The notes beneath the pieces are model-generated. The model was given only the letters and a program-made list of their open reading frames with translations. It ran no database searches and was not told the origin of the DNA. Positions 1-22,000 of a stretch of 22,000 nucleotides of DNA are shown here, one piece after another; positions within the stretch are counted from its first letter, which is position 1, and every line of letters starts with the position of its first letter. A program made the translations under genes and the position numbers. This stretch comes from a virus: positions 1 through 22,000 of the IMG/VR virus record IMGVR_UViG_3300031566_006737; one strand, given 5' to 3'.

Positions 1-10
1 CCTGGCCGCC

Positions 11-230
11 GATCCTGGTGCCGGTGGCCTGGCCGGCCACGGTCCGCAGCTGGTCGACGCCGATCCTGGTGCCGGTGGCCTGGCCGGCGATCCTGGTGCC
101 GGTGGCCTGGCCGGCCACGGTCCGCAGCTGGTCGACGCCGATCCTGGTGCCGGTGGCCTGGCCGGCGATCCTGGTGCCGGCCGCGGTCCGCGGCTGCTCG
201 GTGCCGATCCTGGTGCCGGTGGCCTGGCCG
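11..230. repeat. GC-rich tandem repeat, 27-base and 51-base units
   Basis: The 25-base word starting GATCCTGGTGCCGGTGGCC recurs exactly at 11, 62, 89, 140 and 206, with a partial copy at 167. Spacings are 51, 27, 51, 27 and 39 bases, so a 78-base composite unit (27+51) is repeated. All spacings are multiples of three. In one frame this reads as DPGAGGLAG alternating with HGPQLVDA. Confidence 0.9.
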
Positions 231-429
231 ATCCGGCCGGCCACAGAACGGATCGCGCCGCGGGATGTTTGCCATTAAAAAGGCCGGCGCTTGGCCCGCG
301 GACCGCGTTCCCGGATCCGGCCGGCCATGCTTCCAAAACAAGTCCCGACGGCCAGGATCGCGCGCTTTGCGTGGGCTTGGTGCTGTTTTGGTGCTGTTTG
401 AACGTACAAAAGGCGCCCGCTGGCAGCAG

Positions 430-519
430 CCTGGCCAGCGATCCGGGTGCCGGTGGCCTGGCCATGGTCCGCAGCCTGGCCAGCGATCCGGGTGCCGGTG
501 GCCTGGCCATGGTCCGCAG
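430..519. repeat. 45-base tandem repeat, two copies
   Basis: Two perfect 45-base copies (430-474 and 475-519) begin CCTGGCCAGCGATCCGGG. They share the GGTGCCGGTGGCCTGGCC core with the repeats at 11-230 but have a different linker. The sequence CTGCTCGGTGCCGATCC follows this array (near 519) and also occurs near 194, so the two arrays are mosaics of the same words. Confidence 0.9.
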
Positions 520-803
520 CTGCTCGGTGCCGATCCGGCCGGCCGCGGGCAGCGGATCGGCGTCGCCGGCGCGGTGCGCGTACAGTGGACGCGCGCCAGG
601 CGGGGGGGGGGGTTCGGCGCGCAATGCCGTCGGACCTACTAAATGGGTAGTGCCAGAAAATTTTATTAGCCAAAGGGGGCCGTCTGTGCGGCCGCACGGC
701 AGCGTTACACGCATTAAGGCGGGTGATTGGGTTGCCGCATGGTTTAAAAGCAATACAGATCGAATTCGTAGGCCGTAGGGCTGTAAAAAAGAAGGGGCGA
801 ATT

Positions 804-1004
804 ATGGGAAAATGTAGCGAATGCGGCGACATTATTCCGGTGTTCGACGGCCGCGAAACGCTTTGCGCCAGCTGCAAAAACCCCCTCCCGCCTTCGCTCG
901 GCGGCATCGGATCCGGCCATTATGAGGATGATATGGACGGACCATCAGGAACATGGGGGTTAATTGTGCGGCTGTACGAGGCCGGTACACGCGGCTTCTT
1001 ATGA
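804..1004 (+). CDS. small zinc-ribbon-like protein
   Basis: The 66-residue product starts at ATG 804, preceded by GAAGGGGCG at a suitable distance. An upstream in-frame GTG at 723 lacks such a site. The N-terminal half has two CxxC pairs (C4-x2-C7 and, about 14 residues later, a CASC pair), which is the layout of a small zinc ribbon or rubredoxin-like knuckle. The C-terminal half is unremarkable. It is the first gene of the left-hand early cluster and lies 33 bases upstream of the HTH gene. Zinc binding is inferred from spacing only, and the function is unknown. Confidence 0.65.
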   Translation: MGKCSECGDIIPVFDGRETLCASCKNPLPPSLGGIGSGHYEDDMDGPSGTWGLIVRLYEAGTRGFL

Positions 1005-1037
1005 AAGATTTGAAGACCTACAGGGAAAGGGGAAAAA

Positions 1038-1664
1038 ATGGACGTTATCTATTCAGAAAAAAAACTGGCTGAAATTATCGGTATATCCCACGCTCTCATG
1101 CGCAAGGCGCGCAAGGAGCATCTGGAAACCGGTGACTATGGACTTACCCGGTACGGCAATCGGCAAGTGATGGCCTACACGCAGGAGGCCGGCCACAAAA
1201 TCCTTGAAAAACTGGCCCATAAAGCGCCGGCGCTGATATTAGGGCGTGATGTACCAACTATCCTCATACTCGCAGACGTGCGGCCGCATGGACCGCCTAA
1301 ACCGCCCGGAAACATCCTCTATCAACCCGCACCACCGAATCAAAAGCTGCTGAGCGCGCCCTGGCTCTGCCCGGCGGCCGAATTCATCGAGCCGGAGCCT
1401 ACTGGAAATATAAAAATCCTGCTTGCCAAGCTGGCCCCGGAATGGGTCAAAGAAAACGGGTTCGATTATTATAACCGGATCCTTTGGCCAATCCTGACGG
1501 ACAAGGAGCGCCAACAAGATAACCTGTTTGAAACCAAAAAATTCCGAATCCGCGTCAATTCAAACATCAATTTCACCTTAAAAATGAGGGTAAAAGCTGA
1601 ATGGATCCAGCAAGACCTATGGGAATGCACCCAGCGGATGCCAAGATGGAGAGGAACATGGTAG
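1038..1664 (+). CDS. HTH DNA-binding protein, early region
   Basis: A 208-residue protein with a strong ribosome binding site (GGGAAAGGGGAAAAA) before its ATG. Residues 5-50 form a helix-turn-helix of the excisionase/MerR-like kind (SEKKLAEIIGISHALMRKAR), followed by a basic strand containing RYGNRQV. The middle is proline-rich. The C-terminus ends PRWRGTW, resembling the PRRRGRW-type ending that I recall from prophage HTH proteins beside replication genes. The last 7 bases overlap the next gene (ATGGTAG), so the two are translationally coupled. A regulator or replication accessory role is likely. Family assignment beyond HTH is from memory. Confidence 0.75.
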   Translation: MDVIYSEKKLAEIIGISHALMRKARKEHLETGDYGLTRYGNRQVMAYTQEAGHKILEKLAHKAPALILGRDVPTILILADVRPHGPPKPPGNILYQPAPPNQKLLSAPWLCPAAEFIEPEPTGNIKILLAKLAPEWVKENGFDYYNRILWPILTDKERQQDNLFETKKFRIRVNSNINFTLKMRVKAEWIQQDLWECTQRMPRWRGTW

Positions 1665-2467
1665 AAAACGGAACAGACGATAAGGCGGGCGGCTACATTA
1701 AGGCGTACCGGAAATTCCAGAAAAACCCGATCTGGAACGACCCTGACCCCTTCGATAAGCGGAGTGCTTGGCTGGACATGCTCTATGAGGCGCGCTGGCA
1801 TCCAACGCCGGCTGTGACCATAATAGGCGGGCATATTGTTGAGGTGCGACGCGGCGAAGTGGCCTATTCATGCAAGACTTGGGGAAGGCGCTGGAAGTGG
1901 GATCGCGATAAGGTAAGAAGGTGGTTTAAAACGCTGGAAAAGTTAGGACAAATTAAGTTGCTGCGCAACACTAAAACGACGCACCTAATTATCTGTAACT
2001 ACGATCTTTACCAAGAATTGTGCGTAGATGATGCGTTGCTGGACGACTATGAAACGACGATGAGCCGCGTACGAAGTGCGTACGAGGTGCGTACAACAGA
2101 AGAAAGAGAAGAAAGAAAAGAAGGAGAAGAAGTAAATGGGGCTTCCTCACCTGATATGCTCAAAATGTTCCAAAACTCACATCCGTCCTGCCGGAAAATC
2201 GGGGAGATCCCCTTCTACGCTTCCATTGCAGCCTGCAGATCCAGTACGACCATGCCCGACGTGGTTGAATCAATCAAGGTTTTCTCTAGGCACATGGCCG
2301 GCGCCGAACTTAAGTATCCGTTGCGGGAATTCGAGAAGTATCTCCGCAAGTCCTATCGGATTCAGGTGGAGCGGGAACTCCGCAAAAAAAAGAAGGCGGC
2401 CGCCCAGGTGAAGAATATTGACACGACCAAACCGCCGAACCAGTACAAAGGAGCACGTAAAAAATGA
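1658..2467 (+). CDS. phage replication initiator (replisome-organiser-like winged helix)
   Basis: The start was placed at ATG 1658 (MVENGTDDKAGGYIKAYRK) because GGAGAGGA ends just upstream; the longer in-frame ORF from 1601 has no such site. The 269-residue product opens with GGYIKAYRKFQKNPIWND, the characteristic opening of phage replisome organisers. A winged-helix follows with a WDRDKVRRWFKTLEKLGQI recognition region. Residues about 140-165 are a charged low-complexity linker encoded by direct repeats and a purine tract. The C-terminal part is basic and helical, ending in a lysine/arginine-rich tail. It overlaps the helicase gene by 4 bases (ATGA), consistent with origin binding and helicase recruitment. 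No separate helicase loader is seen. Confidence 0.75.
   Translation: MVENGTDDKAGGYIKAYRKFQKNPIWNDPDPFDKRSAWLDMLYEARWHPTPAVTIIGGHIVEVRRGEVAYSCKTWGRRWKWDRDKVRRWFKTLEKLGQIKLLRNTKTTHLIICNYDLYQELCVDDALLDDYETTMSRVRSAYEVRTTEEREERKEGEEVNGASSPDMLKMFQNSHPSCRKIGEIPFYASIAACRSSTTMPDVVESIKVFSRHMAGAELKYPLREFEKYLRKSYRIQVERELRKKKKAAAQVKNIDTTKPPNQYKGARKK
2067..2132. repeat. three 11-base direct repeats plus 35-base purine tract (candidate iterons)
   Basis: Inside the initiator gene, GCGTACGAAGT (2067-2077), GCGTACGAGGT (2078-2088) and GCGTACAACAG (2089-2099) lie head to tail. They are followed by an uninterrupted purine run on the + strand at 2098-2132. The 11-base period is close to one helical turn and each of the first two units holds the palindrome CGTACG. 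Many phage initiators bind iterons located within their own gene, so this is a candidate origin. The role is inferred. Confidence 0.6.
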
Positions 2468-3969
2468 GAAATATTGAAGAGCTGCGCATACCGCCCCATT
2501 CGCCAGAAGCCGAGCTAGCCGTCCTGCAAGCGATGTTTATAGATCCCGTCGGATCCATTGGAAAGGCGCAGGGAAAAAAACTGCGGCCGCAAATGTTTTA
2601 TGACGCCCGCCATAAAATGCTCTGCGATAGCCTGTATGAAATGGCGAAAGACGGCCGCGGGATGGATGCCTTAACGATTACGGAATGGCTGAAAGACCGC
2701 AACGAAACAGAACGCATCGGCTATGATGTGCTTGCTTCGATTATGCAGAGCAACAGCCTGGCCGAAAACGTGGGCCCTTATTCTGAGATTGTCATTGAAA
2801 AATATCTGCGGCGGAAGGTCATTGAGATTTCAATAAATCTGATGGATGAGGCTTATGCCGGAGAAAAAACCGGTCAGGAGCTTGTGCGGGATATTCCGAG
2901 GTTGCTGGCCCCGATCATGTCCACCGGTGGCTGTCAGAAGACTAACAAGGAGATACTGGATGCCTGGTATGACCGAATGGTGGCCATTAAAAAAGGGGAG
3001 ATAACCAACGGCCTTCCGCTGCCATGGCCGGCGCTCGATGAGTTAATGTGCGGTCTTGAGCCCGGTTTGATTATCGTCGGAGCAGAAAAAAGCGGCGGCA
3101 AGACGACCTTCGAGTTGAATTTATGCGATCACCTTGCCAGAAACGGCTGCCCAATCGGCCGGGCCGGTCTGGATATGAGTGTGGAGTCACTGCTTTGCCG
3201 CTCGGTGGTCCGCGAGGCCCGCATATCGTTGCCGCGGCTTAAACATGGTCATGCAAAATGGAATCAGATGGCAACGGTCAAGGAGTGCAAGAACCTGATT
3301 GCAACATGGCCTTATTACATCATTGAAAACGGCACCGTGTCTGGAATTTGCCAAGAGGCCCGCATGTTGAAAATCAAGCACGACATTCAGCTGCTAACAG
3401 TCGATTTCATGCAGCTGGTCGTCACGGACGACGGGCGCATCGACAGCAACATGAATATGCTTATGGGAGTGGTGACGCGGACATTCAAAGCCCTGGCATT
3501 TGAGCTTGATATACCTGTAATTTTGTTGAGTCAATTCAGCCGCGCCATAGCCCGGCCGAATGAAAAAAGACGCCGGCCGGTCCTCACGGATCTGCGGGAT
3601 TCCGGCAACATTGAGCAGAATGCCACGCAGGTTATATTGCTCTCCAAGGCGCTCCCTGAAGATTTCCCCGCGATTGCATGGGATGAAAACGGAGAGGAAA
3701 CGGAGTGGCTGACGCTCCCGCCGGAGGCTGAAAAGAAATATTACCGGCCGGTCATAGCGGATCTTGCCAAAAACCAAAACGGTGAAACCGGAGAGATTCC
3801 CCTGGTGCTGGCTGCTAGCTATTTCAGGCTGGACGAAGCGGGAACGGGCTATAAAACGATGGCGGCAGACCTACTCCGGTACGAGCGGGAAACGATTGAT
3901 GAAGAGGCCCAGAGCAGCATACCCGGTGAGCGCGTCTGCGACGGGGATGATGATTTCGATGTGGAGTAG
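2464..3969 (+). CDS. dnaB: replicative DNA helicase, DnaB family
   Basis: A 501-residue protein with full DnaB architecture. The N-terminal helical domain is at residues 8-150 (PPHSPEAELAVLQAMF). The RecA-like motor follows, with Walker A GAEKSGGKTT at 206-215, Walker B LLTVDF at 310-315, the QFSRA motif near 357-361, and the LRDSGNIEQNA arginine-finger region near 377-387. The late AKNQNGETGEIPL motif is near 435-447. Walker A has GAEKSGGKT in place of the common GRPSMGKT but keeps the Lys and Thr. It unwinds DNA at the phage fork as a hexamer. The start overlaps the initiator stop by 4 bases, after AAAGGAG. Repeat arrays lie directly downstream. Confidence 0.93.
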   Translation: MRNIEELRIPPHSPEAELAVLQAMFIDPVGSIGKAQGKKLRPQMFYDARHKMLCDSLYEMAKDGRGMDALTITEWLKDRNETERIGYDVLASIMQSNSLAENVGPYSEIVIEKYLRRKVIEISINLMDEAYAGEKTGQELVRDIPRLLAPIMSTGGCQKTNKEILDAWYDRMVAIKKGEITNGLPLPWPALDELMCGLEPGLIIVGAEKSGGKTTFELNLCDHLARNGCPIGRAGLDMSVESLLCRSVVREARISLPRLKHGHAKWNQMATVKECKNLIATWPYYIIENGTVSGICQEARMLKIKHDIQLLTVDFMQLVVTDDGRIDSNMNMLMGVVTRTFKALAFELDIPVILLSQFSRAIARPNEKRRRPVLTDLRDSGNIEQNATQVILLSKALPEDFPAIAWDENGEETEWLTLPPEAEKKYYRPVIADLAKNQNGETGEIPLVLAASYFRLDEAGTGYKTMAADLLRYERETIDEEAQSSIPGERVCDGDDDFDVE

Positions 3970-4000
3970 AACGATCCACAATGAGCCTGAGCGTTTAAAC

Positions 4001-4072
4001 GGGATTTACGGGATTTACGGGATTTACGGGATTTACGGGATTTACGGGATTTACGGGATTTACGGGATTTAC
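4001..4072. repeat. 9-base tandem array GGGATTTAC x 8
   Basis: Eight perfect head-to-tail copies of GGGATTTAC begin 31 bases after the helicase stop codon. The array passes directly into the 11-base array without a spacer. In one frame it would read as Gly-Ile-Tyr repeats, but no gene uses that frame. Confidence 0.97.
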
Positions 4073-4200
4073 GGAATTTAGACGGAATTTAGACGGAATT
4101 TAGACGGAATTTAGACGGAATTTAGACGGAATTTAGACGGAATTTAGACGGAATTTAGACGGAATTTAGACGGAATTTAGACGGAATTTAGACGGAATTT
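4073..4200. repeat. 11-base tandem array GGAATTTAGAC x 11 plus partial
   Basis: Eleven perfect copies of GGAATTTAGAC (4073-4193) are followed by a partial copy GGAATTT that runs into ATTAGAAGGAG. The unit is related to the adjacent 9-base unit (GG-G/A-ATTTA-C) but has a 2-base insertion. The 11-base length puts copies on nearly the same face of the helix. It lies between the helicase gene and the next small gene. Together with the 9-base array it accounts for most of the 279-base gap and is a candidate replication origin or partition-like site. Confidence 0.97.
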
Positions 4201-4248
4201 ATTAGAAGGAGTTGATTTAACCCGTCCGAGCCGTCCGGGAAAGGATAA

Positions 4249-4461
4249 ATGCAATACTACTGGATAAATAAAGCGATGGAGAACGGCGGCGTTATGACGA
4301 TTACCCGCCGGCGCCGCAAGGTCAAAGCCACCATGTACTGGAAACATGGGAAAAAAGTCCGCGGCCCGGAGAGCCACACGATCCCGGACGCACTTGCGGC
4401 GCTCGACCAGGCGCTCGGTGACGACGCGGCCGATGAAATGATCGAAGGGGGCGGTGTATGA
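4249..4461 (+). CDS. small basic protein of unknown function
   Basis: A 70-residue product preceded by GGGAAAGGATAA, which supports ATG 4249; a shorter start at 4294 (MTITRRRRK) is possible. Residues 15-38 are strongly basic (TRRRRKVKATMYWKHGKK) and the C-terminal third is acidic. No family was recognised. A basic N-terminal patch beside the repeat arrays would suit a nucleic-acid-binding role, but this is only a guess. It overlaps the next gene by 4 bases (ATGA). Confidence 0.6.
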   Translation: MQYYWINKAMENGGVMTITRRRRKVKATMYWKHGKKVRGPESHTIPDALAALDQALGDDAADEMIEGGGV

Positions 4462-4682
4462 AAATTGGCGATGTGTTTATGATCCAGTTCTGCGCTGAAT
4501 TCGGAAGTTTCCGGGTTTTGCCGCTGCGGACCTGCGTAGACCTGGCCAAAAATGCAATGGATACTGGGGAACCGCACAACTGGGTCATTGTGGGTTATGC
4601 ACACGATGAGGGTGATGCCCTGGCAAAAATGAAAGGCATGAGAAAGCCCCAAATCGAGCGCAAACAAGATGAGGGAAGTTAA
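4458..4682 (+). CDS. small protein of unknown function
   Basis: A 74-residue product starting MKIGDVFMIQF, coupled to the preceding gene by an ATGA overlap, with GAAGGGGGCGG upstream as ribosome binding site. It has mixed composition and no membrane segment. The N-terminal part looks like a short beta-rich fold (FGSFRVLPLRTCVDLAKNA) and the tail is basic. No family was recognised. Confidence 0.65.
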   Translation: MKIGDVFMIQFCAEFGSFRVLPLRTCVDLAKNAMDTGEPHNWVIVGYAHDEGDALAKMKGMRKPQIERKQDEGS

Positions 4683-4827
4683 GATAGGTCAGACGCCGGA
4701 GGAACGCTTGAAACAGCTGGAAGCGGCCTATATCGAGCTTTGCCACGATATGGGAATGCTCCGCGCCATCCTGGTTAGGGTACGGGAAGAGAACGCCAAA
4801 GAAACGGAAAAAGACAATGCCACCTAA
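4669..4827 (+). CDS. very small helical protein between two packaging-cluster genes
   Basis: A 52-residue reading frame beginning MREVKIGQTPEERLKQLE and ending in TAA at 4825-4827. It starts 14 bases before the upstream stop and ends 11 bases inside the terminase ATPase gene, so it fits the tight overlapping pattern exactly. It fills what would otherwise be a 134-base gap. The product is mostly helical and charged, with an amphipathic heptad-like stretch (LKQLEAAYIELCHDMGMLRAI). Its position just upstream of the terminase ATPase is where a small terminase subunit would sit, but it is too short for a normal one. Function unknown. Confidence 0.55.
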   Translation: MREVKIGQTPEERLKQLEAAYIELCHDMGMLRAILVRVREENAKETEKDNAT

Positions 4828-5797
4828 ACCGCAAACTCATCCGGTGATCAGAACGCCGCGTGTGGCCGATTTCTGGCGCGCGCCGGATGGATCAATACGG
4901 GAAAAAGAGGTTGTCAGAAAGCTATATGAACAGGCGTGCCAGAGCCGCGATGCCGCCATAATGCAAGAACAGCGGGATCCTATCCGCTATGGCTGGGAAC
5001 CGCCGATCTGGAAGGTCTGCGATGCGCTGCTGGGTCTGCCGCTCTATGATTTGGCTTTTGCAGAAGAGATCGAGGCGCGCTTCGGGTGGGTGTGGGAAGA
5101 GTGGAGCGAAGCCATGCGCCTGAAGCTGCTGCATACATCAACCCGGCTCAAGGTACTGCTTATATCCGGCCCGAACCGTTCCGGCAAAACGGAATATGCG
5201 GCGAAACGCACCAATCAGATAATGAATGACTTTCCCGGCGAGATTGCCTGGTGCTATGCGCAGAACAATGACAACTCCATTGAAATCATGCAGCCGGCGC
5301 TCTATCGGCATTTGCCGGCGGAGATCCGCACCGGCAGCGACATTAAGAGCAAGACCACCTACATTAAATATTCTCAACACAATGGATTTACAGATAACCG
5401 CTACGTGCTGCCGAATGCCAGCCTGGTTTCACTGCGGAACTATTCACAGAAAGAGGAAACGCTGGAAGGACCAGCCCTTAAATGGGTATGGGGCGATGAG
5501 CTGATACCGCCTAATTTCCAAACGACGCTGGAGGGCCGCATTGGCGACCGCGACGGCTGGATGGTGGACACCTTCACGCCGATCAAAGGATGGAGCGCCA
5601 CGGTAAATATGTTTATGTCCGCGTCGGAAATAGCCAAGTCATGTATTGCCTATCTGCTGCCGCTGGACACGCTCGGCCCGGATGAGATTCGCGCCTATGG
5701 TTTTCATAGCGCAGAGGAACGCGCGGCTTGCTGGGCTGACGATCCGCGCCGTACCCGGCCGGAAGACGTGCATTGCTGGTTAGAGGCGGCCGAATGA
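4817..5797 (+). CDS. terminase large subunit, ATPase part
   Basis: A 326-residue protein carrying the packaging motor ATPase. Walker A GPNRSGKT is at 118-125, Walker B with catalytic acid ALKWVWGDE at 220-228, and a coupling motif TFTPIKGWS at 252-260. It powers DNA translocation into the procapsid at the portal. After the coupling motif the usual terminase continuation is absent. About 60 residues of other sequence follow (ending RPEDVHCWLEAAE), then a stop. The missing continuation and the nuclease domain are found in the gene at 7361-8506. Usual large terminases have about 450-650 residues. The start overlaps the small upstream gene by 11 bases. Confidence 0.85.
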   Translation: MPPKPQTHPVIRTPRVADFWRAPDGSIREKEVVRKLYEQACQSRDAAIMQEQRDPIRYGWEPPIWKVCDALLGLPLYDLAFAEEIEARFGWVWEEWSEAMRLKLLHTSTRLKVLLISGPNRSGKTEYAAKRTNQIMNDFPGEIAWCYAQNNDNSIEIMQPALYRHLPAEIRTGSDIKSKTTYIKYSQHNGFTDNRYVLPNASLVSLRNYSQKEETLEGPALKWVWGDELIPPNFQTTLEGRIGDRDGWMVDTFTPIKGWSATVNMFMSASEIAKSCIAYLLPLDTLGPDEIRAYGFHSAEERAACWADDPRRTRPEDVHCWLEAAE

Positions 5798-5818
5798 AAA
5801 ACAAAAAAGGAGAAAAAA

Positions 5819-6358
5819 ATGAGAAAAGTAACGCTCGAATCATTAGTTGAGATACTCACGGAAACCGCCCTCAGAGCCCGCGATTTAGAATGCGCGGAAG
5901 CGGAACTTCAGAAGAAGATTGGGGCTTTGAAGAAGGTCAATTCGGACATAATGGCTGATGTGCTGGGGAGTGAAGTTGAACTTAAGCAGCAGACGGAAAA
6001 AGCTGATGTGCTGGGGAGTGAACTGGCGGATTGCCGCCAGGAAATCAACAGACTCAAGAGTATCTGCCAGGAAATTCCCGACCTTAAGAATCAACTAAGC
6101 TGTGCAAAACGCAGGATTGCGGATGCGCCCAGGCTGCCCGCGCTCACGGACAATATCAACAGCGGTCTTGAAAGGGACAACGCGGTCTTAAAAACCCGCG
6201 CTGACGAATGGAGAAGGGAATATGCAGAACAGGAGCGTTTAAATAAAAAGCTGCGCCGCGACCTAGAAGCCGAGAAGCTCAACATCAGAGGGCTGAAGGA
6301 AACCCTTAAATCGCTGCGCATTAAAAACACTCTGCTAACGAAAAAGATGGTTAAATAG
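5819..6358 (+). CDS. coiled-coil protein of unknown function
   Basis: A 179-residue protein with an excellent ribosome binding site (AAAAAAGGAGAAAAAA). Nearly its whole length is predicted coiled coil by heptad pattern (ELQKKIGALKKVNSDI, ERDNAVLKTRADEWRREYAE), broken by a proline-containing hinge near residue 103-110. The heptapeptide ADVLGSE occurs twice about 17 residues apart, and the DNA there (GCTGATGTGCTGGGGAGTGA) is duplicated exactly. It is the first of three genes lying between the two halves of the terminase. No family was recognised; a structural or scaffolding-like role is possible. Confidence 0.7.
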   Translation: MRKVTLESLVEILTETALRARDLECAEAELQKKIGALKKVNSDIMADVLGSEVELKQQTEKADVLGSELADCRQEINRLKSICQEIPDLKNQLSCAKRRIADAPRLPALTDNINSGLERDNAVLKTRADEWRREYAEQERLNKKLRRDLEAEKLNIRGLKETLKSLRIKNTLLTKKMVK

Positions 6359-6380
6359 AAAACCATAAAAAAGGAGGGAA

Positions 6381-7016
6381 ATGAAAAACCATAAATATTT
6401 TTCATCTGCGCTGCGTGAACTGCTTGCCGAAATCAAAATCACCCAGCGGGAATTTTCCAAGAGAATCGGGGTGGAGCCCGCCATGCTGTCGAAACAGCTG
6501 TCCGGCAGACGGACTTCACCTAAAACACTGCTGCAGGCTTGCGATCCCAAAAACCATGAACAGCGCTCTCGCGGGGTTGACTTGGCAGTGGCGGCTCTGA
6601 AGGATTATCGCAAGGAGCTGGGATATACGAAACAAGACATTAAGGTAATTCCCATTGACCTTGAAAGGTGTGCGCCGGCGTCACCAATACGGGAGAAAAC
6701 GGTAGGGAATGTAAAAATTGTGAACACTTGGAAGAGGTGCGCCAACGGCACCAAGGCTATATTGTACCACTCGCCCTCATGGTGCCCCGGCGATACAGGA
6801 GAAAACGGCAGGGAATGTAAAAGTTGTGACTTCTTCGATGAGGCGATAGCGTACTTTCGGGATTGTGATAACAAGTTTGTTAAGCTGGACAAAGGGCCGT
6901 ATGGTATCTGCAGGATAAACCCGCCGGTAGTTGGTCCGGCTCCTTGGCCGGAAATCGGTTGGGGGGATTGGTGCGGTAAATATAAACCACGAAAGGGAAG
7001 AGAAAATGAAGAATAA
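6381..7016 (+). CDS. XRE-type HTH protein with C-terminal cysteine cluster
   Basis: A 211-residue protein after AAGGAGGGAA. Residues 7-55 form a Cro/CI-like helix-turn-helix (ITQREFSKRIGVEPAMLSKQ). The C-terminal region has a zinc-cluster layout: CKSCDFF, then GICRINPPVVGPAPWPEIG, then DWCGKY. The C-x2-C ... GxCRxNPP ... WPxV/I ... WCG pattern recurs in small phage zinc proteins as I recall them, so this may be a fusion of a repressor-like HTH to such a module. An internal DNA duplication is out of frame (separate entry). It sits between the two terminase genes. Regulation or DNA binding is likely, target unknown. Confidence 0.75.
   Translation: MKNHKYFSSALRELLAEIKITQREFSKRIGVEPAMLSKQLSGRRTSPKTLLQACDPKNHEQRSRGVDLAVAALKDYRKELGYTKQDIKVIPIDLERCAPASPIREKTVGNVKIVNTWKRCANGTKAILYHSPSWCPGDTGENGRECKSCDFFDEAIAYFRDCDNKFVKLDKGPYGICRINPPVVGPAPWPEIGWGDWCGKYKPRKGRENEE
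6692..6843. repeat. internal duplication, 106-base offset, in two frames
   Basis: The 32 bases from GGAGAAAACGGTAGGGAATG at 6692 recur at 6798 with two differences. Similarity decays to about 6737 and 6843. The offset of 106 is not a multiple of three. The copy at 6798 is read in frame as GENGRECKSC, the zinc knuckle of the HTH protein. The copy at 6692 would read GENGRECKNCEHLEE only in a different frame, and in the gene's own frame it gives REKTVGNVKIVNTW. Confidence 0.85.
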
Positions 7017-7359
7017 TGAAGCCCAGGAAAAAGAGATCATCCAGCCGTTTAAAGGGATATGGCTGGAATCGGAACAGCACGCGGTAGCGCTGGCTATGCT
7101 GCAGGAAGATGTTAAGGAACTGCTCTTAACATGGAGCCGTGTTTTACCGCAGCTTGATAAGCTGGCAACGCGGGTTCTAATGGACGACCCTGAACGGGCA
7201 GTGCAAATCGAGGTCCGGCGCATGGCGGGCTTTTCATTAACGAATAAAATGGCCCGCGAAATAAATCAAGAGCGCAGGAAGATATTAGCCGTTATGTGCC
7301 AAATGCAAGACGCCCTAAACTCTATTAACTTTGATAATGTGACTGCCACTGAAGATTGA
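7006..7359 (+). CDS. small helical protein of unknown function
   Basis: The start was set at ATG 7006 (MKNNEAQEKEIIQPF), which has AAAGGGAAGAG upstream and overlaps the preceding gene by 11 bases. A longer in-frame start at 6931 lies within the upstream zinc module and is less likely. The 117-residue product is almost entirely helical and charged, without cysteine clusters or membrane segments. It is followed after one base by the terminase nuclease gene, so the two are probably coupled. No family was recognised. A terminase-associated adaptor is one possibility, but only position supports it. Confidence 0.7.
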   Translation: MKNNEAQEKEIIQPFKGIWLESEQHAVALAMLQEDVKELLLTWSRVLPQLDKLATRVLMDDPERAVQIEVRRMAGFSLTNKMAREINQERRKILAVMCQMQDALNSINFDNVTATED

Positions 7360-7360
7360 A

Positions 7361-8506
7361 ATGATTAGTTTCCAGCAGTGGAAGGAGCAGAGGCTTTGGG
7401 AAAGGCCGGAGCGCATGAGCCAGCCGGCCCCGGAGCCTGGCCGTATGTTCGACCAGGCGCCGCGGGTGGTCCGGTGCTATGCGGACCACCGCGGAGTTGT
7501 GTTCTTCCAGCCGATGGACAACCCTTTCGGTAGTCCTGCAGCCGTGTATAACATATGGAAGACCAACACGGTCCGGGTGATTAGAGAGCGCCTGTATGGA
7601 TGGGCAACGAAGACCTTTAGCGGGCAGTTTCCCGGATTCAGCCGGGAGCTGCATGTATTACCCGAAAGCCGGATCCCGACCGTCGGCACCAACTATCAGA
7701 TGATCGACCCGACGCCTGGCGCGCGGCCGTTCTTCTTCATCTATCTGCGCATTTGCGGTGAAACAGTTTATGTGCTGTCGGATTGGCCGGCACAGGATCC
7801 GCCGGGCGCAGCAGACGTTCCTTTCGGTAAGTGGGCCGAGCCCAGCGGCAAGAAGGGCGGCATCAATGACGGCGATTTGGCTGATGCGGCCGATACTATC
7901 AAGTGGGGTGTCCAGAAATACGTGCAGGAATTCGCCAGGCTTGAAGGCTGGGACTTTGAAGAGGCCCGAACCTTCCGTGAACAAGAGGCGGAAAATGATG
8001 AGGCGGAAGAGAGGGATTATATGTATCCGCATCTTCACAAGGTAGCTTTGATCGAGGCGCGCAATCGCGGATATGACGAGGCCGATGCCGCGCTTCCGGG
8101 ATCCAATGCCAAACTCAAAATAGAGCAGCGGGGCATAGATAGCCGCGCCGCCTCTTCGCCGCGTATCGAGAACGACCGCACTTCATCCTTGTATGAAATG
8201 CTGAAGGACTACGGTTTAGAAATGTGCCTGGCACCCGGCATCGCCATCGACGAGCGCGTGCAAATGACCAACACCCTGTTTGATTACGAAGAGAACGCAG
8301 AAGGCGAAATTATTGATCCGCCTAAACTGTATATCTCTGAGAAGGCGAAAAATCTGATATTTGCGCTTGAATACTGGACCGGTGCCGACGGGCCGAAAGG
8401 GGCAACCAAAGACCCCATTGATTGCCTGTGCTATGCCGCTTGCAAGATCATTTCCGGCGAGTGGTATGATATAACCGAGGAAGTAACGAAACAGGAGGAA
8501 GAATAG
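7361..8506 (+). CDS. terminase large subunit, nuclease part
   Basis: A 381-residue protein that carries the parts of a large terminase missing from the gene at 4817-5797. Residues 34-100 match the end of the ATPase domain and linker (MDNPFG, IRERLYGWATKTFSGQFPGF). An RNase H-like nuclease follows with acidic residues in the expected order: D116 in YQMIDPT, D260 in RGIDSRAA and D354 in KDPIDCLCYAA. It would cut concatemers to start and end packaging. The triad looks intact, so the protein is probably active. There is no Walker A. The first ATG has a weak ribosome binding site; ATG 7415 after CCGGAG is an alternative start. Confidence 0.82.
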   Translation: MISFQQWKEQRLWERPERMSQPAPEPGRMFDQAPRVVRCYADHRGVVFFQPMDNPFGSPAAVYNIWKTNTVRVIRERLYGWATKTFSGQFPGFSRELHVLPESRIPTVGTNYQMIDPTPGARPFFFIYLRICGETVYVLSDWPAQDPPGAADVPFGKWAEPSGKKGGINDGDLADAADTIKWGVQKYVQEFARLEGWDFEEARTFREQEAENDEAEERDYMYPHLHKVALIEARNRGYDEADAALPGSNAKLKIEQRGIDSRAASSPRIENDRTSSLYEMLKDYGLEMCLAPGIAIDERVQMTNTLFDYEENAEGEIIDPPKLYISEKAKNLIFALEYWTGADGPKGATKDPIDCLCYAACKIISGEWYDITEEVTKQEEE

Positions 8507-8733
8507 TGACTCGTAAACGTATGAACAACCGCTATTGGCGTGACTGGTATTCCAACTGGCATCCGAAACTGATTTTCTTCAAGATTTGGTGCGGAGGAAT
8601 GAACTGGGAATGGCACATCTTCTTCATGGAACGTGTGGATAGGCGTTGTTATTTCCGCGTTTGTCCAGACGGGTCTTACCGCTTGGATTACTGTGAATAT
8701 AAACGACGTGAAAAACCCAAGGAGGAAGGATAG
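8506..8733 (+). CDS. small aromatic-rich protein of unknown function
   Basis: A 75-residue product starting at GTG 8506. AGGAGG at 8493-8498 fits this start far better than the in-frame ATG at 8521, and GTG overlaps the terminase stop by one base (TAGTG). It is unusually rich in Trp, Tyr, Phe and Arg (YWRDWYSNWHPKLIFFKIWCGG). It ends in KPKEEG, encoded by the boundary repeat shared with other genes in this array. It is the first member of that array. No family was recognised. Confidence 0.65.
   Translation: MTRKRMNNRYWRDWYSNWHPKLIFFKIWCGGMNWEWHIFFMERVDRRCYFRVCPDGSYRLDYCEYKRREKPKEEG
8716..8733 (+). promoter_or_regulatory. boundary repeat / ribosome binding module, copy 1
   Basis: CCCAAGGAGGAAGGATAG directly precedes ATG 8734. 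It encodes the last residues PKEEG and the stop codon of the upstream gene and supplies the Shine-Dalgarno of the downstream gene. A more diverged relative, AACAGGAGGAAGAATAG, precedes GTG 8506. Confidence 0.85.
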
Positions 8734-8979
8734 ATGGTTAAGCGACAAGTCACATACATGATCGGAGTTCGACCAAAAGGAAGCACAACCTATACACCTG
8801 TTCCTGATCTAGCGATCACGAAGTGGATAACTGCGTATGCAAATTTCTTTGCCACAAAGGATCGGGCTGAGAAAATTTGCAACCTGCTCAAAGATGACCG
8901 GCCACAGCTTGAGTTTGAAATATTCGAGTTCCGTCAGGTTGGGTATACCTGCTCTCCGGGCGGTGGGAGGATTGATTGA
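8734..8979 (+). CDS. small protein of unknown function (cassette array)
   Basis: An 81-residue product with the boundary repeat immediately before its ATG. Reading order suggests a short alpha/beta fold: a strand (VKRQVTYMIGVRPKG), a helix (ATKDRAEKICNLLKDD) and a strand (LEFEIFEFRQVGYTC). No catalytic motif or membrane segment is seen. Its stop overlaps the next start (TGATG). Base composition is lower in GC than the terminase genes upstream. No family was recognised. Confidence 0.65.
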   Translation: MVKRQVTYMIGVRPKGSTTYTPVPDLAITKWITAYANFFATKDRAEKICNLLKDDRPQLEFEIFEFRQVGYTCSPGGGRID

Positions 8980-9212
8980 TGTCTAAAAAACCCGATCACC
9001 TACAGCAGTACCCTACTGCGGATGAGCAAGAGCAATCAGATTGTGCTAAACGCACGATGGTTGGGAGGGGGGAACGCAAGGCACCACAATACGGGCGATT
9101 CTGGCCGGGAATGAACAGTAGGGACGAAACCGATCCGGTAACGATGAAACCTGTTGGCCGTATGTTGTCCGAAGGATTTGAAATGATGGACGACAACGAT
9201 GTTGCCGACTAA
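8979..9212 (+). CDS. small polar protein of unknown function (cassette array)
   Basis: A 77-residue product from ATG 8979, preceded by GGTGGGAGGATTGATTG. The TTG at 8976 is one codon upstream and less likely. The protein is polar, with many Asp, Arg and Met residues (MKPVGRMLSEGFEMMDDND), and looks partly disordered. No domain was recognised. It ends at 9212, immediately before a copy of the boundary repeat. Confidence 0.55.
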   Translation: MSKKPDHLQQYPTADEQEQSDCAKRTMVGRGERKAPQYGRFWPGMNSRDETDPVTMKPVGRMLSEGFEMMDDNDVAD

Positions 9213-9226
9213 CCCAAGGAGGAATG
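9213..9226 (+). promoter_or_regulatory. boundary repeat / ribosome binding module, copy 2
   Basis: CCCAAGGAGGAATG lies between the stop at 9210-9212 and ATG 9227. It matches the shared core over its first 12 bases. Spacing from GGAGG to ATG 9227 is 4 bases, the same as in the ATG-proximal copies at 9415 and 11366, which decides the start codon. Confidence 0.75.
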
Positions 9227-9499
9227 ATGAACTGTTTAAAAAAGAACGGCCATCTTGACGGATCACATTTCACAATATGGGTATGCATCATACTTGCATT
9301 ATCTGTTGTTCCAATAATTCTGCTGTTTAGAAGCATTGGAGATGTTATCCGAAAAGGGCCGAATCATTTTGCCGACCCGTGGAAAGAAGCACTGGATTGT
9401 TTTAAAGATATATACCCAAGGAGGAAGGATGTACGAACACTATTTAAAAACTATAAAACCAAGCGCCATTGCCAGACAAATTCGCCACCGTTTATATAA
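9227..9499 (+). CDS. small membrane protein, probably with a recombined 3' end
   Basis: A 90-residue frame starting at ATG 9227. Residues about 15-34 form one hydrophobic membrane segment (FTIWVCIILALSVVPIILLF), followed by a soluble tail. From residue about 64 the frame runs through a boundary repeat and 71 bases into the downstream methyltransferase gene in another frame, ending in a basic sequence unlike the rest. This suggests that the original end was lost when the methyltransferase cassette joined here. Function unknown; small one-pass proteins are common in phage accessory regions. Confidence 0.55.
   Translation: MNCLKKNGHLDGSHFTIWVCIILALSVVPIILLFRSIGDVIRKGPNHFADPWKEALDCFKDIYPRRKDVRTLFKNYKTKRHCQTNSPPFI
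9415..9428 (+). promoter_or_regulatory. boundary repeat / ribosome binding module, copy 3
   Basis: An exact CCCAAGGAGGAAGG is followed directly by ATG 9429 of the methyltransferase. Unlike most copies it lies inside the reading frame of the upstream gene, where it encodes YPRRKD rather than a PKEEG ending. Confidence 0.85.
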
Positions 9500-10073
9500 A
9501 ACACTAATAGGAGGTTCGACCAAAGCGTTGGAGTTTGGAATAGGATATGGGTATTTTCGCGACTACTGTTTCAATGAAGGAATAGATTATACCGGAGTTG
9601 ATTTTTCCAAGGGATTAGCAGACTTGGCAGACATAGATACGATCATAACGCCAATACCAGAGGGGATGTCGCTTGTTCCTTATGGATATGATCTTATATT
9701 TGCAGAACACTTCATTGAACACATGGATGGACATGACTCCGTGATGAAGTTTCTTATTGGATGCAGGAAAAGATTAAATAATGGAGGAAGGATTATATTG
9801 CTCTACCCTAATATGAATAAACACTTTTGGCATGATCCAACTCATCAATATCCCACCAACAAAAAGCGAATTGAAAGGTGTTTAATTGATGCGGGATTTC
9901 ATGTTATGGAAAGCGATGATTATGCTCATTGCCTTGTTGGTGTTTTTGATACCATTCTGATTAAACTAATTGGATATTTAATGCCCGCAAATTTGAGGGT
10001 ATCATTACATTTTTGCGTACATTCATACACGAAAGGATTAGCGCAGGAAGCCACCAAGGTAGGAGAAAAATGA
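9429..10073 (+). CDS. class I SAM-dependent methyltransferase
   Basis: A 214-residue protein. ATG 9429 is chosen over the longer in-frame ORF at 9336 because it follows the boundary repeat exactly. SAM-binding motif I is ALEFGIGYGYFRDY, with an acidic end to strand 2 (YTGVDFS). A YDLIFAEHFIEHM motif IV region and GGRIILLYPN follow, as in the Methyltransf_11/23 families. No DNA-methyltransferase catalytic motif (DPPY or PCQ) is present, so the substrate is more likely a small molecule, glycan or protein. The gene is visibly more AT-rich than its neighbours, suggesting separate acquisition. Its stop (TGA 10071-10073) overlaps the next start. Confidence 0.8.
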   Translation: MYEHYLKTIKPSAIARQIRHRLYKTLIGGSTKALEFGIGYGYFRDYCFNEGIDYTGVDFSKGLADLADIDTIITPIPEGMSLVPYGYDLIFAEHFIEHMDGHDSVMKFLIGCRKRLNNGGRIILLYPNMNKHFWHDPTHQYPTNKKRIERCLIDAGFHVMESDDYAHCLVGVFDTILIKLIGYLMPANLRVSLHFCVHSYTKGLAQEATKVGEK

Positions 10074-11074
10074 ATGAGCTACATCTATTTGCAGGAGCAG
10101 GAGGAGGGATCTTGGGTGGAATGCTGCTCGGACACACCACCGTTTGCGCTGTTGAAATCGAAGAGTATCCAAGAAAAGTCCTCCTCCAGCGGCAACGTGA
10201 CGGAATCCTCCCCAAATTCCCCATCTGGGACGATGTCACCACCTTCGACGGAAAACCATGGAGGGGAAAAGTTGATGTCGTGTGCGGAGGATTCCCCTGC
10301 CAGGACATTTCAGCCGCTGGCAAAGGTGCTGGCATCGAGGGCAAAAGAAGCGGGCTGTGGTCAGAGTTTGCAAGAATTATCGGTGAAGTACGACCGCGAT
10401 ACGCATTCGTGGAAAACTCACCAATGCTTGTGGGAAGAGGACTTGCCGTGGTCCTCGGTGACCTTGCCGAAATGGGGTATGATGCAAGGTGGTGTATTTT
10501 GGGAGCTGACGATATTGGAGCGCCCCATCGTAGAAAAAGAATATGGATCTTGGCCCTCGCCAACCTGCAACATGGTTTCGGGCGGCCCGAACCACAACAG
10601 CCCGCAGGTGATAGCCGGCAATCACGGGATCAATCTTCACGGCGCGGTTTTGAAGATATGGCCGACCGCATCTGCGCGGGATTGGAAGGACACGCCGGGC
10701 ATGAGCCAAACCGGCACCAACCCGGACGGCTCAACGCGGAACAGGACAGATCAACTGGCGCGCGCGGTTTATGCCGATGGTGGCAAAACGACCCCGCAGA
10801 AGTTTCCGACCCCGAATGCGCGGGATTGGAAGGGCAAGCCGGGACCGAATGCGAATCAACGCGAATCATCCCTGCCGCCGGTTGTGGGGGAGGATGTAAA
10901 GACCGTGGGCAAACTCAACCCAGATTGGGTAGAGTGGCTTATGGGGTGGCCCATCGGGTGGACCGACTTAAAGCCATTGGCAATGGGCAGGTTTCAATCG
11001 TGGCTGCAACAGCATGGGAACTATTAGCAGAAAACGACCGGGCTGAGTTGATCGGCGAACAAACTCAAGATTAA
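10070..11074 (+). CDS. dcm: DNA (cytosine-5) methyltransferase
   Basis: A 334-residue protein with the C5-methyltransferase motifs in order: motif I LHLFAGAGGGILGG (4-17), motif IV GGFPCQDIS (73-81, catalytic Cys77), motif VI ENSP (115-118), motif VIII GAPHRRKRIWILA (150-162), and late motifs IX-X RVDRLKAIGNGQV (296-308). The target recognition region (about 165-285) is divergent and holds two copies of CAGLEG. It methylates cytosine in a sequence that cannot be predicted here. No restriction partner is visible, so it is an orphan enzyme, probably protecting phage DNA. The start is ATG 10070, with AGGTAGGAGAAAA upstream. A 317-codon ORF lies inside it in the +1 frame. Motif VI reads ENSP in place of the usual ENV. 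Confidence 0.9.
   Translation: MNELHLFAGAGGGILGGMLLGHTTVCAVEIEEYPRKVLLQRQRDGILPKFPIWDDVTTFDGKPWRGKVDVVCGGFPCQDISAAGKGAGIEGKRSGLWSEFARIIGEVRPRYAFVENSPMLVGRGLAVVLGDLAEMGYDARWCILGADDIGAPHRRKRIWILALANLQHGFGRPEPQQPAGDSRQSRDQSSRRGFEDMADRICAGLEGHAGHEPNRHQPGRLNAEQDRSTGARGLCRWWQNDPAEVSDPECAGLEGQAGTECESTRIIPAAGCGGGCKDRGQTQPRLGRVAYGVAHRVDRLKAIGNGQVSIVAATAWELLAENDRAELIGEQTQD
10074..11027 (+). CDS. overprinted +1-frame ORF inside the cytosine methyltransferase
   Basis: A 317-codon frame starting 4 bases after the methyltransferase ATG (ATGAATG), so both can use the same ribosome binding site. The product is Trp- and Ser-rich, with SWKTHQCLWEEDLPWSSVTL, two ARDWK motifs (SARDWKDTPG, NARDWKGKPG) and LNPDWVEWLMGWPIGWTDL near the C-terminus. 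I recall proteins with ARDWKD and WVEWLMGWPIGWT motifs in many phage genomes, next to or overlapping such methyltransferases. A stop-free frame this long in about 55% GC DNA is unlikely by chance. It could still be a shadow kept open by methyltransferase codon use. Function unknown. Confidence 0.5.
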   Translation: MSYIYLQEQEEGSWVECCSDTPPFALLKSKSIQEKSSSSGNVTESSPNSPSGTMSPPSTENHGGEKLMSCAEDSPARTFQPLAKVLASRAKEAGCGQSLQELSVKYDRDTHSWKTHQCLWEEDLPWSSVTLPKWGMMQGGVFWELTILERPIVEKEYGSWPSPTCNMVSGGPNHNSPQVIAGNHGINLHGAVLKIWPTASARDWKDTPGMSQTGTNPDGSTRNRTDQLARAVYADGGKTTPQKFPTPNARDWKGKPGPNANQRESSLPPVVGEDVKTVGKLNPDWVEWLMGWPIGWTDLKPLAMGRFQSWLQQHGNY

Positions 11075-11143
11075 AAACCGGCGTGGTCTAAGATTATCGG
11101 TGAGGTTATCAGAATTCTTGAGGAAGAACCCAAGGAGGGATAG
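11075..11143 (+). pseudogene. remnant coding tail ending EEPKEG
   Basis: Directly after the methyltransferase stop, the same frame stays open for 22 codons (KPAWSKIIGEVIRILEEEPKEG) to TAG 11141-11143, with no start codon. The ending EEPKEG matches the PKEEG endings of other genes in this array. It is best read as the 3' end of a cassette gene whose 5' part was replaced, or as a lost C-terminal extension of the methyltransferase. Confidence 0.45.
11129..11143 (+). promoter_or_regulatory. boundary repeat / ribosome binding module, copy 4
   Basis: CCCAAGGAGGGATAG precedes ATG 11144. It is the copy-1 sequence with three bases missing from the middle. The deletion of exactly three bases keeps the upstream frame, giving PKEG-stop instead of PKEEG-stop. 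Confidence 0.8.
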
Positions 11144-11341
11144 ATGAATAAAATGAGTACAGGCGATGACGCAACACTTGGAAATTACCGCAAGATGGCG
11201 GTTGCTGTTTTCGGGGAAGAAAGCAAAGCGGTTAAATTTTTGGACGACAAAATTACTGCAAGCCCAAGCGGTGAGAACGAAGAAGTGATTGCTGATGAGG
11301 GGCAGATGGTGAATTTGCTTGTAACGATGGCATTCAGTTAG
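11144..11341 (+). CDS. small phage protein of unknown function (cassette array)
   Basis: A 65-residue acidic product from ATG 11144, directly after a boundary repeat. Recognisable segments are NYRKMAVAVFGEESKAVKFL and EEVIADEGQMVNLL. I recall similar short phage proteins with an NYR...FGxDS...FL...DExQM pattern, but no function is attached to them. It is mostly helical by composition, with no membrane segment. A 38-base gap with another boundary repeat separates it from the next gene. Confidence 0.65.
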   Translation: MNKMSTGDDATLGNYRKMAVAVFGEESKAVKFLDDKITASPSGENEEVIADEGQMVNLLVTMAFS

Positions 11342-11365
11342 ACCAATAACAAATTAAAGGATCAA

Positions 11366-11379
11366 CCCAAGGAGGAAGG
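11366..11379 (+). promoter_or_regulatory. boundary repeat / ribosome binding module, copy 5
   Basis: An exact CCCAAGGAGGAAGG is followed directly by ATG 11380. Here it is fully intergenic: the upstream gene stopped at 11341, so the sequence is kept without any protein-coding reason in the upstream frame. Confidence 0.85.
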
Positions 11380-11748
11380 ATGAGACTTAAAGCATACTCA
11401 GTGACAGAGTGCCATGAAAACCAAGGCTTTATCTGTTGGGCTGAAAATCCGAAGGAGGCAAAAAAGCTCGGTATAGGCTCAGATGAAACCTATGGGGCCG
11501 ACTACATTGATCTGCGATGCCGCAGAGCACCAGAGGCGGATGAGATGTATTACGGCAAAGCAATCTGCGATTGGTACACCGAAGAAGGTCAGCGGATATA
11601 TTGGAAGCTCGGATGGTGGCTCGAAGACGGTCGCCAATGTCAGGGGTGCTACGACTGCTGGGAGTACGACAAGGTTCCAGAGTCGAGGCTAAACGATGAT
11701 GGGTTGTGTTCTGTTTGTGCCAAGGAGCAACCCAAGGAGGAAGGATAG
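11380..11748 (+). CDS. phage protein with C-terminal zinc-binding-like cysteines
   Basis: A 122-residue protein beginning MRLKAYSVTECHENQGF. It contains CRRAPEAD, resembling the CRRAPWAD signature that I recall from hypothetical proteins of many tailed phages. A cysteine cluster follows (CQGCYDCWEYD, about 16 residues, then LCSVC), a likely zinc site. The protein ends EQPKEEG-stop, encoded by the next boundary repeat. Function is unknown; the N-terminal part may form a small beta fold (ICWAENPKEAKKLGIG). Tryptophan content is high. Confidence 0.72.
   Translation: MRLKAYSVTECHENQGFICWAENPKEAKKLGIGSDETYGADYIDLRCRRAPEADEMYYGKAICDWYTEEGQRIYWKLGWWLEDGRQCQGCYDCWEYDKVPESRLNDDGLCSVCAKEQPKEEG
11731..11748 (+). 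promoter_or_regulatory. boundary repeat / ribosome binding module, copy 6
   Basis: CCCAAGGAGGAAGGATAG precedes ATG 11749 and is identical over all 18 bases to copy 1 at 8716, about 3 kb away. It again encodes PKEEG-stop for the gene upstream. Confidence 0.88.
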
Positions 11749-11898
11749 ATGTCGCAATTAAAAGTAAGACTGGACAGGAAAACATTAAAGCGATGGGCGA
11801 AAAACTGTGGAGCAAAGCCCAAATGGTGGCATGGTTCCGAGTATATCCGTTCCTTATGTATTAACAAATTAAACGAGCACCACAAGGAGGAAGGATGA
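11749..11898 (+). CDS. very small basic protein (cassette array)
   Basis: A 49-residue frame from ATG 11749 (MSQLKVRLDRKTLKRWAKNC) to TGA 11896-11898. It follows an exact boundary repeat and ends HHKEEG, again encoded by the next copy of that repeat. The product is strongly basic in its first half. No family was recognised. Fit with the flanking modules at both ends is the main support for it as a real gene. Confidence 0.6.
   Translation: MSQLKVRLDRKTLKRWAKNCGAKPKWWHGSEYIRSLCINKLNEHHKEEG
11881..11894 (+). promoter_or_regulatory. boundary repeat / ribosome binding module, copy 7
   Basis: CACAAGGAGGAAGG, one base different from the core, is followed by ATG 11895. The upstream stop overlaps the start (ATGA). 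This is the last copy; genes further right use unrelated ribosome binding sites. Confidence 0.82.
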
Positions 11899-12005
11899 AT
11901 AAGGAAATGATATTAAATTGGATATACGTCCACCCGCTCGAAACCGTCATTATCGGTGCGACGCTGGTGTTCATCGCCTGTATGCTGATCGCATTAAGGA
12001 AATGA
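11895..12005 (+). CDS. very small single-pass membrane protein
   Basis: A 36-residue frame beginning MNKEMILNWIYVHPLE. Residues about 14-33 form one hydrophobic helix (ETVIIGATLVFIACMLIAL), ending in RK, which suggests an N-out, C-in orientation. It has a boundary-repeat ribosome binding site and a 4-base overlap with the gene upstream. Small one-pass proteins of this kind may act in lysis or superinfection exclusion, but nothing here decides that. Confidence 0.55.
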   Translation: MNKEMILNWIYVHPLETVIIGATLVFIACMLIALRK

Positions 12006-12015
12006 AAAGCTCTAA

Positions 12016-12213
12016 ATGATCGACGAACCGGTATTGATGAAACTAAGCGAAGTGAGGCAGCTGCTTGGCGTGAGCCGTGAGCAGGTTTACGGCATGTCTT
12101 CCCGCGATGAAATTACCGCGGTACCGCTTGGCCGGCAGATTTACTATTCACGCGATTCCGTAAAGCTGTGGATGAAGAAAAACGGAGTGGAAAAACAACA
12201 AAGGAGATACTGA
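12016..12213 (+). CDS. excisionase/AlpA-like HTH protein
   Basis: A 65-residue protein that is essentially one helix-turn-helix of the MerR/excisionase type: LMKLSEVRQLLGVSREQVY, then a wing with VPLGRQIYYSRDSVKLWM. This is the usual size and layout of such domains (about 60 residues). It probably acts as a DNA-binding regulator. No integrase is visible that would make it a true excisionase. The ribosome binding site is weak; ATG 12037 is an alternative start. The next gene begins one base after its stop. Confidence 0.75.
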   Translation: MIDEPVLMKLSEVRQLLGVSREQVYGMSSRDEITAVPLGRQIYYSRDSVKLWMKKNGVEKQQRRY

Positions 12214-12214
12214 G

Positions 12215-12622
12215 ATGCAGATAATTATTAGCTTGTCGATATATGCGTGCATGGTGGGCCTGGTCTTCACCGCGCTTTATCTATTGAAGGTGAAACGCAG
12301 CCTTGAGCGCCAGCTTTATGAGGCATACAAACACTATTGCAGAATAGAGGATGAGTACGGCGCAATGGAAACGAACGAACTGTTTGAGGTCCTGGCGGTG
12401 GGAAGGGACGAGCCCTGGCTGCGGGCCGTGTGCCATATACTTCATAAAAACAGCTTGATCCAGGCTGAAATGGCCGGCAGTCCAGCCTTGGATTCTGAAA
12501 TAAGCAAGGGTCATGCAATGGCCGCGGTGGCGATTGAAGACTGCAGCGACGAGCTGATACGGCTTACAGAGAAGGCACTTAGGGCTAGAGCCGGTCAGAA
12601 AGAGGATTTATCGGAAGCCTGA
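12215..12622 (+). CDS. membrane-anchored protein of unknown function
   Basis: A 135-residue protein after AAGGAGATACTGAG. Residues 3-24 form an N-terminal membrane helix (IIISLSIYACMVGLVFTALYLL), followed by a basic KVKRS and a long helical cytoplasmic part. No spanin or holin signature is clear: there is only one membrane segment and no lipobox. It lies between an HTH gene and an HNH nuclease gene. No family was recognised. Confidence 0.65.
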   Translation: MQIIISLSIYACMVGLVFTALYLLKVKRSLERQLYEAYKHYCRIEDEYGAMETNELFEVLAVGRDEPWLRAVCHILHKNSLIQAEMAGSPALDSEISKGHAMAAVAIEDCSDELIRLTEKALRARAGQKEDLSEA

Positions 12623-12624
12623 TA

Positions 12625-12915
12625 ATGCCGATCCGCAAAGAAATGAAAGCTCGCTACCCCTCGGATTGGAAGCTCAGAAGTTTCTTTGTCCGGTTCATCC
12701 GGGCCGGGGGTGTCTGTGAGGTCTGCGGGGCCGTACATGGGGAGCCGCACCCAGTAACAGGGTCGAAGGTGGTCTTAACGTGCGCCCATTGGTGGATCCA
12801 CGAACCCGAAGCCTCGGATCTGCTTAATCTCAAGGCCGCGTGTCAACTATGCCACAACAGGCACGATGCGCCCATGCGAGCGGCCGGCCGGAAAAAACGG
12901 CGATGCCCGCTATAA
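12625..12915 (+). CDS. HNH endonuclease
   Basis: A 96-residue protein with a structural zinc site made by CEVCGA and CQLCHNRHD. The HNH core is LTCAHWWIHEPEASDLLNLKAACQLCH with the sequence given in two overlapping parts: LTCAHWWIH supplies the first histidine, LLNLKAAC the asparagine, and CHNRHD the last histidines. Phage HNH proteins of this size often nick DNA and assist terminase during packaging. Here the gene is about 4 kb from the terminase nuclease and directly before the head genes. The ribosome binding site is weak; the start lies two bases after the upstream stop, suggesting coupling. Confidence 0.83.
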   Translation: MPIRKEMKARYPSDWKLRSFFVRFIRAGGVCEVCGAVHGEPHPVTGSKVVLTCAHWWIHEPEASDLLNLKAACQLCHNRHDAPMRAAGRKKRRCPL

Positions 12916-13078
12916 AAAGTGTGTTTTGTGCGTTTTGTGTGGGTAGCATGAAGAAATAGTTGTTTTAGTGCTTGACAGATGATTTAACGAGGTCGTTGAC
13001 GCCGTAGTGCGCAACGGCCTTTTACGTTTCCGGGCCTGTTTGAAGGAGGCGGGAATCCTTACATGCGAGGTTAAGCAC

Positions 13079-14092
13079 ATGGATAAAAAAGCAGAAAAAG
13101 CAATGAGTGACGCGGCTCATGCGAAAACGGACGACGCGGGTAAAACAGGCGGTTCAGAGCCAACTAGCTTTGATGATTTAATCAAAGATAATGCTGTTGA
13201 ACCGGGGGTTTCTGAGCAGCCGGAAGCGGAAGAAACTGCAAGCGAAGCGGAAGAATCCACCGAGGAAGAATCCACCGAGGAAGAATCCACCGAGGAAGAA
13301 TCCACCGAGGAAGAATCCGAAGAAACGCTTACAGATGAGGAACGCGCTCAGCTGAAGAAGACGACGACGGAGCGGATCGAAAAGAAGATCGGGAAGGCCC
13401 ATGCAAAGCAGAAGCAAGCCGAGGAAAGAGCAAGTGCCGCAGAACAGGAGCGCGAAGAACTGGCGGGCCGTGTGGCCGAGCTGGAAACACGCCTTGAGGC
13501 AGTTGATGTTAATGCGGCCGCTGCAGCCAGTGGAGTCAGTGAGCTTTTTCTGATCGAAAACGAGGCGGCGCTTGAAAAGCGCGGCGATGAGCTAACCGCG
13601 TATGTCGATGCTCTGGATGGATGGATTGACGAAAATGAACCGGGTGAAATAATGACACTTGAAGACGGTAAAGAGTTCACCTATGCGGAAGTAAAGGCCA
13701 AGCGCCGGCACTTCAATCGCATGGTTGAGCGTGAATTGCCCAGGGCGCGGAAGATTTTATCCCAGCGCGCGAAAGCAAACGATACCGCCCGAAAATTGTA
13801 TCCCGATCTATTTAAGTCCACTACCGCAGCTCACCAGGAAATGCAGACGCTATTGCGGACGGTTCCGGGCCTTCGTGCCCAGCCTGACGCGCGGCTGCTG
13901 ATTGGCCGGATGATCGAAGGCCGGAAGCTGGAAAAGAAGGCTGCCACCGTCAAAGCTGTTGCAAAACCGAAACCGACTGCACCGAAACCCCCGGACACAG
14001 GATCTCCGGCCGCGCGAGCGACCGGCAGAGAGGCGCTGAAACATGACCCCAATAGAGTTAGAGAAACTGGCTCTTGGGATGATTTAGTATAG
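13079..14092 (+). CDS. probable capsid scaffolding protein
   Basis: The start is ATG 13079 (MDKKAEKAMSDAAHAK), with GAGG upstream; a GTG at 13007 is in frame but has no ribosome binding site. The 337-residue protein has an acidic, disordered N-terminal region with four ESTEE repeats, then a coiled coil (about residues 85-145 from this start) and a helical middle. A basic, proline-rich tail (AKPKPTAPKPPD) ends in a short acidic motif (SWDDLV). Its position directly upstream of the capsid gene and this composition are typical of scaffold proteins, which shape the procapsid and then leave. No protease domain is seen. The assignment rests on position and composition, not on a sequence family. Confidence 0.65.
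   Translation: MDKKAEKAMSDAAHAKTDDAGKTGGSEPTSFDDLIKDNAVEPGVSEQPEAEETASEAEESTEEESTEEESTEEESTEEESEETLTDEERAQLKKTTTERIEKKIGKAHAKQKQAEERASAAEQEREELAGRVAELETRLEAVDVNAAAAASGVSELFLIENEAALEKRGDELTAYVDALDGWIDENEPGEIMTLEDGKEFTYAEVKAKRRHFNRMVERELPRARKILSQRAKANDTARKLYPDLFKSTTAAHQEMQTLLRTVPGLRAQPDARLLIGRMIEGRKLEKKAATVKAVAKPKPTAPKPPDTGSPAARATGREALKHDPNRVRETGSWDDLV
13253..13312 (+). repeat. 15-base tandem repeat x 4 in the scaffold gene
   Basis: Four perfect copies of GAATCCACCGAGGAA encode Glu-Ser-Thr-Glu-Glu. A degenerate fifth copy (GAATCCGAAGAA) follows. Perfect identity at DNA level implies recent slippage expansion, and the frame is preserved. Confidence 0.95.
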
Positions 14093-14142
14093 CGGAAAGT
14101 CCTTTTGACGATCCGCTTAAGGCATACAAATAGGAGATTAAA

Positions 14143-15147
14143 ATGCCAGGAATGTTTGAAGCGGACCAAGCCGTACCTGTTAAGGATTACGGTGAAGAGT
14201 TGTACGTGGTGGAAAGCCATGAAGTACCTAAACTGCGCCTTATGGCCGCAGGCGATCCCATGACTCAAATGCTGCAGGATTGGGAAGCAGAAACCCGCGG
14301 CCGCATTGCCTTTACCGGTGTTGCGGACGGTGCGGACGTGACTGAATACAACAAGCAGGCTCAGTTGCCGTTGGTTGCCTATGGCACCCACCAGCGCGAA
14401 TCCTGGAAGGTAACGAAGGTTGCGGGTAAAACCCCGACGGCCGGCGTGAAGAACCAGGTCAAGCACCAGCGCAAGGAGGCGCTTAAGCGCTTGCGTGAAG
14501 CGATGGAGCGCTCAATCGGCGGAACCCAGGAAATGCAACGCGGTACTGCCGCGGTGGGTTACAACCATCGTGGAGCGTTTGCGTGGATCAATGATGCCCT
14601 GCAATCCGTCCAGACGGTTGATGACAGTCTGAAGACCGCGGCGGGTTGTATCCATACCGGAACCCTGGCGGCTCTCACCGCCGCGGTTTTCGAGGGTATG
14701 GTCCAGGCGGCCGCAACCCAGGTTGGCGCCGCGGTGAATCTGAAAGGATTTGCCGGCCCAGCACTGAAATCCCACATGAGCGATTGGACTCAGAAGCTCA
14801 CTGTAACCAGCACCGAAAATGCGTTGCAGAGTTTCAATATCGCTGCTTCCGAAAAGCGCCTCTTGAAGATGGTCAACACCTTCGAGTTTGACGCTGGAAC
14901 GGTTGAAGTCATGCCGGACTATAATCTGGCGTGTGATCCCACTACAGGCGCAGACACGGTTTACACTCCGTTATCCGGCCTGTTCTTGGAAATGAGCCGG
15001 TGGACCAAGCGCTACATGCAGCAAGTAACCGAGTTCGAGCTGCCGGATCTAGGCGGCGGCCCGCGAGGCTATGCCGACGTGATGTGGATGCTAAAGTGCG
15101 GTCTGCCAGCCGGGCAGTTAGTGGCTTATATCAGCGCCGCAGCGTAA
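14143..15147 (+). CDS. major capsid protein (HK97-fold, DUF5309/SU10-like)
   Basis: A 334-residue protein behind AAATAGGAGATTAAA. The pattern resembles the DUF5309 / SU10-type capsid family: an N-terminal arm, then YNKQAQLPLVAYGTHQRESW, a long helix NQVKHQRKEALKRLREAMER (spine-helix-like) with GAFAWIND after it, and a C-terminal domain with DYNLACDP and LEMSRWTKRYMQQ. It would form the icosahedral shell. The size fits the family. The scaffold-like gene upstream and the beta-rich protein downstream support the call. The family is recognised from pattern memory and could not be searched. Confidence 0.75.
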   Translation: MPGMFEADQAVPVKDYGEELYVVESHEVPKLRLMAAGDPMTQMLQDWEAETRGRIAFTGVADGADVTEYNKQAQLPLVAYGTHQRESWKVTKVAGKTPTAGVKNQVKHQRKEALKRLREAMERSIGGTQEMQRGTAAVGYNHRGAFAWINDALQSVQTVDDSLKTAAGCIHTGTLAALTAAVFEGMVQAAATQVGAAVNLKGFAGPALKSHMSDWTQKLTVTSTENALQSFNIAASEKRLLKMVNTFEFDAGTVEVMPDYNLACDPTTGADTVYTPLSGLFLEMSRWTKRYMQQVTEFELPDLGGGPRGYADVMWMLKCGLPAGQLVAYISAAA

Positions 15148-15218
15148 ACCTTTCGGTTGATGGGTCGGCCGAGTGGCCGGCCCTGACCGATTTTAAAAAA
15201 CCTAAATAGGAGAGTAAA

Positions 15219-15731
15219 ATGCACAAAAAACTGATAATCGGAATGCTGGCGGTGCTGGCATTGGTGGTTTGCACGGTAGATGCGGCCACAACGGTGAACC
15301 CGCAACGGCTCGGAATTGAAGAAATGGCGTCCCACATGGGGGCGAATTTCCTGGTTGAAATCTCGTATGCGGACTTTACGCAAACGGCAACCAACAACAC
15401 CGAGGAATTTACTTGGGACATTGCAGCCGGGCAGGGCTTCACGCTGCTGTACGCCGAGGTGGTGCAGGAATTCGTCGGATCAACAACCAACGGTACCGAT
15501 AACATGGCGGTGATTGTTGGCGATGATGCGGATACCGACCAATTCCTTGTGTCTATGAAAATGGCGACCGAAGAAACGGAGGTGGTCGGTAAATTCGGCA
15601 CAGGCACGGCAGACGGCGTGTTTTATGAAGCCGCGGATACCATTGACTTCCTTTTCACGCCAAATCTCGACCGCGCACCAGCCGCATTTTCCGCAGGGAA
15701 AGTACGCTTTTGGTGTTTTGTCGTTGAGTAG
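15219..15731 (+). CDS. secreted beta-rich virion-module protein
   Basis: A 170-residue protein behind AAATAGGAGAGTAAA, a site close to that of the capsid gene. Residues 1-22 look like a Sec signal peptide: a basic start (HKK), a hydrophobic core (LIIGMLAVLALVVC) and a likely cleavage after VDA. The mature part is beta-rich, acidic and low in lysine, as in cement or decoration proteins. It is followed at once by a strong terminator, so capsid and this protein may be the most highly expressed genes. A signal peptide is unexpected for an intracellularly assembled phage protein. Confidence 0.65.
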   Translation: MHKKLIIGMLAVLALVVCTVDAATTVNPQRLGIEEMASHMGANFLVEISYADFTQTATNNTEEFTWDIAAGQGFTLLYAEVVQEFVGSTTNGTDNMAVIVGDDADTDQFLVSMKMATEETEVVGKFGTGTADGVFYEAADTIDFLFTPNLDRAPAAFSAGKVRFWCFVVE

Positions 15732-15751
15732 TTGACGGTTGCACACAATAG

Positions 15752-15779
15752 AACAAGGGGCAACGGTGCCCCTTGTTTT
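15752..15779 (+). terminator. rho-independent terminator after the capsid genes
   Basis: A perfect 11-bp stem (AACAAGGGGCA paired with TGCCCCTTGTT) encloses a 4-base loop ACGG and runs into TTTT. It lies 20 bases after the stop at 15731. It would end or attenuate transcription from the scaffold/capsid genes before the connector and portal genes. Confidence 0.92.
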
Positions 15780-15791
15780 CCCGTACCCACC

Positions 15792-16163
15792 ATGAATGTA
15801 AAACCCTATACCCTCCAGCAGTTGCGCGCCGCTGAAAAGCGGAACATAGAAGCGGCCAAGCTGCGCGGCACCAGCGCGAAAATAGGCAAAACCGGCCGCA
15901 TGACGCAGCAGATTGACGAAGTGGCCTGGTTTAATGCCGTAAATCAAAACGGCGGCGTGGATGCAAGCGGCAAAACCATCATGGATTGCCCTGAGTATCG
16001 CCGTGACATGGCGAAGCGCCACCCATTTACTGTTGTGGCCGCAGAAGACGCCGGTTCCACCGTCGGACCTTATCTCGGCCAGGCCGCAGAAAATTTCAAA
16101 GCCATTTTCGGAGAGAAGAGCCATTTGGACGGCAAAGTAACTATTCATGCACCAAAGGAGTAA
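15792..16163 (+). CDS. small head-module protein of unknown function
   Basis: The first ATG after the terminator hairpin is 15792, giving 123 residues. The in-frame TTG at 15732 would have to be translated through the hairpin. No Shine-Dalgarno is visible before this ATG, unusual for this window. The N-terminal half is basic and helical (LQQLRAAEKRNIEAAKLRG) and the rest is polar. It sits between capsid and connector genes, so a head-completion role is possible. No family was recognised. Confidence 0.6.
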   Translation: MNVKPYTLQQLRAAEKRNIEAAKLRGTSAKIGKTGRMTQQIDEVAWFNAVNQNGGVDASGKTIMDCPEYRRDMAKRHPFTVVAAEDAGSTVGPYLGQAAENFKAIFGEKSHLDGKVTIHAPKE

Positions 16164-16166
16164 ACT

Positions 16167-16874
16167 ATGTCTTATCCCACTGTTCAGTTTGACAAGGTAT
16201 ATAAAGAGGTGCTACGCGCCACCGGCCGGCCGGAAACCCTTATTGCCTTACTAACCGCCGCCCAGCAGGAGAACATCGCGGAACTCATTAACGAGCAGCT
16301 GGCGGAATTCTTCGAGGAAGGCTTTTGGCCCGGCACCTATGAAACCGAGCAGCGCACCATTGACGCGACCGATAAATACATTCTCAAAGCGGCATCCGGG
16401 GAAACGGTCATTGGACGAATTGAGCCGGAAGAGTGCTTTTTCGCGGATGAACCCCAGCCGGGCAGCCTTAAGGATGTTTTGGGCCTTGTGGAAGACCGCG
16501 GCGACCGGATCGTGTGCTTTGATGAAGATTGCCCCGCGCAGCCGTGGATTCGCTTTCAGATCCCGCCGCCCCAGTTTACCCGCTCGGTTTATTCGGACGC
16601 CACCACCTATGCCCTTGCGCAGTTGACCTATGACGAAACAACGGGCGAATGCTACAAGTCGCTGCAGGCAGCGAACCTTGATCATGCTGTTACTGAAACG
16701 GCGTGGTGGGAGAAGGTAAACTTTCCGGCGTTGGCTGAAACCTACATAAAATGGTCCGCCAGCAGTGAATGGATGAGCATAGACGACGGAAAATATCAGC
16801 AGATGGAACGCGCGAACCGCGTGCTAGATCGCCTGGTTGACAAGCATTTGCCGCGTCTGCAGGTAGGCAGGTAA
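16167..16874 (+). CDS. probable head-tail connector / adaptor protein
   Basis: A 235-residue protein with AAAGGAG upstream. A helical N-terminal part (VYKEVLRATGRPETL, QQENIAELINEQLAEFFEE) is followed by a beta-rich insert. That insert contains a YDETTGECYKSLQAAN...WWEKV segment of the kind seen in phage neck and adaptor proteins. A final helical region follows (LVDKHLPRL). It lies directly upstream of the portal gene, which fits an adaptor that docks below the portal ring. No enzyme motif is visible. The call relies on pattern and position. Confidence 0.6.
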   Translation: MSYPTVQFDKVYKEVLRATGRPETLIALLTAAQQENIAELINEQLAEFFEEGFWPGTYETEQRTIDATDKYILKAASGETVIGRIEPEECFFADEPQPGSLKDVLGLVEDRGDRIVCFDEDCPAQPWIRFQIPPPQFTRSVYSDATTYALAQLTYDETTGECYKSLQAANLDHAVTETAWWEKVNFPALAETYIKWSASSEWMSIDDGKYQQMERANRVLDRLVDKHLPRLQVGR

Positions 16875-16897
16875 CTGAAGCATTATTGGAGCGTACT

Positions 16898-19108
16898 ATG
16901 GAAATTGAAACGATCAAAGGCGATGGCGGCCAGCGCAAAATGCCGGCCCCGACACTGGCAGAACTTAAAGAAGAGGTGGCCGCTTTGGCCGATGCCCAGG
17001 AAAAAGGATCCTTTTACAGCGAGGCGGCCAATGTCCGCTTCTGTATGTGGGAAGGCCAGAGCGACGACGGCCTGATGCACGGCGACCACTATACGGGAGA
17101 GGTAGAACCCTTTGACGGTGCCATTGATTCCCGCGTCCGCGATGTTGACCTGGTTATAAACGACGAAGCAAAGTTGATGGTCGTTGCCGCCATGAAAGCC
17201 CGGCTGACCATTACGGATCCGACCGGCGAAAATGCCGCCGGAGCCGCAAAGATGCAAAGCGCGCTTGAATATTACCTGAAGCGTAAAATCGGCTGGCAGT
17301 GGTTTATAGAACTGAGCCGCTTAGCAAACTTCATGCTGGGCGACAGTCCCGGTATCGGATTTCTGGCGGCTAACTGGGTTACTGAGGAAGCCGTCGGCTA
17401 TGAAGAGCTGACTATGGAAGAGATCCGCCAAATGTTCATTATGGCAAGTCTGCGGCCGGACGAAGGCGAAGCACCGATTGAGGATGAACAGGTGTTGCGC
17501 GCCAGAGTGGAAGAGATCGGGGCCATGTTCACAGAAGCCGTTATGAATCCCGAAACCCCGCCGGATGTGCTGGAGGCCATGATTGCCACGATGTTCCCGG
17601 AACTCAAGCCAGGCCGCTTGAATAAAATGGCTAAAAGCCTCTTGAAACAGGCGCGCGCCGGTTTGGCTAATCCGATTGTGGACTTCCCGAAGAAATATAT
17701 CCGCCGCGACGAGCCGATTGTTCGCGCCGGCCGGCTGGGAGAGGATTATTTCCTGCCGTCTGATGTGCGTGATTTTAAGGAAACTCCCTATTATTTCATG
17801 GTCTATAATCTCACCCGAACCGGCGTTGAGGCCAAGGCCATTGAAGAGGATTGGACGGATGCCTTTAAAACGGCCGTGCTGGGCATTGAGGGCAGCGACG
17901 GGCTGAAGGGCAACTTTGTCTTCCGGCGCTACGGCAAGGACAACCAGGGCCGAATGCGGACCGTTGACGATGATACGGTGGCACACCGGTATCAGGTTAT
18001 TACCGCCGTTTTCAAATCCATAAACGACGACGGCGCGCCGGGAATCTATTATCTGACCTTCCACCCGGAGGTTCCAGATGCCGCGAGCGATATTCACCTG
18101 GTAAACTATAAGCATGGAAACTACCCCGCGGTGGCCTTTGCGCGGGAATATATATCCAATGCGCTCCTGCAAAGCCGGGGCGTGGCGGATGTATGGGGTG
18201 CCCAGCAGAATCAGCGCAAGAAACTGCATGATGCCGGCAGTAATAACGCGCTGCTCGCCGGCGTTCCGCCGGTATTGAGCAAGAACCGCCGCGGTGCAAG
18301 CCGGGCCTGGCTCAAGCCGTTTAAAGAGGTGGCCCTGCGCCGCGACGGGGATCTCAAGTATATGGATCCGCCGAAGTATCCGACACAGATCCGGGACCAG
18401 CTCGAAAGCCTGGCCGTGGACCGGGACACATATTTCGGCCGGCGCAACGAGAAAATTCCAAAGGAAGCCGCCGATTTGTATGAACAATATACGGTACTCG
18501 GATTTATGGGCGGTATTCGTGAAGTGCTGGTCCAGCTCATGCAGCTGATCCAGCAGTTTTCCGATCCCGACACACTAAGTCGGATCTCAGCGCAGAGCGG
18601 CGACCTCATCCGCAGCCGTGAGGAAATCATGGGGCAGTTTGATCTTGATTTGAAATTCAATCCGCGGTGGATGGATACTGAATATTTGGCTGCTTACGGG
18701 GAGATTATAAACGGTTTGGTTGTCACCCTGGACCGCGACAAGACGATTAACACCAGCCCGATTGCCCAGCAGATCCTTTACGCCCTGGATCCCGACTTGG
18801 CGCCGTCTGCCATCCGCGATGAGGGCACGGCCCAAACGGAAGAAGTCCGCGACGAGCAGGACATATTCGTGCGGATCGCCGCCGGCATTGAGCCGGAAAT
18901 GGACGAGGATCCGAATGCCAAGAATTATGCGCTTCGGCTGCAATGGCTTGAGAATCAGCTACAAGTCAGCCCGGCCTGGCAGCAGTGGCCGGAGATCAAC
19001 CAGGAGATTCTGCAATCGCACGTAGCCAACTATCAGCAGATGGTGGCCCAGCAGGAAAATGCGCGGACCGGCCGCAGCGGGGTTGAGAGTGTAACCGGCA
19101 TGGTATAG
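16898..19108 (+). CDS. portal protein
   Basis: A 736-residue protein from ATG 16898, chosen because GGAG at 16888-16891 fits it; a TTG at 16886 is less likely. Near residue 35-75 it has the ANVRFCMWEGQSDDG ... FDGAIDSRVRDVD pattern that I recall from large phage portals. Long helical and wing-like regions follow, then a late LQSRGVADVWGAQQNQRKKLHDAG segment typical of portal stems. The length is close to P22-size portals (about 725). It forms the dodecameric DNA gate and terminase dock. It is encoded downstream of the capsid gene and almost 8.4 kb from the terminase nuclease, which is not the usual order. Confidence 0.82.
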   Translation: MEIETIKGDGGQRKMPAPTLAELKEEVAALADAQEKGSFYSEAANVRFCMWEGQSDDGLMHGDHYTGEVEPFDGAIDSRVRDVDLVINDEAKLMVVAAMKARLTITDPTGENAAGAAKMQSALEYYLKRKIGWQWFIELSRLANFMLGDSPGIGFLAANWVTEEAVGYEELTMEEIRQMFIMASLRPDEGEAPIEDEQVLRARVEEIGAMFTEAVMNPETPPDVLEAMIATMFPELKPGRLNKMAKSLLKQARAGLANPIVDFPKKYIRRDEPIVRAGRLGEDYFLPSDVRDFKETPYYFMVYNLTRTGVEAKAIEEDWTDAFKTAVLGIEGSDGLKGNFVFRRYGKDNQGRMRTVDDDTVAHRYQVITAVFKSINDDGAPGIYYLTFHPEVPDAASDIHLVNYKHGNYPAVAFAREYISNALLQSRGVADVWGAQQNQRKKLHDAGSNNALLAGVPPVLSKNRRGASRAWLKPFKEVALRRDGDLKYMDPPKYPTQIRDQLESLAVDRDTYFGRRNEKIPKEAADLYEQYTVLGFMGGIREVLVQLMQLIQQFSDPDTLSRISAQSGDLIRSREEIMGQFDLDLKFNPRWMDTEYLAAYGEIINGLVVTLDRDKTINTSPIAQQILYALDPDLAPSAIRDEGTAQTEEVRDEQDIFVRIAAGIEPEMDEDPNAKNYALRLQWLENQLQVSPAWQQWPEINQEILQSHVANYQQMVAQQENARTGRSGVESVTGMV

Positions 19109-19119
19109 GAGGGAAAGCT

Positions 19120-21060
19120 GTGAAGAAAATTACAATAGGAATGCTTTTGCTGGCCGGCTGCATGTCGGCCGCGGCCGAGCTTGAAATGTTCACTGAAACC
19201 GGCCCCGGATCCGTCGGCATCATGCGCACGAAGATAAACGCGGGTTTTGCGCAGGTTAATTCAAACAACACAACGCTGCTTGTGAGCGATTATGCCTGGA
19301 TCAGCAACCTGGTCGATCATACCGTTTGGCGCTACTCCACCCCCGGCGATACCAACTCGGCGGTGGAAATTTATGTTAAGCCTAATCTGGATCTCGGTCC
19401 CGAAGGCGCACTGGCCGTGAAACGGGTAATTTCGCCGGATCACTCGGATGATGTACGGGAGTTTATGGTGCTGGTTGCCGAGGGCGGTGCCAACATAGAA
19501 CTGTATGGTCGATCGGCAACAAATTCCCCCGCTTGGACTGACGGCGCGGCAATAGTAGACGCCAGCACGTTCATGGTCCGCGACGATGGAGGCTGGGCGA
19601 ATAAAACCGTGAATTTTCCAAAAGGAAACTCTGATACCGATTCCGCTGTAAACCGGCTGGTGATAAACTCAAATGGTGTTTCGGTCGGATCGTCGAGCGT
19701 GGTGGAGTACCCTTTCCAGGTTAAAAACACGACGTGGGACAATCCTATTGCCCTGTTGGTAGACACCAACGGCAACGTATGGGTTGCCAACACCAGTAAT
19801 CATACCATCTATGCCTACTCGACCCCAGGCGATACCAACTCCGCACTGGAAGTTTATTTGACCCCTACCCTTGATCTGGGTGCGGAGGGATTTTTACAAG
19901 CGCGCAACATTGTTGCAGCTGACCACGACGACGCAACGCGCGAATATCTTGAGCTGGCCGCCGAGGGCGGGGCGCAAGCGCGGTTATATGGTCGTTCCGG
20001 CACCACTCCGACTTCGACTGATGGTTTGATGGTGCTGGATGCCAGCGGCCTTCTTATCCGTGAAGACGGCGGCTGGCTGAACTTTGAAGACGACTACCCG
20101 AAGGGCGCTGCTGCTTCTGATACTGTGACCGTGAGGGTGAAGATAGATGAAACCGGCGCATCGTTTGGTAATACAAATACAGTAACCTACCCCTTTCAGA
20201 TATATGATGATGCTTGGTCCGATCCCTTTGCCCTATTTGTAGACACTAACGGAAATTCCACCGTGGGAGGGGCGCTATCCGCGCCAAGCGCCACCTATTC
20301 ATCTGGAAACAGCGTGCTTAACGCGACCGCATTGGACACCCGTTTCCAGAATGCCTCATCCGGTATATCCATGACACTTCGTACCCGCAAAGACTATCAA
20401 AACCCAGGATTCAAGCGGATCGAAGCAGATGAATCTGTAAGCTGGATGGCTTCCTTATGCCATGATGAAACTCTCACCGTGGCCGGTTACTCGGACACAG
20501 ATGCCAACGGCCTCTATAGCTGGTATGCGGACACCGCGCCCAACGGAAGATACTACCGCCGAACCGCCGGGGGCAAAACGTTTCAGATTTCCGGCGACTA
20601 TTCTGCCAACGACGCCTGTTATCTTGAACGTGTTTTACCAACCCAAGCAAATCTATCTAGTTCCGGCGTTGACACCTACCCTTATGAGGGAACCTACTTT
20701 CCGCCCCGTACCGGCTGGTCCGCCGGCGTGACTGTCACTTATACCGGCAATTTCGATATAAATGCCCGCTGGTACTTCCGCACCCTTAAATCAACCACTG
20801 CGCCCACAGACGACGGCTGGGAAGAGTTTAACGAAGCGGATTTCCTATTAGGGCTGCCCAGCGCCCAGGCGATTGATTATACCCGCTGGAAGTGCGTTCC
20901 GTCTGCTGAATCTGGACTGTCCCAGGACGACGACCTCACCATGTTTTCAGGATACCGGCGCGCCACTTCTCTATGGGAAAAATACGGAATGCGCTGGCAA
21001 TCCTCTTATTACAATTACGTGAAGATGATCCCCGTTGAGGCTCAATCGGAAGGAAATTAA
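19120..21060 (+). CDS. lipoprotein-signal virion surface protein with duplicated domain
   Basis: A 646-residue protein from GTG 19120, with TAGGAGGG upstream overlapping the portal stop. The N-terminus MKKITIGMLLLAGCMSAAAE has a perfect lipobox LAGC, so cleavage before Cys14 and lipidation are predicted. Residues about 71-219 and 232-379 are two copies of one domain: each begins YSTPGDTNSA, contains AEGGA...LYGRS and DGGW, and ends VDTNGN. The C-terminal third (about 380-646) is a different beta-rich region with many aromatics. It resembles a tail fibre, spike or receptor-binding protein by size and position. A lipidated exported phage protein could instead decorate the host envelope. Confidence 0.6.
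   Translation: MKKITIGMLLLAGCMSAAAELEMFTETGPGSVGIMRTKINAGFAQVNSNNTTLLVSDYAWISNLVDHTVWRYSTPGDTNSAVEIYVKPNLDLGPEGALAVKRVISPDHSDDVREFMVLVAEGGANIELYGRSATNSPAWTDGAAIVDASTFMVRDDGGWANKTVNFPKGNSDTDSAVNRLVINSNGVSVGSSSVVEYPFQVKNTTWDNPIALLVDTNGNVWVANTSNHTIYAYSTPGDTNSALEVYLTPTLDLGAEGFLQARNIVAADHDDATREYLELAAEGGAQARLYGRSGTTPTSTDGLMVLDASGLLIREDGGWLNFEDDYPKGAAASDTVTVRVKIDETGASFGNTNTVTYPFQIYDDAWSDPFALFVDTNGNSTVGGALSAPSATYSSGNSVLNATALDTRFQNASSGISMTLRTRKDYQNPGFKRIEADESVSWMASLCHDETLTVAGYSDTDANGLYSWYADTAPNGRYYRRTAGGKTFQISGDYSANDACYLERVLPTQANLSSSGVDTYPYEGTYFPPRTGWSAGVTVTYTGNFDINARWYFRTLKSTTAPTDDGWEEFNEADFLLGLPSAQAIDYTRWKCVPSAESGLSQDDDLTMFSGYRRATSLWEKYGMRWQSSYYNYVKMIPVEAQSEGN
19330..20259 (+). repeat. tandem domain duplication in the surface protein
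   Basis: Two protein-level copies of about 150 residues (coding bases about 19330-19776 and 19813-20259) share RYSTPGDTNSA/AYSTPGDTNSA, LDLG-EG, EGGA, LYGRS, DGGW, YPFQ and VDTNGN in the same order. DNA identity is lower than protein similarity, so the duplication is old. Confidence 0.85.
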
Positions 21061-21063
21061 ACT

Positions 21064-22000
21064 ATGAAAAAACTGATTATACTTTGTCTGATCCTGGCCG
21101 GCACCGGCGCCTTTGCGAGTGTGCGCTCTGATTATGAAACAGCCTTACAGGCATACATGCTCAATGAATCACCGGCGAACCTGACGGTTTTGCAAAGTGC
21201 GACATCGGCTTATATTTCCCTGGGGACCGCCAGGCTGATCAATCCGGCGGTATCTGCCATGGATCGTCTTATCGCCTTTAACGGCGTGCTGGATGTGATA
21301 GATGAGCCCTGGGTCAGCACGGCGGATCTTCCGGCGCTGGAAGGCCAGTTCTATACGAATGTCGTGCTGATGGCCATAGATTACCCGGAACCGGAGCTGC
21401 CGGGTGCGGATGCCAATATCAATGCGGCCGCGATTTATGCGCATATCCACTTGAATGCTGCTTCTTATCCAGAGGCACACACCTATTTTGTGACGGATCG
21501 AAACACGCGGCTTATTCAAATGGTTGTTAATGACAGTCTTCCCGCTAAGGAGCGGCTGATAGCGTTCCATGCGTGCGTCGTCTATCAGGATGATGGCGCC
21601 TTTACCCCGCTACAGTTATTCCGGGCAGCTGCTAACTTCACCATGGAAGATCACCCGTTTTATGATCGAGGAAACCGAATTGCTAATATGCCTGATGGCA
21701 CCACACAAATATTTACGTGGCTTAAGCAAAATCAGGACTTGGATCCGGTAAAATATGAAGCCTGTAAAGCATACCATCTGGCGCGATTAGAAAACGACCG
21801 TTCACTGGATTACCTGGTGTACTTCAGCGAAATGGAATTTATCGCCGGCAGCCCGGCCTGGATTTATCAGAACCAGGTTGCGGCGGCTTTGGGTGCCAAT
21901 GACCTGCCGGCCGCCAAGGCCGCCTTTGGCGCATTCTACGCCGCGGAACCGAAGGACCACCGGCAAATCGCAAGACTCATCAGACAAGCCTTTTCACAGG
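21064..22000 (+). CDS. secreted helical-repeat protein, 3' end outside the window
   Basis: The reading frame is open from ATG 21064 to the window edge (312 codons seen, no stop). AATCGGAAGGAAATTAAACT lies upstream and the previous stop is 3 bases before the start. Residues 1-18 form a signal peptide (MKKLIILCLILAGTGAFA) with a type I cleavage site after AFA. The mature part is alpha-helical with paired helices and alanine-rich turns (YETALQAYMLNESPAN, AALGANDLPAAKAAFGAFY), similar in feel to TPR proteins. Function unknown. It is the third virion-module gene in a row of otherwise structural genes to have a signal peptide. Confidence 0.65.
   Translation, partial: MKKLIILCLILAGTGAFASVRSDYETALQAYMLNESPANLTVLQSATSAYISLGTARLINPAVSAMDRLIAFNGVLDVIDEPWVSTADLPALEGQFYTNVVLMAIDYPEPELPGADANINAAAIYAHIHLNAASYPEAHTYFVTDRNTRLIQMVVNDSLPAKERLIAFHACVVYQDDGAFTPLQLFRAAANFTMEDHPFYDRGNRIANMPDGTTQIFTWLKQNQDLDPVKYEACKAYHLARLENDRSLDYLVYFSEMEFIAGSPAWIYQNQVAAALGANDLPAAKAAFGAFYAAEPKDHRQIARLIRQAFSQ

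Follow-up and report, generated by a model that had tools for sequence, protein, structure and literature searches.

A phage large terminase encoded as an ATPase gene and a nuclease gene with three genes between them, probably a product of gene fission

Insertional gene fissions have been described in T4-like phages, namely in nrdA-a/nrdA-b of Aeh1 (mobE), in the T4 topoisomerase gene (mobA) and in gene 43A/43B of phages 44RR and 25, and for the NrdA of Aeh1 and the gp43 of phage 25 the split enzyme is known to function (PMC2988022). The coding sequence of the large terminase (TerL) is also known to be interrupted, as in fRuSau02 (PMC5618024), the Jug phages (PMC12363816), IBB_35 (PMC3322345) and Mic1 (PMC7156551), where the interrupting sequences are self-splicing elements or are read as restoring one chain. 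In herpesviruses, the TerL homologue UL15 consists of two exons around UL16 and UL17, which are joined by nuclear mRNA splicing (PMC3079670). No two-chain terminase was found in the literature, partial coverage of which (not a proof of absence) yielded only the intron or intein interruptions of phage TerL and the splicing of UL15.

The locus described here lies in a 22-kb, incomplete virus record; this whole stretch is referred to as the window. It resembles the T4-like fissions in that a conserved phage enzyme gene is present as two ORFs in the same order, whose products are thought (for NrdA and gp43 shown) to reassemble as a two-chain enzyme. It differs from them in that the packaging motor is affected, three non-endonuclease genes form the insert and a second lineage appears to be split at the same place. 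It shares the interrupted coding sequence with the intron- or intein-containing TerLs, but no splicing element was found. As in UL15, a terminase coding sequence is parted by other complete genes; the inner genes of UL15 lie on the opposite strand, whereas those of the window lie on the same strand and no splice signal was found. TerLs of the same clade (L035, L049, L050, L051 and L058; distantly also WJE88171 of phage C75C1) belong to the same family and have the same domains and, in L035 and others, the same long variable loop, but each is encoded by one continuous gene with no insert. Judged from the sequences, the confirmed and unusual gene structure would represent a known kind, the split phage enzyme.

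The five ORFs listed in an earlier note on this DNA were confirmed in length, order and (+) orientation (Table 1). Between the gene of the N-terminal part (W1) and that of the C-terminal part (W2), three ORFs of 179, 211 and 117 aa span 5819-7359, the successive gaps from W1 to W2 being 21, 22, −11 and 1 nt. The good ribosome-binding sites ascribed to these three genes were found as well. The ribosome-binding site of W2 is weak and the gene starts 1 nt past the stop codon of the 117-aa gene. W1 and W2 are in the same frame as each other.

Table 1 Features of the split terminase locus (positions in the window; ORFs according to the ORF list)
Feature	Position	Strand	Basis
W1, TerL N-terminal part, 326 aa, ASCE ATPase core	4817..5797	+	Alignment to unsplit C75C1 and L035 TerL; full-length TerL profile E 2.4e-87
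Walker A GPNRSGKT, W1 118-125	5168..5191	+	Sequence; G118, N120, R121, K124 invariant
Walker B and catalytic Glu WVWGDE, W1 223-228	5483..5500	+	Sequence; W225, D227, E228 invariant
Coupling motif TFTP, W1 252-255	5570..5581	+	Sequence; F253, T254, P255 invariant
W1 tail, first half of variable ATPase loop	5660..5794	+	Match to ...SRPENCEAWL of L035 and ...SRPEDCSAWLEEE of L051
Inserted gene 1, 179-aa coiled-coil protein, good RBS	5819..6358	+	Weak coiled-coil matches only
Inserted gene 2, 211 aa, HTH_3 N-terminus and Cys-rich C-terminus, strong RBS	6381..7016	+	HTH_3 E 1.7e-6
Inserted gene 3, 117 aa, probably helical	7006..7359	+	No useful family or phage match
W2, TerL C-terminal part, 381 aa: loop remainder, last ATPase strands, lid region, nuclease	7361..8506	+	Alignment to unsplit C75C1 and L035 (36%)
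W2 head, second half of variable loop, predicted disordered alone	7361..7450	+	PAPEPGRMF matches PAPEGRRF of L051; pLDDT <50 over the greater part of 1-30
Terminase RNase H-like nuclease domain, W2 84-371	7610..8473	+	VIA-align to D6E TerL
Nuclease acidic residue D116 (W2)	7706..7708	+	Invariant, 46 homologues
Nuclease acidic residue D260 (W2)	8138..8140	+	Invariant, 46 homologues
Nuclease acidic residue D354 (W2); D351 likewise invariant	8420..8422	+	46 homologues

According to homology and predicted fold, W1 and W2 are two parts of one large terminase. Searches of Pfam, PHROGs and NCBIfam assigned neither half to a TerL family, and the identification therefore rests on the unsplit homologues and on the fold. 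In the phage collection, where phage C75C1 is the one good relative, both halves matched in order a single 551-aa protein of this phage (WJE88171), a PHROG_2 terminase large subunit (E 1.3e-15); W1 8-281 aligned with its residues 8-250 and W2 37-358 with its residues 256-523. In the closer metagenomic relative L035 the two halves fall within one ORF (residues 82-387 and 391-706), where only three residues separate the matches; the identity is 34% to W1 2-322 and 36% to W2 16-354. From end to end, W1 and W2 thus run colinear with known TerLs, in agreement with the proposal of the earlier note that a TerL is divided here into an ATPase gene and a nuclease gene. The ASCE ATPase motifs, namely the Walker A, Walker B (WGDE, to E228) and coupling motifs already recognized in the note, were all found in W1. 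W2 contains, also as proposed, the end of the ATPase domain (NPF(G) strand) and an RNase H-like domain with the conserved acidic residues, and has no Walker A.

The 381-aa product was also checked structurally. From residue 84 onward, its predicted model was confidently identified as a terminase nuclease by VIA-align (Z 18.6, rmsd 2.6, 171 residues) with residues 233-417 of the TerL of Geobacillus phage D6E (PDB 5OE8, 5OE9, 5OEA, 5OEB, 5OEE), its best structural match. The D6E protein carries ATPase core, lid, linker and nuclease on a single chain (PMC5727402) and has a C-terminal arm, whereas W2 is without the C-terminal motif of its own relatives. ATPase and nuclease are encoded here by two ORFs and not by one; since these lie about 1.56 kb apart and the same spacing is found in an independent contig (L002), the protein would be a TerL on two chains instead of the canonical single one. 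Both halves put the phage in the same 13-member clade (support 99/100 and 99/97), and horizontal mixing of halves from two different TerLs is thus unsupported.

The break follows the coupling motif and precedes the last ATPase strands; it is inside the ATPase domain, where the earlier note had placed it. In the family, the loop between the coupling motif and NPF(G) varies in length; the stretch mostly comprises 57 to 134 residues, and 120-134 residues in the nearest unsplit relatives (L051, L053, L058 and L035). The W1 tail (75 residues) and the W2 head (56 residues) together amount to 131. The end of W1, TRPEDVHCWLEAAE, is similar to SRPEDCSAWLEEE of L051, and the head of W2, PAPEPGRMFDQAPRVVRC, is similar to PAPEGRRFEMMPRVLRC of the same protein, the flanking motif being kept in each case. 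The approximately 60 C-terminal residues of W1 which the note had described as unmatched do have a counterpart in the loop of the nearest unsplit homologues; given the loop sum and the retention of both flanking motifs, they represent the first half of the variable loop. The two ORFs thus cover their single-gene homologues (187 unsplit loci) without loss, as would be expected for a fissioned enzyme.

In the AlphaFold model of the unsplit L035 protein (pLDDT 90.5), the ATPase domain spans approximately residues 46-381 (Z 19.0 to P74-26 TerL). The position equivalent to the break (309/313) is therefore inside this domain, between a helix (307-310) and a strand (324-332). In the W2 model, the first 30 residues are mostly disordered and residues 31-80 reach moderate confidence only, which is expected if this part needs W1. 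In the short-loop homologues, a tight turn connects the two strands that flank the loop (AKLLDRALPVKQ in C75C1). Secondary structure suggests that the loop may be the tip of a β-hairpin, each half keeping one strand of the pair, and this would explain why a cut is tolerated there.

About 190 related loci were surveyed, as found with profiles of the N-half and the C-half. Both halves were present in one frame in 187 of them, representing 98, 65 and 42 clusters at 95, 85 and 70% identity, respectively. The exceptions were contig ends, distant TerLs matching one profile only, the window with its copies, and locus L135. L002, which originates from another IMG/VR sample, is identical to the window over the whole locus with zero mismatches, the only differences being located within a repeat at 4075-4092, and the contig L003 carries the left junction. 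An assembly chimera or error was rejected on these grounds. The split has so far been seen in one phage species and in L135.

In L135 (IMG/VR 3300033076_001413), the N part ends with ...APQSVPERFV and a stop codon at 5940. The C part is in another frame after GGAGGGGAAG, with a TTG start at 5951 or an ATG at 5981, and runs ...MKREFERVPRVLE. Only a Shine-Dalgarno-like sequence and no inserted genes are found between the halves, and the break is at the same place in TerL as that of the window. The nearest relatives of L135, i.e. L035 and L058, are unsplit (support 99/97), which indicates that the two breaks occurred independently. The conserved P-[AE]-G-R loop motif is gone in L135 and the start region stands in its place, a pattern that a single-base sequencing error would not yield. 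As a second break, L135, represented by one contig, is supportive but not proven.

We consider it likely that the window carries a genuine fission of a phage TerL gene, and not an intron, an intein or an assembly error, and that the halves form a two-chain TerL. An ancestral single gene was broken within the long variable ATPase loop, and three small accessory genes now fill the break. W1 comprises the complete ASCE ATPase core, whereas the nuclease, the lid region and the final ATPase strands are in W2. The five genes may be transcribed into one polycistronic late mRNA, the translation of W2 being coupled to that of the preceding gene. W1 and W2 would then fold onto each other non-covalently, W2 contributing the lid and the closing strand(s) of the sheet of W1, and the resulting heterodimer would replace one TerL subunit in the motor ring. 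From the gene sequences we infer that the two proteins are co-translated, associate and act as a motor, and the two-chain motor suggested in the earlier note is probably the right reading. It is unlikely that the motor is on separate chains by design, with the W1 core and W2 lid/nuclease associating reversibly and the ring exchanging or shedding nuclease chains between cutting and translocation, possibly with an inserted control subunit.

How ATPase core, lid and nuclease are coupled is one of the central open questions about TerL. A natural break between core and lid, acquired by two lineages independently in the same loop, would mark where the TerL chain can be cut with no apparent loss, and a split TerL would be a ready two-component system for testing how force and signal pass between the parts. 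TerL is among the most conserved phage proteins and a marker gene of tailed phages. Genomes of this kind can be missed or miscounted by TerL searches and completeness tools since neither half reaches the TerL families of the common collections.

An intact TerL might be encoded elsewhere in the genome, the split gene then being a decaying remnant. The record is incomplete, and neither the window nor the two matching contigs represent a whole genome. Moreover, W2 deviates at several near-invariant residues (R140S, E141D and R357C) and is without the GGGHY-type C-terminal end found in most relatives, so that a functional loss of one half is possible. However, both ORFs are intact and the catalytic residues are kept; none of the conserved motifs of the motor and nuclease core was lost in the split. 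The codon composition is that of structural genes, GC3 being 0.64 in W1 and 0.65 in W2 vs 0.65 in the MCP gene and 0.66 in the portal gene, and the overall GC of W1 and W2 equals that of the latter two. The TerL-N, TerL-C, portal and MCP trees all place the phage on a long branch; an acceleration specific to TerL was rejected for this reason, and TerL is not clearly decaying. In addition, the locus sits where relatives have their TerL, before scaffold and MCP. When the window and the contigs L002 and L003 (the latter 15.6 kb), all of them fragments, were searched for a full-length TerL, the two halves only were found. We regard a second TerL as improbable.

There is similarly little likelihood that one or more of the inserted proteins are a working part of the motor (a bridge, as the note had suggested, a small terminase or a regulator) and not passengers. 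The position in the operon, the coiled coil, the HTH protein and the 1-nt coupling to W2 speak for such a role. The three proteins have no useful homologues that would speak for or against a bridge. On the other hand, the related loci yielded no homologue of any of them, L135 is split with no insert at all, and the composition is that of ordinary accessory genes (GC3 0.53-0.57, resembling the nearby downstream accessory genes). The 211-aa product had been described as an HTH/zinc protein; its N-terminus matched HTH_3 and the zinc-like part is real, but the latter matched no family. In viral contigs, relatives of this protein were found in L002 only, and its C-terminal part is weakly similar to a 79-aa protein of L049 (E 0.003). 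The 179-aa protein gave one very weak match to a terminase small subunit family (E 0.073), which was not counted as evidence. None of the three proteins matched an endonuclease family, and the homing endonuclease expected as the insert of a fissioned enzyme was not found. Promoters and terminators in the interval were no more frequent than in shuffled sequence. The two junctions share no match of at least 8 nt that would indicate an insertion scar by flanking repeats, and the repeats in the region are only short, ordinary ones.

The earlier note also considered a spliced mRNA. TerL genes are known intron targets (PMC5618024, PMC12363816, PMC3322345), and W1 and W2 happen to share a frame; a self-splicing intron could remove the three genes from the mRNA so that a continuous TerL results, which is the situation in Twort-like staphylococcal phages, Jug phages and Campylobacter phage IBB_35. 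Nevertheless, Rfam gave no match of any family at the gathering threshold, and no group I or II intron was found over 4800-8600 up to E 5. The non-coding gaps of 21, 22 and 1 nt leave no space for a ribozyme core, and the insert has no homing endonuclease. Furthermore, the stop codon of W1 and the ATG of W2 are inside the homologous loop, the full length of which is already supplied by both genes. Splicing is thus very unlikely. Ligation of the two products by the halves of a split intein may be dismissed: TerL is a frequent intein target, e.g. in Mic1 (PMC7156551) and apparently in ctRVW222, but at the junction nearly all of W1 and W2 is homologous to the TerL loop, the unaccounted residues (approximately 4 C-terminal ones of W1 and 15 N-terminal ones of W2) are too few for intein halves and W2 lacks a His-Asn end ahead of its TerL part, so that the junction sequences exclude it.

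TerL, scaffold, MCP, accessory genes and portal follow one another in this order in the window, L049, L050 and L054. Since TerL is whole in the latter three, the lineage of the window is most likely where the insert originated. A scan of genome contigs revealed a single related TerL, in an Acidobacteriota MAG (L205), and this gene is unsplit.

The large terminase gene of L135 (IMG/VR 3300033076_001413), a relative with a TerL break of its own, is interrupted at the same loop as that of the window. Its stop and start codons are separated by a Shine-Dalgarno-like GGAGGGG and no gene is inserted between them. This break is independent of the one in the window. The second terminase part of the window, W2, ends in an acidic tail in place of the GGGHY/GGSY-type C-terminus common to most unsplit relatives. 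In the TerL of Podoviridae sp. ctRVW222 (L007), an apparent intein lies immediately ahead of the final nuclease motif.

Two of the genes inserted into the window's TerL contain internal repeats. In the HTH/Cys-rich gene, the copies of a 51-nt direct repeat (84%), which lie 106 nt apart, encode TGENGRECK-CE/D in two different frames. The first of the two does not lie in the gene's frame, which suggests a duplication and then compensating frameshifts. An identical sequence was found at this repeat in L002, a contig from another IMG/VR sample that carries the whole locus. The 179-aa coiled-coil gene carries an exact 21-nt duplication.

Features in the window and in related loci
Feature	Position	Remark
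TerL of L135	5005-6991 (L135)	
TerL of L007	2869-4740 (L007)	
Short tandem repeat	about 4000-4115	
21-nt duplication	5954-5974 and 6002-6022	
51-nt direct repeat	6668-6843	
W2 end	8430-8506	
Ribosome-binding-site block	8714-8731, 9211-9228, about 11363-11380	
C5 cytosine methylase and 317-aa ORF	10067-11074 and 10074-11027	long, overlapping; same strand, different frames
96-aa protein	12625-12915	between TerL and scaffold; paired Cys motifs and central His
Portal gene region	14143-19108	

The methylase ORF of the window matched PF00145 (E 1.6e-34), and the overlapping 317-aa ORF had matches of its own in 177 records from phages, the best at 40% identity and E 3e-42. For L207 and L208, the match to this second ORF again falls outside the frame of the annotated methylase, and both frames are open in seven loci. 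The overlap looks like conserved dual coding.

A near-identical ribosome-binding-site block, AACCCAAGGAGGAA(G/T)GAT, precedes several small genes and is perhaps a point of gene-cassette exchange. The 96-aa protein was judged by eye to be HNH-endonuclease-like, and a Pfam search with it at E 0.01 gave no family match. The window shares with three relatives having unsplit TerL (L049, L050 and L054) a gene order in which portal is placed after scaffold and MCP, whereas in the other mapped relatives portal directly follows TerL.

The short tandem repeat downstream of the DnaB-like helicase gene, which translates to GIYGIYG..., is, besides one base at position 9, the sole site differing among the aligned stretches of the three assemblies (the window, L002 and L003, a contig that carries the left junction).

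Follow-up and report, generated by a model that had tools for sequence, protein, structure and literature searches.

Mosaic lambdoid phages carry short conserved boundary sequences at gene junctions, which have been suggested to be recombination points and are common to different phages at the same junction. Start-Associated Sequences (SAS) are known in Cluster K mycobacteriophages (PMC3203893) and in Cluster EF Microbacterium phages (PMC7302621). As described in excerpts of these papers, SAS are asymmetric repeats of 13-14 nt that occupy the RBS position before several unrelated genes and are conserved past the stretch pairing with 16S rRNA. They lie mostly in one orientation, with few or no copies elsewhere, and the Cluster K genes concerned are non-structural. 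In T4-like phages, PeSL cassettes carry a promoter-early stem-loop element at gene boundaries and, according to an excerpt of a paper describing PeSL (PMC4503421), have been proposed to serve in gene shuffling.

The DNA studied here, referred to as the window, is a stretch of 22,000 nt, positions 1-22,000 of virus record IMGVR_UViG_3300031566_006737 (IMG/VR). A preliminary description had placed exact copies of a short module at 8716, 9415, 11366 and 11731, all of which read CCCAAGGAGGAAGG, and near copies at 9213, 11881 and 11129. The near copies were also recovered, with one mismatch each at 9213 and 11881 and three at 11129, the last being better read as a 3-nt deletion in which CCCAAGGAG resumes after the gap as GGATAG. 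At ≤3 mismatches, 100 shuffles gave on average 2.15 matches (sd 1.40) and never more than 6, against the seven seen here. All seven lie on one strand, and each is followed by an ATG, as had been claimed (8734, 9227, 9429, 11144, 11380, 11749 and 11895). Genes outside 8490-11900 had been said to lack the module, and no copy was found there in the window at ≤3 mismatches. The module is the sole non-tandem repeat of ≥17 bases in the 22-kb window: the 16 exact 17-mer pairs that lie >150 nt apart outside tandem arrays are all module, against ~0.014 expected by chance. Unlike the lambdoid boundary sequences, the module is repeated within a single genome, each time at another junction. Two diverged relatives had also been proposed. 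The one at 8490 is plausible, with AGGAGGAAGAATAG at 8493-8506 matching 8720-8733 at 13/14 positions; the one at 10055 (CAAGGTAGGAGAAAAATG) was rejected as a copy, having only the purine core usual at ordinary starts.

The copies are spread through a block, 8490-11900, whose features all lie on the plus strand. The diverged relative (8490-8506) sits at the 3' end of a putative terminase nuclease gene, which ends in KQEEE-stop, and precedes the GTG at 8506. There a 75-aa gene (8506-8733) begins, whose terminal REKPKEEG is encoded by exact copy 1 (8714-8733, AACCCAAGGAGGAAGGATAG); copy 1 in turn provides the start, ATG 8734, of an 81-aa gene (8734-8979), and neither gene has a Pfam or PHROG match. 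The following 77-aa gene (8979-9212; Pfam and PHROG searched) has an ordinary Shine-Dalgarno sequence, GGGAGG, and no module. Copy 2 (9211-9226, one mismatch) comes right after the upstream TAA, in frame, with ATG 9227 next. From there a 90-aa ORF (9227-9499) extends, in a different frame, across copy 3 (9415-9428, exact) and into the next gene, which starts at ATG 9429 and has a class I methyltransferase domain (9429-10073, PF13489); copy 3 is the sole copy out of phase with its upstream ORF. A C5 cytosine DNA methyltransferase gene (10070-11074, PF00145) then starts with no module before it; a conserved ORF in the +1 frame overlaps this gene, an arrangement also present in M.EcoHK31I. Copy 4 (11127-11143), which carries the 3-nt deletion (CCCAAGGAGGGATAG), precedes ATG 11144 and a 65-aa gene (11144-11341), which has an in-frame TNNKLKDQPKEEG tail after its stop. 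Copy 5 and an extended upstream flank (11347-11383) form the direct repeat that bounds a two-gene segment on the left. This segment holds a 122-aa gene (11380-11748) that ends in KEQPKEEG and matches phrog_9207 (E 3e-5; no function assigned), exact copy 6 (11729-11748) before ATG 11749, and a 49-aa gene (11749-11898) that ends in NEHHKEEG. Copy 7 (11862-11898), with one mismatch and an extended flank, is the right direct repeat and precedes ATG 11895. The module had been described as separating successive accessory genes, and this holds at most starts; two of the ten block starts (8979 and 10070) have no module, and 8506 has the diverged form only.

Similarity between certain copies continues past the module. 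The reported identity of the 18-base copies at 8716 and 11731 in fact holds over 23 nt (8714-8736 and 11729-11751). The direct repeats flanking the two-gene segment (11347-11383 and 11862-11898) share 89% identity across 37 nt. In the region preceding the module, the pair 11366/11881 matches at 16/19 nt, and most other copy pairs show no similarity there (3-10/19 matches). A score of 16/19 is reached by 98 of 3.46 million 19-mer pairs elsewhere in the block, a count that includes overlapping windows and the modules themselves.

The claim that conservation passes the Shine-Dalgarno core on both sides was borne out by comparison with 83 loci that had not been fetched by the motif. CCC precedes AAGGAGG at 5/7 AAGGAGG starts in the window and at 0/43 in these loci (Fisher 1e-5), and AAGG follows it at 5/7 and 0/43, respectively. 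When motif-fetched loci are taken in as well, the wider set gives 4/124 for CCC and 0/124 for AAGG. Identical start-linked 14-mers number four in the window and five in TM4, the positive control; the maximum is two in the other 82 of the 83 loci and three in the 122 loci of an earlier count. Because the conserved bases pass the anti-Shine-Dalgarno-pairing core and set the copies apart from other AAGGAGG starts, the sequence comparison supports the view that the copies are related by descent, beyond a shared Shine-Dalgarno function alone, in this one genome. With one genome only, recent copying cannot be told apart from selection acting on a functional site. The modules have no shared RNA structure (z-scores -0.75 to +1.39, no stable hairpin), and the block has no excess of transcription signals, with 5 promoter-like sequences against 5.5 expected and 2 terminator-like against 3.9 expected, none of them at modules.

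A common C-terminus, PKEEG, PKEG or HKEEG, had been reported for the genes upstream of several copies. It is present in the products of genes 8506-8733, 11380-11748 and 11749-11898, where the copies encode the upstream C-terminus. The PKEG at 11129, in phase with the methyltransferase frame, falls past the methyltransferase stop (11072-11074), and the copies at 9213 and 11366 likewise lie just past an upstream stop, in frame; the copies that do not encode a C-terminus are 0-54 nt past the upstream stop or within an ORF. In six of the seven cases, copy and upstream ORF share a phase. Three of these six copies use the module's own stop, and since the stop belongs to the module their phase is a given; among the other four copies, three are in phase, which is not significant (about 0.11). 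The possibility that the methyltransferase once ended in PKEG and was truncated by a premature stop was considered and rejected. Homologues reach query position 300 in 77/80 loci, and most end no more than a few residues from position 319-322 of the query; the tail past the stop is thus no remnant of an ancestral methyltransferase. Recoding by a single stop reassignment does not fit either: TAA (twice) and TAG are the upstream stops in question, and the modules end in TAG or TGA.

The sole close relative found is a near-identical 8863-base fragment that ends at window position 9325. Copies 1 and 2 are unchanged in it and are thus not assembly errors. Searches with the portal, terminase nuclease, capsid, gene 11380 and 9429 methyltransferase gave no other close relative, and none with different gene content between copies. 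Relatives of the portal, capsid and terminase ATPase among named phages are at only 20-28%; these come from Phage C75C1 and, for capsid and terminase, also from Vibrio phages. In the collections searched the module 21-mer was found only in the 8863-base fragment, and the 17-mer in two contigs with a single copy each, one of which (L006) was checked for more and both of which entered the 122-locus count of the 14-mer. The 18-mer occurs twice in 84,980 genomes, in a Levybacteria MAG and in Paenibacillus, and in named phages a blastn query made of two module copies joined together gave no match better than E 8. Exact 14-mers are present as single copies in at least 119 IMG/VR stretches; 121 matches were counted in 122 loci, so there is no multi-copy contig among the matches listed.

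We consider that the module is probably a start-associated element copied within this phage genome and resembling SAS. Like SAS, it is in the RBS position (7/7 copies, the AAGGAGG core being followed by ATG at 4-8 nt), is conserved past the 16S-pairing bases, and is confined to non-structural genes, the capsid gene (PF17236) and a portal-like gene lying outside the block. Its number of identical start-linked copies is close to that of TM4 by the same count. The SAS consensus, GGGATAGGAGCCC or GGGAAAGGACCCC, differs from the consensus here, CCCAAGGAGGAAGG, so the module is SAS-like and not a copy of the SAS families. Also, Cluster K sites mostly follow gaps >50 bp, according to an excerpt of PMC3203893, whereas the module overlaps or abuts the 3' end of the upstream gene; in the TM4 stretch, 1/10 SAS sites starts within the upstream gene. 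No ESAS-like inverted repeat was seen beside module copies. The likeness to PeSL, as excerpted, is that a short regulatory element recurs where genes meet; the early promoter and stem-loop terminator of PeSL have no counterpart here, since promoters and terminators are not in excess in the block and the module forms no stable stem-loop.

The SAS-like module spans ~14-23 bases, (AA)CCCAAGGAGGAAGGAT(AG), combining the full anti-16S core AAGGAGG with fixed flanks and ending in a stop codon in the phase CCC-AAG-GAG-GAA-GGA. The ATG follows the core at 8 nt (GGATAGATG) or at 4 nt (GGATGA). Placed between two genes, such a module could close the upstream frame (PKEEG-stop), recruit a ribosome and start the next gene, and the block 8506-12005 may be read as one translationally coupled run, with translation driven by the module. 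The copies may have spread by duplication or recombination together with gene segments, most directly in the case of 11380-11898 between the 37-nt repeats. A bolder proposal, which we hold to be rather unlikely, is that the module is a portable stop-RBS-start junction with a standard C-terminal tail: ORFs recombined into it would end in or soon before PKEEG and hand the ribosome on, giving an extendable coupled accessory operon in which the common tail is an assembly scar.

Among other explanations, the one that survives best is that of the preliminary description, a boundary array in which short identical modules provide recombination homology, so that phages acquire and exchange accessory genes as units ready for translation. 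The two-gene segment between direct repeats and the C-termini common to unrelated genes are in its favor, as is base composition: GC3 of block genes is lower and more varied than outside (10 vs 15 genes, p 0.0007), and the genes at 9227 and 9429 have a GC of 38%. There is also no convincing paralogy among the block proteins (best blastp E 0.004 over 17-20 residues). We nevertheless find this account doubtful, as the searches gave no relative with other content between modules, the most evidently mobile gene, that of the C5 methyltransferase, begins at an ordinary start, and modules of 14-23 nt are short substrates for homologous recombination unless a phage annealase takes part, of which none was noticed here.

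Far less probable is a translational operator, with flanks kept because an RNA-binding protein encoded by phage or host, or else an RNA, recognizes the site and co-regulates the genes. Flank bases unable to pair with the 16S tail are conserved, and the three GGA triplets in the module would presumably suit a CsrA-type regulator; a like argument has been made for Cluster K SAS, according to an excerpt of PMC3203893. Against this, the modules have no common RNA structure, no candidate regulator came to light, and the 11366/11881 pair is similar past the site, which regulation does not require. Equally improbable, and already disfavored by the identity outside the core, is convergence of ordinary strong Shine-Dalgarno sites with PKEEG as a by-product of AAG-GAG-GAA in the frame set by the stop/start overlap: the core is canonical, KEE is forced in that frame, and 37 of the 121 counted 14-mer matches have ATG within 12 nt, but convergence does not sit well with the 23-nt identity, with CCC at 5/7 against 0/43, or with the window's other gene starts, whose upstream regions are mostly AT-rich, unlike the module.

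On the SAS-like reading, such elements would also occur in a phage distant from those of Clusters K and EF, which are the subject of the SAS papers found. Phages constantly gain small genes, and how a new gene acquires a start signal in a packed operon is rarely visible. If the interpretation is true, a repeated stop/RBS/start connector with a protein scar would make gene gain traceable in sequence, and testable.

The preliminary description held that one short module recurs before successive accessory genes, with exact copies at 8716, 9415, 11366 and 11731 and close variants at 9213, 11129 and 11881. A motif scan of the window confirmed this set: CCCAAGGAGGAAGG matched exactly at the first four positions and differs by a single base at 9213 and 11881; the 11129 copy carries three mismatches, for which a 3-nt deletion accounts best. 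All copies lie on the plus strand and, as had been claimed, an ATG follows each. Of two suggested diverged relatives, the one near 8490 was recovered as a 13/14 match at 8493–8506, where the putative terminase nuclease gene ends; the other, at 10055, was rejected as an ordinary purine-rich start. Tandem arrays aside, the 22 kb contains 16 pairs of identical 17-mers separated by over 150 nt, versus a chance expectation of about 0.014, and all were from the module. Copies 1 and 6 (8716 and 11731) share a 23-nt identity, AACCCAAGGAGGAAGGATAGATG, and copies 5 and 7 (11366 and 11881) are 89% identical over 37 nt, with 16 of 19 nt matching in the flank upstream of the module.

The 16S rRNA tail pairs with AAGGAGG, but not with the CCC preceding it or the AAGG following it. 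We compared sites at which AAGGAGG has an ATG 3–10 nt downstream. Seven sites in the window fit this description, of which the one at 6371 is not a module copy; CCC precedes the core at 5/7 and AAGG follows it at 5/7. In 83 loci retrieved by other means than the motif, both were absent from all such sites (0/43 each; Fisher 1e-5 for CCC), and a larger set that included motif-fetched loci gave 4/124 for CCC and 0/124 for AAGG. Conservation past the Shine-Dalgarno core, as first proposed, was thus borne out. The commonest start-linked 14-mer has four copies in the window, five in the stretch of phage TM4 that served as positive control, and at most two in the other 82 of the 83 loci. An earlier count over 122 loci, mostly motif-fetched, gave a maximum of three copies, reached in one locus; the mean length of that set is under half the window's, so that this comparison somewhat favours the window.

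The closest known elements are the Start-Associated Sequences (SAS) of Cluster K (PMC3203893) and Cluster EF (PMC7302621) phages, described as 13-nt repeats at the ribosome-binding-site position, conserved beyond pairing and of unknown function. The module likewise sits at that position with conservation beyond the pairing bases, but it has another sequence and overlaps the upstream reading frame; of 10 sites in the stretch from TM4, one begins inside an upstream gene. Among openly licensed papers, 'start associated sequence' is used for phages of actinobacteria throughout, and no repeated or boundary ribosome-binding module closer than SAS was found in phages. Another viral contig, L050, has one start-linked 14-mer (AGAAAGGAGCAGAA) in three identical copies and may hold a further element of the SAS kind. 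The PeSL cassettes of T4-like phages, as described in PMC4503421, are an analogue for repeat-mediated shuffling, but the block that holds the copies shows no excess of promoters, and the module no stable stem-loop.

The source sequence is a 22,000-base virus record in IMG/VR. A near-identical fragment, L005 (IMG/VR contig 3300031673_008812), aligns to 468–9325 and differs over the 8.86-kb overlap solely within a minisatellite near 4075; modules 1 and 2 (8716 and 9213) are therefore confirmed by a second contig. Searches with the portal, terminase nuclease, capsid or gene 11380 found no other close relative. The capsid, portal and terminase ATPase share 20–28% with the nearest named phages, and the capsid matches the SU10 family (PF17236). 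The terminase large subunit is apparently divided between two genes, one for the ATPase (4817–5797; Walker A GPNRSGKT) and one nuclease-like (7361–8506), which are separated by three genes of different kinds; these roles were read from motifs, the ATPase part being also supported by search. In the minisatellite (3999–4201), 9-nt units (ACGGGATTT) pass into 11-nt units (ACGGAATTTAG), and the contig's left end (1–520) has GC-rich (72%) tandem repeats of 78 nt and 45 nt. Three structural-block genes, 15219–15731, 19120–21060 and 21064–22000, have signal-peptide-like N-termini (MHKKLIIGMLAVLALVV, MKKITIGMLLLAGC, MKKLIILCLILAG), unusual in virion proteins.

GC3 is lower inside 8506–12005, the block of small accessory genes that holds the module copies (10 genes), than outside it (15 genes; p 0.0007), and GC is 38% in the 9227 and 9429 genes versus 52–57% in the six genes from the capsid to the right end. 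No convincing relatedness among the module-flanked proteins was found by blastp (best E 0.004 over 17–20 residues).

A +1-frame ORF at 10074–11027 overlaps the cytosine methyltransferase gene (10070–11074) nearly end to end and matches phrog_1008 (E 5e-25). The +1 frame had tblastn matches in 80/80 homologous viral loci, and 68 of 69 distinct methyltransferase genes, the window's included, retain a +1 run of 200 codons or more; the exception, in locus L162, has 142 codons. For 54 of the 69, none of 300 synonymous permutations was as long as the observed run. Having been chosen by similarity to the window's gene, the homologues are not independent. The +1 ORF contains LNPDWVEWLMGWPIGWTDL, which resembles C5 motif IX, and frame 0 holds the remaining C5 motifs and motif X. 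In M.EcoHK31I, the smaller gene overlaps the larger in another frame. Its smaller polypeptide is described as bearing motif IX alone (PMC3404938), and the window similarly places its motif IX-like stretch in the +1 ORF and the other motifs in frame 0. The overlapping pair looks like a two-polypeptide enzyme of the M.EcoHK31I type, widespread among phages. In the one annotated homologue record examined (L208), just one of the two frames is annotated.

A single frame runs through the module: CCC AAG GAG GAA GGA, then stop TAG or TGA. The proposal that several copies encode the upstream C-terminus held for genes 8506, 11380 and 11749, which end in PKEEG or HKEEG in this frame, but failed at 11129: there, as at 9213 and 11366, the module keeps the phase of the upstream gene and lies past its stop; copy 9415 is out of phase with the upstream ORF. 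Because the three genes are in phase by construction, only the other four copies are informative, and 3/4 in phase is weak evidence. The start lies directly after GG (GGATG) or four bases further (GGATAGATG), so the module sequence is constant while the start shifts.

Sequence identity, location, phase and confinement to the block were observed; ribosomes would initiate at the module-linked starts, and the module would have spread through copying. The 37-nt direct repeats that flank the 11380–11898 segment most naturally point to recombination as the spreading route, but a single genome does not separate deletion, duplication and exchange. On balance, we consider it rather probable that the module is a copied translation-initiation element that closes the upstream frame as well and would thereby couple neighbouring genes.

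Follow-up and report, generated by a model that had tools for sequence, protein, structure and literature searches.

Two overlapping frames at the methyltransferase locus

The window, which is the whole 22-kb stretch of the virus record that we analysed, encodes a DnaB-like helicase and an SU10-like major capsid protein. The earlier note had drawn attention to two reading frames that lie one over the other on its + strand, on which all parts of the locus described below are located, and both were recovered. Frame A (10070-11074) encodes 334 aa and frame B (10074-11027), which is +1 relative to A, encodes 317 aa. As had been observed, the ATG of B is located 4 nt past that of A behind the same Shine-Dalgarno sequence, AGGAG (10061-10065), which is separated by 4 nt from the ATG of A and by 8 nt from that of B. 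The gene immediately upstream (9429-10073) encodes a class I SAM methyltransferase domain in the same frame as B. Its TGA (10071-10073) overlaps the ATG of A and abuts that of B, and translational coupling to both starts is possible. A candidate internal start of B (10260-10277) consists of GGAGGGG followed, after 8 nt, by an ATG (10275-10277) from which a B of 250 aa would be produced.

Frame A would encode a catalytic, alpha-like chain. Pfam PF00145 matched residues 3-168 (E=1.6e-34), the match ending at about residue 170, and this catalytic domain contains motifs I-VIII (10070-10564; GGFPCQD, VENSPM and APHRRKRIWI), including PCQ, with ENS rather than ENV as motif VI. Motif X (RLKAIGNGQVSIVAATAWELL, 10964-11044), which reads LKAIGNGQV, is present near the C-terminus. 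The AF2 model of A was confident at residues 1-165 and 307-332 only, the latter corresponding to the motif X helix, and residues 188-303 were predicted to be disordered. In agreement with this, Foldseek aligned the model to M.HhaI (E=1.6e-13) over 172 columns, which correspond to the large domain. The earlier note had assigned all major motifs to this frame. This holds for motifs I-VIII and X and does not hold for motif IX: motif IX and a TRD are absent from chain A, in which the corresponding stretch evolves neutrally (see below) and is predicted to be disordered.

Frame B would encode a nested, beta-like chain. No Pfam match was obtained for it, and phrog_1008, annotated as 'DNA methyltransferase', matched residues 43-299, covering TRD and motif IX, with E=5.3e-25. 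The N-terminal half of B (10074-10550) is open, shows weak protein constraint and is predicted to be disordered. It is followed by a TRD made up of three modules (10551-10913; WPSPTCN.., WPTASARDWK.. and FPTPNARDWK..), by the near-invariant motif IX (LNPDWVEWLMGWPIGWTDL, 10914-10970) and by a C-terminal tail (10971-11024) that is overprinted on motif X. The 16-bp repeat that had been noticed is exact, none being expected by chance; its copies are located in TRD modules 2 (10674-10689) and 3 (10818-10833) and are read as ARDWK in B and as CAGLEG in A. The AF2 model of B alone had a mean pLDDT of 54 and was confident only at the motif IX helix. PADLOC gave generic methyltransferase matches only for A and no match for B. 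Judged from the AF2 models, each chain alone looks incomplete.

Stop codons, start codon and selection

Synonymous shuffling of A was used as the null model for the occurrence of stops in frame B. For the window alone, shuffled versions of A contained on average 5.3 B-frame stops and the probability of finding none was 0.0003; the real frame B is, as had been pointed out, open for 317 codons, and the third frame of the locus contains 16 stops. To obtain unbiased relatives, 80 loci were fetched with residues 1-165 of A only. Over codons 2-150 of A these contained a single B-frame stop versus 702 third-frame stops, and hence the frequent +1 stops in homologues by which, according to the earlier note, a shadow ORF could be recognized were not found. 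No B-frame stop was present in 43 non-redundant A-fetched loci, versus 110 expected by synonymous shuffling. Conversely, over the stretch from motif VIII to motif IX, 33 loci contained no frame-A stop versus 107 expected given B. In a set of 88 non-redundant loci, which takes in loci fetched by B, 378 B-frame stops were expected from the codon usage of flanking genes and none was observed.

The single B-frame stop belongs to L129 (2505-2930 and 2934-3299), the sole A-fetched locus of the window's family with a stop in the N-terminal half of B. Its C-terminal half of B, with TRD and motif IX, is still open and an ATG is present shortly past the stop; full-length B may therefore not be essential. 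Frame A is interrupted early in a few relatives (L190, L242 and L253), which are perhaps decayed copies.

The start codon of B is conserved (10074-10076, in the context ATGAATGA). Codon 2 of A specifies Asn in 74 of the 88 non-redundant loci and is AAT each time, which creates the ATG of B; elsewhere in A, Asn codons are AAC in 145 cases versus AAT in 60. At the position of A's own start, 16 of the 88 loci lack a start codon, and A must begin further upstream there. The ATG of B is thus better conserved than that of A. Among the 62 loci with a recognizable Shine-Dalgarno sequence, this sequence is located 7-9 nt before the ATG of B (3-5 nt before that of A) in 42. Near motif IV, TTG or ATG candidates for an internal start of B are common, and codon use there is without clear bias.

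We then compared substitution rates in the two frames, as the earlier note had proposed. Substitutions in 63 close pairs were sorted by their effect in both frames, with bootstrapping, and SN/NS was calculated as the rate of A-silent, B-changing substitutions over that of A-changing, B-silent ones. For ordinary flanking genes (14 gene pairs) this ratio is 10.6. It was 4.74 [4.24-5.29] over motifs I-VIII, reflecting purifying selection on frame A and weak constraint on the N-terminal half of B, 0.52 [0.42-0.68] over the TRD, where frame A is an open, near-neutral linker, 0.18 [0.11-0.28] over motif IX, and 3.48 [2.65-4.69] over motif X. Coding constraint therefore passes from A to B, over the TRD and motif IX, and back to A at motif X. 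Over motif X, omega_A is 0.30, and constraint on the overlapping tail of B is undetectable (omega_B 1.05). The stretch of A that resembles motif IX (GRVAYGVAHRVDRL) is neutral (omega_A 1.25 [0.85-1.96]), and in B these bases are under strong constraint (omega_B 0.22 [0.16-0.28]). The apparent motif IX of A is a shadow of B.

These results bear directly on the choice between a real overlapping gene and a shadow ORF that the earlier note had left open, and stops, start codon and selection all speak for the gene. If frame B were a by-product of the composition and codon usage of A, A would be complete and GRVAYGVAHRVDRL would be its motif IX. The resemblance of A's final run to motifs IX-X and the weak constraint on the N-terminal half of B would be in keeping with this. 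It is difficult to reconcile, however, with an avoidance of stops far above that of synonymous shuffles, with the use of AAT in 74 out of 74 cases and with selection that acts on B over TRD and motif IX where A is neutral, and we consider it hardly credible.

Relatives with motifs in one chain or two

Homologues of B were also found outside the overlap, both as separate genes (e.g. Peaches gp76) and as segments of single-chain enzymes, as the earlier note had suggested searching for. Thus, phrog_1008 also matched split enzymes, in their second halves (1.7e-79), and the single-chain enzyme Akhila gp60, in its C-terminal half (2e-81). An hhalign comparison of B with single-chain enzymes (E=7e-12) aligned the PTP modules and motif IX, and the B profile matched a mixed set of mostly split and single-chain forms with E=1.1e-21. 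In the single-chain enzymes Akhila gp60 and Fancypants gp73, motifs I-VIII, LLPTPxARDxKG repeats, FPEWMMGWPAGWVT (motif IX) and LRIIGNGV (motif X) are all present in one frame. Since the TRD/IX segment is in frame with the catalytic domain in these actinophage enzymes, the two frames of the window correspond to two parts of one enzyme. Such homology is a further argument against B being a shadow. It also led us to reject a de novo overprinted gene, the core of B being homologous to single-chain and separate-gene TRD/IX. The earlier proposal that a family ending in WVEWLMG arose by overprinting of motif X consequently fits only the last ~18 residues of B, which are neutral in B and overlie constrained residues of A, and does not apply to its core.

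Two genes in frames corresponding to A and +1 are found in Peaches (gp77/76), Lilbooboo (gp32/33), CloudWang3 (gp91/90) and PhluffyCoco (gp42/43). The relatives moreover display natural REARRANGEMENTS, motifs IX and X being found in different frames. In L079, L034, L192 and L239, A ends after motif VIII and B holds TRD, IX and X, and in L312, L419 and L420 the TRD modules are in B and motif IX is relocated to A beside X. With the A of L312, nearly the entire TIGR00675 (dcm) and PF00145 models were matched, as against a match up to about residue 170 only with the A of the window; as motif IX is in frame A in L312, this identifies WVEWLMG as motif IX. Motifs IX and X thus move between chains yet stay conserved, which is best explained if they belong to one enzyme. 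At the level of sequence comparison, these results show that both frames are coding, which segment belongs to which frame, that B is homologous to single-chain TRD/IX, and that motifs IX and X have moved.

HNH-like ORFs, with weak to moderate Pfam matches, are located between motifs IX and X in L040 (1226-1588), L096 (3316-3723) and L109 (3412-3834). Motif X is in frame B in these three loci, and B is open through or past the HNH-like ORF, so that up to three frames overlap.

A single chain could also be made by ribosomal frameshifting, if ribosomes left frame A for B past motif VIII and returned to A ahead of motif X. The product would have the motif order of the single-chain enzymes, and the frames of split relatives do overlap just past motif VIII. 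This would require, however, that ribosomes shift efficiently twice, once in each direction, and neither the openness of A across the TRD nor that of B across motifs I-VIII would be needed, yet both are strongly maintained. In addition, the start codon of B is conserved and the annotated genes of PhluffyCoco do not overlap, which makes frameshifting very unlikely. The GeneTack frameshift survey reported other methyltransferase types only.

Most loci have one to five PTP-type modules per B. The last module of L052 and L385 is 85% identical while their A is 41% identical; conversely, L143 and L182 differ by replacement of the last module though their A is 98.7% identical. Over the last 32 codons before motif IX, frame B was the best-agreeing frame in all 251 distant pairs, with a mean identity of 66% versus 33% for A and 34% for the third frame. 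By these comparisons TRD modules are exchanged between loci, in frame B only; conservation of the swapped modules in B and not in A is again contrary to what a shadow ORF would give.

A probable two-chain enzyme and its extent

Taken together, these data make it very likely that two overlapping frames of the locus specify the two chains of a single DNA cytosine-C5 methyltransferase, both of which would be required. Ribosomes would start at 10070 for A and at 10074 for B, possibly with a second, internal start at 10275. Chain A would fold as the catalytic large domain with motifs I-VIII and be rejoined via its C-terminal motif X, and its middle would be an unfolded linker that needs only to stay open. 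Chain B would supply the small domain, with at least one PTPxARD recognition module and motif IX. The chains would assemble into one active, sequence-specific enzyme whose specificity may change through module swaps in frame B. Its most likely role would be that of an orphan phage methyltransferase that shields phage DNA from host restriction.

The small chain of M.EcoHK31I is said, in work by Lee from 1995, to be nested in the gene of the large chain in another frame. M.EcoHK31I (YGGCCR) consists of two polypeptides, the large one with motifs I-VIII, X and the TRD, and the small one with motif IX only (PMC3404938). The motifs of the window are divided in the same way, I-VIII and X being in its large chain and IX in its small one. 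It would be an enzyme of the same type, except that the TRD is located in the nested chain. In the window, moreover, B covers almost the whole of A, the two starts being 4 nt apart, which would set it apart from M.EcoHK31I. M.EcoHK31I is part of a restriction-modification system, whereas here no restriction gene was recognized among the genes scanned.

The large chain of M.EcoHK31I, reported with a predicted TRD (PMC3404938), could therefore in principle recognize DNA, and by analogy A might be an active enzyme for which B is a separate partner, e.g. one that regulates it or modulates its specificity, and is dispensable for catalysis. In the window type, motif IX and TRD modules are nowhere in A, whose TRD stretch is near-neutral and predicted to be disordered, and the movement of motifs IX and X between chains in relatives fits parts of one fold. 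A dispensable partner is thus very improbable.

M.AquI (CYCGRG), like M.EcoHK31I, is an accepted C5-methyltransferase of two polypeptides; its chains are split after motif VIII, the second containing the distal variable region and motifs IX and X (PMC3404938). This layout, with IX and X in the second chain, is met in L079, L034, L192, L239 and Peaches gp77/76; the window differs from it by having motif X in A and by an almost complete overlap. The phrog_1008/actinophage methylases (Akhila gp60, Fancypants gp73, Peaches gp76 and Lilbooboo gp33) share homologous TRD modules and motif IX with the window but are single-chain or encoded by separate downstream genes, instead of in fully overlapping frames. 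The multispecific C5-methyltransferases of Bacillus phages SPR and phi3T are single chains in which motifs VIII and IX are separated by exchangeable TRD modules that vary in number. The window family has the same variable, exchangeable modules at this position, in a second frame rather than in one chain. No prior description of an overlapping-frame phage methyltransferase of the window type was found in open-licence papers.

By pattern scan, at least 598 viral loci encode a relative of B, as do 371 loci in bacterial and archaeal species genomes, from phyla that include Proteobacteria, Spirochaetes, Verrucomicrobia, Planctomycetes and candidate phyla. Each of the 80 genome loci that were inspected has A, which is in the -1 frame in every case where B was located by the strict motif IX pattern. 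Two wider families (160 loci) were fetched by A alone, and 157 of these loci have a PTP module in B. The strict motif IX pattern placed 109 of them; nearly all of the other 51 have a PTP module and most have a divergent motif IX in B. In the 109 loci, B-frame stops are found up to a point ~100 codons ahead of the end of motif VIII and no further, which is about where the candidate internal start is located in the window, and from VIII to IX there are no frame-A stops versus 481 in the third frame. Selection switches to B at motif IX (SN/NS 0.49) and over the TRD stretch both frames are almost neutral (SN/NS 1.23); the case for these families therefore rests on motif IX and stop avoidance. Going by their sequences, B would have to begin inside A there, and a start of B 4 nt past that of A characterizes the subfamily of the window.

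The combined comparisons indicate this two-frame construction for a very large family of phage enzymes whose members are annotated as single genes. If so, hundreds to thousands of 'DNA cytosine methyltransferase' entries would be without their DNA-reading part, which would lie unannotated in the +1 frame. This would explain why clones of such entries may be inactive or their specificities unassignable. The locus would be a rare case of an almost gene-long same-strand overlap with both products belonging to one enzyme, and natural rearrangements would reveal the chain of each part. We consider it probable that most phage and prophage C5-methyltransferases ending in 'GRVAxGVxxRVDRLxxxGN' are half enzymes with the TRD in a hidden overlapping gene, that their specificity evolves through module swaps in a doubly read region, and that motifs IX and X migrate between frames. 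Obligate two-chain enzymes with permuted frames would then be a widespread class, overlooked or only half annotated in databases.

Only A is annotated in Acinetobacter phage ABMM1 and in a Leptospira plasmid. Stenotrophomonas phage SOVA965 (L176) has B alone annotated (1210-1710), as 'DNA-cytosine methyltransferase', the catalytic A (987-1730) being missing.

Finally, several repeats are present elsewhere in the window. At the record end (1-640), 78-bp and 45-bp repeats code for (PVAWPAILVP)-like runs and are a possible assembly or repeat-region artefact. Directly past the DnaB-like gene (3999-4201) are two tandem arrays, both near-perfect, which adjoin each other and are made up of related units, nine copies of ACGGGATTT and twelve of ACGGAATTTAG, the first array being read as a GIYGIYG run. 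A perfect 15-bp repeat encoding an EESTE run (13249-13318) is located in the gene preceding the major capsid gene.
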